Assembly (NCBI RefSeq): GCF_900156675.1
Contig: NZ_FTOH01000001.1
Span: 310,001 to 374,000, forward strand
Source of the DNA: Thalassolituus maritimus
GTDB lineage: Bacteria; Pseudomonadota; Gammaproteobacteria; Pseudomonadales; Oceanobacteraceae
Length of the DNA: 64,000 nucleotides
Reading direction: 5' to 3'
In this document: in pieces, positions 1 through 64,000 of the stretch
Layout: the number at the start of each line of letters is the position of its first letter
Position numbering within the stretch: the first letter of the stretch is position 1
Made by a program: the position numbers and the translations under genes
The notes under the pieces: model-generated
The model's input: the letters and a program-made list of their open reading frames with translations, nothing else
Databases searched by the model: none
Told to the model about the DNA's origin: nothing

Positions 1-759
1 GCTGCGGGGGCGCTGGCCTGGTACGACGTGACACTCACGTTCGAATTGTACAAGTCACGCTGGGGTGAGTTCCGTACCCTGTTTGGTACGACCTTTAACC
101 TCGAAATTCCTTTTGAAGTCAGCTCTACCGAAGATGGCTACCTGAGCATTGGTCTGGAGCAGTTGCCGACGCTGTTTATTAAGGATACGGATGAAAGCGG
201 CATGATCCGCCTGACTCCAGAGTTTATTAATGCGACCCTGGATTACTTTATGCCACTGGTAATGCCAGAAATTGCGGGCCATCTGAAGGTTGTGCCGTTG
301 CCACGCATTTATGAGCACACATTACTGATGCGCGACTTCTGGGTTGGTGGGGAAAACAACAATTCGCTGGCACTGGCGGGGGATCTGATTCCAGTTGCGG
401 TGACGGCCGCTGCGGCAGCGCCAAGTACCGATATTGCTCGTGTCGATAGTGAAGATGTTGCGGTTCAGGTAACGGGTATCAACAGTACTGGCCAGACCAC
501 TTCAGATGTTCTTCTGGTGAACAATGGCGAAGTGACCATCGATGTGGGTGGTCTGAATCCAGACGCGAACCTGGGCGATCTTGAACAAAGATATCGTGTT
601 GATGGTGGTGCCTGGTCAATCTGGAAACAACGTGAAACGATCACGCTCAAGAGACTGCTTGCGGGTGATCATTCTGTGGAAATCTGCTCGCGCTCGCCCC
701 TGCTGAAAGAGGAAGCCAGTTGTCCGGTCGTTAACTTTACGACGACGGTGTCTCGTTGA
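1..759 (+). CDS. C-terminal part of an unrecognised protein (5' end outside window)
   Basis: The reading frame is open from the first base and ends at a TGA at 757-759, so this is the last 252 residues of a longer protein. A GTG at 28 is in frame but has no convincing ribosome-binding site, and the coding character continues upstream of it. The visible part is rich in beta-type sequence. It has an alanine-rich linker near residue 130 (numbered from base 1), then a compact module containing YRVDGGAWSIW, which resembles an immunoglobulin-like or carbohydrate-binding beta sandwich. I do not recognise the family. No transmembrane segment or catalytic motif is visible. A good terminator follows, so this gene ends its transcription unit. 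Confidence 0.6.
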   Translation, partial: AAGALAWYDVTLTFELYKSRWGEFRTLFGTTFNLEIPFEVSSTEDGYLSIGLEQLPTLFIKDTDESGMIRLTPEFINATLDYFMPLVMPEIAGHLKVVPLPRIYEHTLLMRDFWVGGENNNSLALAGDLIPVAVTAAAAAPSTDIARVDSEDVAVQVTGINSTGQTTSDVLLVNNGEVTIDVGGLNPDANLGDLEQRYRVDGGAWSIWKQRETITLKRLLAGDHSVEICSRSPLLKEEASCPVVNFTTTVSR

Positions 760-796
760 GTATCAGTAGCAGAGATTCTGTTCTCATCATTTAGTC

Positions 797-820
797 AAAG
801 GGCCTGCGGGCCCTTTTTTT
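797..820 (+). terminator. Rho-independent terminator after the first gene
   Basis: An 8-bp stem, AAAGGGCC paired with GGCCCTTT across a TGCG loop, runs directly into seven T residues. It separates the partial upstream gene from the marR unit. Confidence 0.85.
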
Positions 821-853
821 ACGGCTGTACTTTGCCTTTGTGTGATTGTTTAC

Positions 854-877
854 ATATAAACAAAATAATGTTTATAT
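854..877. promoter_or_regulatory. Candidate MarR operator (palindrome)
   Basis: ATATAAACA (854-862) and TGTTTATAT (869-877) form a perfect 9-bp inverted repeat with a 6-base centre. It lies 28 bases before the marR start. AT-rich palindromes of this size at this distance are typical autoregulatory sites of MarR dimers, and the AT-rich core could overlap a promoter. The binding assignment is inference. Confidence 0.55.
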
Positions 878-904
878 ATGAACTAGTTTGTTGGTTTGAG
901 ATAA

Positions 905-1324
905 ATGATCATGGATAAACGACTCTTTTTCCTGATGAATATGGCGCAGAAGAAGTTGTTCCGCTTTATGGATCAGGCGTGCGAGAAAGAACTTGAGGCG
1001 TCTATGACACAGATGGCGGCGCTGATGGTGATTGCCAGCAAGCATGACTGTCAGCAGAAAGACGTCGCGCAAACACTGGAACTGAATAAATCTGCGATTA
1101 CGGGTCTGGTTTCCCGTATGGAAAAAAACGGTCTTCTGGCGCGTGCATCGTCGACAGAGGATGCGCGTGCCGTGGTGCTCAGAGTCACCCCTGATGGCCA
1201 GGACAAGTTAAAGCGGCTCCAGCCGATGATCGCGACGATGAACGATATTTTTTCGGATGAGTTCAGTGACGAAGAGATGCTGACCATCCTTCGTTTCTTA
1301 AATTTTATTATGGGCAGGTTCTGA
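905..1324 (+). CDS. MarR-family transcriptional regulator
   Basis: This 139-residue protein is the normal size for a MarR winged-helix dimer. The N-terminal helix (about 1-30) is followed by the DNA-binding region at about 45-100. That region contains the recognition-helix sequence LELNKSAITGLVSRMEKNGL and the wing motif with the conserved DAR (SSTEDARAVVLRVTPDG). A C-terminal helix serves dimerisation. The start could be ATG 905 or ATG 911; the ribosome-binding site is weak for both. A perfect palindrome lies just upstream, suggesting autorepression. The stop overlaps the start of the downstream hydrolase by one base, so the two are co-transcribed and presumably co-regulated. The ligand is unknown. 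Confidence 0.9.
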   Translation: MIMDKRLFFLMNMAQKKLFRFMDQACEKELEASMTQMAALMVIASKHDCQQKDVAQTLELNKSAITGLVSRMEKNGLLARASSTEDARAVVLRVTPDGQDKLKRLQPMIATMNDIFSDEFSDEEMLTILRFLNFIMGRF

Positions 1325-2235
1325 TGGAGGCAACAGTGATTGATCCGGTGAAAGAAAAAAGCGCGGAAAAGCAGGCTAGCAGCGATCCAGAAATCGTGAA
1401 CGTACCGACTTCCGCAGGTCACAGCATTACCGCCCGTGTTTTCAGGGCGGCTGCGAGTGATGTGAAAGGCGTATGTGTTATTGCTCCTGCAACAGGGGTG
1501 GCGCAGTACCTCTACGATGACTTTGCTCATTGGCTGACTCTTCAGGGATTTGAGGTCGTGACCTACGATTACGATGGAATCGGGCTCTCAATCCAGTCTC
1601 ATGTGAAGCACAGCCGCAGTGACAAATTGAGCTGGGCAAACAATGACAGTGTCGCTTTACTGGAGTTTGTTAAGGCAAGATTTCCGGAGCTGCCACTGAC
1701 CTGGATAGGTCACAGTGTTGGCACACATATGCTGGGTATGATGCCGTCAGTGAAAGGCATTGATCGAGCGATCTCTGTGGGCGCGGGTACAGGCACCTGG
1801 TGGATGAATGCAGCGCCTACTAAGCGTGTTGCCTGGTTTCTCTGGTATGGGCTGGTGCCAGCGACGGTGCCGCTATTGGGTTACTTCCCCGGCAACCGAC
1901 TGAAGGTGATGTGTGACCTTCCGAAGGGCGTCATTATGCAATGGCGACGTTGGTGCCTGAATGGCGATTATTGTGTTGGCGTCGAAGGCGACTGGTTACG
2001 ACAGCGATTTGCCAGGGTTACCTGTCCGATCAGCTGCGTCGCCTTTACCGATGACGATATGATGTCGATGGCGAACGTCGATAAGCTGCACAGTTTCTTC
2101 ACCGGTGCTGACATTACCAAGGTGGTGGTCAGCCCAGAAGAGATTGGTCAGAAACGTATTGGCCATATCGGCTGGCATAAGCAGAAGTACCAGGCTCTCT
2201 GGGACAAAGTGTTTGCCCCTTTGCTGAACAACTGA
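1324..2235 (+). CDS. Alpha/beta hydrolase (predicted esterase/lipase)
   Basis: This is a 303-residue alpha/beta-hydrolase-fold protein. The nucleophile elbow GHSVGTH places the catalytic serine at about residue 131. A FTDDDMMS stretch near 241-248 offers the acid, and GHIGWH near 280-285 gives the catalytic histidine. The oxyanion region is the APATGVAQYLYDDFA segment near residue 54. It resembles the predicted hydrolases of COG4757 / serine aminopeptidase S33 type. No signal peptide is visible, so it is cytoplasmic. It is translationally coupled to marR (TGATG overlap), so its substrate or product may be linked to the MarR ligand, as in many marR-hydrolase pairs. The substrate cannot be told from the sequence. 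Confidence 0.85.
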   Translation: MEATVIDPVKEKSAEKQASSDPEIVNVPTSAGHSITARVFRAAASDVKGVCVIAPATGVAQYLYDDFAHWLTLQGFEVVTYDYDGIGLSIQSHVKHSRSDKLSWANNDSVALLEFVKARFPELPLTWIGHSVGTHMLGMMPSVKGIDRAISVGAGTGTWWMNAAPTKRVAWFLWYGLVPATVPLLGYFPGNRLKVMCDLPKGVIMQWRRWCLNGDYCVGVEGDWLRQRFARVTCPISCVAFTDDDMMSMANVDKLHSFFTGADITKVVVSPEEIGQKRIGHIGWHKQKYQALWDKVFAPLLNN

Positions 2236-2297
2236 GATAGGAGCAAACAGCAGAAATAAGAGTGCGACAGCAATCGCTTTCCGTTAAACTCCGCGCC

Positions 2298-2670
<373 letters not shown>

Positions 2671-2676
2671 AAAAGA

Positions 2677-2705
2677 CCCCGCTTGTTCACGCAAGCGGGG
2701 TTTTT
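2677..2705 (+). terminator. Terminator of rnpB
   Basis: CCCCGCTTG and CAAGCGGGG form a perfect 9-bp stem with a TTCACG loop, followed by TTTTT. It is strong, so the cobalamin genes 40 bases downstream must rely on their own promoter or on read-through. Confidence 0.92.
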
Positions 2706-2745
2706 CTTTTACAGTATGCCCACTTTTTGAAGACACAGGCCGCTT

Positions 2746-3744
2746 ATGCTGTTTTTCTGGTTTCAACAGGACGCACTTTCACTGCACTGGGGGGCACTCT
2801 TGCTCGCCGCCATTCTGGTTAGCGGTGTGTACCTTGACGCCCGGCTGGGAGAGCCATCGAAGTTTCACCCGCTCGTGGGTTTCGGTCGCTGGAGTGGAGT
2901 GCTGGAGCGAGCGTTAAACAGGCTCCCGGGAGCACCGGGTTATATCCTTGGTGCAATCGCAGTCGTCGTTGCGCTTTCGCCTTTGGTTCTGATTATTGGT
3001 TTGTTGCAGGCCTCTGCGTCGCTGTCGCTGATGAGCGCTTGTTTGTTGCAGCTGGTGATTCTTTACTTGTGTATTGGCTGGCACAGTTTGCAGGAGCATG
3101 TGTCTGATGTCTGGCGCAGTCTGGCGACGGACGATCTGCCAGCAGCCCGCGAAGAGTTGGGCAAAATCGTCAGCCGTAATACGCAGGTACTGGATGCCGA
3201 TGAAGTGGCTCAAGCCAGTATCGAGAGCACGCTGGAAAACTCCTCGGATGCGTTATTTGCGACTTTATTCTGGTTTCTTATTGGTGGCGCCGAAGCCGCC
3301 TTACTGCACCGCTGGGTTAATACGCTGGATGCCATGTGGGGTTACCGGACAGAGCGCCACTTTTATTTCGGCTGGGCTGCGGCCAGGCTGGATGATGCCA
3401 TGGCGTGGTTACCTGCTCGGCTGACGGCATTGTCATTTGTCTTTGCCGCAGGCGAACATCGTCAGAAGGCACTGGATTGCTGGAAAACTCAGGCCAAATA
3501 TTGTGACAGTCCAAACGGCGGCGTGGTGATGACCGCCGGCGCAGGGGCGCTCAACCGAAAATTAAGTCAGCGCGCAGACTATCAGGGCACCATAAAACAG
3601 AAGCCCGTGATGGGCAGTGGTATGCCTGCTGGCGTGGATGATATTCCACGTGCGATTCGCCTGGTCAAACAGGCTCTGCTCATTCAGCTGTCGTTGATGG
3701 TGTTCTGCTGCCTGTCATTGCATTACGTCACTGGTGTAATGTGA
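2746..3744 (+). CDS. cbiB: Adenosylcobinamide-phosphate synthase CbiB/CobD-type
   Basis: This 332-residue polytopic membrane protein is of the family that joins adenosylcobyric acid to aminopropanol phosphate (or aminopropanol), giving cobinamide (phosphate) in B12 synthesis. The N-terminal motif YLDARLGEPSKFHPLVGFG corresponds to the family D-x-x-x-GEP-x-x-x-HPV signature. Further on, VSRNTQVLD, ESTLENSSDALFATLFWF and SPNGGVVMTAGAGALN are typical. Several hydrophobic segments (about 15-32, 64-110, 160-185, 306-328) fit an inner-membrane protein. The start is the ATG after a short leader behind the rnpB terminator. It overlaps the next cobalamin gene by 4 bp. No cobalamin riboswitch is visible upstream. 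Other B12 genes are absent from the window. Confidence 0.93.
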   Translation: MLFFWFQQDALSLHWGALLLAAILVSGVYLDARLGEPSKFHPLVGFGRWSGVLERALNRLPGAPGYILGAIAVVVALSPLVLIIGLLQASASLSLMSACLLQLVILYLCIGWHSLQEHVSDVWRSLATDDLPAAREELGKIVSRNTQVLDADEVAQASIESTLENSSDALFATLFWFLIGGAEAALLHRWVNTLDAMWGYRTERHFYFGWAAARLDDAMAWLPARLTALSFVFAAGEHRQKALDCWKTQAKYCDSPNGGVVMTAGAGALNRKLSQRADYQGTIKQKPVMGSGMPAGVDDIPRAIRLVKQALLIQLSLMVFCCLSLHYVTGVM

Positions 3745-4775
3745 AGAAGCTGAAAACAGCGATCAAACCGGCTGCCCACGGATCTGACCTTACGCGTGCA
3801 ATAGCGCGGTATGGTGACAAAGACTGGCTCGATCTTTCGTCCGCGGTCAGTCCTTATAGCTGGTGGACTGACAACCCGGACGATGCACTGGTGTCGGCTG
3901 TAGAGAGCCAGGCACTGCCTGAGGTAAAGGAGAGCCTCCGCGAAGCAATCGTAGCTTACTATGGTGAGGCGGGTCTTCCGACTGCGGGAAGTCAGGCGGC
4001 TATTCGCAGCTTGCCTTTATGCTTCGATGAATGTGCTGTGTGGGTTGTTCGTGGCAGTTATGGGGAGTATGCATTGAGCTGGGCTATGCATGGCCATCAT
4101 GTTCAGCAGAAAAGTATTGAGGATATCCGCCACTCGTTACAAGCGGGTGATGCGCCTGATGTACTTATAGTGGTGAATCCGGACAATCCCACCGGCTATT
4201 ACTTCTCCCAGCCTGAGCTACTTGAATGGGCTTCCGTTCTTGAAAAGCGGGGAGGCGTATTGATCTGCGATGAAGCATTTATGGACGCAACTCGACACCT
4301 CAGCTTGCTCGGAGAGCAACGGCCAGATAATACTATCGTTCTGCGTTCCTTGGGTAAGTTCTTCGGACTGGCGGGTATCCGGTTCGGTACAGTATTCGCA
4401 GAACCTGGCCTGTTGGCCACGCTCTCATCTTACCTTGGGCCCTGGGGGCTATCGTCGTTAACACTTCGGCTAGCAGAGCAAGCTTTGACCGACAGAGCCT
4501 GGCAGTCCATACAGTCTGATCGTTTAAATGGTTTACAGGCGCAGATATCCCGGCCGCTCAGTCGCAGCGATGCCTTCGTTGGTTGTACGCCTTTATTCCT
4601 GACGTTACGTTCAGAATGTCCGCTGGTTTGGCAGGATTGCCTGGCGAATCAAGGGATCTGGACGCGTGCTTTCCCAGATCAGGGGCTGTTACGAATCGGA
4701 TATCCGTTGTCGGATCAGGTCAGTCGTACATTGGACGGAGTCTTGGCGCTGCCTGGGCTGAAAGCATTCCACTAA
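3741..4775 (+). CDS. Threonine-phosphate decarboxylase-like PLP enzyme (CobD/CobC-type)
   Basis: This 344-residue fold-type I, class II aminotransferase-like protein starts at a GTG inside the end of cbiB (4-bp overlap). VNPDNPTG (around 149-156), CDEAFMD (around 179-185) and LRSLGKFFGLAGIRFG mark the PLP site, with the Schiff-base lysine at about K206. In Salmonella the CobD enzyme decarboxylates L-threonine O-3-phosphate to aminopropanol phosphate, the substrate that CbiB attaches; CobC of Pseudomonas is the equivalent. The tight coupling to cbiB supports this role over a histidinol-phosphate transaminase, which has the same fold. The symbol is left empty because naming (cobC or cobD) differs between organisms. 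Confidence 0.87.
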   Translation: MKKLKTAIKPAAHGSDLTRAIARYGDKDWLDLSSAVSPYSWWTDNPDDALVSAVESQALPEVKESLREAIVAYYGEAGLPTAGSQAAIRSLPLCFDECAVWVVRGSYGEYALSWAMHGHHVQQKSIEDIRHSLQAGDAPDVLIVVNPDNPTGYYFSQPELLEWASVLEKRGGVLICDEAFMDATRHLSLLGEQRPDNTIVLRSLGKFFGLAGIRFGTVFAEPGLLATLSSYLGPWGLSSLTLRLAEQALTDRAWQSIQSDRLNGLQAQISRPLSRSDAFVGCTPLFLTLRSECPLVWQDCLANQGIWTRAFPDQGLLRIGYPLSDQVSRTLDGVLALPGLKAFH

Positions 4776-4920
4776 GGCCTTTGGCTACTTCTGGATGTAC
4801 TTTGATGTCACCTTGAGAGGGTTTTACCTCGCCATTATGGCACATTAAGACCTGTCAACAAACCGGCACCCCACATAGGATTGGAGAACACCTGATAAAA
4901 TTATCAATTACAGGGACGAT

Positions 4921-5970
4921 ATGTCGCTCCAGATTCCTACCAATACGCCGTTGAAAAAACCACCGGCGGATTACTGCCCAAAAGGTGCAGAACGCTGGTT
5001 CACTATCCCAGGAGGGAAAGATACAGGTAAAACAATGTTTTACTATGATATCTCGGTAGGAGGTGACGAGCCTGAAGCAACCATCGTTCTGGTGCACGGG
5101 AACCCTGAAACCAGTTATACCTATCGCTATATCCGGGATGAGCTGATCCGAAGCGAGCGACCCTTGAGAATCATTGCCATGGATCACATCGGCTTTGGTC
5201 TCTCTGATCAGGCAGACTTTGAGATGGTGGATATGCACCACTCCGAAAACCTGATTCAGTTAGTCCGATACCTGGACTTGAGTGAAGTAACACTCTGTAT
5301 TCATGACTGGGGTGGTCCTATTGGTGTTGGAGCATTCATTGAAGACCCGTATCGGGTAAAAAACCTGATGGTAATGAATACCACTATTTTCCCGATGCCT
5401 AAGCAGGGCTACACCTATAAAAATTACCCTCATCCGGTACTTACCTGGGCGCTGTTTCCACGGCTATATCCTGCCTTTGCATGGGGAGGTGTTGCAGCAA
5501 CCGCGGTCTCGAGCGCTGAGCCTCAAACTGCTCTGAGTCTGATTCGCCGAGCTACCGGTAATACGTTGGCTCATCTGTGCAACAGTATGTCGAAAACATC
5601 GCCTGAGTATGTCTGGTCTCAATCGCTGAGAAGCATTGCCAATGCACGTAGCTCAATGCGTAACGTGAAGCAGACACCACGCTGGGGTTATGGTTATCGC
5701 TACATGGACGAAAGTTACGGACTCCAGGACAACACCGAGTACTATCGGAATATGCAGGAACGTGTCCCCCGGTATTGGAAAAACTGCCCGGCAGCAGGCG
5801 TGTTTGGTCAATGGGACCCATGCGGTAAAGATGAAGTCATTGCCCAGTGGCACGACGTGTTGCCACGGATGAAGATGGCAACGCTTAAATACCCGAACGT
5901 CGGGCACTTTGTTGAAGAGGTGAAATGGAAAGAAATTTCCTCAGAAATTCTCAGACTTAACTTTTCCTGA
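4921..5970 (+). CDS. Haloalkane-dehalogenase-like alpha/beta hydrolase
   Basis: This 349-residue alpha/beta hydrolase uses aspartate as nucleophile. IHDWGGPIG gives Asp at about 129, followed by Trp130. HGNPETS gives Asn at about 61, GQWDP gives Asp at about 299, and VGHFVEE gives His at about 329. In haloalkane dehalogenases the Asn after HG and the Trp after the nucleophile bind the halide, and both are present here. The acid after strand 7 fits the HLD-I/III subfamilies. HLD-III also includes OleB, the beta-lactone decarboxylase of olefin synthesis, but no oleACD genes are near. No signal peptide is seen. It is a single gene with an AGGGA ribosome-binding site close to its ATG. True dehalogenase activity is unproven. 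Confidence 0.8.
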   Translation: MSLQIPTNTPLKKPPADYCPKGAERWFTIPGGKDTGKTMFYYDISVGGDEPEATIVLVHGNPETSYTYRYIRDELIRSERPLRIIAMDHIGFGLSDQADFEMVDMHHSENLIQLVRYLDLSEVTLCIHDWGGPIGVGAFIEDPYRVKNLMVMNTTIFPMPKQGYTYKNYPHPVLTWALFPRLYPAFAWGGVAATAVSSAEPQTALSLIRRATGNTLAHLCNSMSKTSPEYVWSQSLRSIANARSSMRNVKQTPRWGYGYRYMDESYGLQDNTEYYRNMQERVPRYWKNCPAAGVFGQWDPCGKDEVIAQWHDVLPRMKMATLKYPNVGHFVEEVKWKEISSEILRLNFS

Positions 5971-6241
5971 CACGATCTTTAATGTTAGCAGGGCTCTTTT
6001 GCGAGACTGTTCTTATGTATGTTTTTTTAAGTGACCGGAAAAATCGGTCAACGTGTATCTGAATATTAATGTCTGTAATAGTCGTATACATAATACACCT
6101 GTCGAGATACTAAAAAACCTCACTTAAAGGGTTGATACTTCCGGATCATCTCTTAAATTTCCTTTCATAATAAAATGGTCTTAGCGCTTTTATTCTGTCT
6201 CTTATACTTTCTTCAGGGTCGCCGAAAAGTGGAGCAGAATC
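5971..6241. other. AT-rich intergenic region
   Basis: No gene is supported in these 271 bases. The stretch is clearly more AT-rich than its surroundings. It contains a small inverted repeat, TGACCG (6032-6037) and CGGTCA (6045-6050), with an A-rich loop. The minus-strand ORF that reaches into it is not coding-like. It probably holds the promoter and regulatory sites of the RCK-like gene, which has a GGAG ribosome-binding site at about 6230. Confidence 0.5.
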
Positions 6242-6994
6242 ATGAATAATCATATTGTTGTAATAAACTCTCCGAAATATAACCGGGATATCTATTTCCG
6301 ACGCTTTGTTGAGCAGATACGCCAGAACAAAATGCATCGAAAAACGCCGGTTGTGCTGTTGAATACCGACTACCCCGATGGTCTGCCATCGTCGTTAACG
6401 GGGCTCGGTATACATCTGGTGCAGGGACACGGTAATCACGAAGATGACTTCCGCCGTGCCAATCTGGAAGGGGCTGAAAATATTCTGATTCTGGCCAAAG
6501 ATGAATACATGGAAGACTCAGACAGTCTTTGTTTTGATCTCTGCTACCGCATGAAAGAACATGAGCTTGCTTATCGCGTGATCGTTGAATGCGTAGAGGA
6601 TGAAAACCGGATACGTATGAAAAAGTTGGGTGTGAAGTCGGTGATTCGTCCAATCCGTTCATACCCAGAGATTCTGGTTCGCGCTATGGAATCTCCCGGG
6701 TCAGAATTGATCATCGAAGACATGTTTACTCACGATAAAGACCATTTCGTCCGTTATCCACTTTGGTTAGAAGGTGACTGTTGGCGAGATGTCGTGGCAG
6801 CGATGATGATGTCTAACATAGGAACGCCACTGGCCTGTATCGGTAAGGGAGGTGAAGTGAATATTCATCCAGCGGCAGATGAACGGGTATTCGGACAAAG
6901 TCTTATCATTCTGGTAAAAACTGAGTTCATACCGAGCGAGAAAGAGGTGCAGGAAGCGTTCCGGAAATTCAACAGCAGTGATATGAGTGCATAG
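6242..6994 (+). CDS. RCK/TrkA-N-like regulatory protein without a channel domain
   Basis: This 250-residue soluble protein looks like the cytoplasmic RCK (regulator of K+ conductance) half of a potassium channel. Strand-helix units run HIVVINSPKYNRDIYFRRFVE at the start, then TPVVLLNTDYP (about 35-45), IHLVQGHGNHEDDFRRANLE (about 59-78), ENILILAKDEYMEDSDSL, and YRVIVECVEDENRIRMKKLG with VIRPIRSYPEILVRAM. The usual dinucleotide-binding glycine motif after strand 1 is not canonical (NSPKYN). A second lobe (about 160-240) resembles RCK-C. No transmembrane helix or pore sequence is present, and no channel gene lies next to it. It could serve a channel encoded elsewhere. The role is inferred. Confidence 0.68.
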   Translation: MNNHIVVINSPKYNRDIYFRRFVEQIRQNKMHRKTPVVLLNTDYPDGLPSSLTGLGIHLVQGHGNHEDDFRRANLEGAENILILAKDEYMEDSDSLCFDLCYRMKEHELAYRVIVECVEDENRIRMKKLGVKSVIRPIRSYPEILVRAMESPGSELIIEDMFTHDKDHFVRYPLWLEGDCWRDVVAAMMMSNIGTPLACIGKGGEVNIHPAADERVFGQSLIILVKTEFIPSEKEVQEAFRKFNSSDMSA

Positions 6995-7085
6995 TTGGTT
7001 GTGCGGATGAACTGACGAGGTGGATTGGCTAGACTACAAATAACATTCGTCAGTCATCATTTAACCGAAAGTCAGGGAGCCAGGG

Positions 7086-8795
7086 ATGTCCATATCTAAA
7101 ACAGGCGAGGCCGGTACTACGTCTAAGCGTAGTATCGGTACATTCATTTTTGGTCTGATGTTTCTCGGGCCGGCACTCGGACTATTCCTCTTTGGTCCTC
7201 TGGATACACTCCGTCTTCACGTTATGACTTCCGGCTGGACACAGATTCCAGCCACGCTTCAACGTATTGATATCGAATACCATCACGGTGATACAACGAC
7301 GTATTCATTGGAGGGGCTCTACAGTTATCGCGTCAATGGCCTTGATTACTCAAGCAGCCGTATCAGCTATGACGAATCTCCAGACAATATTGGTGACTGG
7401 CATGCAACGACCGAGAGTAAAATTCGCAGAGCCTCTGCCAGTCAGGCCCTTACCGCCTGGGTGAATCCGGATAATCCATCGGAAAGTTATCTGGTCAGGG
7501 ATATCCGATGGGAAAAAATCGGCTTTATGATGATTTTTGTACTTGTCTTTGGCGGCGCAGGGGCGGGGATCATGTTATTCGGGCGCTATTCTGCGCGTCA
7601 GGCAGATGTCGCGTCGGGTGTGGTTTATTCAGGGCAGAACCTGATGCACTGGGTACTTGGATTTATGTCGATGGTTTTCCTATTGATCTCTTTGCCTGCC
7701 GTTCTGAGTGTGCCTTCTGAATTCAGCGCCGGAAATCATGCCATTCTTCTCGTCCTCTTGTTTCCTTTGGTCGCTGCAGGGCTGGGCCTGGCTGCGTACA
7801 GATCGCGGAAAAACTGGTTGTTTTACGGACGCACGCCTTTGTATCTGAACCCTGTACCCGGGCAGGTACAGGGACAAGTCGGAGGGACTCTGAAAATCAA
7901 CAAAACCGGGTTGGGGGAGAGTTGGAATGTCAGGTTGAAATGCGTTAGTCAGACACGCTCCAGCGGTAAAAAAAGTTCAACGCGTGAAACCTTGTTATGG
8001 CAATCCAGTACGCTGCCTGAAGTCACAGAGAGCAATGATGAAACATGCCTTAATTTTGTGTTTAACCCTGACCCGGAACTTCCTCAGAGTTATCGTAAAG
8101 GTCGTAAAGCCGTTATCTGGCGGGTAGAAGTCGAAGGCCCCACTGAACCGGTGAAATTCCAGCGCCAGTTTGTGGTGCCCGTTGTGGAGGGCGCCGCCAA
8201 TAGTACTCTCGACATTTCCACCGAGCATCAGAGTAAAGCATCGCGCAGCCAGGTCGCCGCCGCCGAGGCCTCGCTCAGTCAGAACCTTGATATGACGCTA
8301 AGCGGTGATGACTTTGTTATTCATAGTGCCGCAGGGCGCCATCTGTCTTTTTTCCTCGTTTTTATGTTTGCCGGAATCGCCTTTGCAGGGGCAGGGGTCT
8401 TTATGTTTAAACAGGCGGCTACCGAGGGCGTTACCCTGTACTTTATGGGCGGCATCTTCTTTCTTGTGGGCGCTCCCATGGCCCTCGGTGGTTTGTTTGG
8501 ACTCGGCCGGTCACTGGAGAGCCGGTGTGAGGATGGCAAGATTGAAACCGTTCGCTACTGGATGGGAAGGGCGCTCTGGCGACGTAGTACCGAATTCAGA
8601 AGTGCTCAGCAACTCGAACTTAAAGCTGCGGGTAGTTCGAGCACAGGCAACAGCACAAAAGAGTATTTCCATATCCGGATTCGTGATGGTCAGCGTAAGG
8701 TCCGTATTGCAGAAATGATTGAAGGGCGTGAAGCAGCGGAGTTACTGATGGACAGGCTACGGGCCAGTCTCATCTCTGATGAATTGATCGGTTGA
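7086..8795 (+). CDS. DUF3592-domain membrane protein
   Basis: This is a 569-residue inner-membrane protein. The segment from the first transmembrane helix (about 17-38) through TSGWTQIPATLQRIDIEYHH to TAWVNPDNPSESYLVRDIRW matches the DUF3592 pattern. In that pattern a helix is followed by a small beta domain with a conserved W-x-x-x-x-A and NP-x-x-P. More membrane helices lie at about 147-165, 188-208, 219-236, 414-433 and 447-468. The middle (about 245-390) is a soluble beta-rich region. Function is unknown. It follows the RCK-like gene in the same direction at 91 bases, so an operon is possible but not certain. Confidence 0.7.
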   Translation: MSISKTGEAGTTSKRSIGTFIFGLMFLGPALGLFLFGPLDTLRLHVMTSGWTQIPATLQRIDIEYHHGDTTTYSLEGLYSYRVNGLDYSSSRISYDESPDNIGDWHATTESKIRRASASQALTAWVNPDNPSESYLVRDIRWEKIGFMMIFVLVFGGAGAGIMLFGRYSARQADVASGVVYSGQNLMHWVLGFMSMVFLLISLPAVLSVPSEFSAGNHAILLVLLFPLVAAGLGLAAYRSRKNWLFYGRTPLYLNPVPGQVQGQVGGTLKINKTGLGESWNVRLKCVSQTRSSGKKSSTRETLLWQSSTLPEVTESNDETCLNFVFNPDPELPQSYRKGRKAVIWRVEVEGPTEPVKFQRQFVVPVVEGAANSTLDISTEHQSKASRSQVAAAEASLSQNLDMTLSGDDFVIHSAAGRHLSFFLVFMFAGIAFAGAGVFMFKQAATEGVTLYFMGGIFFLVGAPMALGGLFGLGRSLESRCEDGKIETVRYWMGRALWRRSTEFRSAQQLELKAAGSSSTGNSTKEYFHIRIRDGQRKVRIAEMIEGREAAELLMDRLRASLISDELIG

Positions 8796-8902
8796 GCCTT
8801 GTCGGTTGTGCCTGATTGGTGACCCGATCTCCGGCTTCCGCTAAACTATACAAAACTGATACAGACAACCATCGTTACGACCTGTCTTTGTGGAGAATCA
8901 TT

Positions 8903-9892
8903 TTGGATAAGCCCCCATTCGGCGTTCTTATTGCCAACCTCGGCACCCCGGAAGCACCGACTGCAAAAGCCGTGCGTTCTTACCTCAGAGAGTTTCTCAG
9001 CGACCGACGTGTTGTCGATGTACCGCGTGTGCTGTGGTGGTTGATTCTTAATTTAGTCATTCTTGTTATCCGTCCACCGCGGGTAGCGAAAGCGTATGCC
9101 AAAGTTTGGGGCCCTGAAGGTTCACCCCTGATGACGATTTCGCGTGCGCAACAGCGTGCATTAGCAGCGGCCTTAAAAGAAGAGTACGGTCAGGACATTC
9201 CTGTGTCGTTGGCCATGACGTACGGTAAGCCCACCATGGAAGAGGCTGGCCGGGAACTGCGTAAGGCCGGTGCCGAGCGTCTGATTATATTGCCCTTGTA
9301 TCCGCAGAATTCCTCGTCGACCACGGCGGCGGTACATGATCGGTACTCCAATGCGATGGCGCCTTGTCCGCATGTGCCCGCTGCTCGCTGGATCACCGAC
9401 TACCACGTTCACCCGGGCTATATAGGTGCTCTGGCAAATTCCGTGCGTGAGTATTGGGCTGAGCACGGCGAGGGTGACCGACTCATGATGTCGTTTCACG
9501 GCATTCCGCAGCGATATGAAGATCGTGGTGATCCGTACCCAAGCCAGTGTCGGGCGACGGCTGCGGCACTTGCCAGCGAATTGGGTCTGAACGACGAACA
9601 ATGGATATGCAGCTTTCAGTCGCGCTTCGGTCGTGAAGAGTGGGTTAAGCCGTATACCGATCACACGTTAGAGGACTGGGGAAAGGCCGGCGTAGGGCGT
9701 GTCGATGTTATCAGCCCGGCGTTTGCGGCAGACTGTCTTGAGACACTTGAAGAACTGGATATGGAAAACCGCGAAACCTTTATCGAAGCTGGTGGCAAAG
9801 ACTATCACTATATTCCCTGCCTGAATGATCGTCCGGATCATATCGGTATGATGGTCTCTCTGGTCAAAGAAAATGCGGATGGCTGGTCCTGA
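8903..9892 (+). CDS. hemH: Ferrochelatase
   Basis: This enzyme inserts Fe2+ into protoporphyrin IX, the last step of heme synthesis. The frame is open from a TTG at 8816. I prefer TTG 8903, which has TGGAGA 6 bases upstream and gives the typical start MDKPPFGVLIANLGTPEAPT (329 residues). The signature FHGIPQRYEDRGDPY (with the metal-site histidine) and SPAFAADCLETLEELDME (with the conserved glutamates) are present. The protein ends soon after the conserved IPCLND motif, without an extra C-terminal domain. It is monocistronic. The upstream 87 bases probably hold promoter and leader rather than extra codons. Confidence 0.95.
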   Translation: MDKPPFGVLIANLGTPEAPTAKAVRSYLREFLSDRRVVDVPRVLWWLILNLVILVIRPPRVAKAYAKVWGPEGSPLMTISRAQQRALAAALKEEYGQDIPVSLAMTYGKPTMEEAGRELRKAGAERLIILPLYPQNSSSTTAAVHDRYSNAMAPCPHVPAARWITDYHVHPGYIGALANSVREYWAEHGEGDRLMMSFHGIPQRYEDRGDPYPSQCRATAAALASELGLNDEQWICSFQSRFGREEWVKPYTDHTLEDWGKAGVGRVDVISPAFAADCLETLEELDMENRETFIEAGGKDYHYIPCLNDRPDHIGMMVSLVKENADGWS

Positions 9893-9997
9893 ATTCTGTT
9901 CAGAGCTGTCTCTTTCGGTAAGCCGATCGTGTGTTTTGATCATGGTTGTCCTTGCTTCTTTATGCAAAGATGCGGCAAGCATAAAAGGTAAACAGCG

Positions 9998-10816
9998 ATG
10001 AGTGATCACAATAAAGTCTTAGTTGAAGTACAGGACCACATTGCCTGGGTGTACCTGAACCGCCCGGAAAAACTGAATGGTCTGGATCTGGATATGTTCC
10101 ATGGTCTGGTCGCAGCAGCGAAAAAAATACGCAAGGATCGTAGCGTTCGTGCGGTGATTCTTACGGCGAAAGGTGAGTCGTTTTCTGCAGGGCTCGACTT
10201 TAAGGCGGTGAGTAAGAATCCGTCGATGATCCCTAAACTGTTCCTGAAACTCCCCTGGACCAAAATGAATCTGGCGCAGCGCATTGCGCATATCTGGCGA
10301 GACCTGCCAGTGCCGGTTATCTGCGCGATTCATGGCAATTGCTTTGGCGGTGGAATGCAGATTGCGCTCGCCGCGGATTACCGCATTGCGACGCCGGACG
10401 CCAACCTCTGCATTATGGAAATGAAATGGGGCCTGATTCCTGATATGAGCGGCATGGTGACGCTATCGCGCCTGACCCGTGTCGATATCGCTCAGGAACT
10501 GACCATGACAGGCCGTCAGTTCAGCGCCGAAGAAGGCTTCAGTTACGGTCTGATTTCTAAGCTGGCGGATGACCCTCAGGCAGAAGCCCTGGCGCTGGCG
10601 CAGACCATTGCGACGAAATCTCCGGATGCAATTGCGGCGACTAAATATCTGTTTAAGAAAACCTGGAAAGCGGATACCTGGAAAGCACTGCGTTGGGAAC
10701 GCTGGGTTCAGACCCGTCTGTTGGGTCGCAAGAATCAGCAGATCGCAATGAAGAATGGTCTGGCGGGTAAGGGCGCAGAGCCGAAGCCATTCAGAGATCG
10801 CAGCAGCTTTAAGTAA
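9998..10816 (+). CDS. Crotonase-family enzyme, dienoyl-CoA-isomerase-like
   Basis: This 272-residue enoyl-CoA hydratase/isomerase superfamily protein carries the CoA and oxyanion motifs FSAGLDFK (about 63-70) and HGNCFGGGMQIALAADYRI (about 111-129). Active-site reading: the first hydratase glutamate is replaced by Gln at about 121. Glu at about 141 (MEMKWG) is kept, and an Asp at about 149 (IPDMSG) follows eight residues later. That Glu-x7-Asp spacing is that of delta3,5-delta2,4-dienoyl-CoA isomerase (ECH1). It therefore probably isomerises rather than hydrates, in oxidation of unsaturated fatty acids, though the third ECH1 acid is missing. It stands alone, convergent with the ABC transporter. 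No peroxisomal or export signal is seen. Confidence 0.82.
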   Translation: MSDHNKVLVEVQDHIAWVYLNRPEKLNGLDLDMFHGLVAAAKKIRKDRSVRAVILTAKGESFSAGLDFKAVSKNPSMIPKLFLKLPWTKMNLAQRIAHIWRDLPVPVICAIHGNCFGGGMQIALAADYRIATPDANLCIMEMKWGLIPDMSGMVTLSRLTRVDIAQELTMTGRQFSAEEGFSYGLISKLADDPQAEALALAQTIATKSPDAIAATKYLFKKTWKADTWKALRWERWVQTRLLGRKNQQIAMKNGLAGKGAEPKPFRDRSSFK

Positions 10817-10845
10817 GTCCTTCAGATAGATAGACAGAGTTGGTT

Positions 10846-10906
10846 CCCCGGAGCGGATCAGGTTCCTTCCTGAACGCCTCATCATCAGGCCATCGCGTCT
10901 CCGGGG
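10846..10906. other. Three-way-junction inverted repeat between convergent genes
   Basis: CCCCGGAG (10846-10853) and CTCCGGGG (10899-10906) form a perfect 8-bp outer stem. Inside it lie two further hairpins: TCAGG/CCTGA (10858-10862 with 10869-10873) and GCCT/AGGC (10876-10879 with 10887-10890). The whole folds into a compact 61-nt cloverleaf-like element on either strand. It sits between the convergent crotonase and ABC exporter genes and may act as a bidirectional terminator, although no clean T-run follows. Confidence 0.5.
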
Positions 10907-10958
10907 CTGCGTTATAAAACCTTATTTTTGTTAAGGGATTATTACGCTGCTTTTTATC

Positions 10959-12800
10959 TTAATCTTCGCCTAAGAACCCACCGGTCTGGTGGGCCCACAG
11001 TTGCGCATAGATGCCGCCCTGAGCGAGCAGTTCTTCATGGGTTCCCTGTTCGACGATTTTGCCGTCATCCAGTACGATCAGCCGGTCCATTGCCGCGATG
11101 GTCGAAAGCCGATGCGCAATGGCGATTACAGTTTTATTTTCCATCAGGCGGTAAAGACTTTGCTGAATAGCCGCCTCTACTTCTGAATCGAGTGCTGATG
11201 TTGCTTCGTCCAGAATCAGAATCGGCGCGTCTTTTAATAGCACCCGGGCGATAGCGATGCGCTGGCGCTGACCGCCGGAGAGTTTTACCCCGCGTTCGCC
11301 GACCTGAGCATCATAGCCGAGGTTACCTTCCGGATCGTGTAGATCACGGATGAAGGCATCCGCTTCAGCTTTGCGCGCAGCGTCGAGGACTTCCTCATCA
11401 CTGGCATCGGGCCGACCGTAGAGAATGTTGTCGCGTACGCTCCGGTGCAGCAGGGAAGTATCCTGCGTTACCATGCCAATTTTTGACCGTAGACTCTCCT
11501 GCGACACCTGACTGATGTCCTGTCCGTCGATCTTAATCTGTCCACTGTCAATGTCGTAGAAGCGTAGAAGCAGATTAACGAGTGTGGATTTACCGGCACC
11601 CGAGCGTCCAACCAGTCCGATCTTTTCACCTGGTTTGATGGTCAGGTTCAGAGCTTCAAATACTGGGTAGCTCTTGTCGTCAGCGCCTTCGTATGAAAAG
11701 TGCACATCATCCAGAGCGATCTCCCCATGTGTCGCCTTTAGTTTTGGCGCATTCACGGGATCTGTAATGGTCTGTGGTTTCGCCAGCGTGTTCATACCGT
11801 CAGCCACTGTGCCCAGATTTTCAAAGAGTGAACTGATCTCCCACATGATCCATTGCGCCATACCATTTACGCGCAGGGCCAGACTGACTGCAATCGCAAT
11901 AGCGCCTACGGTGATGGCGCTGTCCATCCACAGCCAGATAGACAGGGCTGCGACGGTAAAGGCCAGCAGGTAGTTGATCATATTCACTGAAAAGTTCAGA
12001 CCGGTGGCCAGGCGCATCTGGTGATATACCGTACCCAGGAAGCCATCCATGCTGTCGCGGGCGTAAGACGTCTCCCGCTCTGTGTGCGAGAACAGTTTTA
12101 CCGTTTGGATATTGGTATAGCTATCGACAACACGCCCTGTCATAACACTTCGGGCATCCGCCTGCTCGGTCGCAATTTTCTTCATGCGCGGCACAAAATA
12201 AAACTGAATGCCTATGTAGGCAGCCAGCCAGACGACCATCGGCAGCATCAGTCGCCAGTCAGCTGTGCCTATCATCACCAGAGCCGAAATAAAGTAGACG
12301 AGGATATAGACCAGCACATCCAGCAACTTCATCACAGTTTCCCGGACCCCAAGTGCCGTCTGCATCACCTTAGTAGCCAGGCGGCCCGCGAAGTCGTTCT
12401 CGTAGAAGTTCAGGCTTTGCTTGAGTAGATAGCGGTGCGCCTGCCAGCGTATGCGCATCGGATAATTGCCCAGCAATGACTGATACGTGATCAGTGCATG
12501 CAGTAATACGACGACGGGCATAGCGACCAGTACCACCAGGCTCATGAGCAGCAGTTTGGTGCCTTCGCTGGCAAATAAAGTGTCTGGGCTTTGCGTGGAT
12601 AGCCAGTCAACCAGGTCTCCCATAAAGCTGAACAGGGTGACTTCAAGTATGGCGAGCATGGCGGTCAGACACGACATGGCCAGCAATGAGCCTTCCAGTC
12701 CTCGGGTGTAATGGCGGCAGAATGCATAGAGTCCCTGAGGAGGTTGCTCCGGATGTTCGGGAGGAAAGGGATTGATGCGTTTTTCAAAAAAGCTGAGCAT
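10959..12800 (-). CDS. ABC transporter, fused permease and ATPase (MsbA-like exporter)
   Basis: This 613-residue half-transporter has an N-terminal type IV exporter transmembrane domain (about 20-330, six hydrophobic segments) and a C-terminal nucleotide-binding domain. The NBD shows Walker A GRSGAGKST (near 400), Q-loop MVTQDTSLL, signature LSGGQRQRIAIARVLL, Walker B ILILDEATSALD and H-loop AHRLS, all intact. It should form a homodimer in the inner membrane. The substrate is unknown; lipid or drug export are the usual roles. It is alone on its strand. It diverges from ornithine decarboxylase across 246 bases that hold both promoters, and converges on the crotonase gene. Confidence 0.92.
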   Translation of the reverse strand: MLSFFEKRINPFPPEHPEQPPQGLYAFCRHYTRGLEGSLLAMSCLTAMLAILEVTLFSFMGDLVDWLSTQSPDTLFASEGTKLLLMSLVVLVAMPVVVLLHALITYQSLLGNYPMRIRWQAHRYLLKQSLNFYENDFAGRLATKVMQTALGVRETVMKLLDVLVYILVYFISALVMIGTADWRLMLPMVVWLAAYIGIQFYFVPRMKKIATEQADARSVMTGRVVDSYTNIQTVKLFSHTERETSYARDSMDGFLGTVYHQMRLATGLNFSVNMINYLLAFTVAALSIWLWMDSAITVGAIAIAVSLALRVNGMAQWIMWEISSLFENLGTVADGMNTLAKPQTITDPVNAPKLKATHGEIALDDVHFSYEGADDKSYPVFEALNLTIKPGEKIGLVGRSGAGKSTLVNLLLRFYDIDSGQIKIDGQDISQVSQESLRSKIGMVTQDTSLLHRSVRDNILYGRPDASDEEVLDAARKAEADAFIRDLHDPEGNLGYDAQVGERGVKLSGGQRQRIAIARVLLKDAPILILDEATSALDSEVEAAIQQSLYRLMENKTVIAIAHRLSTIAAMDRLIVLDDGKIVEQGTHEELLAQGGIYAQLWAHQTGGFLGED

Positions 12801-13046
12801 AGATGTCCAGAGCCGGAGTGGAAGAGTAGTGCGAAACAGGAACCTTAACGGTTTCTGGGAGTCATTTTAACCTGAATTGTGCTTGCAGGCTCTGGCAGAG
12901 TCTGTTGCACTGGAACGGACAATCCGCCCTACGTGATTTTCTCATCGTAAGGGTAAGAAAATTTCACTGTACTGTTATTATAAATCCTCTATCTTTGCGC
13001 GACTTCAAACGCACAGCAGTCTGACCCTAAGGAGGTAGCGAGCCTG

Positions 13047-14210
13047 ATGTTGACCCAACCGGAAGCCTATTACGACGCCGATACTTTTGCCCGCATCAAA
13101 GCGGCCGCTGATCAGCAGGAAACGCCTGTACTGATTGTGGATACCAAAACCTTCGGCGAGCAACTGGATCACCTGATGGCTTGCTTTCCCTACGCGAACA
13201 CTTACTACGCGGTGAAAGCGAATCCTGAGGTGGCGGTACTTGAGATTCTTCGTGACCGTGGCTGTAACTTTGACATTGCCAGCCGTTACGAACTCGATAA
13301 GGTTCTGTCGCTGGGTGTGGGTGGTGACCGTGTCAGTTTTGGTAACACCATCAAGAAGATAAAAGACATTCGCTATGCCTATGAGAAGGGAGTGCGTCTG
13401 TTTGCTTCGGACTCCGAAGCCGATCTGCGCAATATTGCAGAAGCTGCTCCGGGGTCGAAAGTGTTTGTGCGCATTCTGACCGAAGGCTCTCAGACCGCAG
13501 ACTGGCCACTGTCGCGTAAGTTTGGCTGCCATGTAGATATGGCCATTGAGCTTTGCATTATGGCACGTGACCTGGGGCTGAAACCGTATGGTATTTCGTT
13601 CCATGTTGGCTCTCAGCAACGCGACATTGGCGCCTGGGACTCTGCGATCGCTAAAGTGAAGTGGATCTTCGAGCGCCTGAAGGAAGAAGAGAACATTGAG
13701 ATGAAAATGGTCAACCTTGGGGGCGGGTTCCCGGCGAACTACATCAGCCGCACCAACCCTCTGGAGACCTACGCAGAAGAGATTACCCGATTCCTGAAAG
13801 AGGATTTCGGCGACGAGCTGCCTGACGTTATTCTCGAGCCGGGTCGATCACTGGCTGCGAACGCAGGCATTCTGGTCAGCGAAGTGGTGCTGGTCAGCCG
13901 TAAGAACCGTACCGGTCTGGACCGCTGGGTTTATACCGATATCGGCAAATTTGGTGGCTTCGTTGAAACGATGGACGAGGCGATTAAGTATCCGCTTTAT
14001 GTGGAAAAAGACGGTGACACTGAAGAGGTGATTATTGCAGGTCCGACCTGTGATTCGGCTGACATCCTGTACGAACAGTACAAGTATGAACTGCCACTCT
14101 CTCTCGAAGCCGGTGATCGTATGTACTGGTTCTCCACCGGCGCGTACACCACCACCTACAGTGCGATTGAATTTAACGGTTTCCCTCCGTTAAAAACGAT
14201 CTGCATCTGA
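13047..14210 (+). CDS. speC: Ornithine decarboxylase (alanine-racemase fold)
   Basis: This 387-residue group IV, fold-type III PLP decarboxylase makes putrescine from ornithine. The PLP lysine is in YYAVKANP at about K57. The glycine-rich phosphate site is MVNLGGGFPANY, EPGRSLAANAG binds phosphate, and the catalytic cysteine is in GPTCDSADILYE at about C335. Length and sequence match the Pseudomonas-type SpeC, not the large inducible E. coli enzyme. The ATG has a strong TAAGGAGGT ribosome-binding site 11 bases upstream. A strong terminator follows, so it is monocistronic. Some relatives act on both lysine and ornithine, so specificity is inferred. Confidence 0.9.
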   Translation: MLTQPEAYYDADTFARIKAAADQQETPVLIVDTKTFGEQLDHLMACFPYANTYYAVKANPEVAVLEILRDRGCNFDIASRYELDKVLSLGVGGDRVSFGNTIKKIKDIRYAYEKGVRLFASDSEADLRNIAEAAPGSKVFVRILTEGSQTADWPLSRKFGCHVDMAIELCIMARDLGLKPYGISFHVGSQQRDIGAWDSAIAKVKWIFERLKEEENIEMKMVNLGGGFPANYISRTNPLETYAEEITRFLKEDFGDELPDVILEPGRSLAANAGILVSEVVLVSRKNRTGLDRWVYTDIGKFGGFVETMDEAIKYPLYVEKDGDTEEVIIAGPTCDSADILYEQYKYELPLSLEAGDRMYWFSTGAYTTTYSAIEFNGFPPLKTICI

Positions 14211-14230
14211 TCTCTCCTGTAAAAAAAGAA

Positions 14231-14258
14231 GCCAGGCGTTGACCGCCTGGCTTTTTTT
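14231..14258. terminator. Terminator after speC
   Basis: GCCAGGCG and CGCCTGGC form an 8-bp stem with loop TTGAC, followed by seven T. A run of A before the stem means it could also work for the minus strand. Confidence 0.92.
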
Positions 14259-14391
14259 ATCACTCCGCTGACCCATATTCCGTTGTACTTCAGGGATTCG
14301 CAGAGAGTTGATCTTCGTTGACTGCGCTCCGCAGCACAGCCGGCTTATTTCCAGTCAATCTCAGTTACCGCGGCGACACGCAAAATAAACC

Positions 14392-14484
14392 GCCCTGAAA
14401 ACATATCAGTTACGTGACGGTAGGTAGATTTCAGGGCTCGATTTTGCTCTGACGGTCGCGCGGCGCCTTTATTGTCTGGCGCCG
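14392..14484. other. Two inverted repeats in a gene-free gap (14259-14557)
   Basis: About 300 bases here carry no supported gene. Two stem-loops stand out. GCCCTGAAA (14392-14400) pairs with TTTCAGGGC (14429-14437) across 28 bases. CGGCGCC (14461-14467) pairs with GGCGCCG (14478-14484) across 10 bases. They lie downstream of the minus-strand methyltransferase and may be its 3' end signals. Neither has a convincing T-run on the minus strand. Confidence 0.4.
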
Positions 14485-14557
14485 CCTGGATGTCTGCTGA
14501 GCCCAGCAAACGAAGCTCTTATGCAGAAACGGATATGAGAGTCAGCTGGGCTATAAA

Positions 14558-15868
14558 TCAGTTTTGACGACTCATTACAGCAACAAACATGGTATCGGAA
14601 TCGACATCCGGTGCACCGAGCAGTCGCGAACTTTCCAGAGCGAAGTCAGCGTGATTTTTCAGAAAGGCTTCGATCGCCTCCTCGTTTTCTTCGGTCAGCC
14701 AACTGCACGTCGCATAAATCAGCTTACCGCCATGTCGAACGGCCTCACTCGCACTGTCCAATAGCTGTTGCTGTAAGCCAGTCAATTCCTTGAGGTAGGC
14801 TTCGCTCAGACGATTGCGCGCATCCGGGTTACGGCGCCAGGTACCGGTTGCCGTACAGGGCGCATCAATCAGGACTTTATCGAAGCCCTTCTGGCGGGCA
14901 ATTTCTTTGGGCAGGCGTAACGGCGCTTCGCCATCCCAGACAAAGGTACGGATATTGGCAATGCCAGCGCGCTTCGCGCGTTTCTTCAGTTCAGTGAGTT
15001 TAAATTCTTTCAGGTCGGTTGCGACCACGGCGCCTTTACCACTCATGCCGTCGGCGATAGCCAGAGTCTTTCCACCGGCGCCTGCGCAAGCATCCCAGAT
15101 CTTCTCGCCGGCTTGTGCATCAACGGCGGCAGCGATCTGTTGACTGGCAAAGTCCTGCACTTCAACACGACCTTCTTTATAAGCATCGGTCTGTTGCACA
15201 CCGAAACCGCCGGTGGCACACAGCCCGTGTTTGTTGAGGTTAACTTCTACGCCTGCTGCTTTGAGTTCATCGCGTAGGGTTTTCGCATCCTGCTCAGCTG
15301 CCGGGCGCAACCAGAGTGGTGGGCGGCTCTGCTGCATGCGCATGAATTCCTGGCGCTGTTTGTCATTCCAGCCAGCCAGTTCTGCGCGGCGCTCTATTGC
15401 ATCGGCGAGTGAGGCGTCGATACCAAACCAGATGTAGGCCAGAGGTGAGTCCGGATTCTTACGAACCCAGGCTGCGGTATCGTCGACGGTGGTCTTGCGA
15501 CTGCCGGCTTGCCAATCTTTTGGGATGTACCATTGCGAGTAGCTGCGGCGCTGAATCCAGAACCAGAAGTTATTGCGACTGAGACTCTCGGCCTGCTCAG
15601 GGTTCCATTGTTCAGTCCATGCATGCCAGTCCTGATCCAGACCTCTCTCATGGATTAACTCGAGGGCGCAGGCGAGTTGCCGGAAACGCAGTGCATGCTG
15701 CATGGCACTGCCGAGTTCCAGAGGCATGGTTTCGCGGAAGCGCTTACGCCAGCTGGCTGCTTCATGCTTGAGCCAGCGATCAAAGTGCGCGTTAGCGGGT
15801 TGGCTTAACCATTTCAGCCAGAGCGTATGAAGCTGGTTGTAGTTGATCAGTAAGGGCTTGTCGATCAT
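14558..15868 (-). CDS. RsmB/NOP-family RNA m5C methyltransferase
   Basis: This 436-residue SAM-dependent RNA cytosine-C5 methyltransferase carries the SAM motif WDACAGAGGKTLAIAD (around 258-273), the conserved DAPCTATGTWRRNPDAR (motif IV) and the YATCSWLTEENE motif VI. Those two motifs contain the paired cysteines used in catalysis and product release. The N-terminal 170 residues are tryptophan-rich and differ from the NusB-like domain of E. coli RsmB, so the exact rRNA target should not be assumed to be C967. It is a single gene on the minus strand with ATG at 15868. Confidence 0.87.
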   Translation of the reverse strand: MIDKPLLINYNQLHTLWLKWLSQPANAHFDRWLKHEAASWRKRFRETMPLELGSAMQHALRFRQLACALELIHERGLDQDWHAWTEQWNPEQAESLSRNNFWFWIQRRSYSQWYIPKDWQAGSRKTTVDDTAAWVRKNPDSPLAYIWFGIDASLADAIERRAELAGWNDKQRQEFMRMQQSRPPLWLRPAAEQDAKTLRDELKAAGVEVNLNKHGLCATGGFGVQQTDAYKEGRVEVQDFASQQIAAAVDAQAGEKIWDACAGAGGKTLAIADGMSGKGAVVATDLKEFKLTELKKRAKRAGIANIRTFVWDGEAPLRLPKEIARQKGFDKVLIDAPCTATGTWRRNPDARNRLSEAYLKELTGLQQQLLDSASEAVRHGGKLIYATCSWLTEENEEAIEAFLKNHADFALESSRLLGAPDVDSDTMFVAVMSRQN

Positions 15869-15916
15869 AGGTGTCTCCGGCCGGTGAGAATGGCGGCGCA
15901 GTATACCCGAAAGTGA

Positions 15917-16942
15917 TCAGCCCGTACTGCCTTGTCTGTATTGGCTCGGGCTGGCGCCGGACCAGTTTTTAAATGCTTTGGCGAAGTTACTTGCGTCGCT
16001 GTAGCCTAGCTGGTCTGCAATCTGATCCACCGACAGCGTAGTATCCTTCAGCAGGCGTTGTGCTTTGCTATAGCGCAGCTCGTCTTTGATCTGCTGAAAA
16101 CTGCGTTCTTCGGCTTTGAGTTTGCGGTTCAGGGTCGCGGCCGACATAAACAGCATATTCGCGACATCCTCCACGGTTGGCATCTCTGCCAGGTGATCGT
16201 TAAGTATCTCTCTGACTTTACCCGCCATGGTATTGGTCTCGGTCACCTGTGTCATCGCCTGGGTCAGTTCCTGCTGGGCAAGATCGGCCAGTTTAGGATC
16301 AAAGAAGGGAAGCATGCCGTCGAGTGCCTTGCGGGGCCAGGTCAGGCAGTTAATAGGGGCACCAGTGTATACAGCGCAATTGGGTAAGATATCCTGGGTG
16401 GATAGGTCACCACGGCAGGCAATCTGAATCATGCTGCGGGCGTTACGCGACTCTGCAGGTACAAGAGTACGGCAGATGGTCTCGACGCTGGCCAGAAAAG
16501 CCAGAACCATGAAAAGTCCGGCCCGGCTGTCAGGAATGCGTGTGGTGATGTAAAGGTGACGGCTGCTTTTATCCGTCTCGCGGCGCAGCTCAAATAGTTG
16601 CACCCGAGTTTCGATAAACTGTTCAACTTTGCCCGCGGCATCTTCCATGGTCGCACTGTATTGGGCAGCGTAGCCAAGAGCGCCATGCTTGGATAGGGTC
16701 ATACGCTTGCCGAATTCCAACGCAGCGGACAGGTCAACGTGTTCGAGGAAGTTGTCGATCAGTAGCAAAGCGGACTCATGTCCGATCTGCACGCTGGGCA
16801 TGAACATCAGGTTTTCAGGTAGTCCGGTGCCCTCAAGCAGCGCAGACATAGGAATGCCGCGTTCGAAGGCCATTTCGCCAAGCAGTATTAGGTAATCAGA
16901 CGAGAGTCTGTGCTCACCCGATCCGATGGTTTTAGTCGTCAT
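15917..16942 (-). CDS. AraC-family transcriptional regulator
   Basis: This regulator has an N-terminal arabinose-binding-like sensing domain (about 15-190). Its C-terminal double helix-turn-helix (about 235-335) includes SAATLNRKLKAEERSFQQIK and LSVDQIADQLGYSDASNFAKAF, the second being the classic AraC signature. I use ATG 16942 (341 residues); an upstream ATG at 16987 adds 15 residues and has GGGG just before it, so it remains possible. The gene diverges from the Metal_hydrol gene at 17101, and regulators of this type often control the divergent neighbour. The effector is unknown; relatives respond to amino acids or fatty compounds. Confidence 0.88.
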   Translation of the reverse strand: MTTKTIGSGEHRLSSDYLILLGEMAFERGIPMSALLEGTGLPENLMFMPSVQIGHESALLLIDNFLEHVDLSAALEFGKRMTLSKHGALGYAAQYSATMEDAAGKVEQFIETRVQLFELRRETDKSSRHLYITTRIPDSRAGLFMVLAFLASVETICRTLVPAESRNARSMIQIACRGDLSTQDILPNCAVYTGAPINCLTWPRKALDGMLPFFDPKLADLAQQELTQAMTQVTETNTMAGKVREILNDHLAEMPTVEDVANMLFMSAATLNRKLKAEERSFQQIKDELRYSKAQRLLKDTTLSVDQIADQLGYSDASNFAKAFKNWSGASPSQYRQGSTG

Positions 16943-17100
16943 AAATACCAGATGCCAGTTTTGAACCACAGGGTGAAAGCATAGCACCCCAAAATATTCG
17001 GATCAGTATGTCATAGTGATTACATGTCAGGTATGTGAATTCTGGCCAACGATACATAAATTAACAATTCGTGGACAGGCTTCTCTAAGAGGGGAATCGT

Positions 17101-17943
17101 ATGACTAATATTAAAAATAAATCTGCGCAGGTTGAGATTAAACCGCGTCGCATGGCATTCGATACCGAATCGCCAATGAACAAATACGCATTTAAAAACA
17201 ACTCGCTTATCAGTACATTTTTTTATGCTCTTTCGGCGCTTTTCCCAGATGGTGAACGTTTCTTTATTCACTCTGTACGCAATTACCGCGACGACATCAA
17301 AGACGAGACTCTGAAAGAGCAGATTCGTGGTTTTATTGGTCAGGAAGCTCACCATGGGGTGTCGCATGAAGCGCTAAACCAGGCGATTACTGATATGGGG
17401 TTTCCGATGGATCGTATCGTCGGTCGTTTGCACAAGCGCGTTGATTTTCTGAAGAAATTCAGCCGCGAACGCCAGCTCGCCCTCACCGTTGCTATGGAGC
17501 ACTTCACCGCTTCGCTGGCTGAGTTCCTGCTCAAGAATCCCGAGATACTTGAAGATGCAGATCCAACGGTTCGTAAAATGCTGCTTTGGCATGCCGTGGA
17601 AGAGATTGAACACAAAGCCGTCGCATTTGATGTGTACCGTGAACACGTGAATGACGAGTTTATGCGCAAGCGGGTGATGGTGATTTCTATGATCAGTCTG
17701 TTTTCTCGTTTGGCTATGTATCAGGTCTGGCTACTGCGTTCTCAGCGTCACTTTCCAAGCTGGAGAGAGTGGAAAGAAGCCGCAGTATTTTTCTGGGGTA
17801 AGAAGGGCGTCCTTCGCGATAACATGAAAGGATTAGCGAAGTTCTTCAAAACCGGTTTCCATCCATGGGATATTGATCAGAACTACCTGATTGAGAACTG
17901 GGAAGAGAGATACCCCGATATTGCTGCACTGCAGGTCAATTAA
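17101..17943 (+). CDS. Metal_hydrol (PF10118-type) ferritin-like protein
   Basis: This 280-residue protein belongs to the family annotated as predicted metal-dependent hydrolase. Metal-ligand-like motifs are spread along a helical bundle: FIGQEAHHGVSHEALN (about 80-95), AMEHFTASLAEF (about 136-147) and WHAVEEIEHKAVAFDVY (about 163-179). The repeated E...ExxH pattern resembles a ferritin-like di-iron site, suggesting an oxygenase or hydrolase. No biochemical role is established that I can name. It starts at an ATG with a GAGGGGAAT ribosome-binding site and has its own terminator. It lies divergent to an AraC regulator, its probable controller. Confidence 0.8.
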   Translation: MTNIKNKSAQVEIKPRRMAFDTESPMNKYAFKNNSLISTFFYALSALFPDGERFFIHSVRNYRDDIKDETLKEQIRGFIGQEAHHGVSHEALNQAITDMGFPMDRIVGRLHKRVDFLKKFSRERQLALTVAMEHFTASLAEFLLKNPEILEDADPTVRKMLLWHAVEEIEHKAVAFDVYREHVNDEFMRKRVMVISMISLFSRLAMYQVWLLRSQRHFPSWREWKEAAVFFWGKKGVLRDNMKGLAKFFKTGFHPWDIDQNYLIENWEERYPDIAALQVN

Positions 17944-17967
17944 TCTTTAGAGCGATATTGTTTGACG

Positions 17968-17991
17968 ACGCCCGGCATTGCCGGGCGTTTT
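17968..17991 (+). terminator. Terminator after the Metal_hydrol gene
   Basis: ACGCCCGGC and GCCGGGCGT form a perfect 9-bp stem with an ATT loop, followed by TTTTC. Flanking GACGA and TCGTC could lengthen it. Confidence 0.88.
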
Positions 17992-18045
17992 CGTCTGTGA
18001 ATAGCTCAGGCATAATGCCGCCAGATTTAATTCTGTGGAGCGCTT

Positions 18046-18714
18046 ATGAAGCACGATTTCTGGCACGAACGTTGGGAAAAACAGGAGATTGGTTTTCACT
18101 TGAACGATACCAATCCCGCTCTTACCAGTCACTGGCATACCATTCCTGTCGATCTTGGCGAGCGTGTTCTGGTACCACTCTGTGGAAAGTCGGTAGATAT
18201 CCTATGGCTATTGCGTGAAGGTTATCAGGTCGTAGGCGTAGAGCTGAGTGAAATTGCGCTGGATGTACTGGCTGAGTCGATCGAAGAGACCTTCAGTCTG
18301 GCGGTCGATAAGCAGCAGGTGGGTAACCTCATTCTCTACCGGGCTGCAGGTATTCTGCTGATTTGCGGTGATTGGTTCAGTCTGACTTCTTTTGATACTG
18401 GGCCAATCGATGCGGTTTATGATCGTGCAGCACTGGTCGCAATGCCTGAAGAGATGAGGGCCGACTATGCCAGTCAGCTGCTGAAGGTGTCAGAAAATGC
18501 ACCTCAGTTGCTGGTTACTTTTGAGTACGACCAGAACGAGATGTCGGGACCCCCTTTTGCTGTGGATCAGGCACAGGTTGAGTCGTTTTACGCAGATACG
18601 ATGAACATTGATGTGATGGCCGACAAAGACTGCCTGGTTGATGAGCCCAAGTTTCGCGAGCGTGGCCTCTCTGCGTTGCGTGAAAAAGTGCTTCGCCTCA
18701 CGCCAAAGGGCTGA
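18046..18714 (+). CDS. tpm: Thiopurine S-methyltransferase
   Basis: This 222-residue class I SAM methyltransferase is of the TPMT family. The N-terminal WHERWEKQEIGFH is typical, VLVPLCGKSVDILWL near residues 43-57 is the SAM-binding motif I, and VVGVELSEIA follows. Further on, AVYDRAALVAMPEEMRADYA is characteristic. Bacterial Tpm methylates thiopurines and can detoxify selenium and tellurium oxyanions; the natural substrate is uncertain. GTGGAG precedes the ATG. The 3' end overlaps the convergent trmO gene by 17 bp. Confidence 0.93.
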   Translation: MKHDFWHERWEKQEIGFHLNDTNPALTSHWHTIPVDLGERVLVPLCGKSVDILWLLREGYQVVGVELSEIALDVLAESIEETFSLAVDKQQVGNLILYRAAGILLICGDWFSLTSFDTGPIDAVYDRAALVAMPEEMRADYASQLLKVSENAPQLLVTFEYDQNEMSGPPFAVDQAQVESFYADTMNIDVMADKDCLVDEPKFRERGLSALREKVLRLTPKG

Positions 18715-19390
18715 CCTCGGTAATTACAATGCTTTGGTCGGAGGGATAGCGCCAGCGGATGTTCAGATCCCATAGACGCACGCCGTATTCCCGTTCAGGA
18801 TCATGCGCCTGGTAGGCTGGGCGTGGGTCCTGAGCCAGGCACTCCTCAATAACAGCAATAACATTCTCGTTGAGTCGGGCGGCTTCTGCAGTCGCCTGTC
18901 GGCGGGCTCGGTCAGACCAGCTCACATCGAGTGATTCCGGTTCTGAGGGAGCTATCGTATTTGTCGCATCAGGTACAGAGTCGGTGTAGGGCACGTAAGG
19001 TTTTATATCGACAATGGGGGTGCCGTCGAGAAGGTCTGCGCCCGAAATCAACAACGTGGTGCCTTCTATTTTCTCAATTTTGACCAGTGACTGGCCCAGT
19101 CCGTTGGGGCGGTGCGTACTGCGTGTTGCAAATACACCAATGCGCTGATTACCACCTAACCGTGGCGGACGGACACGCAGTGATTCCGGGCGGCTTCCAA
19201 CACCATGAAAACAGAATATCAGCCAGATGTGCGACACCCGTTCCAGCCCCTGTAGTGCTCCGGGGTCGTCAAACGGTGCCTGTAACTCTATCCGGGTGAA
19301 AACCGAAGGTGCCAGGCCGGGTTGACGAGGGATGGCAAACTTCTCTTTGTAGGGGGATCGGGCTAACGCCAGAATGTCTAAAGTGGGCAT
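18698..19390 (-). CDS. trmO: tRNA (t6A37) N6-methyltransferase TrmO
   Basis: This 230-residue protein of the TsaA/YaeB (UPF0066) family makes m6t6A at position 37 of threonine tRNAs with SAM. The N-terminal beta-barrel domain (about 1-135) shows SPYKEKFAIPRQPGLAP, LERVSHIWLIFCFHGV, RPPRLGGNQRIGVFATRSTH-RPN, and GTPIVDIKPYVPYTD. The C-terminal domain (about 160-230) includes DPRPAYQ and a YGVRLWDLNIRW strand, as in E. coli. It converges on tpm with a 17-bp overlap and has its own promoter region upstream of 19390. Confidence 0.93.
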   Translation of the reverse strand: MPTLDILALARSPYKEKFAIPRQPGLAPSVFTRIELQAPFDDPGALQGLERVSHIWLIFCFHGVGSRPESLRVRPPRLGGNQRIGVFATRSTHRPNGLGQSLVKIEKIEGTTLLISGADLLDGTPIVDIKPYVPYTDSVPDATNTIAPSEPESLDVSWSDRARRQATAEAARLNENVIAVIEECLAQDPRPAYQAHDPEREYGVRLWDLNIRWRYPSDQSIVITEVSPLA

Positions 19391-19565
19391 ACAGGTCTCC
19401 GTTGGCGACTGGCAGTATACCGCTTTGGCGTGAGTGACGGGACTTCCCCCGGTAGCTGGCTCTTGTGGATACTCCTTTAATCGGTGAATTGCGTTATCAT
19501 CAAGCCCGGACAGTAGTTTGTCCCTCTGAAATTTTTGTTGATTGAATAGTTAAGGATCAGAACCT

Positions 19566-20606
19566 ATGAGTGGTTTGCAGGATCGAGTACAGGATACGAA
19601 AGAACGCTTTCAGGACTGGATGGCAGATCGAAAGGACGCCAAAGGTGGTTCCGGACGTCTGATCGTCTGGCTGGTGGTGTTATATCTTCTGGTTGCGCTG
19701 GTAGTAGGTATGTTCTGGTCGCAGGAGCCGGAGACATTTAACGTCCAGGCGTCAGCGAATACGCGGGCAGAAGAAATGGGTGTTCAGCCAGTTCGTGGCT
19801 TCACCACTACCGCTACCCTGATGAAGATCACTGAAACTATGCTTTACAAGCCGGGTGGCTATCTTTCGAACGATATTTTCCCTCCGGGGGTGTGGCTGGA
19901 TAACATTCCTAGCTGGGAGTTTGGTGTACTGGTTCAGGTACGTGACTTCTCCCGTGCACTGCGCAAAGACTTCAGCCGCTCGCAGAGTCAGTCGACGGAA
20001 GATAAAGATCTGGAAATTGCTGAGCCGCAGCTGCATTTTGACGGTAACAGCTGGTTGGTCCCTGATTCCGAGGGTGAATACAAGCGTGGCCTCGAAGCTC
20101 TGCAGTCTTACCTGACCCGCTTGTCTGATCCAAATGAGCCGACGGCGCAGTTCTACGCACGCGCGGACAATCTGCGTCAGTGGTTGCTGGATGTTGAAAC
20201 CCGCCTGGGTAGCCTCTCTCAGCGTCTGAGCGCATCGGTAGGTCAGCGTCGTCTCAATGAAGATACAGGCGCGACTCCTCTCCCTTCAGAGGAAGAGGTA
20301 AGAACTCCGTGGACTGAGGTTGACGATGTGTTCTACGAAGCGCGCGGCACTTCGTGGGCGCTTCTGCACCTTATGCGTGCTATCGAGGTAGATTTCCAGG
20401 AGGTTCTGGAGAAGAAGAACGCGTTGGTTGGTCTACGGCAGACCATCCGCGAACTGGAGGCTACTCAGGAAGCACTCTGGTCTCCAGTGGTACTGAATGG
20501 CAGTGGGTTCGGTGTTTTCGCTAACCACTCGCTGGTACTCGCGTCTTATATCTCCCGAGCTAATGCGGCGATTCTTGACCTTCGTGAGCTGCTTGCTCAG
20601 GGTTAA
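19566..20606 (+). CDS. DUF2333 family membrane-anchored protein
   Basis: This 346-residue protein has a short charged N-terminus and one transmembrane helix (about 30-51, RLIVWLVVLYLLVALVVGMF). A large periplasmic part follows with GFTTTATLMKITETMLYKPGGYLSNDIFPPG and WEFGVLVQVRDFSRALRKDFSRSQSQS, the pattern of DUF2333. The C-terminal half is helical (FYEARGTSWALLHLMRAIEVDF). Function is unknown. The family is common in Pseudomonas and relatives as a single gene. AAGGA lies about 9 bases before the ATG, and a stem-loop follows the stop. Confidence 0.82.
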   Translation: MSGLQDRVQDTKERFQDWMADRKDAKGGSGRLIVWLVVLYLLVALVVGMFWSQEPETFNVQASANTRAEEMGVQPVRGFTTTATLMKITETMLYKPGGYLSNDIFPPGVWLDNIPSWEFGVLVQVRDFSRALRKDFSRSQSQSTEDKDLEIAEPQLHFDGNSWLVPDSEGEYKRGLEALQSYLTRLSDPNEPTAQFYARADNLRQWLLDVETRLGSLSQRLSASVGQRRLNEDTGATPLPSEEEVRTPWTEVDDVFYEARGTSWALLHLMRAIEVDFQEVLEKKNALVGLRQTIRELEATQEALWSPVVLNGSGFGVFANHSLVLASYISRANAAILDLRELLAQG

Positions 20607-20620
20607 TTACCTGCTCACCC

Positions 20621-20645
20621 AGATGCCGCGTCACCTGCGGCATCT
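20621..20645 (+). terminator. Stem-loop after the DUF2333 gene
   Basis: AGATGCCGC and GCGGCATCT form a perfect 9-bp stem with a GTCACCT loop. The following bases (GCAGTTCCCC) lack a T-run, so it may be a weak terminator or a transcript-stabilising hairpin. Confidence 0.55.
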
Positions 20646-20817
20646 GCAGTTCCCCTCTCAGAAATAAGACTTCATCTACAATTTAATCAGACTGATGACG
20701 CATTTACGTTTTGTTGTCTGGTTTTGTTGGCCTGTTTGTGCATAACTATGGTGTATATGGCCCTTTCTGCCTTTGCAGTGAAGGGATCACTATTGTCCCG
20801 GACTTGGACCTTCAACA

Positions 20818-23800
20818 TTGAAAGCACTCATAACAATAATTACGAGCGCGTGTTTACTGGTTGCCTGCGGTGGTGGTACTGGATCATCCGACGATACGCC
20901 AGCGCCTCCTGATACTGCACCTGCTACACCAGAAGAAGCCGTAGATACTGACGATGACGGTATTCCTGATTCCCAGGATGACGACATCGACGGCGATGGC
21001 GTACGCAATATAAATGATGCCTTTGTTTTTGATGCCTCCGAATGGCTGGATACCGATCGTGATGGCACCGGTGATAATGCTGATACCGATGACGACAACG
21101 ATGGTTTTCTGGATACGGTTGAGATTGAGTTGGGCACAGACCCTCTCGATGAAGAGTCTTTTCCCGCTGATCTGGATGGTGACGGAATCCCTGACGTCCT
21201 CGACGATGATATTGATAACGATGGTACGCCGAACGCTGCCGACGCGTTTCCTCTCGACCCTCTCGAACAAAGCGATTCTGATCTGGATGGCATCGGAGAT
21301 GTCGCAGATCCTGATGATGACAATGACGGCTACCCAGATACTGTCGAAGTTGTGGCAGGTACCGACCCTCTTGATGCCTCAAGCCATCCTGATGATCTCG
21401 ATGGGGATGGTATTCCTGACGCTACAGATTCGGACATTGATGGCGACGGTTATCTGAATGGTGATGATGATCTGCCTCTTGATCCCAATGAATGGCTGGA
21501 TACCGATGGCGATCTGATTGGTAATAACACGGATACTGATGACGACAACGATGGCTATTCCGACAGTGACGAAGTCGAAGCTGATTCTGACCCACTGGAT
21601 GTGAACGATAAGCCGGCAGACCTTGATGGCGACTTTATTCCAGATGTTCTTGATGACGATATAGATGGCGATGGCGTTCTGAATGGTGCAGACGCTTACC
21701 CATACGATCCAGAAAGGAGTGAGCCTGATGTTGTTACTGAGCCTACCGAACTGGACACTGAACTTCTGGCGCTTATCGCTGACATTGGGTTTGATCCATC
21801 TGAACTGACAGGTCGTGTCGTCCCTCAGCCCGGAGATGCTCTGGTCGAACTCGGCAAAGAGCTGTTTTTCTCCAGATCTCTCAGCTTTGGTGATGATGTG
21901 GCCTGTGCGAGTTGCCACGACCCAAGACTTGCTGGAACCGATAATCTCAGTTTGCCCGTCGGTGTTGGCGCTCATAATCCGCTGATTGTCGGACCTGGGC
22001 GCCGACATGATGGGAACTACTACATCGACCCTAAAGCTGACTTCGGGCCTAACGTTCCGCGCAATAGCCCTACAACGTTCAATATTGCCTTCTACGACAG
22101 GGCTATGTTCTGGGATGGGCGTATTGAAACCATCGAGTATGATGCTGTGCGCTCATATTATGTCGGCACGGATAGAAAATCAGAGAACGGGAAAGGAGAG
22201 TTAATACGCACTCCAGATAGTCACTTTGGAGGACCAGACACGAACGCAGGAGAGAACCTAACGGTAGCTCAAGCGCGCTTTCCGGTAACCTCAGTGGATG
22301 AAATGCGAGGCTTCTCGCCGGCGGCGGGCAGTTCTTCATATGATACTCGAGAGTTGCTGGCTTCTAAGCTACTCGCCAGAGGTTGGGAGAGCTATTTTAG
22401 AGAAGCCTTTGGTGACTATATTAGCTCTGATGAAGGATTGATAACTTATGATCGTATCGCCTTTGCGTTAGGTGAGTATCAGAGGTCGCAGGTGGCTCTC
22501 GATAATCCTTTTTTTGAGTATTTAAGTGGTAATCTTGGCGCGATAAACAGCAGTGCAAAGAGAGGAGCTATTGCTTTCTTCCGTAGAGACCGGGCCAGTT
22601 GCTCCGGATGTCATAGTGGACCGCACTTTTCAGATGAAAATTACTACCCATTAGCAACCCCTCAGATAGGCAGGGGAAAGAACGTCTTCTCGCAAGACTT
22701 TGGAAGATATAACGTTGTTGCAGATTCAAAAACGAAATACAGCTTTAGAACCCCAAGCCTGCTCAATGTGGCTTTAACCGAGCCTTATATGCACGCAGGT
22801 TCGATTGCCGATCTGAAGACAGCCGTGAAGTGGCATTTCGATCCGGTCAGTGAGCTATATAATTACGATTTTTCATTGGATCATCTAGCGCAGTTCAGCG
22901 GATTAGGCCTGGATACTAGTGAACATCAGAGGCAGGTTGATTCTATAGCCAGTCAATTCACGTCCTGGAAAGCCACGAATAGCCAACGCTCTAAGGTAAA
23001 GCTCGGAACTATTGATGATACAGGACTGGAAGATTATGTTGCCTTACTAAGATCACTAAGCTCAGCGTGTCTTACTGACCACAGCTGCACAGCAAAATGG
23101 ATGCCCGACTATACCGAGCCTTCGCCCGATGGTATGAGGTTAGAGCCTGTTTTTTCTTTCTTTGACAATAGTGAGATTTTTAGTATTTCAGAACCCTCAC
23201 CGGAAGATCCAGTGCAACCAGCGTTTCCGGATCTATCCGGTGTTTTAGCTCTTGATCTTTCTCAGTGCTCATTGGCTGATGTAACAAGCCCTCTTCAGGT
23301 AGAGATAACCCCAGGGTTTAAGCGTGCGAATCTGCTTAGCTTTCTCGATTCTCATGAAATTGGATATCAAGTACTTTCCGATGTTCGATCTCTTGCAGAA
23401 ACTGCTCTTGTCATTGGCTCTATAGCAGCAGCAGATCTGGATGGAGATTGTGATTTTGATTTGGCTATCGGACTCGGTGATAAAAAAGGGATAAAAATAT
23501 ATATTAATCAAAATGGTCAATTTCAAAAAGCTGTCGATAACTTCGGATTAGATACGCGTGGAGATATTGCTGCTTTCTCTATTACTGATATTAATGGTGA
23601 TGGCTGGCCTGATATTTTTGTCGGTCACCTCTACGAGACCGATTCAAAATTATGGCTTAATAATGGCGGAAGTGGTTTTATTCGTGTAACGGAATTTGGC
23701 CACAACACTATCCGGACGACGCATAATGCTGCCTTCGCCGATGTCGACTCAGATGGTGATCTCGATTTGTTCAGTAGTAACTGGGATACGTTAAGCATGC

Positions 23801-25059
23801 TGGATGAAGTTCACTTATGGGAAAATGATGGCCGTGGATTCTTTACTCCCAGAATTGATGATGGAACCTACGGTGACTTTGGCTCCAGGGACTACACTTT
23901 TACTCCTAGCTTCACTGATATAGACAAAGACGGAATTACAGATTTATTGGTCGCAGCTGACTTCCGAACCACCCAAGTTTTTTCAGGGCTTGGAGATGGA
24001 GTGTTTGAGAATATCACCGATAGCGACGTCATTACTGATAGGAATGCAATGGGTAGCGCCCTTGGCGACTACGATAATGATGGTGATTTAGACTGGTTTG
24101 TAACCAATATTCACTTCAATGAATATGATGATGAATTGATTAATCGATTTTATCGCAATGACTCGTCTTCTCAAGAGGGTATTATCTTTTCTGAGATAGC
24201 TGTCCAAGCTGGGGTCTCTGAAGGAGACTGGGGGTGGGGGGCTTGCATGAAGGACTTCGATAATGATGGCTGGCTGGATATTTTTCAGGTAAATGGCTTT
24301 GGTTATGATAACAGTACCTTTGGACATCCAATATTTGACGTGATCGGATGGGTCGGGGTTACTGATATCTATGCCTTGGCAAGCGAAGATGTAAGTAGCC
24401 TTATCGAAAGTGCGTTAGAGTATTTCTCGGGCTTTGAGGCACTTAATAGCACTTTAGGTAACAGGTATAGCAGCGAGTCAGATTTCACAGCGGAGCTAAT
24501 AGCGATCCATACTGCAGCTAAGGTCTTAGCGCGCAGTCATGGGCGTGACACTGGTGTCCTTGCGGACTTTCATGGAACTCCTGCAAGATTGTATATGAAC
24601 AATAAGGATGGCACCTTCCGTGAGGAAGCTGCATTGCGTCATATTGATGATACTGGTGAAGGCCGGGGAATTGCCTGTAATGACTTTGATCGAGATGGCG
24701 ATATCGACATCGTAATTATGAACCACAATGGATTTCCATCGTATTATGAAAATCATTTCCGTCGTTTAATTACTGCGGACGACAACTTCCTGAATGTAAG
24801 ACTGCGTGGGGTAGGTGGTAATCAATTCGCTTACGGTGCCAAGGTATATGCGACCAGTGAAACACTCAACCAGTACCGGGAAATGCGTTTTGAGAATAAT
24901 TACATGTCCAATAATGCACCAGAGCTACACTTCGGCTTAGCAGGCGATGACGCTGTCAGCGAACTGCGAGTCGAGTGGCCAGACGGGGAAGTTACCATTC
25001 TGAGTGATGTTCCGGTTAACCAGTTCATGGTTATTGAGCATCCATCCTACAATGACTGA
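20818..25059 (+). CDS. Giant multidomain lipoprotein: TSP3 repeats, MauG/CCP di-heme domain, FG-GAP/VCBS, ASPIC/UnbV
   Basis: This 1413-residue secreted lipoprotein starts at TTG 20818, and the lipobox LLVAC ends a short signal peptide. Glycine after the cysteine predicts the outer membrane. Residues 43-300 are acidic thrombospondin-type-3 calcium-binding repeats. Residues about 310-790 form a di-heme MauG/cytochrome c peroxidase domain with heme sites CASCH (363-367) and CSGCH (595-599) and the family motif FRTPSLLNVALTEPYMHAGS. Residues about 860-1320 hold FG-GAP/VCBS beta-propeller-type units such as AAADLDGDCDFDLAIGLGD and SALGDYDNDGDLDWFVTN. The last 80 residues are an ASPIC/UnbV domain (LHFGLAGDDAVSELRVEWPDG). 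The order of modules is unusual. The central part is visibly more AT-rich than the calcium-repeat part. A TonB-dependent receptor gene follows after 88 bases. Confidence 0.88.
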   Translation: MKALITIITSACLLVACGGGTGSSDDTPAPPDTAPATPEEAVDTDDDGIPDSQDDDIDGDGVRNINDAFVFDASEWLDTDRDGTGDNADTDDDNDGFLDTVEIELGTDPLDEESFPADLDGDGIPDVLDDDIDNDGTPNAADAFPLDPLEQSDSDLDGIGDVADPDDDNDGYPDTVEVVAGTDPLDASSHPDDLDGDGIPDATDSDIDGDGYLNGDDDLPLDPNEWLDTDGDLIGNNTDTDDDNDGYSDSDEVEADSDPLDVNDKPADLDGDFIPDVLDDDIDGDGVLNGADAYPYDPERSEPDVVTEPTELDTELLALIADIGFDPSELTGRVVPQPGDALVELGKELFFSRSLSFGDDVACASCHDPRLAGTDNLSLPVGVGAHNPLIVGPGRRHDGNYYIDPKADFGPNVPRNSPTTFNIAFYDRAMFWDGRIETIEYDAVRSYYVGTDRKSENGKGELIRTPDSHFGGPDTNAGENLTVAQARFPVTSVDEMRGFSPAAGSSSYDTRELLASKLLARGWESYFREAFGDYISSDEGLITYDRIAFALGEYQRSQVALDNPFFEYLSGNLGAINSSAKRGAIAFFRRDRASCSGCHSGPHFSDENYYPLATPQIGRGKNVFSQDFGRYNVVADSKTKYSFRTPSLLNVALTEPYMHAGSIADLKTAVKWHFDPVSELYNYDFSLDHLAQFSGLGLDTSEHQRQVDSIASQFTSWKATNSQRSKVKLGTIDDTGLEDYVALLRSLSSACLTDHSCTAKWMPDYTEPSPDGMRLEPVFSFFDNSEIFSISEPSPEDPVQPAFPDLSGVLALDLSQCSLADVTSPLQVEITPGFKRANLLSFLDSHEIGYQVLSDVRSLAETALVIGSIAAADLDGDCDFDLAIGLGDKKGIKIYINQNGQFQKAVDNFGLDTRGDIAAFSITDINGDGWPDIFVGHLYETDSKLWLNNGGSGFIRVTEFGHNTIRTTHNAAFADVDSDGDLDLFSSNWDTLSMLDEVHLWENDGRGFFTPRIDDGTYGDFGSRDYTFTPSFTDIDKDGITDLLVAADFRTTQVFSGLGDGVFENITDSDVITDRNAMGSALGDYDNDGDLDWFVTNIHFNEYDDELINRFYRNDSSSQEGIIFSEIAVQAGVSEGDWGWGACMKDFDNDGWLDIFQVNGFGYDNSTFGHPIFDVIGWVGVTDIYALASEDVSSLIESALEYFSGFEALNSTLGNRYSSESDFTAELIAIHTAAKVLARSHGRDTGVLADFHGTPARLYMNNKDGTFREEAALRHIDDTGEGRGIACNDFDRDGDIDIVIMNHNGFPSYYENHFRRLITADDNFLNVRLRGVGGNQFAYGAKVYATSETLNQYREMRFENNYMSNNAPELHFGLAGDDAVSELRVEWPDGEVTILSDVPVNQFMVIEHPSYND
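20944..21715 (+). repeat. Coding supra-repeat of exactly 225 bp (75 residues)
   Basis: Within the giant lipoprotein the G(or F)-IPD landmark recurs at 20959, 21184, 21409 and 21634, exactly 225 bases apart each time. Each 75-residue unit reads as DLDGDGIPD..., DIDGDG..N..D..PLDP.EW, then D.DDDNDGY.D..EV...DPLD. About three and a half units are present with no insertion or deletion, but DNA identity is only partial, so selection on spacing is likely. The Asp-rich loops are calcium-binding TSP3 type. Confidence 0.9.
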
Positions 25060-25112
25060 TATGTAACAAATCCGTCATGAAGCTGTAGTAAATTCGCCTC
25101 CGTTTCATTCTC

Positions 25113-25143
25113 GGGGGCGTGCGCCCCCAGTAATTACCGGGGG
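25113..25143 (+). promoter_or_regulatory. Hairpin overlapping the TonB-receptor ribosome-binding region
   Basis: GGGGGC (25113-25118) and GCCCCC (25123-25128) form a 6-bp GC hairpin with tetraloop GTGC. The same C-tract (25124-25128) can instead pair with GGGGG at 25139-25143, which is the ribosome-binding site of the receptor gene (ATG 25148). Two exclusive folds, one hiding the site and one exposing it, are therefore possible. Regulation is inferred. Confidence 0.5.
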
Positions 25144-25147
25144 AATC

Positions 25148-28138
25148 ATGAGTTTTAAGCGCCTCATCAGTACGGCCGCGATCACCAGTAGTTTCTGCCT
25201 CGCGACAGCGCATGCAGCAGAAGTTGTATTTTACATCACCGAAGACGGTGGCGCGGCTGACGCCGTATCCGTTTCTGTTAATGGCCAGCGGCGGATAGTC
25301 AATCCTCAGGGCTTTGTTACCTTTGAACTGCCTGCTGACAGTTACACCGCTGAATTGTCGCAATACGGTGCCTGGGTAGGAGAGGCTGATTTCACCCTTG
25401 AAAATGACGACTCTTCAAAAGATGTATTTGTCGAGATTTTAGGTGGCGAAGCCATTGCTGAAACCAGCTCGTCTGACGCCGCTGGCGGTGTAATCAAAGG
25501 TCAGTTGATATCCAACGAAACAGGTGGCCCCGTTTCAGGTGCACGGGTATCTGCGGCAGGTACAGAACTTGGTGTGATTACTGACGACGATGGCAATTTC
25601 TCACTCGAATTACCGCGCGGTAACTACACCCTGACTGTTGCTCATCCAAGCTATCAGAGAGCTGAACTTAACGTTAATAGCATGCCTGGCGTACCGGTTG
25701 ACCTGAATGTTGAGGTCGGAATGTCCGGGAATGGCGTCATCGAAGAGGTTGTTGCGGTTGGTACTTATGTCGCAGACTCTGCAACCAGTCAGGAACGTGA
25801 TGCCAGCGCGGTCCTGGATTCGATTGGCGGCGAACAGATGTCTCGCTTTGGTGATTCTAACGCGGCTTCTGCGTTGAAGCGTGTGGCGGGCGTGACCATT
25901 GCAGATGGTAAATACGTCGTCGCTCGTGGCCTGAATGAACGTCATACATCGATTCTACTGAATGGTGCCTCATTGCCGAGTCCTGACCCATCCCGTCGGG
26001 TCGTACCTCTCGATCTATTTCCGTCCAGTGTGATTGATGGAATCGACGTTCAGAAAACGGCCACTCCGGATGTATATGCAGATTCAACGGGTAGCACAGT
26101 CTCTTTGAGTACTAAAAAGTTCCCTCTGGAATTTGAAGGGAAGCTGTCTCTGTCTTTGGGGTATAACGATAGTGCTACCTTTACTGAGCAGGAATTTATG
26201 CAGGAAGAAGGTGGAGACTTTTTCGGCTTCGGTGCAGATGGCGATAGAGCGCTGAATCAGGATGCTAAAGAGTTCAGTAGTGAGAGCCTGCTTTTTAATC
26301 CTGAACTTGGTAAGAACCTGGTTGCAGAGTTGCCTGACAATCTGAATACAGAAGAACGAAACGTCCTACCTGATATTTCTGCAGAGCTATCTATGGGGGA
26401 TACATTTTACGACAACGGTAATACTGCATACGGTTACCAGGCATCTGTCAAATTCTCTAACGAATGGCAAGTTCAGGAAAGAGAGTCCGATACCAACCTG
26501 CTTGGAGAGGATGGCGAGCTCAACGTTGATGACTCATACGATGAAACACGGACAACTAACGACGTGAATCTTGGGTTTGGACTGAGTTTAGGAATGCTCT
26601 CGGGCATACATGAAGTCACCAGTAATACCTTATTGCTTCGTCAGACCCACTCGGAAACCAGTGTTAAACGTGGTACAGGTGGAGACCAGGATCGTGAGGG
26701 AATTCTATACAATATGGACTGGTTGGAGCGCCAGCTATTCATGCAGCAGTTCACAGGCGAACACTATTTTGATCGTTTCCTAAAAACGACAGCGCAATGG
26801 CAGATAAGTTTTTCTGAGGCTGAATTGGATAACCCGGATCGGCGTCGGTATACCTATGAAATTCCTGCTTTTGATGAGGGGCTGGATGACTATTACCTTT
26901 ATTGGAGTGAGGTAAAGCGAGAGTACAATACGCTTTCTGATTCGATCACAGATTATAGTGTCAGTTTCGACTCTTCTCTTTTCGAGTCGTCCACAAATTA
27001 CCTGACAGCAGACTATGGCTTCTCAGCTTTTACCCGTGAGCGTGAAGCTGATGGCACGACGCTTGGCTACGATGCAAACAGTGGTCTGGCGGGTGACTAT
27101 ATTAACAATTTCGATATCGATCAGATCGTAACCGAAACCATCGCCGCCGATGAGCTTAGCCTTCTCAATCAGACCGCAGGTTCGGCAGACTATAATGCCT
27201 CATGGGATATGACGGCTCTGTTTGGTGGTATCGAGTATGAACGCCTTGAAGTCTTCCGGGTCAATGCGGGACTTCGTAGCGAGTCCTCTGATATTTCAGT
27301 ACAAACGTACGAGTCTAGTGCTCAGGATCAAAGTAACCCCATTTATGCAGAAATCTCTGACTCTAATGTGTATCCATCAGCTGGTTTAACAGTTTTTCTT
27401 GGCGAGAGTGTTCAGCTTAGAGGTGCCTGGTATCAGACTATTAACCGTCCAGATTTTCGTGAACTCGCTAATGCGCAGTACGTCGACCCCGATACTGGCG
27501 ACAATATACGAGGCTACCCTCTGCTTGAAAGTGCGGAGATTACCAATATCGATGTTCGTGCTGAATGGTACATGAGTGAAAATGAAAGCATTAGCCTCGC
27601 TTATTTTACCAAGAACTTTGACAAGCCAATCGAAAAGACATTACTGACCGGTGGATCGGTATTCTCATACCGTAATGGGGATACTGGTACCATCAATGGT
27701 GTCGAAATCGACTTCAGGTCGGAATTTGATCTCAGCAGTTACTTAATGTTTGTTTCGGGAAATCTATCTTTAATTGATTCTGAAGTAGATATTGCATTTC
27801 GCTCACGAGCTATGCAAGGGCAGCCCGATAGTCTGGCGAATGTTCAGATAGGGCTTGATGATTACGACAGTCAACAGAAATTCACACTGGTGTATAACTA
27901 TCATGGTGAGCTACTGTACTCAGCAACTCAGGCCAATAGTAATTCACCGGATATTATGGAAGATCCGAGAGGCGAGTTAAGTGCGAACTATTCAACAGAA
28001 ATTGTACCGGATCTTACGTTTAAAGTGGCTTTGAAGAACATTACAGATGAGCCCGTCAGTCTCACACAAAAAGGTGAAAACTATCGCTCCTATCGTAAAG
28101 GGCGTGAGGTCTCTGCCGGTATTTCGTTGGTTTTCTGA
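25148..28138 (+). CDS. TonB-dependent outer-membrane receptor with N-terminal beta-sandwich domains
   Basis: This is a 996-residue receptor. The signal peptide ends at AHA-AEV (about residue 24). A first beta-sandwich (about 25-95) and a carboxypeptidase-regulatory-like domain (about 115-195, KGQLISNETGGPVSGARVSAAG) precede a TonB-box-like stretch IEEVVAVGTYVAD. The plug (about 220-335) follows with SRFGDSNAASALKRVAGVTI, VARGLNERHTSILLNGASLP and VIDGIDVQKT. The 22-strand barrel ends in a terminal phenylalanine (SAGISLVF), the outer-membrane insertion signal. The two leading domains place it near Oar/SusC-like receptors rather than classical siderophore receptors. It lies between the di-heme lipoprotein and the beta-helix lipoprotein, upstream of a full TonB motor. 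Ligand unknown. Confidence 0.93.
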   Translation: MSFKRLISTAAITSSFCLATAHAAEVVFYITEDGGAADAVSVSVNGQRRIVNPQGFVTFELPADSYTAELSQYGAWVGEADFTLENDDSSKDVFVEILGGEAIAETSSSDAAGGVIKGQLISNETGGPVSGARVSAAGTELGVITDDDGNFSLELPRGNYTLTVAHPSYQRAELNVNSMPGVPVDLNVEVGMSGNGVIEEVVAVGTYVADSATSQERDASAVLDSIGGEQMSRFGDSNAASALKRVAGVTIADGKYVVARGLNERHTSILLNGASLPSPDPSRRVVPLDLFPSSVIDGIDVQKTATPDVYADSTGSTVSLSTKKFPLEFEGKLSLSLGYNDSATFTEQEFMQEEGGDFFGFGADGDRALNQDAKEFSSESLLFNPELGKNLVAELPDNLNTEERNVLPDISAELSMGDTFYDNGNTAYGYQASVKFSNEWQVQERESDTNLLGEDGELNVDDSYDETRTTNDVNLGFGLSLGMLSGIHEVTSNTLLLRQTHSETSVKRGTGGDQDREGILYNMDWLERQLFMQQFTGEHYFDRFLKTTAQWQISFSEAELDNPDRRRYTYEIPAFDEGLDDYYLYWSEVKREYNTLSDSITDYSVSFDSSLFESSTNYLTADYGFSAFTREREADGTTLGYDANSGLAGDYINNFDIDQIVTETIAADELSLLNQTAGSADYNASWDMTALFGGIEYERLEVFRVNAGLRSESSDISVQTYESSAQDQSNPIYAEISDSNVYPSAGLTVFLGESVQLRGAWYQTINRPDFRELANAQYVDPDTGDNIRGYPLLESAEITNIDVRAEWYMSENESISLAYFTKNFDKPIEKTLLTGGSVFSYRNGDTGTINGVEIDFRSEFDLSSYLMFVSGNLSLIDSEVDIAFRSRAMQGQPDSLANVQIGLDDYDSQQKFTLVYNYHGELLYSATQANSNSPDIMEDPRGELSANYSTEIVPDLTFKVALKNITDEPVSLTQKGENYRSYRKGREVSAGISLVF

Positions 28139-28154
28139 TAAAGCGTTTTATAAA

Positions 28155-28180
28155 AAATCCCGCATTCGGCGGGATTTTTT
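28155..28180 (+). terminator. Terminator after the TonB receptor
   Basis: AAATCCCGC and GCGGGATTT form a 9-bp stem with loop ATTCG, running into a T-tract. It ends the lipoprotein-receptor unit. Confidence 0.93.
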
Positions 28181-28264
28181 TTATCTTTCATAAAAGTGTC
28201 ACACAGTGGCCATAGCATGTGTCTCGTCAAGTTCTTAACCAGATTAACTAACCAAGGAATTACC

Positions 28265-29692
28265 ATGGAACTTAAAAAACTTCTTGTTGCTATGACTGCT
28301 GTTTCTGCAGCTATGCTGACAGCGTGTGGCGGCGACAGCTCTTCATCAAATAATACAACTACACCAACTACGCCTACTGTTACTGATAACACTTGTAGCG
28401 TTGGTGTTGGTAAAGAACTGGATACTACTTACTCCGTTGATGGTGTGGATATGCCAGTATGTCTGCTCAGTGGCAGCATTCTGACTGACGCAACACTGAC
28501 TACCGACTATGTGTACAGCATGACTGACTACGTTACTGTTGGTGATGGTGCAGGCGAACTGACTTCCTACGATGCTCCAAGTGAAGTAACTCTGACTATT
28601 GACCCAGGTGTTGCTTTCCGCTCGACCTCTAAGGGTACTCTGATCATCTCTCGTGGCTCTAAGATCAATGCCAACGGTACTGCAGAGGCGCCAATCGTTA
28701 TGTCTTCTATTGATGACAACTACGAAGGCAATAAAGAGTGGGGCGGTCTGGTAGTTCAGGGTTTCGCTAAGAATAACCAGTGTGCGAATGAATATGCAGC
28801 GACTCCAGAAGAAATCTGTAACACAGCTGACGAAGCTGATACCGGTTTCCATGGCGGTAACGACGATGCTGACAACAGCGGTTCTATTTCTTACCTGATC
28901 GTTGCTGAAGGCGGTTACGAAGTTGTTGCTGATAGTGAAATTAACGGTATCACTATGCACTCAGTGGGCTACGGCACAACTGTAGAAAACGTTATGGTTT
29001 ATAACAATTACGATGATGGCATCGAGTTCTTCGGTGGTTCAGTAAATGTTAAACACCTGATTCTGGTCGACAATGGTGATGAGTCAATCGACTGGGATGA
29101 CGGCTATCGCGGTAACATTCAGTTCTCTCTTGTTCGACAGGGCGTAACCAATGCGGGTGACAATGGTATCGAAGCGGATAACGCTGGCCTGAGCAACACA
29201 GCTGAGCCAGTTTCTAATCCTACTCTTTCAAACATCACTTTCCAGACTGCTTCTGAAGGTTCTGCATACCTGATGCGTGCGAAGGTAGGTACCTACGGCA
29301 CTCTGACTAAGATTGCTGCAGATAACTATGCCAAAGCATTCCGTATCGCTGATACAGAGACAACTGTTGTATTGACCGACTCTCTGGTTGAATATACAGG
29401 TATGGATGCAGAAGATACTCTGCGTCTGGAAAATAGCGCTACAGAAGGTCAGATCACTGGTTGGGGAGCAAGCTCAACTTCCGACAACGTTGCTCTGGGT
29501 AATGCTTTTGAAGTAACCGGTGGCAATGGTTCAGTAACTGCAAGCACAGCGACTAGCGCAAATGCTTCTACAGGCTTCTTTGAAGAAACTGACTACATCG
29601 GTGCGGTTGACCCGACTGTTACTGCTGCAGAAAGCGCTTGGTGGGCATGGGCAGCTGACGTAATCCCAGCAGCCTTCGAAACTGAAGAATAA
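28265..29692 (+). CDS. Beta-helix surface lipoprotein
   Basis: The frame opens at GTG 28196, but ATG 28265 has AAGGA 7 bases upstream and gives a proper lipoprotein signal with lipobox LTAC (cysteine near residue 20). The mature protein of about 455 residues begins with a Thr/Pro/Ser linker. A beta-rich repeat body follows with GTLIISRGSKINANGTAEAP, FHGGNDDADNSGSISYLIV, INGITMHSVGYGTTVENV, YNNYDDGIEFFGGSVNVKHL and DNGDESIDWDDGYRG. These motifs match a broad family of right-handed beta-helix lipoproteins that I associate with TonB receptors in Bacteroidetes and Proteobacteria. The C-terminus has a tryptophan cluster (SAWWAWAADVIP). It probably acts as a surface substrate-binding partner of the receptor; this is inference. 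Confidence 0.78.
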   Translation: MELKKLLVAMTAVSAAMLTACGGDSSSSNNTTTPTTPTVTDNTCSVGVGKELDTTYSVDGVDMPVCLLSGSILTDATLTTDYVYSMTDYVTVGDGAGELTSYDAPSEVTLTIDPGVAFRSTSKGTLIISRGSKINANGTAEAPIVMSSIDDNYEGNKEWGGLVVQGFAKNNQCANEYAATPEEICNTADEADTGFHGGNDDADNSGSISYLIVAEGGYEVVADSEINGITMHSVGYGTTVENVMVYNNYDDGIEFFGGSVNVKHLILVDNGDESIDWDDGYRGNIQFSLVRQGVTNAGDNGIEADNAGLSNTAEPVSNPTLSNITFQTASEGSAYLMRAKVGTYGTLTKIAADNYAKAFRIADTETTVVLTDSLVEYTGMDAEDTLRLENSATEGQITGWGASSTSDNVALGNAFEVTGGNGSVTASTATSANASTGFFEETDYIGAVDPTVTAAESAWWAWAADVIPAAFETEE

Positions 29693-29712
29693 GTCACTTA
29701 TTCTTGCGAGAC

Positions 29713-29738
29713 AAACGGCACCTTCGGGTGCCGTTTTT
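29713..29738 (+). terminator. Terminator after the beta-helix lipoprotein
   Basis: AAACGGCACC and GGTGCCGTTT form a 10-bp stem with a TTCG tetraloop, followed by T-rich sequence. Confidence 0.93.
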
Positions 29739-29746
29739 CGTTTTGC

Positions 29747-29760
29747 GACATTTGTATGTC
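29747..29760. promoter_or_regulatory. Palindrome in the promoter region of the TonB2-type operon
   Basis: GACAT (29747-29751) and ATGTC (29756-29760) form a small palindrome about 110 bases before the first gene of the operon. Further TGTCA-type motifs (ATGTCAC and TTGTCAT) lie at about 29784-29801. They could be operator half-sites. No clear Fur-box match was seen. Confidence 0.3.
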
Positions 29761-29872
29761 ATTTGTTCGTAGTAATTCTGCAATGTCACAGAATTGTCAT
29801 CTTTTCTTCGTATTCTTCTCGCGAATTCAGAAACGCCGGTTTCCGGCCATTCTTTTTAATTGGGTATTTAAC

Positions 29873-30664
29873 ATGGCAACAACCAAACGCCAGACGTCGC
29901 GCCTTCTGAGCGCTATCGCTATTGCTGGTATGAGTTTTACAGGCGTCGCCTCTGCTGCAACGCTGGATGATGCAGTTGAGCAGGGTGTCGAGCGTGTAGA
30001 GAAGGCACAGGCTTCTCAGCAGACCATCGATTCTATCGACAAAGACATTCGTGCTACCGAGCGTGATTACCGTGCACTGATGAAAGAAATCGAAGGCCTG
30101 AATGTCTATATCTCGCAGCTGGATCGTCAGCTCGACGCTCAGGCAAAAGACCTGGCGAGCATCGATAAAAGCATGAGTCAGGCAGCGCTGGTTGAACGCC
30201 AGATCACTCCTCTGATGCTGCGTATGATTGATGCTGTTAATCAGTTTGTAGCAGCAGATGTACCTTTCCTGAAAGAAGAGCGTATGGCGCGTGTTTCCAA
30301 ACTGAATGACCTGATGGGGCGTTCTGACGTTACCGCGGCTGAGAAGTATCGCAAGGTGATGGAGGCCTATCAGGCAGAGATCGAATACGGCCGTACCATC
30401 GAGTCATATCGTGGTGAGCTGGAAGGCGAAACGCCGCGTGAAGTCGACTTCCTGCGTATTGGCCGTATCGCTCTGGTGTACCAGTCTCTGGACGGACAGG
30501 AGCTGGGTATCTGGAATACGAATTCCAACAGCTGGCAGCCTCTGGCGCCAGAGTATAAGAGCAAAGTGATGGCGGGCATCCGTATTGCTCGTGAACAGGC
30601 TGCGCCAGATCTGATTAAAGTTCCGGTTGCTGCTCCTATGATGGCTCAACAGGAGGCGAACTGA
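29873..30664 (+). CDS. DUF3450 periplasmic coiled-coil protein
   Basis: The longest frame starts at GTG 29756, but ATG 29873 gives a clean signal peptide (cleavage near ASA-ATLDD), so the protein is 263 residues. The mature N-terminal half is a long coiled coil (about 35-120, with RDYRALMKEIEGLNVYISQL). The C-terminal half has the family sequence REVDFLRIGRIALVYQSLDG and LGIWNTNSNSWQPL. DUF3450 proteins are encoded directly before TtpC-type ExbB proteins in Vibrio and Shewanella TonB2 loci. The stop overlaps the next start (TGATG). The role is probably structural, in the periplasmic part of the energy-coupling complex. Confidence 0.85.
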   Translation: MATTKRQTSRLLSAIAIAGMSFTGVASAATLDDAVEQGVERVEKAQASQQTIDSIDKDIRATERDYRALMKEIEGLNVYISQLDRQLDAQAKDLASIDKSMSQAALVERQITPLMLRMIDAVNQFVAADVPFLKEERMARVSKLNDLMGRSDVTAAEKYRKVMEAYQAEIEYGRTIESYRGELEGETPREVDFLRIGRIALVYQSLDGQELGIWNTNSNSWQPLAPEYKSKVMAGIRIAREQAAPDLIKVPVAAPMMAQQEAN

Positions 30665-32034
30665 TGAAACTCCGTAATGTATTTTTAAGCGGTGTGTTTG
30701 CACTGGCGATGCCGATGGTATCTGTTGCTGAGACAGCAAACCTTGATCAGCTTCTGAACCTGGTGAAAGAAGGTCAGGCGCGCGACAACGCAGCTTTCGA
30801 ACAGCGCATTGCTGAATTCCAGGGCTCAAAAGCGAAGCAGGAACAGTTGGTGCGTGAAGCGACGGCTGAGCGCGATCGTCTTGAAGCATTGAGTGCTGAT
30901 AAAGAAGCGCAGTTCCGTGATAACGAACTGATCGTTGCTGAAAAACAAGCGCAGTTAAATGATCGTTTAGGTAGCCTGAAAGAACTCTTCGGTGTGCTGC
31001 AGCAGGTTGCTGGCGATACCAAGAGTGTTTTTGAAGGCTCTGTTATCAGCTCGGAACTGCCAGGTCGTGAAGCATTCCTGACTGACCTTATCCGTGTTGC
31101 AGGCGCCACCTCTGAACTGCCATCCATTGAGCAGCTTGAGCGTCTCTGGTTTGAGATGCAGCGTGAAGCAACTTACAGCGGCCGCATTGCAAGCTACAGA
31201 GCGGACGTCGTTACTCCTAGTGGTGAAACCACTCAGCAGCAGGTTGTTCGTATTGGTGGGTTCAACGCGGTTTCTGACGGTAAGTACCTGAACTGGGACA
31301 TTGAATCAGCGCGACTGATCGAGATGGATAAGCAGCCGGGTGCACGTTACACCGATGGAATTACAGCTCTCGAATCTGCGAGCGGAAGTGAATTGACCGG
31401 TTTCTGGATTGATCCTTCTCGTGGCCAGTTACTGAAAATTATGGGCCAGTCGCCAGAACTGGGTGATCGCGTAGACCAGGGTGGTGTTGTTGGTTACATC
31501 ATTCTCGCACTGGGTGCCGTAGGTATTCTGCTGGCTATCTGGCGCATGATTGTTCTGAACATCGAAGCAGGTCGTATCAGCAAACAGATGAAGACCGAGA
31601 CGGTTGATGAAAAGAATGCGCTTGGTCGTGTGATGGCTGTATTTAATGCGAATAAGAAAAGCGACACCGAAACCCTCGAGTTGCACCTGGGTGAAGCCAT
31701 TGCCGCAGAAATTCCACGTCTGACACGCGGTATCGGCTGGATCAAAATCATCTCAGTGGTTGCTCCGCTGCTCGGTCTTCTGGGTACGGTGACCGGCATG
31801 ATCGATGTGTTCGAAACCATGTCGCTGTTCGGTACGGGTGACCCGAAACTGATGGCCGGTGGTATTTCTCAGGCGCTGGTGACTACTGTACTGGGTCTCG
31901 TTGCAGCAATTCCATGTGTCTTCCTGCACACCCTGACCAACAACCGTAGCCGTGCACTGATCATGATTCTGGAAGAGCGCGCCACCGGTATTCTGGCTCG
32001 CCAGTCTGAACAGCAACAAGCGAAAGCAGCCTGA
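30664..32034 (+). CDS. ttpC: TtpC-type MotA/TolQ/ExbB proton channel family protein
   Basis: This 456-residue protein has a signal peptide (about 1-22), a periplasmic coiled-coil and beta domain of about 250 residues, and then an ExbB-like membrane part. Transmembrane segments lie at about 276-300 (GYIILALGAVGILLAIWRMIVL), 360-385 (IKIISVVAPLLGLLGTVTGM) and 405-425 (ALVTTVLGLVAAIPCVFL). The LGLLGTVTGMIDVF motif is the family signature. In Vibrio, TtpC is an extra component that the TonB2 system needs, beside the normal ExbB2. Its N-terminal extension, absent from ordinary ExbB, matches that description. It abuts exbB after a single spacer base pair of codons. Confidence 0.88.
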   Translation: MKLRNVFLSGVFALAMPMVSVAETANLDQLLNLVKEGQARDNAAFEQRIAEFQGSKAKQEQLVREATAERDRLEALSADKEAQFRDNELIVAEKQAQLNDRLGSLKELFGVLQQVAGDTKSVFEGSVISSELPGREAFLTDLIRVAGATSELPSIEQLERLWFEMQREATYSGRIASYRADVVTPSGETTQQQVVRIGGFNAVSDGKYLNWDIESARLIEMDKQPGARYTDGITALESASGSELTGFWIDPSRGQLLKIMGQSPELGDRVDQGGVVGYIILALGAVGILLAIWRMIVLNIEAGRISKQMKTETVDEKNALGRVMAVFNANKKSDTETLELHLGEAIAAEIPRLTRGIGWIKIISVVAPLLGLLGTVTGMIDVFETMSLFGTGDPKLMAGGISQALVTTVLGLVAAIPCVFLHTLTNNRSRALIMILEERATGILARQSEQQQAKAA

Positions 32035-32036
32035 TC

Positions 32037-32561
32037 ATGATGTTTGGTGAAGTATACGAACCGGTATATCTGTTCATGGAGCGTGGAGGCGATGTCCTCT
32101 ACGCCATCTTCGGACTGATTCTGCTGCTCTGGTTGTTTGTACTGGAGCGTGCCGGGTACTTCGCATTTTCTCACCGCAACGCTATGCAGCGTGCGGTGAA
32201 TGAATGGGAAGCTCGTACCGAGCGTAAATCCTGGGCAGCACATCAGATTCGTGAAGACCTGATTGCCTCCCTACGCTCAGACCTGGAAGCCAACATGACC
32301 ACGATCAAAATGCTGATCGGCATGGCGCCTCTGTTTGGTCTGCTCGGTACGGTAACCGGCATGATTGAAGTATTTGACGTTATGGCATTTTTTGGCAACG
32401 GCAGCCCCAAAGCAATGGCTTCCGGTATTTCCAAAGCCACGATTCCAACCATGGCTGGAATGGTAGGTGCCCTGACGGGAGTGTTCGCTCAGTCGATGCT
32501 TGAGCGATACATCAAACGAGAAAAAATCCGTATCGAAGATCGTCTGACCTTCGATCATTAA
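32037..32561 (+). CDS. exbB2: ExbB-type proton channel subunit (TonB2 system)
   Basis: This 174-residue ExbB/TolQ has three membrane helices at about 17-38, 85-110 and 128-155. The hallmark GMAPLFGLLGTVTGMIEVFDVM, which lines the proton path, is followed by GNGSPKAMASGISKATIPTMAG. It forms the pentameric channel that harvests proton-motive force with ExbD to drive TonB. It begins 2 bases after the ttpC stop and is followed by exbD after 15 bases. It is shorter than E. coli ExbB and lacks its long N-terminus, as is usual in TonB2-type systems. Confidence 0.92.
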   Translation: MMFGEVYEPVYLFMERGGDVLYAIFGLILLLWLFVLERAGYFAFSHRNAMQRAVNEWEARTERKSWAAHQIREDLIASLRSDLEANMTTIKMLIGMAPLFGLLGTVTGMIEVFDVMAFFGNGSPKAMASGISKATIPTMAGMVGALTGVFAQSMLERYIKREKIRIEDRLTFDH

Positions 32562-32576
32562 TTCGGGAAAAAGATT

Positions 32577-32987
32577 ATGAGACGCAGTTTTTCTGCCAGT
32601 CAGCAAGTAGAAGCCGAGGGCGAGATTGATATCACCCCGATGCTGGACGTTGTATTTATTATGCTGATCTTCTTTATCGTGACCGCGTCGTTCGTTAAAG
32701 AATCAGGTATTGAAGTTAATCGTCCTGATGCGAGCACCGCGCAGGCGAAGCCACGCGCAAACATTCTGATCGCCATTAATGAAAATGACGAGATCTGGAT
32801 TAATAAACGCCGCGTTGATGAGAGTCAGGTTCGCGCAAATATCGAGCGTCTGCATGCTGAAAATCCGCAGGGAACCGTTGTGATCCAGGCGGATGAAGAA
32901 GCGAAGACCCGTAAGCTGGTGGCAGTGATGGATGCTGCACGTCAGGCCGGAGTCTACGACGTCTCACTGGCTACAGAGGCGATGTAA
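32577..32987 (+). CDS. exbD2: ExbD-type biopolymer transporter
   Basis: This 136-residue protein has a short cytoplasmic N-terminus, one transmembrane helix (about 22-43) and a periplasmic domain. The motif DITPMLDVVFIMLIFFIVTA contains the essential membrane aspartate at about D24, equivalent to Asp25 of E. coli ExbD. The periplasmic part ends with VMDAARQAGVYDVSLATE, as in the family. It sits in the ExbB pentamer and couples proton flow to TonB. A GGGAAAAAG stretch precedes the ATG. The tonB gene begins one base after its stop codon. Confidence 0.94.
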   Translation: MRRSFSASQQVEAEGEIDITPMLDVVFIMLIFFIVTASFVKESGIEVNRPDASTAQAKPRANILIAINENDEIWINKRRVDESQVRANIERLHAENPQGTVVIQADEEAKTRKLVAVMDAARQAGVYDVSLATEAM

Positions 32988-32988
32988 G

Positions 32989-33603
32989 ATGCCGGTTGTT
33001 GTCCGTTTTGGTGGCGCCCTTGCTGTCGCATTCGTCGCTACCATCGCTGTCTTCTGGATGATGCAGAGCCTCATCAGTACTGGTGGCTCAGTCACCATGC
33101 CGACTGATTATGGCCGTATTCAGAGCTTTGTGATGAATGAGCCAGACGATGAAGTACAGACGAAAGATCGTCAGCCTGAAAAGCCACCTGCACCGCCGCA
33201 GGAGCCGCCACAGCCAGACATGGTGAAGCCTGAGTTTAACTCTCAGAATGCGGCTGATTTAGCACTCGGTGCACTGGATATCTCTGCAGACCTTGCTCTG
33301 GATGCAGGCTTGAGTGGCGCAGGCAGTGACGGTGAGTTCATGCCGATCGTTAAAGTTGCGCCGACCTACCCACGCCGTGCAGCACAGCGCGGTATAGAGG
33401 GCTATGTCGTTGTCGAGTTCACCGTAACCTCATTGGGCACTGTGACAGAACCTGTAGTACTGGAAGCAGAACCTCCGGGCGTATTCGACAAGGCTGCTTT
33501 GGATGCAGTTAAGAAATTTAAATATAAACCCCAGGTAGTTGAGGGAAGTGCAGTAGATGTACCCGGGGTTCGTAACATTATCCGCTTCGAGCTGGATAAG
33601 TAA
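32989..33603 (+). CDS. tonB2: TonB-type energy transducer
   Basis: The frame is open from 32932, but the ATG at 32989, just after the exbD stop, gives the natural start (204 residues). A transmembrane anchor lies at about 8-30, a proline-rich linker at about 62-80 (EKPPAPPQEPPQPDMVKP), and a C-terminal TonB domain at about 115-204. The last contains KVAPTYPRRAAQRGIEGYVV and FDKAALDAVKKFKYKPQV, the classic YP..A...G.EG motif. It should span the periplasm and pull on TonB boxes of receptors, presumably including the one upstream. The linker is short compared with E. coli TonB, as in TonB2 proteins. Confidence 0.94.
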   Translation: MPVVVRFGGALAVAFVATIAVFWMMQSLISTGGSVTMPTDYGRIQSFVMNEPDDEVQTKDRQPEKPPAPPQEPPQPDMVKPEFNSQNAADLALGALDISADLALDAGLSGAGSDGEFMPIVKVAPTYPRRAAQRGIEGYVVVEFTVTSLGTVTEPVVLEAEPPGVFDKAALDAVKKFKYKPQVVEGSAVDVPGVRNIIRFELDK

Positions 33604-33628
33604 CGTATAAAACTGGAGTGAGTGTTTT

Positions 33629-34933
33629 ATGAAAAAGTTACCATTAGCATTAGTAATGAGTGCATTGTTGGGCAGCCTGCCTTTTGTGGCTGTACAGTCT
33701 GTCTCTGCTGCTGAGGAAACGGCTGAGAATTCGCAAGAAGAAGCCTCAGCAGGCCCTCGCGTGCGCAGAACTATGACGCTGCGTGAGATCGTATTTGAGA
33801 AGCTCGAAGAAGCACAGCAGGCTGCTGATGCCGGTAACTTTGACGAAGCCCTGCAGACACTCGAACGATTAGAAAAGCGGAAGCGTAATTCATACGAGCG
33901 TGCGATGACGCACAATATGTATGCCTACGTTTACTCGACTCAGGAAAATTACGCCGCGGCCATCCCTGAGTACGCAAAAGTGATTGAGATTGACAACGCA
34001 CCAGACAGCCTGAAGCAGACGACCCGTTACACGCTGGCAAAACTGTATATGTTGCAGGAGCGCTATGCAGAATCTCTGGCTACCATTGATGAGTGGATGT
34101 CACATTCAGACAAAGTGAATGCAGACGCTTACATGTTCCGGGCACAGGTTCAGTACCAGCAGGAAAAGTATGAACTTGCCGGTGAGGATATTGCTACCGC
34201 AATTTCAATGCGTGAAGAAGCAGGTTCTCGCGTTACCGAAAGCTGGTTGCTACTGCAACGTGCCGTGATGTTTCAGCTGAAAGACTATGAAGGTCTGGCT
34301 GTCACTCTTGAGAAGCTTGTAGCGACGTACTCAAAGTCTGAATACTGGATGCAGCTGGCCGCAGTTTATAATGAACTGGGTCGTGAAGATCAGGAGCTGG
34401 CGACGTTGGAAACGGCTTACGATCAGAAGCTTTTTACTAAAGAGTCTGAATATCTCAATTTCGCTCAGGCGCTGCTGAGCAGAGAAATTCCTTATAAAGC
34501 TGCGCATGTATTAGAAGACGGAATGGAAGCTGACGTTGTCGAGAAAAGCGCTCGCAATCTGTCATTGTTGGGGGATGCCTGGATGTTGGCCAAAGAATAC
34601 GACAATGCGATTGTCGTGATGACACAGGCAGCGGATGAATCTGGTGAAGGACGCGATTATTTCAAGCTCGCGCAGATCTATACTGAGCGTCAGGAATGGA
34701 GTAAGTCACTTGAATTCAGTAATAAAGCGCTGAACGCGGGTGATCTGAAGGCACCTTATCAGGCATTAATTATCAAAGGGCTTGCTCAGTACAATCTGGA
34801 TGAACTGGAGTCTGCATCTATTACTTTCTTTAAAGCTGCATCATATCCAGCGGCAGAGAAAGTCGCTCATCAGTGGCAGGAATATATTGAGAGCGAGCAG
34901 CAGCGTCGGGAGTACATTGCCAACGCTGGTTAA
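33629..34933 (+). CDS. TPR-repeat protein of the TonB2-type operon
   Basis: This 434-residue protein has a signal peptide ending near SVSA-AEE. Helical tetratricopeptide-type repeats span most of the length (for example FDEALQTLERLEKRKR, YAAAIPEYAKVIEIDN, YAESLATIDEWM, YDNAIVVMTQAADESGE). It is secreted, probably to the periplasm. TPR proteins commonly close this operon type (DUF3450-ttpC-exbB-exbD-tonB-TPR). The spacing of 25 bases after tonB and the terminator right behind it support co-transcription. It may act as a scaffold that links the motor to other envelope proteins. Confidence 0.88.
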   Translation: MKKLPLALVMSALLGSLPFVAVQSVSAAEETAENSQEEASAGPRVRRTMTLREIVFEKLEEAQQAADAGNFDEALQTLERLEKRKRNSYERAMTHNMYAYVYSTQENYAAAIPEYAKVIEIDNAPDSLKQTTRYTLAKLYMLQERYAESLATIDEWMSHSDKVNADAYMFRAQVQYQQEKYELAGEDIATAISMREEAGSRVTESWLLLQRAVMFQLKDYEGLAVTLEKLVATYSKSEYWMQLAAVYNELGREDQELATLETAYDQKLFTKESEYLNFAQALLSREIPYKAAHVLEDGMEADVVEKSARNLSLLGDAWMLAKEYDNAIVVMTQAADESGEGRDYFKLAQIYTERQEWSKSLEFSNKALNAGDLKAPYQALIIKGLAQYNLDELESASITFFKAASYPAAEKVAHQWQEYIESEQQRREYIANAG

Positions 34934-34950
34934 TACTGAATAACGAGCTT

Positions 34951-34981
34951 AAAAAAGGGGAGCCGCTTGGCTCCCCTTTTT
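34951..34981. terminator. Bidirectional terminator after the TonB2-type operon
   Basis: GGGGAGCC and GGCTCCCC (34957-34976) form a perfect stem with loop GCTT, flanked by A6 and T5. It can serve both the plus-strand operon and the minus-strand DUF4442 gene. Confidence 0.93.
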
Positions 34982-35006
34982 AATGCGCGATAAGCGTCAA
35001 TTGCTT

Positions 35007-35486
35007 TTAACGCTTGGGTGTCCACGCCCAGATCATTTCTGCTGTAACGCTTTCAGTGCCCTCGCTGTCTTTGATCACAACCGGAACGCTGATATCTCCT
35101 TTCTCTTCCGTTTTTAAACGTTCCAGGTCTGCATCACTGAGCGTGGCAGTGGCTGTAAGATCACCCTTAGTGCGCTTAAGGTAGGTGAGATTCATATTGC
35201 GAATCACCAGTACGCGGCTGTCTGGCACGTTCATGGCTGTTACAAAACCTGTCGCTGATTCGGCAGCAAGCGCCATCGCAGCGGCATGCAGAGTGCCGAT
35301 GTGGTTGCCTACCTTACGACGCTTTTTGATCTTAACGACACATTCATTATTAGTCAGTTTTTCTACGCGACACGATGCTGTTCCTGCGAACGGAATGATT
35401 TTTCCGATGATAAAAGAGCGTGCGCCGGTTCTCCAGCCAGCGGGCAGGCTATCAAGTTTATTCATCACTCGGTTCAGACGGTTCAT
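35007..35486 (-). CDS. DUF4442 / PaaI-like hotdog-fold thioesterase
   Basis: This 159-residue protein has the hotdog-fold pattern of DUF4442 or PaaI-type acyl-CoA thioesterases. After a basic N-terminus, KVGNHIGTLHAAAMALAAES (about 58-77) matches the conserved N-x-x-G-x-x-H-x-x-A region that carries the catalytic surface. Strands such as VLVIRNMNLTYLKRTKGDL and a final TAEMIWAWTPKR complete the sheet. It starts at an ATG with AGGAG 6 bases upstream. It is the last gene of a minus-strand group and follows the GNAT gene by 2 bases. The substrate is unknown. Confidence 0.82.
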   Translation of the reverse strand: MNRLNRVMNKLDSLPAGWRTGARSFIIGKIIPFAGTASCRVEKLTNNECVVKIKKRRKVGNHIGTLHAAAMALAAESATGFVTAMNVPDSRVLVIRNMNLTYLKRTKGDLTATATLSDADLERLKTEEKGDISVPVVIKDSEGTESVTAEMIWAWTPKR

Positions 35487-35488
35487 AG

Positions 35489-35905
35489 TTATCTCCTGTC
35501 GGGCACAGCCATCATTGGGTATGACTGCGGATGCTTTTTTTTACTCGATCGCCATATCTGATCCAGGCAATCGGGCAGTTCATCTTCGCTCACTCTATTA
35601 AAGCCAGCGTTTTCATAAAACGGAATTAATTCGGGTAAAGGGAACAACCAGACCGGCTTCTCTGTGGTACGCAGTATGTAGCAGCAGAGCTCTGACGCCA
35701 TTCCTTGATGGCGATAAGCAGGCAGCGTGCACAGATTGCGGAGAAGCCAGACCTCTGAATGGTCCTGAAGCCGGGTCACACAGTAGCATCGACCGGCTCT
35801 GAAGCTGGCATACAAAGTGTCATCTGGGCTTGCCCGGCCACTGTATTGCGCCGCCTTGTACAAAGCATTGGCTTCCGCGACAGTGGCCTGTCTGAAGTCA
35901 GTCAA
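35489..35905 (-). CDS. GNAT-family N-acetyltransferase
   Basis: This small GNAT-fold protein shows LRNLCTLPAYRHQGMASELCC, the strand 4 to P-loop motif with R-x-x-G-(M/I)-A that binds acetyl-CoA, and a late FYENAGFNRVSED motif. I use TTG 35905 (138 residues), which overlaps the upstream hydrolase by 8 bases. An ATG at 35968 would extend it by 21 residues but forces a 71-base overlap and adds an unlikely Cys-rich leader. The substrate is unknown. Tight spacing on both sides places it in an operon with the hydrolase and the DUF4442 gene. Confidence 0.78.
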   Translation of the reverse strand: MTDFRQATVAEANALYKAAQYSGRASPDDTLYASFRAGRCYCVTRLQDHSEVWLLRNLCTLPAYRHQGMASELCCYILRTTEKPVWLFPLPELIPFYENAGFNRVSEDELPDCLDQIWRSSKKKHPQSYPMMAVPDRR

Positions 35906-36839
35906 GCTTGCTGATAAATGAACTGATGGTCTCTGCACTGGCAGATGGATCTTCAAGCATAGGCACATGGCCTAGGTCCGGATAGATTTTCACTTCTGCC
36001 TGTGGAATTACCTTTTTGAATTCCGCCACTGCTGATACATCCAGAACGCGGTCTTTCTCTCCCCACATAATTAATGCTGGCATATTTACGTTGGATGAGA
36101 TCATTCGCTTCATTTCGTTCTGGTCCATGCGCTCACGGGTTGCCAGCATATCGTCGAAGATTTCTCTGTTCAGAGGCGCTCGCTCTACGGTTTCACGTAT
36201 AAGTGCCGGGCGGATAGGCCAGGGCAGGGGCGGCTGCTTTTCCAGAATAAGGTCCATACGGTACTCGAACGATGCTTCATCGGTAGCAATTAGCGGATTA
36301 TCACCAGCTTCGAGTTCAGCAAAAAACTGGCTCTGGTTTTCACCGTCCAGACCAGCAGAATCTATCAGGATGAGACTGGCAATATCTTCTGGAAAACGTG
36401 CTGAGTAAATAGCACTGATAGCACCACCCATGGAGTTGCCGATGATATGGAATGGCCCGAGGTTGAGGTGTTCGGCCAGTGCCTTCAGGCGCTCGGCCTG
36501 ACGTTCCAGGTCATAGCTGTCTGCCTCGCTCGATTTGCCATGACCTGCGAGGTCTGGTGCGATCAGGTAATAGTTATCCGGTAACTTATCCGCAAATTGT
36601 AACCAGGTACTGTTGTTGGCAGAAAAGCCATGCACCAGCATCAGGATAGGGCCATCGCCCTTGCGGATCAGATAATTCATCTCGATGTCTGCAATGTCAG
36701 ACTTTTGCTCATCCAGCCCGGCTTTCCATTCGCCCAGGTCCATAGCTTTCTGATAGAGCGAGTCCTGCTGTGTTGCGGTACACGCGATTAATACGTAAGC
36801 GGCAGCAACAAGCGTTGCTGCTCGAAGAATATTGAACAA
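35898..36839 (-). CDS. Lipoprotein alpha/beta hydrolase (lipase/esterase-like)
   Basis: This 313-residue protein starts at a TTG preceded by GGAGTACTCC. The signal ends in the lipobox VLIAC with Thr after the cysteine, predicting an outer-membrane lipoprotein. The hydrolase fold shows LVHGFSANNSTW (oxyanion), the nucleophile elbow IGNSMGGA (Ser near 138), the acid in WGEKDRVLD and the histidine in LGHVPMLED. It resembles Moraxella/Psychrobacter-type lipases of the alpha/beta family. It probably hydrolyses esters in the periplasm or at the cell surface. It leads the small minus-strand operon with GNAT and DUF4442 genes. Confidence 0.86.
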   Translation of the reverse strand: MFNILRAATLVAAAYVLIACTATQQDSLYQKAMDLGEWKAGLDEQKSDIADIEMNYLIRKGDGPILMLVHGFSANNSTWLQFADKLPDNYYLIAPDLAGHGKSSEADSYDLERQAERLKALAEHLNLGPFHIIGNSMGGAISAIYSARFPEDIASLILIDSAGLDGENQSQFFAELEAGDNPLIATDEASFEYRMDLILEKQPPLPWPIRPALIRETVERAPLNREIFDDMLATRERMDQNEMKRMISSNVNMPALIMWGEKDRVLDVSAVAEFKKVIPQAEVKIYPDLGHVPMLEDPSASAETISSFISKLD

Positions 36840-36852
36840 AGGAGTACTCCGG

Positions 36853-37491
36853 TCAGTGTGATGCTAAAGCGTTTGCCAGTGAACGAACGTCGTCGATGAC
36901 GTCCTCCAGTTCGTCGCCAGCGATCTGATAGCCAGGCTGGCAGACAAGGAGCATGCCAGCTGCCCATTCGATGTGAAGGTGCGGATGGGCCAAAAGCCAG
37001 TTTTGGACATTTTCGGTCAGAAGCGGCCGTATTTTGTGAACAGGAAGTCCGTAGATTGGCTGCTCGGCAAGAGTGTTGGGTAGGTCCTCATGCTCAAGCC
37101 GGCTAATGGGCTTACCCTTGTCAAAGCAGTGGGTGCTTTCCCGGGCCAAGGGGCTGACCATGAGTCGGGCGTCTGTACTGATAGGGCAGGGCATAATGAT
37201 CAGTGTTTGGACGGTGGGTGCTCGTCCGGTCAGACGAGTGAAATCAAACAGTAGGACAGTTTCGTCTTCGATATAGTTGGGGACGTAGCGGGGGTCTCCG
37301 GTAGACAGAATCTGAAATCCGGCTTGCCGAATGCCTGTGCTCAGCATGCGCCAGGGCTCGAAGCTCATATTCAGTCGGTCTGCGGCTCCTGCGAGTTCGG
37401 CCCGTCGACCGGGCTTGGCGAGACTGAACAGCCAGATCAGAATGCCGGCAAATGAAAGCAGAAGAACGAGCGCAGCAAATATCGTAGTCAT
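36853..37491 (-). CDS. Conserved hypothetical membrane-anchored protein
   Basis: The open frame reaches to 37629, but ATG 37491 directly opens an N-terminal transmembrane helix (MTTIFAALVLLLSFAGILIWLF), so I take this as the start (212 residues). The longer version would begin with a basic segment of low coding quality. After the helix, a soluble domain follows with RAELAGAADRLNMSFEPWRM, then DETVLLFDFTRLTGRAPTVQTL. I do not recognise a family. It stands 13 bases upstream of the lipoprotein hydrolase gene on the same strand, so co-transcription is likely. Confidence 0.62.
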   Translation of the reverse strand: MTTIFAALVLLLSFAGILIWLFSLAKPGRRAELAGAADRLNMSFEPWRMLSTGIRQAGFQILSTGDPRYVPNYIEDETVLLFDFTRLTGRAPTVQTLIIMPCPISTDARLMVSPLARESTHCFDKGKPISRLEHEDLPNTLAEQPIYGLPVHKIRPLLTENVQNWLLAHPHLHIEWAAGMLLVCQPGYQIAGDELEDVIDDVRSLANALASH

Positions 37492-37528
37492 GGGGGCAGT
37501 GTACCCCAATGTCAGCCTGAGTTCGTGA

Positions 37529-38377
37529 TCAAAAACCGGAGGATAGGGCTGCCTGCGTCTCTGACTGTTCAGTCGCGATGTCGTCCAGCTCGAGAGTTTC
37601 AGTGTCTGCTGCAAGACCAAGTCGCACAAAAGCGCCCACCTGGCTGGTATCTGTATTGGCCAGAGGGTGATTGGTGCCCGCGTAGCTTTGCAGGGTAGCG
37701 ACCTGAATCAGGTCAATCAGGTCAGGCTCGTCACGTTCGCGTTCGAAGTTGAGGTAGTCGGTAGTCACTGCGATCAGTTCGGGTGGAAAGTCCCAGGATT
37801 GAAGTACTTTCTGACCCAGCTCCTGATGCAGCTCGGCAATGGCATGATCCAGTGAAGGACCACCATGAATCAGGGAGCCAGATTGTTCTGCGTAGGATAG
37901 TAAAGGCAGTGTACCAATCTGATGAACCAGTCCTGCGAGGAGCGCCTGATCGGGAGGCAATTTAGTGAAGTGGCGCGCCAATACCTGAGCCGAAGCAGCA
38001 ATTTCTGTTGCGTGTGACCAGCATGCGCGCATGCGGCGGTCGATGGCATCATTGGTTGCCTGGAACATCTGCTCCATGGCGATACCGACGACCAGGTTGC
38101 TGGTAAAGTCGATCCCCAGGCGTGAGATCGCCGTTGTAACATCCGTGATGGGCACCATAGTTCTCACCATGGGGCTGTTGGTAACCCGCAGCAGTCTTGC
38201 ACTTAATGCAGGGTCTTTTGTCAGGGCTCGGGCCATGTCCTGAATGCTGGCATTTTCATCTTCAGCGATGTCCCGCACCTTCAGAGCAATTTCTGGCAGT
38301 GTTGGGAGAATCAGCTCGTCTCTGGCAATCATTCCCTCGATATCTTCTCGGGTCTGCTGGATCAGTTGGCCAGTCAT
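37529..38377 (-). CDS. HDOD-domain protein
   Basis: This 282-residue protein consists largely of an HDOD domain (about 20-215), a degenerate relative of the HD phosphohydrolase fold. Typical sequences are LPTLPEIALKVRDIAEDENAS, LTKDPALSARLLRVTNSP and ISRLGIDFTSNLVVGIAMEQ. The later LARHFTKLPPDQALLAGLVHQIGTLPLL has the family's GL.H.IG..VL pattern, where the metal-binding HD pair of true HD enzymes is lost (HQ). HDOD proteins take part in signalling with c-di-GMP, chemotaxis or stress systems. Nothing in the neighbourhood fixes its pathway. Start ATG 38377. Confidence 0.85.
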   Translation of the reverse strand: MTGQLIQQTREDIEGMIARDELILPTLPEIALKVRDIAEDENASIQDMARALTKDPALSARLLRVTNSPMVRTMVPITDVTTAISRLGIDFTSNLVVGIAMEQMFQATNDAIDRRMRACWSHATEIAASAQVLARHFTKLPPDQALLAGLVHQIGTLPLLSYAEQSGSLIHGGPSLDHAIAELHQELGQKVLQSWDFPPELIAVTTDYLNFERERDEPDLIDLIQVATLQSYAGTNHPLANTDTSQVGAFVRLGLAADTETLELDDIATEQSETQAALSSGF

Positions 38378-38448
38378 GCGGGTACCTCTGCGTATGTTAA
38401 ATGGTGAAACGCAGAGGACGCCGGTGCACCTGTTTGTCTGGGGCTCGC

Positions 38449-39381
38449 TTATCCGCGTTCGTCTTCAGTATAGAAGACTCTGCGCAGAGTGATTTTCCGG
38501 TCCCCACATTCGCCCTCGAGTGTTTCCTCGTCACTGCTTACCACGGCCAAACCGATGAATTTGCCATCACGGCATACGCGGGTGGCCAGCTCACCTTTGG
38601 CTTTACCATTGATGAGAACATCCGCCATGATGTCAGGAAGATCAGTGGCTGGTTCCACCCGATACAGGTGACGCTTACTCTTCCCTAAGTATTGCAGGCG
38701 AGCGACCACTTCCTGCCCGGTATAGCACCCCTTACTGAAGCTGATGCCGTCATGGGCCTGCCAGTCGCAATACTGTGGTATCCAGGCTGCGGATGATAAA
38801 GGTTGTACCCAGAGCCAGCCTGAGCTTACGTCTGCCGCGTGCCAGGCCGATTCAGAGACAAGCGGATAATTGCTGAGGTAATCGTCGGTCAGTGCATCGG
38901 GCAGCCAATATTCGCAACGACCGTCTGGCCAGTTCAGTTGGCGTACATCCCCCTGACGCACCGATTTGTCGCCTGAAGCAGTGTTCAATTCGCCAATGAT
39001 TCTGAGATTCTCTGTGACACTCATAGTTGCTTTGAAAAAGACGGCGTACTTTTTCAGGTGATTCACCAGAACCTCTGCCTGAAACGAAGGAAGCCGTAAA
39101 ATAAATCCGGTGTCGGATCGCGCAGCGATGAAGTTAGCGATCATGCGCCCTTTTGCGTCGCAACAGGCGCCCGCCTGCCACTGCTCGCTGGTGACACTTT
39201 GCATGTCGCAGGTGAGTTGCCCCTGTAGGAATTTTTCACTGTCTGGCCCGTCTATCTGTAGCAGCGTAAACTGGCTGAGCACGGTTCTCGCCTCGCCCTG
39301 ATCACTTGGGGATGGGCTTCCATTAGCAGGAATAAATCCCTGATCGGTGATCTGGCCGAATGTGGCGATGGTCTGAGACAT
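38449..39381 (-). CDS. ygfZ: Folate-binding Fe-S cluster repair protein YgfZ
   Basis: This 310-residue YgfZ/GcvT-like protein supports assembly or repair of certain iron-sulfur enzymes using tetrahydrofolate. The N-terminal LLQIDGPDSEKFLQGQLTCDM and CDAKGRMIANFIAAR are typical. The key motif KGCYTGQEVVARLQYLGKSKR contains the conserved cysteine needed for activity. It diverges from sdhE-ygfX, the same neighbourhood as E. coli ygfZ/ygfYX, which supports the call. Start ATG 39381. Confidence 0.94.
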   Translation of the reverse strand: MSQTIATFGQITDQGFIPANGSPSPSDQGEARTVLSQFTLLQIDGPDSEKFLQGQLTCDMQSVTSEQWQAGACCDAKGRMIANFIAARSDTGFILRLPSFQAEVLVNHLKKYAVFFKATMSVTENLRIIGELNTASGDKSVRQGDVRQLNWPDGRCEYWLPDALTDDYLSNYPLVSESAWHAADVSSGWLWVQPLSSAAWIPQYCDWQAHDGISFSKGCYTGQEVVARLQYLGKSKRHLYRVEPATDLPDIMADVLINGKAKGELATRVCRDGKFIGLAVVSSDEETLEGECGDRKITLRRVFYTEDERG

Positions 39382-39453
39382 GATGACTCCTTGCGGGTGG
39401 GGTAGGGACTACTGCATATGGAGGCAGAGTGTATGTGATTTCAAGGGCTGGTG

Positions 39454-39482
39454 TGAGACTTCGTACTGACCTTTGTTATAAT
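39454..39482 (+). promoter_or_regulatory. Candidate sigma-70 promoter for sdhE
   Basis: TATAAT (39477-39482) is a perfect -10 box. A weak -35, TGAGAC, lies 17 bases upstream (39454-39459). It sits 30 bases before the sdhE start, in the divergent gap with ygfZ. Confidence 0.6.
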
Positions 39483-39511
39483 GCGTCCCCCTGACAGAGG
39501 TGAATCAGAAG

Positions 39512-39775
39512 ATGACTGAAGAAAAAGAAATTCAGGCAAAGCGGGCTATCTGGCATAGTCGCCGTGGCATGCTGGAGCTTGATGTATTGCTCTTACCTTT
39601 TGCTCAGCAACAATATGCGCAGCTGAGTGATGATGATCAGTTACGATACCGCAACCTTCTCGACAAGGAAGATCCGGATCTCTTCACCTGGTTTATGGAA
39701 CATGCCGAACCTGAAGATCCCGACATGAAACGTATCGTTGATCTGGTGCTGGCGTTTGCACGCCAACCGCGCTGA
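39512..39775 (+). CDS. sdhE: Succinate dehydrogenase assembly factor SdhE
   Basis: This small helical protein (87 residues from ATG 39512; a GTG at 39500 is an alternative) carries the signature WHSRRGMLELDVLL, where the RGxxE motif contacts SdhA for covalent FAD attachment. The acidic end (MEHAEPEDPDMKRIVDLVLA) is also typical. It was earlier known as YgfY/CptB and described as an antitoxin; the flavinylation role is better supported. It overlaps the ygfX-like gene, as in E. coli. A good TATAAT lies upstream. Confidence 0.92.
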   Translation: MTEEKEIQAKRAIWHSRRGMLELDVLLLPFAQQQYAQLSDDDQLRYRNLLDKEDPDLFTWFMEHAEPEDPDMKRIVDLVLAFARQPR

Positions 39776-40175
39776 GTGGATCATACGGCCGTCCGGGCTT
39801 CAGCAGCGTGTTGAAGTCCTGACCTGGCTGTCAGCAACGTTATTGCTGGTCTTTGCTCTTTTGGGAACGGCTTTCTGGGGCTCGACAATCTATACCTTGG
39901 GGTTGCTGGCCGTTGTTCCCCTGGCGCTCGCGGTCCGGGCGTTGCTGGCGAAGCGTGAGCCTGTCCTGATTGGTAAAAACACCGACGGCTGGTGGCTGTT
40001 ACGGGACAATACGAAAGTCCCTGTCAGTTTTCATTCAGGCAGTATTCGTCGACGAAAATTGATTGTACTGGTTTGGGGGTTCTGGCCCTGGCAGGTGCTT
40101 ATCATAAGGCCGGACTGTTTTCTGAGTCGCGAGCCATTCAACCACCTTAAATACGAGTTGTATGGCAGTATCTGA
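39738..40175 (+). CDS. YgfX-like small membrane protein (CptA family)
   Basis: This protein of up to 145 residues has two adjacent transmembrane helices (about 28-50 and 52-70), then a basic and beta-rich tail (GKNTDGWWLLRDNTKVPVSF, WPWQVLIIRPDCF). Position directly behind and overlapping sdhE, size and topology all match YgfX of E. coli, but sequence similarity is weak by eye. The start is uncertain: TTG 39738 and TTG 39756 are both in frame and both lie inside sdhE. The stop falls shortly before the convergent nadB. Confidence 0.7.
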   Translation: MIWCWRLHANRAEWIIRPSGLQQRVEVLTWLSATLLLVFALLGTAFWGSTIYTLGLLAVVPLALAVRALLAKREPVLIGKNTDGWWLLRDNTKVPVSFHSGSIRRRKLIVLVWGFWPWQVLIIRPDCFLSREPFNHLKYELYGSI

Positions 40176-40191
40176 ACGCCCAGGGTTCAGA

Positions 40192-41799
40192 TTACAGGCT
40201 ACCCAGTTCGCTGATGTATTTGGACATCAGTACGGTATCAAATGCTCTCGGCAGTGCCTCAGGGTAGTCCCGGCTGTAATGCAGTCCACGGCTTTCTTTA
40301 CGCATCAGTGCTGAGCGGATAATTACGTCGGCCACGTCAACCAGGTTACGCAGCTCCAACAGATCGTTGGTCACTTTGTGGTTGGAGTAAAACTCCTGAA
40401 TTTCCTGACGCAGAAGTTTTACGCGGTGCTTGGCTCTGACCAGCCGTTTGGTCGTACGGACAATGCCTACGTAGTCCCACATAAAGCGGCGCAGCTCATC
40501 CCAGTTGTGCGAGATCACAACGTCTTCGTCAGAATCTGTGACCTGGCTTGAATCCCAGTGAGGAACAGGGTCGGGGGCAGGGATCTGAGCAATCTGAGCT
40601 TCAATATCTGCCGCAGCAGCCCGGGCGTACACGAGACATTCCAGCAAAGAGTTGCTGGCCAGACGGTTTGCACCATGCAGACCGGTACAAGCGGTTTCAC
40701 CGATGGCGTAAAGGCGATCAATGTCAGTCCGCCCAGCATTGTCAGAAACTACGCCGCCACAGGTATAGTGAGCTGCGGGAACAACCGGAATAGGGTCTTT
40801 CGTGATATCAATACCCAGTTGCAGGCAGCGATCATAGATAGTCGGGAAGTGCTCGCGGATAAACTCAGCGGGCTTATGCGAGATATCCAGAAACAGGCAA
40901 TCGGCGCCCAGGCGTTTCATTTCATGGTCGATAGCGCGTGCGACGATATCCCGGGGAGCCAGCTCGGCCCGTTCATCGAATTTATCCATAAAACGCTTAC
41001 CGTTTGGCAGCAGTAGTTTGCCGCCTTCGCCGCGCACGGCTTCGGTGATCAGGAATGAACCTGCCTGGGGGTGATAGAGGCAGGTGGGATGGAACTGATT
41101 GAACTCCATATTGGCAACACGGCAGCCCGCTCGCCATGCCATGGCAATGCCGTCGCCTGAGGCACCGTCGGGGTTGCTGGTGTAGAGATAGACTTTGCTG
41201 GCACCGCCCGTAGCCAGCGCGGTTGCTTTGGCGGTGACTGCATCGACTTCGCCGGTTTTCTTATTCAGAAAGTAGCCGCCGATACAGGCGTGATGTTCAA
41301 GCCCTAGTTTGTCCCCGGTTATCAGATCAACCGCGATGTAATCATGCAACAGAGTAAGGTTCTTTCTCTCTTCTGCCTTCTGCAGAAGCGTATCAGAGAT
41401 TGCATGGCCGGTAGCATCGGCAGCGTGGATAATCCGGCGCGCACTGTGCCCACCTTCCCGGGTCAGATGAAACTGATCCTCGCCATCCTTGGTAAACGGA
41501 ACCCCGAGGTCGATTAACCATTGTATAGCTTCTGTAGAATTACCGACGGTGAAGCGCACGGCGGCTTCGTTACACAATCCTGCACCAGCTGTGAGCGTGT
41601 CAGCAACGTGCGCGTCGACACTGTCCTCTTCGTCGAGTACGGCAGCGACGCCGCCCTGCGCCCAACGTGTTGAACCGGCATCCATGGAGTCTTTACTGAT
41701 GATCGCGACTTTCAGGTGCTCGGGCAGCGACAAGCCCAGTGTCAGGCCCGCGGCGCCGCTACCTATAATCAAAACATCAAAAGTCAGTGTCTGGCTCAT
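40192..41799 (-). CDS. nadB: L-aspartate oxidase
   Basis: This FAD enzyme oxidises L-aspartate to iminoaspartate, the first step of de novo NAD synthesis. It has about 535 residues from ATG 41799; a GTG two codons upstream is possible, but GGAG spacing favours the ATG. Motifs include the FAD Rossmann start [58 protein letters not shown], and the C-terminal FAD site [19 protein letters not shown]. Its divergence from rpoE is the same as nadB/algU in Pseudomonas. nadA and nadC are not in the window. Confidence 0.96.
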
Positions 41800-41910
41800 G
41801 CACACAGGCTCCAGTGGTGGTAATCTCAGCTAAGCCTTCTCTCAGGCGCTGGCAAACAGGCCGCACTATAAATCGCCGGAGGCCCGTTGACAAAGAAACT
41901 CGCTCGTCAC

Positions 41911-41938
41911 GGAACTCGTCGAATTCTGGGTGGTCTAT
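41911..41938 (+). promoter_or_regulatory. Candidate sigma-E promoter of the rpoE operon
   Basis: GGAACTC (41911-41917) and GTCTAT (41933-41938), 15 bases apart, match the sigma-E/AlgU consensus GGAACTT-N15/16-GTCTAA. They lie 87 bases before the rpoE start codon. This fits the positive autoregulation known for this sigma factor. Confidence 0.65.
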
Positions 41939-42025
41939 CGGTGTGTATGTCACGAAGTGTCAAGATAATGAACTATCTGCTCTGAGACACACCGAACTTA
42001 TACAGCCACTAACGGAGGGCAAGGT

Positions 42026-42667
42026 GTGACTCGTTCAACTAATGTTGCAGAGAAGCAACCTACAGATGCAGGTAACCAGATGACCGACCAACCAGCTTCA
42101 GACCAACAATTGGTCGCGCGGGTTCAGAAGGGTGACCGGCGGGCATTCGACCTGCTGGTGGTGAAGTACCAGCATCGTATCCTTTCTTTGGTAGGTCGGT
42201 TTGTTTCCGATCATGCTGAAGCTCAGGATGTGACGCAGGAAGCATTTATCAAAGCGTATCGTGCGCTACCCTCTTTCCGCGGAGATAGCCAGTTCTATAC
42301 CTGGATGTACCGGATTGCGGTGAATACCGCTAAGAATCACCTGATCAGTCGTGGTCGTAAGACGCCGACTCAGGACATTGACCTCGACGACGCTGCTTAT
42401 TTCGCAGACGAGGCCAATATGAAAGACGTAGAGACGCCGGATGGTCTCCTTCAGAGAGACCAGCTGCGCAAGGTCGTATTTGATGCGATCGAAGATCTGC
42501 CAGACGAATTACGTCGTGCAGTGACCCTACGTGAGCTCGAAGGGCTCAGTTACGAAGAGATTGCAGAGGCAATGAATTGCCCGATAGGGACAGTAAGATC
42601 CCGAATTTTCCGAGCGCGGGAAGCAATTGAAAAGAAAATGCGGCCGTTGCTCAGCGCGACTGCATAA
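42026..42667 (+). CDS. rpoE: Extracytoplasmic-stress sigma factor RpoE/AlgU
   Basis: This 213-residue ECF sigma factor is close to E. coli RpoE and Pseudomonas AlgU. Region 2 shows RVQKGDRRAFDLLVVKYQHR, DVTQEAFIKAYRALPSFRGD and YTWMYRIAVNTAKNHL. Region 4 shows LPDELRRAVTLRELEGLSYE and CPIGTVRSRIFRAREAIEKK. The start is GTG 42026 with GGAGGG 6 bases upstream, giving an N-terminal tail about 18 residues longer than in E. coli; ATG 42080 is the alternative. It is followed by mucA, mucB, rseC and mucD, which hold it inactive and process signals. A probable sigma-E promoter lies upstream. Confidence 0.96.
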   Translation: MTRSTNVAEKQPTDAGNQMTDQPASDQQLVARVQKGDRRAFDLLVVKYQHRILSLVGRFVSDHAEAQDVTQEAFIKAYRALPSFRGDSQFYTWMYRIAVNTAKNHLISRGRKTPTQDIDLDDAAYFADEANMKDVETPDGLLQRDQLRKVVFDAIEDLPDELRRAVTLRELEGLSYEEIAEAMNCPIGTVRSRIFRAREAIEKKMRPLLSATA

Positions 42668-42687
42668 ATGCTGGATGGGTGTAGTTT

Positions 42688-43389
42688 ATGAAGAACCGGA
42701 TAAGGGAGTCTCTGTCAGCTCTCTGTGATGGCGAGTGTGACGAGCTTGAACTGAGACGTGTATTGAATCACGTCGAAAATGATGCTGAATTCCGAGAGCA
42801 GTGGGCAAACTTCCACCTGATCGGGGCAGCTATGCGCGGGGAATCCGTTGATACCGTTGATCTCTCAAAAGGGATTATGCAGGCCATAGAAGGTGAGCCA
42901 ATGGACGAAGTTCCGGGGGCTGATGAGGCGAGTGCGTCAATAAGTGCAGCGGCGCCTGACGTTGAAACCTATGACGCCACGCAGCCCAAAGCGTCTGTTT
43001 TGCCGGGTTGGATGGTATCAGGTGCGGTTGCTGCTTCGGTGACCATGGCGGTTCTGTTGGGTGCGCGAGTGCTTTCCGTGCCTGACGTTACGGTTGGTTC
43101 TGCTGATATGACGCTTGCCAAGGCGGAAGCTGTTCAGTCAGCGCCTGCGGTAATGCCTCAGTCTTCTGTTGCGGTCGCTTCAGTGGCTGCTGACACTCAG
43201 ATGTCTGCTGCAGAACTGGCAGAAGCTCAGGAACGCCTGAAGCAATATGTGCTCGAGCACGAAGACCAGGCCTTTGGTATGGAAACGCATCAGGCTGTGC
43301 CATATGCACGTGTCGCAAACTTTGGCCAGGACAGCGGCATCCGCGAGCGCGTCCGGGCTGAAGTCAGCGCTGGGCCTGCGCCAGAGTAA
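42688..43389 (+). CDS. mucA: Anti-sigma factor MucA/RseA
   Basis: This 233-residue single-pass inner-membrane protein binds the sigma factor. The N-terminal cytoplasmic domain (about 1-75: ESLSALCDGECDELELRRVL, WANFHLIGAAMRGE) is the RseA-type inhibitor. After an Ala/acidic linker, a transmembrane helix (about 107-127, PGWMVSGAVAASVTMAVLLG) leads to a periplasmic tail. The tail includes ERLKQYVLEHEDQAFGMETH and the VPYARVANF end, where MucB binds and DegS-type cleavage begins. Regulated proteolysis frees RpoE. It lies 20 bases after rpoE. Confidence 0.92.
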   Translation: MKNRIRESLSALCDGECDELELRRVLNHVENDAEFREQWANFHLIGAAMRGESVDTVDLSKGIMQAIEGEPMDEVPGADEASASISAAAPDVETYDATQPKASVLPGWMVSGAVAASVTMAVLLGARVLSVPDVTVGSADMTLAKAEAVQSAPAVMPQSSVAVASVAADTQMSAAELAEAQERLKQYVLEHEDQAFGMETHQAVPYARVANFGQDSGIRERVRAEVSAGPAPE

Positions 43390-43392
43390 TTT

Positions 43393-44382
43393 ATGCTCGA
43401 ATCGTTAAGCACCCGATGTTTCACCGCGCTTTTGGCGGTGGGACTGACGTTCGGGGTGTCTGCGAGCGCAGGCGACCAGAAAGCGTTAAGCTTAATGTCA
43501 GACATGAGTGAAGCTGTTCGCTCTAAGAGTTATTCAGGCACCGTGATGTTTGGGTCTCCCGCTCGCTGGGAGTCGGCCCGAATCCAGCAAACCTACCGGA
43601 ACCAGGGATTGGTGCAAAGGACAGACTATCTGACTGGCCTTGAGCGTTCTCAGATTCGTGCCCACGATGAAATCGTATGTATTCACGAGGGCCAGCATCA
43701 ATCGGGCATGACGCCCGACGTCATGAAGCCGTTCGGTCATAATTTCCCTTCATCTCTTTCAGCGCTCGATCAGAGCTACGATTTTGCCCTTGCCGATCTT
43801 CAATCAGAGCGTGTCGCGGGTCGTCAGACTATCTCTATCTGGATCACCCCTGAGCATCCTGACCGTTATGCCCACCAGATCTGGTTGGACAAGGCCTCTA
43901 AGCTGCCGTTAAAAGCTGAAATGACGAATGAACAGGGTAGAGTGCTGCGACGCTATCAGTTTGTGAGTCTGGATACCGAATTTACCATGCCAGACAACGA
44001 GTCGAGGGCTGCTGATGTTGGGCACACCCTCCAATTCAGTAAGAAAAATAGCGTTGATGTCAGTCCGGAGTCGGATTGGTTCCCATCCTGGTTGCCTCAG
44101 GGGTTTCACATTCAACAGGCGATCAAGTCTGATGATAATATTCGCATGACCTTCTCTGATGGACTGGCTTCATTCTCTCTGTTCGTTGATCGTGTCGGGC
44201 AAGGCAGGTCGTCCTCATCCCGTGTCAGTCGACAGTGGGGGCCAGTTTCCGCTACCGTAGAAGATATTCTTACGCAGGATGGTCAGCACGTTCGTCTGAG
44301 CGTCGTTGGGGAGCTCCCTCCTGTGACGCTCGACAAAGTATTGGATTCTGCGATTCCTTCGTATTCTCTCAGTATGAAGTGA
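43393..44382 (+). CDS. mucB: Sigma-E regulatory protein MucB/RseB
   Basis: This 329-residue periplasmic protein has a signal peptide ending near VSASA-GDQ. The N-terminal LolA-like domain shows SLMSDMSEAVRSKSYSGTVM and HQIWLDKASKLPLKAEMTNE. The C-terminal domain (about 215-320, DWFPSWLPQGFH to WGPVSATVEDILTQDGQHV) binds MucA. MucB shields the periplasmic tail of MucA from proteases and senses lipopolysaccharide intermediates. It begins 3 bases after mucA. Confidence 0.92.
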   Translation: MLESLSTRCFTALLAVGLTFGVSASAGDQKALSLMSDMSEAVRSKSYSGTVMFGSPARWESARIQQTYRNQGLVQRTDYLTGLERSQIRAHDEIVCIHEGQHQSGMTPDVMKPFGHNFPSSLSALDQSYDFALADLQSERVAGRQTISIWITPEHPDRYAHQIWLDKASKLPLKAEMTNEQGRVLRRYQFVSLDTEFTMPDNESRAADVGHTLQFSKKNSVDVSPESDWFPSWLPQGFHIQQAIKSDDNIRMTFSDGLASFSLFVDRVGQGRSSSSRVSRQWGPVSATVEDILTQDGQHVRLSVVGELPPVTLDKVLDSAIPSYSLSMK

Positions 44383-44448
44383 ATACGCGAACGCTGTCTC
44401 GTCCGGCGTCCTCCCGATTGTAGAAAGCTGTAAAGTAAGGTCATAAAT

Positions 44449-44898
44449 GTGAGTCAGGAAGTTGTTCAGGTCGTCGGAACAGGTGACGATGGTATCTGGG
44501 TAGAAGGTGTTCAGCAGAGCGCCTGTGGTGCGTGCAGTGCGCGCGCTGGATGCGGACAGCATACGCTCAGTAAAATGGGCAAGCCTGTTCGCTTGTGGGT
44601 CCGTACGAACGACTCTTTCAAGGTCGGAGATCAGGTCACGGTTGAGCTTCCCTCCGGGTCTCTCGCCATCAGCGCTCTGGCTATGTACGGATTACCACTA
44701 TTGGGACTTATTCTGGGGGCCGTTATCGGATTTCAGGGTGGTTCTGAGCCGCAGTCGCTTCTCGCCGGGGGGCTGGGACTGATCCTTGGGTTGCTCGCCG
44801 CACGCCAGCTTGGCAGGAAAATGCAATCTGAGTGGCAGCCAACCGTATTGAAAAAAACACACTCTACCGCAATAAATATAAACGGAGTTTCTGAATAG
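44449..44898 (+). CDS. rseC: RseC/MucC family membrane protein
   Basis: This 149-residue protein starts at GTG 44449. The N-terminal cytoplasmic part has the cysteine cluster SACGACSARAGCGQHTL, typical of RseC and suggestive of a redox or metal-binding site. Two transmembrane helices follow at about 71-92 and 98-118 (ISALAMYGLPLLGLILGAVI, SLLAGGLGLILGLLAARQLG). RseC has been linked to sigma-E control and to SoxR reduction. Its position between mucB and mucD is conserved. Confidence 0.9.
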   Translation: MSQEVVQVVGTGDDGIWVEGVQQSACGACSARAGCGQHTLSKMGKPVRLWVRTNDSFKVGDQVTVELPSGSLAISALAMYGLPLLGLILGAVIGFQGGSEPQSLLAGGLGLILGLLAARQLGRKMQSEWQPTVLKKTHSTAININGVSE

Positions 44899-44913
44899 CG
44901 GAGATAGCCCTCG

Positions 44914-46311
44914 ATGAAAATGACATTGGCGATTAAACATTCGCTGAGCCTTCTGACTTTCTTTTTAGCGGTGTCGTGGACTTCGGCACATGCAGACCTT
45001 CCGGATTTCCGTGATCTGGTGAAAGAGACCTCGCCCGCGGTGGTCAACATCAGTACCGTCCAACATGCCCAACAGAAAAGTGCGTTATCCGGGCAATATG
45101 GTATGCCAGACGATATGCCAGAAATATTCAGGCATTTTTTCGGACGTCAGTTCCCTCAGGGGCCTGTGCCGCGCCGTGACAGCAACTCCCTGGGGTCTGG
45201 CTTTATCGTCTCTGAGGACGGTTATATCCTCACGAACAACCATGTTGTCCAGGGTGCCGATGAAATCATCGTACGCCTGAATGACCGTCGAGAACTTGAG
45301 GCCGTACTAATTGGTGCTGACCCAAGCTCTGATCTCGCTGTGCTGAAAGTAGATGCCGATGACCTGCCGACGGTAGAGCTTGGTGATTCCGATAAGCTTG
45401 ATGTCGGTGAGTGGGTTGTCGCCATTGGTTCACCTTTTGGGTTTGATTATTCTGTGACTGCCGGCATTGTCAGTGCCAAAGGGCGGAGCCTGCCGAACGA
45501 AAACTACGTGCCCTTTATTCAAACTGACGTTGCCATTAATCCGGGCAACTCTGGAGGTCCTCTCTTTAATCTTGAGGGGCAGGTCGTAGGCATTAACTCC
45601 CAGATATACACGCGCTCGGGCGGCTTTATGGGCGTGTCATTTGCGATCCCGATTAATGTTGCAATGGATGTCGCAGAGCAGCTCAAGAGCAAAGGTAAGG
45701 TCAGTCGCGGTTGGCTCGGTGTGGTCATTCAGGAGGTCAATAAGGATCTCGCGGAATCGTTCGGGCTTGATCGTGCCGCTGGTGCACTTGTCGTTCAGGT
45801 AGTAGACGGTAGTCCGGCTGAGAGTTCGGGCCTGGTCAGTGGCGATATTATCGTGAAGGTGAACGGTAAGGACGTTCAGCTTTCATCCGATCTGCCACAT
45901 CTTATTGGTCGTTTACGGGCTGGTGATACTGCGAAACTCTCGGTGGTTCGAGCAGGAAAGAGAAAGACCATTGATGTTGAAATTGGTGCGCTACCGGAGT
46001 CTGATGATATTCAATTGTCATCGAATACCCCACCTGCAGAGCGCAAGAGCAACCGGTTAGGGCTCGTCGTCAGTGACATTCCTGCCGGTAAGAGTAACGA
46101 GCAGGGCGTTGTCGTCACTGATGTGAATCGTGGTCCGGCGTCCATGTCGGGCGTGGTCCGCGGTGATGTTATTACCATGATCAATGGCCAGCGCATCAGT
46201 TCGGTGGCGGATTTTGAGCGTGTCGTTAACGACCTGCCAGGCAATCGCAGCGTGCCGATGCGTATTGTTCGCCGGGGGCAGGCCTCCTTCATACCGCTTC
46301 GGGTGAACTGA
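44914..46311 (+). CDS. mucD: Periplasmic serine protease MucD (DegP/DegQ family)
   Basis: This 465-residue HtrA protease has a signal peptide ending near SAHA-DLP. The catalytic triad is intact: His about 110 in TNNHVVQG, Asp about 140 in SSDLAVLK, Ser about 213 in NPGNSGGPLF. Two PDZ domains follow at about 255-350 and 370-460, with SRGWLGVVIQEV and DRGXXX-type carboxylate loops. It degrades misfolded envelope proteins and restrains the sigma-E/AlgU response in Pseudomonas. It is the last gene of the rpoE cluster; a short GC stem-loop at 46334-46349 follows. Confidence 0.95.
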   Translation: MKMTLAIKHSLSLLTFFLAVSWTSAHADLPDFRDLVKETSPAVVNISTVQHAQQKSALSGQYGMPDDMPEIFRHFFGRQFPQGPVPRRDSNSLGSGFIVSEDGYILTNNHVVQGADEIIVRLNDRRELEAVLIGADPSSDLAVLKVDADDLPTVELGDSDKLDVGEWVVAIGSPFGFDYSVTAGIVSAKGRSLPNENYVPFIQTDVAINPGNSGGPLFNLEGQVVGINSQIYTRSGGFMGVSFAIPINVAMDVAEQLKSKGKVSRGWLGVVIQEVNKDLAESFGLDRAAGALVVQVVDGSPAESSGLVSGDIIVKVNGKDVQLSSDLPHLIGRLRAGDTAKLSVVRAGKRKTIDVEIGALPESDDIQLSSNTPPAERKSNRLGLVVSDIPAGKSNEQGVVVTDVNRGPASMSGVVRGDVITMINGQRISSVADFERVVNDLPGNRSVPMRIVRRGQASFIPLRVN

Positions 46312-46421
46312 CCCGCGCATGATAGACAGGGCAGGGGCTGACAGGCCCCCGTCATTCATAGCCTTAACCCGGTCCTTCAGGTAAAATCATCCGATTGAAT
46401 TCACAACCGGATGATTATTCT

Positions 46422-48221
46422 GTGAGCCAGCTGGACCACATTCGCAACTTCTCCATCATTGCCCACATCGACCACGGCAAATCTACTCTGTCTGACCGCT
46501 TTATTCAGGTATGCGGCGGCCTCTCCGATCGCGAAATGCAGGAGCAGGTTCTGGACTCCATGGATATTGAGCGCGAACGTGGCATCACTATTAAGGCACA
46601 GAGCGTCACCCTGAACTACACCGCACGGAACGGTGAGACGTATCAGCTCAACTTTATCGATACCCCAGGACACGTCGACTTCAGTTATGAAGTGAGCCGC
46701 TCACTGTCTGCCTGTGAAGGTGCTCTTCTGGTGGTTGATGCAGCACAGGGTGTTGAGGCTCAGTCCGTTGCCAACTGTTATACCGCGATTGAGCAGGGGC
46801 TGGAAGTTCGTCCAGTACTGAACAAGATGGATCTCCCGCAGGCCGACCCGGATGCCGTGGCTCAGGAAATCGAAGACATTATCGGTATTGATGCGACCGA
46901 CGCAGTGCGTTGTTCCGCTAAGAGTGGTCTTAACGTCGAAGACGTGCTCGAAGACCTGGTCGCCAACATCCCTGCTCCCGAAGGGGACCCGGATGCACCG
47001 CTGCAGGCATTGATCATCGACTCATGGTTTGACCCATACCTGGGCGTCGTGTCGCTTATCCGTGTCAAGAATGGCTCAATCAAGAAAGGTGACAAAATTC
47101 GCCTGAAGTCGACCGGTAAAGACCATATTGTTGATGATGTAGGTTACTTTACGCCGAAGATGACCAAGCGCCCCGAGCTGAATACCGGTGAGGTGGGTTA
47201 TCTCTGCGCCAGCATTAAAGATATTCATGGGGCGCCCGTCGGTGACACGATTGTGTCTACCAAAAATCCGGACGTTGATGCCCTTCCGGGTTTCCAGAAG
47301 GTTAAGCCGCAGGTATATGCGGGTCTATTCCCTGTGTCGTCGGACGACTATGAAGCTTTCCGTGTTGCGCTTGATAAGCTCTCACTGAATGACGCTTCGC
47401 TGTTCTTTGAGCCTGAAAATTCTGATGCGCTGGGCTTCGGTTTCCGCTGTGGCTTCCTGGGTATGCTGCACATGGAAATTATTCAGGAGCGCCTCGAACG
47501 TGAGTACGATCTTGACCTGATCACTACTGCGCCGACGGTAATCTACGAAGTCGTTACCCGTAAGGGCGACGTCGTCAATGTGGATAACCCATCGAAATTG
47601 CCGGATATTGGCTCCATCGATGAAATGCGTGAGCCGATCGCCGAGTGTAATATTCTTGTGCCTCAGGAATACCTGGGTAATGTTATTTCTCTGTGTGTCG
47701 ACAAGCGCGGCGTACAGGTCGATATGCAGTACACCGGAAGTCAGGTGTCATTACGTTACGAAATTCCTATGGCTGAAGTGGTCATGGATTTCTTCGATCG
47801 TCTGAAGTCCGCGAGCCGTGGTTTCGCCTCTCTGGATTACAGTTTCCTGCGTTTTCAGGAAGCACCACTGGTTCGTCTGGACGTTCTGGTAAACGGTGAT
47901 CGTGTGGATGCACTGGCAGTGATTATGCACAAAGAAAGCGTGCGTCGCCGTGGTAACCTCCTGACTGAGAAAATGAAAGAACTGATTCCTCGTCAGATGT
48001 TCGACGTAGCGATTCAGGCTGCTGTAGGCAACCAGGTGGTTGCACGTACGACTGTAAAAGCACTGCGAAAGAACGTGACGGCCAAGTGTTACGGTGGTGA
48101 CGTCAGTCGTAAGAAGAAACTGCTGCAGAAGCAGAAAGAAGGTAAAAAACGGATGAAACAGATCGGCAGTGTGGAAATTCCGCAATCGGCGTTTCTTGCT
48201 GTCCTCAAAGTGGACGATTAA
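46422..48221 (+). CDS. lepA: Elongation factor 4 (LepA)
   Basis: This ribosome-associated translational GTPase has about 599 residues. The frame opens at TTG 46395, but GTG 46422 gives [20 protein letters not shown], matching the usual start of Pseudomonas LepA. GTP-binding motifs are AHIDHGKST (G1), DTPGHVDF (G3) and [10 protein letters not shown] (G4). The LepA-specific C-terminal domain ends with [20 protein letters not shown]. The DUF4845 gene follows after 2 bases, whereas in most relatives lepB comes next. Confidence 0.97.
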
Positions 48222-48223
48222 AT

Positions 48224-48592
48224 ATGAAACGAAACCAGCACGGTATGACAACAGCGACTGCGCTGTTATTAATTCTGATTGGCATCGTATTGCTACGTGC
48301 CGTGATGGTCATCGTTCCTATCTATTTTGATGATACCGAAGTCGGTATCGTTCTGGACAATATGGAAGAGAGCGGCAAAGTGAACGCGCGCAGCTCTGAG
48401 CGCTCAGTGAAAGATGAACTTGAGCGACGCCTCCGTAATAATAATATTCAGGTTACGACGGACAAACTGATCGTTAAACGTGACCGGAATACTCTGACCA
48501 TCGACTGGACTTACGAAAACCGAGGCCACTTCCTGGCGAATATCGATTTCGTACTGACCTTCCAGCACCAGAAAGTTATCACCAGTGAATAA
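48224..48592 (+). CDS. DUF4845 single-pass membrane protein
   Basis: This 122-residue protein has an N-terminal prepilin-like or membrane-anchor helix (about 8-32: GMTTATALLLILIGIVLLRA) and a small alpha-beta domain (about 45-115) with KDELERRLRNNNIQVTTDKL and LTIDWTYENRGHFLANIDF. The family is known mainly from its conserved place just upstream of rnc. Its function is unknown. It overlaps rnc by 8 bases, so their translation is probably coupled. Confidence 0.88.
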   Translation: MKRNQHGMTTATALLLILIGIVLLRAVMVIVPIYFDDTEVGIVLDNMEESGKVNARSSERSVKDELERRLRNNNIQVTTDKLIVKRDRNTLTIDWTYENRGHFLANIDFVLTFQHQKVITSE

Positions 48593-49274
48593 TCCCCTGT
48601 TAAAACTCTCTCAGCGCCTCGGCTATACCTTCAGTGACGAGGCGCTGATTAATTTAGCGTTAACCCACAGAAGCCTGTCGGGAACCAACAACGAACGTCT
48701 GGAATTCCTCGGTGATTCCATCCTGAATTTTGTTATTGCCGAAGCACTGTTCCGTAAATTTCCTCATGCGAAAGAGGGCAAGTTGAGCCGCCTGCGCGCG
48801 AGACTGGTAAAAGGTGACACGCTGGCGGAGATCGCGAAAGAATTCGACCTTGGTGAATTTTTACTTCTGGGTTCTGGCGAAATGAAAAGTGGTGGTCACC
48901 GCCGTGATTCGATTCTGGCCGATGCAGTGGAGGCAATTATTGGCGCTATTTATCTGGACTCAGGGCAGACGTCTGCATCAGAACGTATTCTGGCGTGGTA
49001 TGAGTCGCGGCTGAATGCACTGACTCTCGAAGACCCGATTAAAGACCCTAAGACTCGCCTTCAGGAGCATCAGCAGGCCAACCGTCTGAGTTTGCCGAAG
49101 TACACTGTAGTCAGTGTCGGTGGGCCCGGTAATGAACAGGTATTCACGGTCAGCTGTCGCATTCCACAGCAGGAAGATGTTGTCACGGCAGAAGGCTCAA
49201 GTCGCCGGGCTGCTGAGCAGGCTGCTGCTCAGGTATTTCTGAAACGTCTTGGGCTTGAGGAGTCTGCATCATGA
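48585..49274 (+). CDS. rnc: Ribonuclease III
   Basis: This 229-residue double-stranded-RNA endonuclease starts at GTG 48585, overlapping the DUF4845 gene. The catalytic signature [20 protein letters not shown] carries the metal-binding acids, and [18 protein letters not shown] the second acidic cluster. The C-terminal dsRNA-binding domain (about 155-225) includes [20 protein letters not shown] and [19 protein letters not shown]. It processes rRNA and regulates mRNAs; its transcript often carries an autoregulatory RNase III site, not identified here. It overlaps era by 4 bases. Confidence 0.97.
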
Positions 49275-50167
49275 GTACACGCACTGGTTTTGTGGCGATT
49301 GTTGGTCGTCCGAATGTTGGCAAATCAACGCTGATGAACCGTATTCTTGGCCAGAAGCTCTCTATTACATCCCGTAAGCCGCAAACGACTCGTCACCAGA
49401 TTCTGGGTATTCTCACAGAAGAAGATACTCAGATCGTTTTTGTTGATACTCCCGGGATTCATAAAGCGCACGATAAAGCGATTAACCGCTACATGAACCG
49501 TGCGGCTACAACGGCGGTAAAAGACGTTGATTTAGTGGTGATGGTTGTCGACCGGATGCGCTGGACGGATGAAGATGAAATGGTGCTCCAGACCATTAAG
49601 CAGCAGCGCGCGCCGGTGATTCTGGTCGTGAATAAAATCGACTTTGTACGAGATAAAGACGAGCTGCTTCCTTACCTCGAAGAGCTTGCTGGCAGGCACC
49701 CGTTTGATCAGATCATTCCTCTGAGCGCGAAGACAGGCCATAACGTCGAACGTATTGAACACCTTATTCGCAGCTATCTGCCTGAAAATCCATATTTTTA
49801 TCCTGAAGATCAGATTACTGACCGCAGTTCACGTTTTCTTGCCGCCGAATTGGTTCGCGAGAAAATCATGCGACAACTGGGTGATGAGTTACCGTACGAA
49901 ATGACGGTCGAGATTGAAGAATTTGCGCACACAGGAACGCTGATCGAAATCAGTGCACTGATCATGGTCGAGCGTCAGTCGCAGAAGCGCATCGTGATTG
50001 GTGATGCAGGTTACCGCATAAAACAGATTGGCATCGAAGCACGTAAAGATATGGAATCACTGTTTGACTGTAAGGTCATGCTGAATCTTTGGGTAAAAGT
50101 GAAATCAAACTGGTCTGACGATGAGCGGGCCTTGCGAAGTCTGGGGTACGACGACAGGGAAATATGA
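49271..50167 (+). CDS. era: Ribosome-assembly GTPase Era
   Basis: This 298-residue protein has an N-terminal GTPase domain: [12 protein letters not shown] (G1), DTPGIHKA (G3), [11 protein letters not shown] (G4) and [10 protein letters not shown] (G5). A C-terminal KH RNA-binding domain (about 205-298) contains [20 protein letters not shown]. It binds the 3' end of 16S rRNA during 30S maturation. It is coupled to rnc upstream and recO downstream by 4-base overlaps. Confidence 0.97.
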
Positions 50168-50808
50168 GGCACTGGTGGCTACTGAGACGCGAGCCGCTCG
50201 GTGGTGGCTCGGACTGGCTTTGTACCTTATTCACGAGACATAGTGGGCTGGTCAAGGTCGTTTGCCGTGATGCGCAGTTACCGGAAATACACCAGCCATG
50301 CCATGGTGAGTGGCCTGCCAGTGGTGATCTTCCTAAACTGAAGACCTGCGAAGCAGATCCTGCGCTTGAGTTGTCCGGTGAGGCACTTGTCTGTGCTCTC
50401 TACATGGATGAGCTGCTGACGACCATTCTCCCTTTAAATGACCCTTCCAATGAGTTATTCGATTTATACTCAACCATACTTTCGAATTTAAGTAACAACG
50501 AGAGGATCGACATCTGGTTACGTATGTTCGAACAGTGTCTTCTCAGTCATTGCGGACAGGGTATACACTGGACGCAGACGACTCATGGTGCCCCCGTCAT
50601 CGCCGGAACTCGTTATCTTTTCCGTGCCGGAGAGGGGCTGATTGAAGACCCCGATGGTTGGAATGGTGAAATCCTGCTTGCCATTGCTGAGGGTGAGTTC
50701 CGTCAGCAGGGCGCTCTGGCCGTCGCTCGTCAGGTATTGCGTATTGCCATTGATTGCGCAGTCTCCAGACCGCTTATCAGCCGTGAACTTTTAATACATC
50801 GTTCCTGA
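50164..50808 (+). CDS. recO: DNA repair protein RecO (short, divergent)
   Basis: This 214-residue protein lies in the fixed era-recO-pdxJ position. The helical core [20 protein letters not shown] and [20 protein letters not shown] and the C-terminal [13 protein letters not shown] are RecO-like. The N-terminal OB-fold ([20 protein letters not shown]) is shorter than usual; typical RecO proteins have about 230-245 residues. The zinc-binding cysteines of some RecO are not seen. RecO loads RecA on gaps with RecR. Identity relies on motif plus context. Confidence 0.9.
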
Positions 50809-50822
50809 AACAGGATAGAAAT

Positions 50823-51560
50823 ATGACCAATACACGCGTTTTGCTTGGCGTTAATATCGATCACGTTGCGACACTCAGACAGGCTAGGGGAACCCGCTAC
50901 CCAGACCCGGTTCAGGCCGCTTTTATAGCTGAGCAGGCGGGCGCGGATGGTATTACGATTCATCCTCGAGAAGATGCCCGTCATATTCAGGTTCGTGATG
51001 TCAGGATGCTCGCGGGCACGCTTCAGACCCGGATGAATCTTGAGATGGCGGTTACCGAAGCCATGATTCAGCTGGCAGAAGAAGTAATGCCCGAAGCCTG
51101 TTGTCTGGTGCCAGAGAAGCGGGAAGAACTGACCACCGAGGGTGGGCTGGACGTTCTTGCCCAGGAGGACACGATCAAGGATGCGGTCGCGCGCCTCGCC
51201 GCGGTGGGTGCTGAAGTTTCGCTCTTTATTGATGCTGATTACGAACAGATTGATGCGACGGTTCGTACCGGTGCTCCGGTGATCGAGTTACATACCGGCG
51301 GTTATGCTGATGCTGAGACTCCTGCGGAGCAGGCCCGGGAGCTTGAACGTATCCGCGATGCAGCGGCGTACGCTGCAGGTAAAGGGCTGATCGTTAATGC
51401 CGGGCATGGATTGCATTATCACAATGTCGAAGCCATCGCGCAGATCCCGCAGATGAATGAGCTGAATATTGGCCACGCGATCATCGCTCAGGCGCTTTTC
51501 AGTGGTCTGGAAGGTGCGGTGCGCGACATGAAGCAACTGCTCATTGAGGCGCGTGCCTGA
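50823..51560 (+). CDS. pdxJ: Pyridoxine 5'-phosphate synthase
   Basis: This 245-residue TIM-barrel enzyme condenses 1-deoxyxylulose 5-phosphate and 3-amino-2-oxopropyl phosphate to pyridoxine phosphate in vitamin B6 synthesis. Motifs are [20 protein letters not shown] at the N-terminus, [43 protein letters not shown] and [12 protein letters not shown] near the C-terminus. The catalytic histidines and glutamate of the family are in place. AGGAT lies shortly before the ATG. Confidence 0.97.
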
Positions 51561-52031
51561 GTGGTTGATCGCCCTGTACCCGGTTGTACTGCGCCCGGAT
51601 TTTCTGTAGCAGGGGGAGAAACTCTGCTTACAGCCGCTGGCGTAGGTACTGATTTACTCGCTGTGGGCCGAATTAAAGAGGCCTATGAACGACACTCTGA
51701 GCGGCTTGTAAAACGGTTATTGACACCTGCCGAACAGCAGGCATTTTCACAACATCCTGATCCCATCAATTATCTGGCTAAAGCGTTTTCTGCAAAGGAA
51801 GCATTGGCCAAGGCACTAGGAACAGGTATTGCGTCTGGTGTCAGTTTTCAGGATTTTTCTATTCAGCGTGATCGCGTTGGCAAACCACTGGTACACGTCA
51901 GCGGCCGTGCTGAAGAAATTATGCGATCAGTCGATGAACGGGCCCAATTATTATTGAGTCTGAGTGACGACGATGGCTGGATTCAGGCATTTTCAGTATT
52001 GGCTTTGGTACCAGACGCATCTTCAAACTGA
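51561..52031 (+). CDS. acpS: Holo-[acyl-carrier-protein] synthase
   Basis: This enzyme transfers 4'-phosphopantetheine from CoA to acyl carrier protein. GVGTDLLAVGRI (with the magnesium-binding Asp) and LAKAFSAKEALAKALGTGI (with the catalytic Glu) are the family motifs. From GTG 51561, which abuts the pdxJ stop, the protein is 156 residues, with about 26 extra N-terminal residues compared with the usual start just before GVGTD. No ATG, GTG or TTG lies nearer. A strong AGGGGGAG (51611-51618) sits 5 bases before a CTG codon at 51624, which might be the true start. The 3' end overlaps the convergent kinase gene by 49 bases. Confidence 0.92.
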   Translation: MVDRPVPGCTAPGFSVAGGETLLTAAGVGTDLLAVGRIKEAYERHSERLVKRLLTPAEQQAFSQHPDPINYLAKAFSAKEALAKALGTGIASGVSFQDFSIQRDRVGKPLVHVSGRAEEIMRSVDERAQLLLSLSDDDGWIQAFSVLALVPDASSN

Positions 52032-54778
52032 GCTTGCCAGTCATTGTCTCCGGCCCATTTTAATAAGCGTTCCGTTTCGGTCATCAGCTCCCTGAGAAGT
52101 TCTGGATACGCTTCAGAGTTCTGTTCTTTCAGACAGGTTTCAAATGCTTCCAGTGCTGATCTCAATGCGGGGACGCCACAGTAACGTGCTGCACCGTGTA
52201 GCTTGTGAGTTGCCTCCAGAAGCTCGGGCATTTTTTCTTCTTCCCATAGCTCCAGAATTACGTCTTTTTCTTTACGCAGCATGTCGATCAGCATACTGAA
52301 CATATCGGTTGCTAATCCGGGGTTTCCGTTAGCCTGATGCAAGGCAAGTTCTGTATTAAAAATGCCGGTTGCTGCCGGAGCTTCATGTCGAAGTGGCGGG
52401 CTCTCTTCGCTGTCTGCTTTGAAACCGGTCCAGCGCTCAATAATCCGTGCCAGTTGTTCCATGGATACTGGTTTCGTCTGGTAATCGCTGAAGCCGTTCG
52501 CAATTAATGCCTGACGTTCGTCGGACATCGCGTGGGCGGTGAGCGCAACGATAGGTAGATTGCGTTTACCCGGCAGCTTCCGGATGCGGGCGGTTGCTTC
52601 ATTGCCTGACATCCCAGGCATCTGAATGTCCATCAGAATCAAATCCGGACAGTCACGGGTCGCCATGGCAACTGCATCAAAACCGGAGGGTGCCTGAAGA
52701 GTATTTACGCCGAGCTCATTCAGTAATGTCACTGCTAGTTTGAGGTTGGCTTCGTTGTCATCGACGGCCAGCACTGTCGGAACTTCTTGAGGTGCTGGTG
52801 TATCGGGCGCCGCCAGTGGCTCGACATTATGCCCGCATAACTGCAATACCTGTCTGACCAGTTGTGTCTGGGTGTAGGGTGCTGTGAGCAGAGGGGTTGT
52901 TAATGTGGCGCGCATACGTTCAGGCAGAGCGTTTCTGCTGATATTCAGAACGGGAATTCCCTTACCGGAACAAATTGTCATCCACTCGTCCATTCCTCCC
53001 TGACTGATCATATGGCGATCACAAAAAATAATCGCGACATCGGTTTTCTTCTCACCACAGGTCGTCGGAACTTCGGCAGGACTATGATATTCCTTCAGGG
53101 TTGCACCGCGTTTTTCCAGCAGCTCAATCGTATCTCGTGATGGTGCGCCGTTCGGGTTGATCAGGGCAATTTTGCAATCGGCCAGCGATTGAGGAAGTTG
53201 GGCATTTTCTTCATCAATTTCGGCTTCGATAGTAAATGAGAAGGTCGAGCCTGCACCTTCGTCACTGTGTACCCGTATATCGCCGCCCATAGCTTCGACC
53301 AGAGCGCGTGAGATAATCAGCCCAAGACCTGTTCCGCCATACTGACGGGCAATGCCAGGGTCTGCCTGAGAAAATGCCTGAAACAGACGCGCCTGTTGTT
53401 CTGAGCTGATACCAATGCCTGTATCTGCAACATCGAACTGGATACTGATATGACCGTTTTTCTGTTGAATCGGAACGACACTGATCGACACGCCGCCTTC
53501 GTGAGTAAATTTCACGGCGTTACTGCAAAGGTTGGTGAGTACCTGCTTGAGACGTAACCGGTCAGAAACGATCAGGTCAGGCATATCCGGCGAAATATAC
53601 TGGTAAACCTCAATGCCTTTCGAATAAGCATTCGGTGTTAATACCTGCAGTACCTCTTCAACGAGATCGCGGAGGTCAAAGTTTTCGGCTTCCAGAATCA
53701 ATTTTCCGGCATCAATTTTGGAGAGGTCGAGAATATCGTTAATGATGTTGAGCAGGTCTTCTGAGGATCGACGAATCGTATCAACGTACTCGCCCTGGCG
53801 CTCATTTACCTGAGTCCGGGCAAGCAGATCGGAGAAGCCAATTATGCCGTTAAGTGGTGTTCTGATTTCATGGGATACGTTGGCCAGAAACTCGGATTTT
53901 GTGCGACTTGATTCCAGAGCATTGCGGTGCTCAATCATCAGTTCGTGGTTGCGGATTTCCAGCTCATCAATAGTTTCCTGACTTTCGCGTGCAGACTGTT
54001 CCATTGAGTGCTGGTGCTCGATATTTGCACGCTGTATAGCCGCAGCCATTGCGTTAACGCCAGCGGCGAGGTCCTGCAGTTCACCGGTAGAGTTAACGTG
54101 AATTCGGGTATCGAGTTTACCGCCGCGAATTTCGTTCAGGGCATTCAGGATGTCCTGTACCGGGCCTGAGATATTACGGCTGATCCGTATGGCGAAAAAC
54201 GATCCTAACAGCAGAACAACCGCGATAATTGAAAACGAGGATGCAAGGAGCTGATATTGCATCAACCGGGTATTGCTGTTCGACAGTTCTATTTCTGCCC
54301 AGCCCAGAAGACGCAATTCGGTATCCTGAGCCTGAGCATAAAATTGCTCTGTGAGCTGATCTGAGATCACCAGATTCTGGGCAAATATGGGAGCTTTTAC
54401 CCTGACAGAGCCTGTTGTTCTGGCAAGCTGTAGCTGATTTTCCTTCAGCTCTGTAGCACTTATCCGGTCGGCAATCATGCGCGGGCCAGAATGAGCCAGC
54501 AGGTTCATCTCCTGATCAAACAGATTGACGGCACGTACGTCCCGCTCTTCGAGCATATTGTTAGCAATGTTCTGAAGAATACCCGTGTTTCCGGTCATAA
54601 CGCCGTACTCACAGGTGGGCGCCAGTTGTTTGCCCATGGCCAGGGCGCGCGCCTCGAGAAGGTCACTAAGGTCGGAGGCCCGACCAACGATAAAGAACAT
54701 CCCGAGTACCAGCGATACCATGACACCGGGCAGGAGTGCCATCAGAAGGATGCGATTGCGGATGCTCCAGTTATTCAT
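51983..54778 (-). CDS. gacS: GacS/BarA-type tripartite hybrid sensor kinase
   Basis: This is a 931-residue inner-membrane kinase. It has TM1 (about 9-30), a periplasmic sensor, TM2 (about 177-200) and HAMP (about 200-250). The HisKA phospho-acceptor His is in [19 protein letters not shown] (about 302). The ATPase domain (about 405-530) shows [15 protein letters not shown] and [16 protein letters not shown] degenerate receiver-like segment is followed by a true receiver (about 668-785, LAVDDNEAN, acceptor in [11 protein letters not shown]) and an Hpt domain (His in [12 protein letters not shown], about 857). This layout is that of GacS/BarA, which phosphorylates GacA/UvrY and controls CsrA-binding small RNAs. 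Position next to cysM-rlmD-relA supports it. Confidence 0.94.
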
Positions 54779-54905
54779 ACGGGCGTGTCTGATAAAAATC
54801 CCAGAATATAGGGCAGACTGTCATGGTGCAAATCTGACATGCACTACCTCCGGCTCTTCGTTAGAATAGCGCGCCATATGCATACGCCTGATTTCCGGAG
54901 TACCT

Positions 54906-55811
54906 ATGACTGATCCTGTTTATCCTACCATCGCAGACTGTGTTGGTCAGACTCCGCTGGTACGTTTGCAGCGGATGCTCGAAATCGATAACGGCAGTCA
55001 GGTTTTGCTGAAACTCGAAGGGAACAACCCCGCGGGCTCAGTCAAAGACCGACCGGCGCTGTCGATGATCCAGCAGGCGCAGGCGCGCGGGGACATTAGT
55101 CCGGGCGATACCCTGATTGAAGCAACAAGCGGCAACACAGGTATTGCGCTGGCCATGGCTGCCGCCATCATGGGGTACCGGATGATTCTTATCATGCCCG
55201 ATAACGCCACCATGGAACGTCGCTGGTCGATGGAGGCGTATGGCGCTGAGCTGATACTGGTGTCGAAAGAGGAGGGTATGGAAGGTGCCCGGGATCTCGC
55301 TCTCAGGATGGAGAGCGACGGTAAAGGCGTGGTGTTGAACCAATTTGGTAATCTGGATAACCCTGAGGCGCACTATCAGGGTACCGGCCCTGAAATCTGG
55401 CAGCAGACGCATGGGCGTGTCACCCACTTCGTCAGCTCCATGGGTACAACCGGAACAATCATGGGGACATCACGTTACCTCAAGGAACAGAATCCTGATA
55501 TCCAGATCATCGGCCTGCAACCATCGGATGGTGCGGCGATTCCGGGAATACGTCGCTGGCCTCAGGAATATCTGCCGACGATTTTTGACAGTCAGCGCGT
55601 CGATACCGTGAAAGACATCAGTCAGGATCTCGCTGAAAATACGATGCGTGAGCTGGCGCGTCGCGAAGGTATCTTCTGTGGCGTTTCATCAGGAGGGGCC
55701 GTAGCTGCCGCGATAGATATTGCGCGTTCAAACCCAGGGGCAACCGTGGTAGCGATTGTCTGTGATCGCGGTGACCGCTATCTGTCATCCGGTGTCTTTG
55801 CGACATCTTGA
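54906..55811 (+). CDS. cysM: Cysteine synthase B
   Basis: This 301-residue fold-type II PLP enzyme makes cysteine from O-acetylserine with sulfide or thiosulfate. GNNPAGSVKDRPALSMI carries the PLP lysine. EATSGNTGIALAM is the substrate loop, SSMGTTGTIMG binds the phosphate and GVSSGGAV the pyridine ring. CysM rather than CysK is suggested by DRPALSMIQQAQARGDI and RRWPQEYLPTIFD. It is divergent from gacS; CGGAG precedes its ATG. Confidence 0.95.
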   Translation: MTDPVYPTIADCVGQTPLVRLQRMLEIDNGSQVLLKLEGNNPAGSVKDRPALSMIQQAQARGDISPGDTLIEATSGNTGIALAMAAAIMGYRMILIMPDNATMERRWSMEAYGAELILVSKEEGMEGARDLALRMESDGKGVVLNQFGNLDNPEAHYQGTGPEIWQQTHGRVTHFVSSMGTTGTIMGTSRYLKEQNPDIQIIGLQPSDGAAIPGIRRWPQEYLPTIFDSQRVDTVKDISQDLAENTMRELARREGIFCGVSSGGAVAAAIDIARSNPGATVVAIVCDRGDRYLSSGVFATS

Positions 55812-55907
55812 ATCGAAGAAAAATGCCCCAATTTAGTGCTTCACGAGATTATCTGCCTCAGGCATTGATGCGGTTTTACTGAATAAATAATAACGGATGG
55901 AAGACGC

Positions 55908-57233
55908 GTGAAGCAGTCAGGAAAAGGCCGTGAACTCAGCTTGGTCATCGACAATCTGAATTCTGAAGGGCAGGGAGTTGCCCGCTCTGGGCGCGATGTC
56001 TATTTTGTGCCGGGCGCACTGGTCGGTGAAAAAGTCCGGGTGCGTATGCTCGAGCGCAGTAAGAAAATCTGGCATACCCAACTACTGGGGATTGAGGACA
56101 ATGAGTCTGAAGCCCGTCGCACTCCAGACTGCCCACACTATCAGCGCTGTGGTGGTTGTGATCTTCAGCATATGCAGTATGACGCTCAGGTTCTTTTCAA
56201 ACAGAGCCGGGTTGAGCGCGAGTTCGGACGCCAGAAGGTTCTGGTCGATAGCTGGGCAGCTCCCCTTACCAGTGAGGAGTGGCACTACCGGCGTAAAGCG
56301 CGTCTGGGCGTACGCTTCAGTAAAGAGCAGCAAAAGAACTTTATTGGTTTCCGCGAGGCTGCCAGTTCCCACCTTACCGACATAGACCGCTGCATTGTGC
56401 TGCCTGACCACCTTGCACTGGACTGGTCCGAGTGGCGTCAGGTGATCAGTTCACTTGAGGCTGCCTCTCTGATTACGCAGATTGAGCCGCTCTGGGCAGA
56501 CAGTGCATTGGTATTTATCCTTCGTGCGCTGAAGCCGCTCTCTGGAAATGATCATCAGGTTTTGATTCAGACCTTTGAGCGTTGGCAGGCAGGCTCTGAT
56601 TTGCCTCTGCAATTATGGGTACGCACAGAGAAACATGCTTTACCTGTGGCTTTGTGGCCGGATAGCCCCGACGAAATATGGCACGAAGTCGATGGTCTTA
56701 AACTGCGTATTCAGGCCGATGACTTTATTCAGGTTAACCGCAGTATCAATCAAAGCATGGTGACTCAGGCTCTGGAGTGGTTGGAACCGGCAGAAAATGA
56801 GCAGATCTGGGACTTATTTGCCGGGCACGGAAACTTCTCTATGCCCCTGGCAAAGCGCTGCAAACAGGTTATTGCCGTCGAGGGCCAGCAGGCTATGACG
56901 GACAGCCTTCAGGCGCAGGCAGAGAAATTGGCCCTTTCTTTGCAGACTAAGTGTGCTGATTTATCGGCATCGGGCACCCTTGAATCACTACCTGAGCCTG
57001 ATGCTGTGTTGCTCGATCCGCCACGCGCTGGTGCAGACACGGTCATGACGGAGCTGATTCGCAGGAAAGTTGGCAGGATTCTTTATGTCTCCTGTGACCC
57101 GGCGACTCTGGCGCGGGACCTCGCACAACTGGTGCCCGCGGGTTATGAGGTTATTAAGGCAGGAATTATGGATATGTTCCCGCAGACGCATCATGTCGAA
57201 ACCATGGTGCTACTGAAGTATCGGGGAAAATAA
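55908..57233 (+). CDS. rlmD: 23S rRNA (uracil-1939-C5)-methyltransferase RlmD
   Basis: This 441-residue enzyme has an N-terminal TRAM domain (about 8-60: LVIDNLNSEGQGVARSGRDV). The Fe-S cluster motif CPHYQRCGGCDLQHM has four conserved cysteines. The SAM methyltransferase part has WDLFAGHGNFSMPLAKRC, LLDPPRAGAD and YVSCDPATLARDLAQL with the catalytic cysteine. It methylates U1939 of 23S rRNA. It starts at GTG 55908 with GGAAGAC upstream. Its stop overlaps the relA start by one base. Confidence 0.95.
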   Translation: MKQSGKGRELSLVIDNLNSEGQGVARSGRDVYFVPGALVGEKVRVRMLERSKKIWHTQLLGIEDNESEARRTPDCPHYQRCGGCDLQHMQYDAQVLFKQSRVEREFGRQKVLVDSWAAPLTSEEWHYRRKARLGVRFSKEQQKNFIGFREAASSHLTDIDRCIVLPDHLALDWSEWRQVISSLEAASLITQIEPLWADSALVFILRALKPLSGNDHQVLIQTFERWQAGSDLPLQLWVRTEKHALPVALWPDSPDEIWHEVDGLKLRIQADDFIQVNRSINQSMVTQALEWLEPAENEQIWDLFAGHGNFSMPLAKRCKQVIAVEGQQAMTDSLQAQAEKLALSLQTKCADLSASGTLESLPEPDAVLLDPPRAGADTVMTELIRRKVGRILYVSCDPATLARDLAQLVPAGYEVIKAGIMDMFPQTHHVETMVLLKYRGK

Positions 57234-59476
57234 TGGTTAAGGTACGCGAAGATCATCCACTGTTGCATGACGGTTCACTGGACATAGATCGCTGGTTGGA
57301 GGAAATTTCTCATACCTCTGATCTGCACAATCCCGAGGAATTGCGTGAAGCGCTGGAGCTGGCAAAGAAATTGTCAGACGAAGCGATTGCAAACCGCACA
57401 TACTGGTCGATTGACAGCGTCCAGATGGGGATCGAAATGGCGCAGACATTAATCGATCTGCGCCTCGATAATGCGTCGATCATTGCGGCGATTCTCTATC
57501 GTGCTGTGCGTGAAGGACGTCTTGCACTTCAGAAAGTAGAGCGACAGTTTGGCCAGGAGGTCGCGAAATTAATTGAGGGTGTGCTACGGATGGCTGCTAT
57601 CAGCGCTATCCAGAATTCCAGCGATGAAGTGGTACTCGGTCAGCGTCAGGCACAGGTAGACAATCTGCGTAAGATGCTGGTGGCTATGATTGATGATGTC
57701 CGTGTCGCACTGATTAAACTGGCAGAAAGAACATCAGCCATTCGTGCTGTAAAAGATGCGCCCGAAGAGAAGCGACGCAAAGTTGCAGAAGAAGTTTTCA
57801 ATATATATGCACCCCTTGCACATCGTCTTGGTATTGGTCATTTAAAGTGGGAGCTCGAAGATCTTTCTTTTCGTTACTTACAGCCGGACGCCTATAAAAA
57901 AATTGCCTCGTTAATCGATGAAAAACGACTCGCGCGTCAGGACTACATTGATAGCGTTGTTAAAACGTTACGCGATGAATTAAATGCTGCAGACATACAT
58001 TGCGATGTTTATGGCAGAGCGAAGCATATCTACAGTATCTGGCGGAAAATGAGCCGTAAGAATCTCGATTTTTCCAAGATCTACGATATCCGTGCCGTCC
58101 GGATTCTGGTTCCAGAGCTCAGGGATTGCTATGCGACACTGGGGATTGTTCATTCACTCTGGCGTCATATTCCAAACGAATTTGACGACTACATTGCTAA
58201 CCCCAAAGAAAACGGTTACCGATCCTTGCATACCGCCGTGATCGGGCCCGATGGCAAAGTGCTCGAAGTACAGATTCGTACTCACGCGATGCACGAGGAC
58301 GCAGAACTGGGTGTTTGTGCGCACTGGCTTTATAAAGGCACAGATATTAATGCCAAAGATCAGGGGTACGAACAGAAAATTGCCTGGCTGAGGCAGGTGC
58401 TTGAGTGGCAGGAAGACCTTGATGACTTGCCGCGTTTCTTTGGCGAGCTACGCAGCGACATTAACCCCGACCGGATTTATGTTTTTACTCCGGAAGGGCA
58501 TGTGGTTGATCTTCCTACTGAGGCCACTCCGGTTGATTTCGCGTATCGCGTTCATACCGAAGTCGGTAACAAATGTCGCGGTGCGAAAGTCGATGGACGG
58601 ATCGTCCCTCTGACTTATCGTCTTAATACCGGTGAGCAGGTAGAAATTCTGACACACCCGGCAGCGCATCCGAGCCGTGACTGGCTGTACCCAGATTCCG
58701 GATATATTCACACGGCGAGAGCCCGGGCAAAAGTCGCGCATTGGTTCAAGCTACAGGACCGTGACAAAAATATTGAAGAAGGGCGTCAGCTGGTACTGCA
58801 TGAAATGGATCGTCTGGATCTCGTTGATGAGCCACTTCATGACGTCGCACGTCAGCTGAATATGAAAGCTGTTGAAGATATGTTTGCCGCGGTTGGTGCG
58901 GGCGACCTTCGCCTCGGTCAGATTATTCATCAGTTACTCAAGCAAGCGGACACGAATACTCATCGTCAGCAGGAGTTACCACTGCTACGTCGTCACGAAG
59001 CCTCAAAGTCAGATGCCGCAGACGATGTATTCATTGAGGGTGTTGGCAACCTGATGACACAGATGGCGCAGTGCTGCCATCCGGTGCCAGGTGATGATAT
59101 CCGTGGCTATGTGACTATCGGTCGTGGAGTCACGGTTCACCGCAGTGACTGTGAAAATCTGTTGCACCTGGCGGCAGTAGAATCGCGTCGCGTACTGCAG
59201 GTGAGTTGGGGGCGTCGTCCTGGCAAGTTGTATCCGGTTGAGATGGTGATCAGTGCCTATGACCGGACTGGCCTCCTCAGTGATGTCAGTGCGTTGCTTG
59301 CTAATGAAAAAGTGAACGTGGTGGCGGTCAACACGCGCTCAGATCAGGGCGATAACACGGCCTCCATGAGTCTGACGGTCGAAGTAGACAGTCTGGAGAG
59401 GCTTGCGCGGGTTATGAACAAGATTGAACAGCTGCCTAACGTTGTCAAAACACGTCGCGTGCGGGCAGGGAGTTGA
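57233..59476 (+). CDS. relA: GTP pyrophosphokinase RelA
   Basis: This 747-residue (p)ppGpp synthetase of the stringent response is activated by uncharged tRNA on stalled ribosomes. The N-terminal HD-type domain is degenerate: ILYRAVREGRLALQKV stands where hydrolases have HDxxED. It is therefore a RelA-type synthetase-only enzyme, not SpoT. The synthetase domain has YDIRAVRILV, ENGYRSLHTAVIGPDGKVLE and HAMHEDAELGVCAHWLYK. TGS (about 418-480: VYVFTPEGHVVDLPT), a Cys-containing helical region and a C-terminal ACT domain (YDRTGLLSDVSALLANEKVN) follow. It is co-transcribed with rlmD and mazG. Confidence 0.97.
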   Translation: MVKVREDHPLLHDGSLDIDRWLEEISHTSDLHNPEELREALELAKKLSDEAIANRTYWSIDSVQMGIEMAQTLIDLRLDNASIIAAILYRAVREGRLALQKVERQFGQEVAKLIEGVLRMAAISAIQNSSDEVVLGQRQAQVDNLRKMLVAMIDDVRVALIKLAERTSAIRAVKDAPEEKRRKVAEEVFNIYAPLAHRLGIGHLKWELEDLSFRYLQPDAYKKIASLIDEKRLARQDYIDSVVKTLRDELNAADIHCDVYGRAKHIYSIWRKMSRKNLDFSKIYDIRAVRILVPELRDCYATLGIVHSLWRHIPNEFDDYIANPKENGYRSLHTAVIGPDGKVLEVQIRTHAMHEDAELGVCAHWLYKGTDINAKDQGYEQKIAWLRQVLEWQEDLDDLPRFFGELRSDINPDRIYVFTPEGHVVDLPTEATPVDFAYRVHTEVGNKCRGAKVDGRIVPLTYRLNTGEQVEILTHPAAHPSRDWLYPDSGYIHTARARAKVAHWFKLQDRDKNIEEGRQLVLHEMDRLDLVDEPLHDVARQLNMKAVEDMFAAVGAGDLRLGQIIHQLLKQADTNTHRQQELPLLRRHEASKSDAADDVFIEGVGNLMTQMAQCCHPVPGDDIRGYVTIGRGVTVHRSDCENLLHLAAVESRRVLQVSWGRRPGKLYPVEMVISAYDRTGLLSDVSALLANEKVNVVAVNTRSDQGDNTASMSLTVEVDSLERLARVMNKIEQLPNVVKTRRVRAGS

Positions 59477-59477
59477 A

Positions 59478-60296
59478 ATGACATTCTCCGTACAGGATCT
59501 GACCTACGTCATGAGCCGCCTGCGGGACCCGGAAACCGGATGCCCGTGGGATATTAAACAGGACTTTGCTTCCATTCTTCCGCATACACTGGAAGAAGCG
59601 TATGAAGTCGCTGATGCCATTGAGCGTCAGGACTGGCCACATCTCGAAGAAGAGCTGGGCGACTTGTTATTTCAGGTGATTTTCTACGGCCAGATGGGCG
59701 GCGAGAAACGACTCTTTAATCTCGACAGTATTGTTGACCGGCTCGTTGCTAAATTAATACGGCGTCATCCGCACGTCTTTCCTGAAGGTACCATTGATAG
59801 TCGCAGGACACCGGGTGAAGCCCCTGATGAAGAATGGATTAATCAGCGCTGGGAAGAAATTAAAGCCGAAGAAAAGGCACTGGCTCCCAAGGCCGAGCCT
59901 GAAACTCTGCTGGCGGATGTTCCGGTGACTCTGCCAGCGATCAGTCGGGCGGTAAAACTCCAGAATAAAGCATCATCGGTGGGGTTCGATTGGCCGAAAA
60001 AAGACCCGGGTGTGGTTGAGAAAATCCGCGAAGAGCTTGATGAGGTCATGGTCGAGCTGGAGGCAGGAAATAGGACACTACTTGAGAAAGAGATTGGCGA
60101 TTTACTGTTTGCCGTAGTGAATCTTGCCCGCCATCACAAAATCAATCCCGAAGTTGCACTGCGCGGTACGAATGAGCGTTTTCAGAAACGCTTTAACCAC
60201 GTTGAACAGGTCTCTGAAACTGCCGGAGGTTGGGAGCAAATGTCAGCTGATGACATGGAATCTGCCTGGCAGCGTGCGAAACAACTTACTGAGTAA
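59478..60296 (+). CDS. mazG: Nucleoside triphosphate pyrophosphohydrolase MazG
   Basis: This 272-residue protein starts at ATG 59478, two bases after the relA stop; the longer frame from 59424 runs through relA. Two MazG domains are visible. The first has CPWDIKQDFASILPHTLEEAYE, LEEELGDLLFQVIFYGQM and RRHPHVF. The second has NKASSVGFDWPK and LEKEIGDLLFAVVNLARH, with the ExxE12-28ExxD metal motif. MazG hydrolyses NTPs and dNTPs to monophosphates and can lower (p)ppGpp; its place behind relA is conserved. Confidence 0.95.
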   Translation: MTFSVQDLTYVMSRLRDPETGCPWDIKQDFASILPHTLEEAYEVADAIERQDWPHLEEELGDLLFQVIFYGQMGGEKRLFNLDSIVDRLVAKLIRRHPHVFPEGTIDSRRTPGEAPDEEWINQRWEEIKAEEKALAPKAEPETLLADVPVTLPAISRAVKLQNKASSVGFDWPKKDPGVVEKIREELDEVMVELEAGNRTLLEKEIGDLLFAVVNLARHHKINPEVALRGTNERFQKRFNHVEQVSETAGGWEQMSADDMESAWQRAKQLTE

Positions 60297-60312
60297 TCGG
60301 CTTGAGTGATCG

Positions 60313-60335
60313 GGTAGCAGCGAAGAGCTGCTACC
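60313..60335. terminator. Stem-loop between convergent mazG and the small gene
   Basis: GGTAGCAGC and GCTGCTACC form a perfect 9-bp stem with a GAAGA loop between two converging genes. The T-run is interrupted, so this is a probable rather than certain bidirectional terminator. Confidence 0.6.
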
Positions 60336-60347
60336 GGCAAGTCTTGC

Positions 60348-60680
60348 TTAGTGCCTGTCCTCTGACAGCACTTCCCGGTACTTGCGTGCTAACTCAAGAA
60401 AGCGAGGGGTCAGCCCAATATCTTCATACAGAGGAAAGCCATCCTCGTCTTCAGCAACCACTTTGTCTCCCGCGATGTAAGGAAAGCCAGAAGCCATATC
60501 GTCCAGAGCGGCGCTTATCAGATCTCTCAGGATCTGCTCTTTCGACATTGAAGGAAACATTTCGGCCAGCGCCTCAATACGGGCAGCGTCATTAACACTC
60601 AATGGTAATGAATAGCTTTCTTCAGTGAGTTCGGCCCCGAACTCAGAGGCCCAGTGTTGCATCAGTTCATTAACTTTCAC
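60348..60680 (-). CDS. Small conserved protein of unknown function
   Basis: This 110-residue protein starts at GTG 60680 with AGGAG 6 bases upstream. The sequence VNELMQHWASEFGAEL, PLSVNDAARIEALAEMFPSM, LISAALDDMASGFPYIAGD and YEDIGLTPRFLELARKYRE is that of a small family present in Pseudomonas and relatives. I recall its members carrying the label type 1 pili tip component, which I would not trust. The middle part resembles a ribbon-helix-helix regulator. No pilus genes are near. Cytoplasmic; function unknown. Confidence 0.7.
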   Translation of the reverse strand: MKVNELMQHWASEFGAELTEESYSLPLSVNDAARIEALAEMFPSMSKEQILRDLISAALDDMASGFPYIAGDKVVAEDEDGFPLYEDIGLTPRFLELARKYREVLSEDRH

Positions 60681-60927
60681 GTCGTACTCCTCACGCTGTT
60701 GCCTATACTGTTAAGGCAATAAAGTTATGGCAAAAGTTTCTGCTTTTTTCATCCTCTTCTGGAAACTTTGGCAGAGAAATAAATCTGAGCTGGGGCAGGC
60801 GACTGCAGTGGCCTTGAGTTTCGGTGGATTTAGCGCACACTGAAGTATCCACTTTTTACAATCTACTTACGCCGTCAGGGCAAATCAGAACCGGTCAGCA
60901 CGATATGCAGGCCATAGGGAGATGATA
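60681..60927. other. Promoter region between the small gene and ppc
   Basis: The two divergent genes share this 247-base gap. A short hairpin, TTGCC and GGCAA around 60701-60721, lies near the small gene's start. No ORF with coding character is present. Confidence 0.4.
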
Positions 60928-63561
60928 ATGAAAGAACTCGACGCGCTGCTTCGCGATAAAGTAAGAATGCTGGGAAACGCGCTGGGCAACACCATTCGTA
61001 ACGATCTTGGTGAAGATACGCTGGCGCAGATCGAGACGATCCGTAAGCAGGCCAAACGCGCCCGCACTGGTGATGAAAACGAGCGCGATAAACTGCTCGA
61101 TCTGCTTAAAGGATTGGCCGATGATTCTCTGGTGCCGGTGGTTCGGGGCTTTAATCAGTTTCTTAACCTGGCCAACCTTGCTGAGCAGCAGCACGGGATT
61201 AGCTGGCGGCGGGAGGATGTCGGTGAAGAGAGCACCGATACCATGTTCCCTGACCTGATTAAACGCCTTGTCGAGGCCGGAATCGAAGGCGAAGACCTTA
61301 CCTCGAAAGTGGCAGCGGCTAATGTCGAGCTGGTACTCACCGCGCACCCGACGGAAGTCACTCGTCGTACCCTGATCCAGAAATACGATGAGCTGTCGCA
61401 CCTCCTGCAGCAGCGTGATGATCTTCATGACGAACATCCATCACTGGCCTCGATTGAAGAACGTATCTCCCGATTGATTAACGAAATCTGGCACACCGAT
61501 GAAATTCGAAAAGTTCGCCCGACGGCGGTTGATGAAGCCAAATGGGGCTTCGCGGTTATAGAAAACTCTCTCTGGTATGCCATTCCCGAAATGTTACGCA
61601 GCATGAATATAGATTTGATGGAAAGAGGCGCTCCCGCCCTACCGTTGGACGCTGTGCCCGTGCGCTTTTCGTCATGGATGGGGGGAGACAGGGACGGGAA
61701 CCCGAACGTTACTTCGACCGTCACTGAAGAGGTTCTGTACCTGGCCCGCTGGATGGCTGCTGACCTTTATCTGAGAGATATCGAGCACTTGGGTAGTCAG
61801 CTCTCTATGTATGCTGGTACTCCTGAATTTAAAGCAAAGTATCCGAGTCATGAGCCGTATCGTGAATGTCTGCATGGTTTGAGAACTCGCCTGGAAAATA
61901 CCCGGGAATGGGCGCAGGCAAATGTTGATGGTGAAGTCTGCGAGCTTAAACCTCTGCTTGACGACGCTGAATTGGTCGAACCGCTACAGGCCTGCTACGA
62001 CAGCCTTGTAGGGAGCGGGCTGAAATCCATCGCCGATGGTGACCTGCTCGATACTTTGCGCCGTTGTGCCTGTTTTGGGCTTGCACTTGTTCGTCTTGAT
62101 GTCCGCCAGGAATCAACCCGCCACAGTGCCGTACTCGCAGAAATCTGTGATTTTTATGGTTGGGGTGATTACCTTGAGTGGTCTGAAGAAAAAAAGCAGG
62201 AGTTTTTATTAAAAGAGCTGACTTCCCGGCGCCCACTGATCCCCGAGTTCTGGGAGCCATCTGATGAGGTTGCGGAAGTATTGGCGACGACACGCATTCT
62301 GGCGCAACCGATTGGTCGCGGGGTGTCCTGCTATATCATTTCGATGGCCAGTGAACCGTCTGATATTTTATCCGTCGCACTGTTGTTACAGGCCTCTGGT
62401 GTCCGTCACAAATTACCTGTAGTGCCTTTATTTGAAACCTTGTCTGATCTTGAGCAGTCAGGCCCGAGAATGGAAAAGCTGTGGCAGGTTCCCTGGTATA
62501 GGGAATACAGCGAATGCCGTCAGCAAGTCATGATTGGGTACTCAGATTCTTCCAAAGATGCAGGTCAGCTAGCGGCGGTGTGGGCTCAGTATCAGGCACA
62601 GGAGATTCTTTCCCGCGTCGCCGACGAACAAGGATATTCACTGCGATTATTTCATGGTCGGGGTGGTACGGTCGGTCGTGGAGGTGGCCCTGCTCACCGG
62701 GCAATTCTGGCTCAGCCTCCCGGATCTGTGCGCGGAGGGCTGCGGGTAACGGAACAGGGTGAAATGATACGTTTTAAATTCGGTTTGCCCGAAATTGCCG
62801 AGAGAAATCTTAAAATTTATATCTCTGCTGTGCTTGAGGCTAACCTTTTACCCCCTCAGGCACCTGTCAAAGAATGGCGGGATACCATGAGCGAGTTAGC
62901 AGAGGTTGGTGTGGGATCCTACCGAGCTATGGTACGGGATAATCCGGATTTCGTGAGCTATTTCCGTGCGGCTACTCCCGAGCAGGAACTGGGGAAATTA
63001 TCGCTTGGAAGTCGCCCTGCAAGAAGACGTTCCGGTGGTGGAATTGAAACCCTGCGTGCGATCCCATGGATTTTTGCCTGGACTCAGATCCGTTTAATGT
63101 TGCCAGCCTGGTTAGGAGCAGACAGTGCACTGGAAGATCAGATACAGCGTGGCAAACTCACGACTTTAAGGCAGATGTATTGTGAGTGGCCATTTTTCAG
63201 AACCTACATAGATATGTTGGAAATGGTGCTCTCGAAAGCAGATACGGCGATTGCGGGATATTACGAAGCGCTACTGGTTGAACCCGATATGCAGCCCCTC
63301 GGCAGTCTGCTGCGACAGCGCCTTGGTGATGTGACCACACTGGTATTACAGGTGAAAGAGCAGAGCGAATTGCTGGAGCATAATCAGAGTCTTCAGCAGT
63401 CGATGCAGGTTCGTGATCCCTACACTGACCCGCTTCACTATCTACAGGCTGAGCTGCTGTATCGCGAGCGCCAGTCTGCCGATGTGGTCAGTACAGAAGT
63501 CGAGAAAGCGCTCATGGTTACTATGGCGGGCATTGCTGCTGGGATGCGTAACACTGGTTGA
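60928..63561 (+). CDS. ppc: Phosphoenolpyruvate carboxylase
   Basis: This enzyme of about 877 residues carboxylates phosphoenolpyruvate to oxaloacetate, refilling the TCA cycle. AGGGAG (60916-60921) fits the ATG at 60928 better than the one at 60922. The catalytic histidine is in VLTAHPTEVTRRT (about H140). SWMGGDRDGNPNVT and FHGRGGTVGRGGGPAHRAIL are the second and third signature sites. The C-terminal IAAGMRNTG is the invariant end that binds the allosteric inhibitor. The gene stands alone; the 246 bases upstream hold no other gene. Confidence 0.97.
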   Translation: MKELDALLRDKVRMLGNALGNTIRNDLGEDTLAQIETIRKQAKRARTGDENERDKLLDLLKGLADDSLVPVVRGFNQFLNLANLAEQQHGISWRREDVGEESTDTMFPDLIKRLVEAGIEGEDLTSKVAAANVELVLTAHPTEVTRRTLIQKYDELSHLLQQRDDLHDEHPSLASIEERISRLINEIWHTDEIRKVRPTAVDEAKWGFAVIENSLWYAIPEMLRSMNIDLMERGAPALPLDAVPVRFSSWMGGDRDGNPNVTSTVTEEVLYLARWMAADLYLRDIEHLGSQLSMYAGTPEFKAKYPSHEPYRECLHGLRTRLENTREWAQANVDGEVCELKPLLDDAELVEPLQACYDSLVGSGLKSIADGDLLDTLRRCACFGLALVRLDVRQESTRHSAVLAEICDFYGWGDYLEWSEEKKQEFLLKELTSRRPLIPEFWEPSDEVAEVLATTRILAQPIGRGVSCYIISMASEPSDILSVALLLQASGVRHKLPVVPLFETLSDLEQSGPRMEKLWQVPWYREYSECRQQVMIGYSDSSKDAGQLAAVWAQYQAQEILSRVADEQGYSLRLFHGRGGTVGRGGGPAHRAILAQPPGSVRGGLRVTEQGEMIRFKFGLPEIAERNLKIYISAVLEANLLPPQAPVKEWRDTMSELAEVGVGSYRAMVRDNPDFVSYFRAATPEQELGKLSLGSRPARRRSGGGIETLRAIPWIFAWTQIRLMLPAWLGADSALEDQIQRGKLTTLRQMYCEWPFFRTYIDMLEMVLSKADTAIAGYYEALLVEPDMQPLGSLLRQRLGDVTTLVLQVKEQSELLEHNQSLQQSMQVRDPYTDPLHYLQAELLYRERQSADVVSTEVEKALMVTMAGIAAGMRNTG

Positions 63562-63713
63562 TTGCCCGTGTTCTCTGGCTCTCAGGAGGCCCCGACCAAG
63601 GTCGTGCTGGTTGTACAGGTGATTTCATCTAGAATCACTTGAGCAATAGCTGGCTAAAGAGTAAGGTTAGGCCTATTTTTCTCTCTGGCTGATCAAATAT
63701 TAAACAATAATGA

Positions 63714-64000
<287 letters not shown>

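Follow-up and report, generated by a model that had tools for sequence, protein, structure and literature searches.

We asked whether a lipobox, TSP3 repeats, a di-heme domain of the MauG type and an FG-GAP/UnbV propeller are truly joined in one protein of Thalassolituus maritimus, and what such a protein could do. The locus lies in a 64,000-nucleotide stretch of genomic DNA (hereafter the window), to which all positions refer.

Domain organization of the fused protein

The open frame at 20818–25059 on the forward strand encodes 1413 aa from a TTG start, in agreement with homologues in two relatives (G006 and G007), both of which open with MK and show ACG after a comparable stretch. Pfam searches of the protein recovered TSP3_bac (three stretches, E 1.7e-10, exceeding its curated cut-off), CCP_MauG (PF03150, E 1.1e-28, 101.1 bits vs a cut-off of 25.6), FG-GAP_3 (four stretches, E 1.4e-30, 106.1 vs 26.9) and UnbV_ASPIC (E 1.8e-17, 63.4 vs 23.4). 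The CCP_MauG match together with CxxCH motifs at residues 363 and 595 places the protein in the CCP_MauG superfamily, and the FG-GAP repeats followed by UnbV_ASPIC place its C-terminal half with the CRTAC1-like proteins. The lipobox proposed in the earlier note was read off the translation as L14-V15-A16-C17; with a +2 residue other than Asp, it predicts an outer-membrane lipoprotein. The four-part order in a single 1413-residue chain, as that note described it, is thus borne out by the frame and by Pfam matches above cut-off. The frame was found again in 11 other genomes with 34–68% identity across residues 307–1413, which rules out an assembly accident as the origin of the fusion. Features are listed in Table 1.

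Table 1 Features of the fused frame and the adjoining region in the window.
Feature	Position	Strand	Basis
Signal peptide and lipobox LVA-C; lipidated Cys17, +2 residue Gly	20818..20868	+	Translation
TSP3-like calcium repeats, approx. residues 43-297, variable spacer	20944..21708	+	Pfam TSP3_bac
Di-heme CCP_MauG domain, approx. residues 307-790	21736..23187	+	Pfam, model, PDB matches
CASCH heme motif 1, peroxidatic heme, proximal His367	21904..21918	+	Motif, alignment
Val383 at the His71 position of Pseudomonas aeruginosa CCP; distal His absent	21964..21966	+	Alignment
Q485, P489, E495, peroxide-activating set (Gln104/Glu114 in 1eb7; Gln103/Pro107/Glu113 in MauG)	22270..22302	+	Alignment
CSGCH heme motif 2, second heme, proximal His599	22600..22614	+	Motif, alignment
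PYMH motif (Met658, His659)	22783..22794	+	Alignment
His673, predicted sixth ligand of second heme (Met275 in P. aeruginosa CCP, Tyr in MauG/BthA)	22834..22836	+	Alignment
Linker and FG-GAP propeller	23188..24807	+	Pfam FG-GAP_3, CRTAC1 fold match
UnbV/ASPIC domain, residues 1338-1403	24829..25026	+	Pfam
Putative Pho-box-like element, 3 x 11-bp repeat, between fusion and TonB receptor gene	25062..25090	+	13/18 positions; 3/500 shuffles as good
TonB-dependent receptor, first gene of operon-like row	25148..28138	+	Pfam, comparison of relatives

A model of the CCP part built from 93 sequences (mean pLDDT 95.4) matched structures of MacA, bacterial CCP, a MauG-like copper-linked protein (6e1c) and MauG; the CCP/MauG fold anticipated between the TSP3 and FG-GAP parts was therefore found by both model and Pfam. 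The whole-chain model was weaker (pLDDT 64.3, pTM 0.52), too weak to judge domain contacts. Its best match was murine CRTAC1 (9etn, E 4.2e-19), and the propeller resembled the lectins PVL and PAL in the fold search.

TSP3-like motifs precede the CCP domain in only 5/27 fused proteins, so that the TSP3 part reads as an exchangeable, variable spacer, and the four-part order was rejected as a conserved unit. Searching the TSP3-coding DNA for tandem repeats returned no rows. The lipobox pattern was present in 15/23 fused proteins with an intact N-terminus and absent from eight; on this count the tether is not general among them.

Distribution and history of the fusion

Of the 80 loci retained after scanning 84,980 species, 15 carried the CCP–FG-GAP–UnbV core, which was also present in further Gammaproteobacteria. 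As judged from these sequences, the recurring unit is this core without TSP3. The fused frame occurred in 12/93 relatives; relatives of the window locus include Thalassolituus and Oleibacter, both of which use hydrocarbons. A scan of viral contigs gave no match. Two genomes carry the parts as separate genes: in G494 a gap of 4 bp separates the CCP gene from the propeller gene, and in G213 the two share a locus with two GH3 genes and with genes for a TonB receptor, a symporter and a LacI-type regulator. For the separate propeller proteins of both genomes, FG-GAP and UnbV were the sole matches, and neither protein contains a heme domain.

Trees were quick reconstructions with SH-aLRT support only. 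In the free CCP tree (81 rows), stand-alone rows fell inside the fused ones. For a constrained test, four long rows (B_L124, S_L081, S_L028 and S_L048) were dropped; when the 27 fused domains were constrained to one group apart from 50 others, the likelihood exceeded that of the free search (p-AU 0.829), and a single clade of fused CCP domains is therefore not rejected. The propeller tree (43 rows) needed three changes, two of them forced by starred branches, and the Oleispira and Catenovulum propellers adjoined stand-alone ones. From these trees, we read the history as a few fusion or fission events and do not claim a single one.

Among the open-access papers searched, we found none pairing MauG with UnbV, none joining cytochrome c peroxidase, FG-GAP and TonB-dependent, and none linking Thalassolituus with cytochrome c peroxidase; a rhizobial genome paper was the one match for cytochrome c peroxidase with VCBS and a fusion. 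The earlier note knew of no other protein with this full order in one chain. No characterised member was found in those papers, but the core, with its unusual predicted heme ligand, recurs among related Gammaproteobacteria; the TSP3 part varies.

Heme ligands and catalytic residues

Whether such enzymes carry out bis-Fe(IV) protein modification (Tyr) or peroxidase chemistry is believed to depend on the axial ligand of the second heme. Ligation was assigned by alignment alone, with 1eb7 (W94, Q104, E114, M275, H71) as the reference; conservation was counted over 27 tabulated fused proteins and, more widely, over 93 aligned CCP domains. At heme 1, none of the fused proteins has the distal His (0/27). 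The peroxide-activating Glu and Pro are present in 27/27 and the Gln in 24 (absent in three), while the inter-heme Trp occurs in 17 and is missing from 10; the Glu is invariant across all 93 domains.

At heme 2, the earlier note had taken the Met of PYMH as the axial ligand. We rejected this assignment: Met stands there in only 16/93 domains (9/27 fused), the neighbouring His659 is kept in 93/93, and Met275 of 1eb7 aligns with His673. His occupies the latter position in 27/27 fused proteins, with neither Met (0/27) nor Tyr (0/27), which makes bis-His ligation of the second heme probable, with His673 as its sixth ligand. His at this place does not appear to be peculiar to the fusion; 40 stand-alone rows of the same subfamily have His (17), Tyr (19), Met (3) or a gap (1). 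To our knowledge, it is otherwise known from engineered MauG and BthA variants, so that a natural family fixed on His would allow a direct test of the axial-ligand rule, with the stand-alone relatives carrying His, Tyr or Met as a natural comparison.

These residues bear on two enzymatic alternatives. An ordinary peroxide-scavenging bacterial CCP, its propeller merely an anchor or stabiliser, would fit the invariant Glu and the finding that, by sequence, the nearest solved structures are CCPs. Both classical ligands are altered, however, with neither the distal His nor the axial Met in place, and an envelope tether with long spacers would be ill-suited to a soluble enzyme working with cytochrome c or azurin in the periplasm; we regard this alternative as rather unlikely.

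The other alternative, a MauG/MbnH/SACCP-like enzyme that oxidises Trp of a partner protein docked by the propeller at the cell surface, is also unlikely. Heme 1 is MauG-like in lacking the distal His and conserving Gln/Pro/Glu, and the three best NCBIfam matches were MauG-like families, although all were below cut-off (MauG TIGR03791, 98.6 bits vs 443.85; MbnH TIGR04039, 109.3 vs 362.85). A surface precedent exists in SACCP, which occurs with MopE on the Methylococcus surface and has been proposed to take part in making kynurenine (PMC3912023). The axial Tyr of the six-coordinate MauG heme is, however, replaced by His, and the same change (BthA Y463H and MauG Y294H) abolished the bis-Fe(IV) near-infrared feature in both enzymes, while BthA Y463H retained H2O2 reduction (PMC6405878). 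Nor was a constant partner gene seen; a neighbouring 498-residue family occurs in 53 of the same 93 relatives, vs 12 for the fused frame. Because heme 2 has His and not Tyr, MauG-type bis-Fe(IV) tryptophan modification seems less likely than peroxidase-type oxidation, and we favour an H2O2-driven peroxidase.

Genomic context and regulation

The TonB receptor downstream of the fusion heads an operon-like row (25148–34933) that was found elsewhere without the fusion. In G009, G016 and G024, DUF2333 lies immediately upstream of the receptor and the fusion is absent. Gene order in these relatives indicates that the receptor heads an older operon independent of the fusion, and a functional unit of fusion and receptor operon in the window was rejected on this ground and on that of the Pho-box-like element between them. 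The receptor operon is possibly under PhoB control. The fusion itself lacks such an element, and the one belonging to the receptor lies downstream of it, so that the two genes may be transcribed separately.

Across the whole genome, a strict Pho pattern gave one site only, beside ORFs resembling sdhC/sdhD by eye. A similar element (11/12; 0/500 shuffles as good) precedes a lone PBP_like_2 gene on contig C6; none was found at the PBP_like_2 gene that shares contig and strand with phoU, ~4 kb from phoU, although one was expected there as a control. A promoter scan gave one promoter-like site near the start of the gene vs 0.5 expected and none between fusion and receptor, and a terminator scan gave no terminator-like site.

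The context of the fusion varies between fructan SusCD, sigma/FecR and pilin loci. In 3/3 Catenovulum loci it follows susD and precedes a GH32-related gene (the GH32 relation rests on phmmer; Pfam gave no match), and in a Woeseiaceae MAG it adjoins ECF sigma, FecR and TonB receptor genes. At other fusion loci, no TonB receptor was present among the large ORFs scanned. The Endozoicomonas-type copies (G092 and G262) have no lipobox and lie beside pilin genes, with PilW matches near both and a ComP-like pilin match near G262; beside the Kistimonas copies, pilin-like N-termini were recognised by eye only, and the one examined had no Pfam match. Such neighbours and the lectin-like propeller would suit an adhesin or pilus-linked surface protein whose heme domain is structural or serves electron transfer only. 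The invariance of Glu and Pro would be unexpected in a dead domain, and we give this reading only a small chance.

Proposed function

The domain order and the residues at the heme sites are computed results. Our leading explanation of them, given tentatively at slightly under an even chance, is that a di-heme peroxidase of the CCP/MauG superfamily is anchored in the envelope and carries a fused CRTAC1-like FG-GAP/UnbV propeller, which would hold the substrate or partner. Heme 1 would be five-coordinate and ready for H2O2, Glu495 would aid peroxide cleavage, and heme 2, with its predicted bis-His ligation, would receive or relay the oxidising equivalents. The propeller may form a calcium-dependent binding face presenting the reductant, whether a glycan, a metabolite or a partner protein, and the TSP3 or low-complexity linker may serve as a stalk from the outer membrane. 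The surface-tethered oxidase binding its target through the propeller, suggested in the earlier note, survives in part: a tethered heme enzyme with a binding propeller seems the most sensible reading, but the tether does not extend to the whole family. We know of no bacterial function for FG-GAP/UnbV domains, on which the fusion offers a handle.

A bolder proposal, which we consider rather improbable, is that the CCP/MauG superfamily has a natural branch with a bis-His second heme, to which these proteins belong; on the outer membrane, their propeller would deliver bound substrate (a glycan at the SusCD/GH loci) to a di-heme centre driven by peroxide. They would then be the oxidative equivalent of surface glycan-binding proteins and, besides hydrazine synthase beta-gamma, a second independent joining of a propeller with a CCP-like enzyme.

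Comparison with known systems

RoxA/RoxB and FadCcp belong to the CCP superfamily as well, and an oxygenase of this kind acting on a hydrophobic substrate would suit hydrocarbon-using marine bacteria such as Thalassolituus and Oleibacter. RoxA combines a bis-His heme in its C-terminal part with an N-terminal heme that binds O2 (PMC6311187), and FadCcp lists two His at its second heme. The second ligand, however, follows 124 residues after the motif in RoxA (His641, PYFH517) and 58 in PA2077 (H611, PYFH553), vs 14 after PYMH for the candidate ligand assigned here by alignment, and the portions of the sources available describe no propeller. At E 0.001 the window protein gave no hit to the RoxA-like_Cyt-c Pfam model, which matched 1/6 fused proteins scanned, below cut-off. 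With the Catenovulum members in a fructan locus besides, such an oxygenase is very unlikely.

Hydrazine synthase beta-gamma likewise joins a propeller (beta) to a CCP-like di-heme domain, whose gamma heme II is bis-His, the state predicted for the second heme here; fused beta-gamma homologues are widespread among environmental bacteria, and the clade I–III homologues have a CRTAC1-family gene beside them (PMC12758564). The CCP profile also matched hydrazine synthase gamma (5c2v_C, E 5.5e-15). A similar module with nitrogen-oxide chemistry is nevertheless highly improbable; the order is reversed (here CCP then propeller), the propeller is of the FG-GAP/UnbV family, the organisms differ, and no match to the alpha subunit was found in the subset of neighbours scanned with Pfam.

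The window protein shares with classical bacterial CCPs the fold, two CxxCH hemes, the Gln/Glu pair and usually the inter-heme Trp, but differs in lacking the distal His, in having His instead of Met at heme 2, and in its fused propeller and spacer. With MauG, MbnH and BthA it shares a non-Met second heme and, as described for MauG and BthA, the absence of the distal His together with the Gln/Pro/Glu set; it differs in the fused propeller and in His where MauG and BthA have Tyr. SACCP/CorB, which accompanies MopE/CorA in methanotrophs, is also a surface-associated di-heme CCP relative (PMC3912023), whereas the window protein has a fused propeller. The CRTAC1-family FG-GAP/UnbV proteins share with it the Pfam domains and the fold of the C-terminal half.

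Domain architecture and occurrence of the fused protein

Pfam gave TSP3_bac, CCP_MauG, FG-GAP_3 and UnbV_ASPIC, in that order, on a real ORF (20818-25059) of the window (G000:C18:310001-374000), as the earlier note had claimed. That domain order stood, and the interpretation given with it was partly supported. TSP3-like motifs preceded the CCP domain in 5/27 fused proteins (CCP and propeller in one frame); the others had PE-rich, TDTGSG, GDSGG or TNPEP linkers, or little linker. The architecture is genuine and recurrent, its heme-ligand change is informative, and, as far as our searches show, no member has been characterised in the open-access literature searched.

An initial alignment of 12 fused proteins, the window protein among them, was the starting set. 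Scanning the CCP alignment against 84,980 species genomes yielded 234 stretches with a pattern match and 157 relatives, of which 80 loci were kept. All 80 had a CCP ORF, and at least 15 (16 proteins, owing to a tandem pair in Kistimonas) had CCP and propeller in one frame, a lower bound because the scan relied on three short peptide patterns. Further fused frames came from searching whole genomes (390 from the order, 369 from the class; no more than two candidates were scored in each), and eight of these loci were examined. In total, 27 fused proteins were tabulated, including near copies (three from Catenovulum; G001 and G008); a 28th (G300) entered the propeller tree only.

The lipobox pattern was found in 15/27 fused proteins. 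Among the 12 without it, three begin at a contig end (G002, G022, L066), the G005 copy has its N-terminus in another frame, and eight have N-termini of another kind: six from f8, the family containing Endozoicomonas contigs, and two from Kistimonas. The lipobox of the L062 protein has Asp at +2, a residue that causes inner-membrane retention of lipoproteins in E. coli.

The whole-chain structural model, moderate in quality and used for fold alone, had murine CRTAC1 as its top PDB match (TM 0.67 by target length), with the fungal lectins PVL and PAL also within the first 20 rows.

Heme ligands

Residues were mapped with a profile of 93 CCP domains against Pseudomonas aeruginosa CCP (1eb7), positions being counted by hand from the alignment; the CCP-domain model was confident (pLDDT 95.4, protein chain without heme). 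W94, Q104, E114 and M275 of 1eb7 correspond to W432, Q485, E495 and H673 in the window protein, and His71 aligns with V383. In the H673 column, 35 of the domains had His, 23 Tyr, 20 Met and one Phe, with gaps in 14; known or plausible ligands thus occupy one column, which supports it as the predicted second-heme ligand position.

His occupied this position in 27/27 fused proteins. In 40 stand-alone subfamily rows (CCP without propeller) it was Tyr in 19, His in 17, Met in 3 and a gap in 1, and in 36 more distant rows Met in 17, Tyr in 4, His in 1, Phe in 1 and a gap in 13. His is therefore fixed in the fusions, yet not confined to them. Elsewhere in the 27 proteins, Glu495 and Pro489 were invariant, Gln485 occurred in 24 and Trp432 in 17, and none had His at the His71 position.

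We infer the function of the fused protein. Peroxidase-type chemistry would rank above MauG-type chemistry because, in the excerpts of PMC6405878, His variants at the second-heme ligand position of MauG and BthA lost the near-infrared bis-Fe(IV) feature, while the BthA variant still reduced H2O2.

Gene neighbourhoods

After the MotA/ExbB protein, the receptor row downstream of the fusion continues with three short ORFs, which we take from gene order to be ExbB, ExbD and TonB, and a TPR protein. The fusion-receptor order was found in the window, G001, G002, G003, G006, G007 and G008, and in G023 as far as the examined stretch reaches; other genes separate fusion from receptor in G006 and G023, and the G005 contig terminates at the fusion. 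The window's genus-level group includes contigs named Thalassolituus, Oleibacter and Oceanobacter. In a comparison of 13 further regions (one being G006 again), the row occurred without the fusion in G009, G016 and G024, where DUF2333 stands immediately ahead of the receptor.

A three-unit 11-bp repeat precedes the receptor gene and resembles the PhoB box. At most six of 500 mononucleotide shuffles were as good in 17/20 genomes examined; it was weaker in G001 (18/500), G015 (65) and G014 (132). The row is a possible phosphate-starvation TonB uptake system. The control was mixed: one PBP_like_2 gene had the element, and another, near phoU, did not. The fusion's own upstream region had no Pho-box-like element (best 10/18). 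Because the row exists without the fusion and the repeat precedes the receptor but not the fusion, the fusion-receptor pairing in the window's genus may be positional. The window genome (3.86 Mb) has 15 receptor plug domains, so that a receptor within 5 kb either side is expected by chance for ~4% of genes.

Across the family, a TonB receptor was near 12/27 fused proteins (flanks of unequal length, subset of ORFs scanned), spanning three lineages: the window group with G023, Catenovulum and Woeseiaceae. All three Catenovulum loci have the order LacI, GH32, SusC, SusD, fusion, GH32-related gene; in the Woeseiaceae MAG the fusion adjoins ECF sigma, FecR and TonB receptor genes. The G092 copy adjoins pilin genes, and DUF6160 genes precede the fusion in G334 and G149.

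CCP and propeller are separate genes 4 bp apart in G494; in G213 they share a locus with two GH3 genes, a symporter, a LacI-type regulator and a TonB receptor. That both genomes keep them in one locus argues that the halves work together. Both split CCPs were placed among stand-alone rows in the CCP tree, so with respect to the fused clade they are relatives rather than direct halves.

Coordinates of the fused gene and of associated features
Sequence	Coordinates	Feature	Observation
Window	20818-25059 (+)	Fused protein, 1413 aa
Window	25062-34933	TonB receptor, 498-aa protein, DUF3450, MotA/ExbB and further genes	Pho-box-like repeat upstream; recurrent across family
Window	28196-29692	498-aa lipoprotein-like protein	Not matched in Pfam or NCBIfam; 53/93 searched genomes have relatives, which adjoin the same TonB receptor in regions examined
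L037 (G005)	3690-4100	N-terminal frame of fused copy	Differs from relatives; draft-genome error or real break
L046 (window genome, another contig)	9520-11133	Stand-alone 537-aa relative of heme domain	39% identity
L048	188-4582	1464-residue ORF	Sulfatase, Lcl_C and CCP_MauG in one chain; another unusual heme-domain fusion
L055 (Kistimonas)	3826-13248	Tandem fused copies	ORF with pilin-like N-terminus (by eye) between them; then a third, short CCP gene
L188 (G262)	5865-9347	Fused copy, family with Endozoicomonas contigs	Flanked by pilin genes: a PilW match before it and a ComP-like pilin match after it
L190	2-3436	1145-aa ORF upstream of fused copy	SidE_PDE match under cut-off

Comparison with known relatives

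A surface location is possible for a CCP relative, as the excerpt of PMC3912023 places SACCP at the cell surface. In P. aeruginosa FadCcp enzymes, a His is listed 58-60 residues past the MauG motif (PMC4496055, in part). RoxA also has a bis-His heme but, unlike the fusion, has its second-heme ligand at another place (PMC6311187, in excerpt). Of the relatives compared, hydrazine synthase beta-gamma is the closest precedent for joining a propeller to a CCP-like enzyme; according to excerpts of PMC12758564, its second gamma heme has bis-His ligation, and in other bacteria CRTAC1-family genes lie near its homologues. The CCP profile matched 5c2v_C over its second half (E 5.5e-15). Hydrazine synthase beta-gamma differs from the fusion in both domain order and propeller family.
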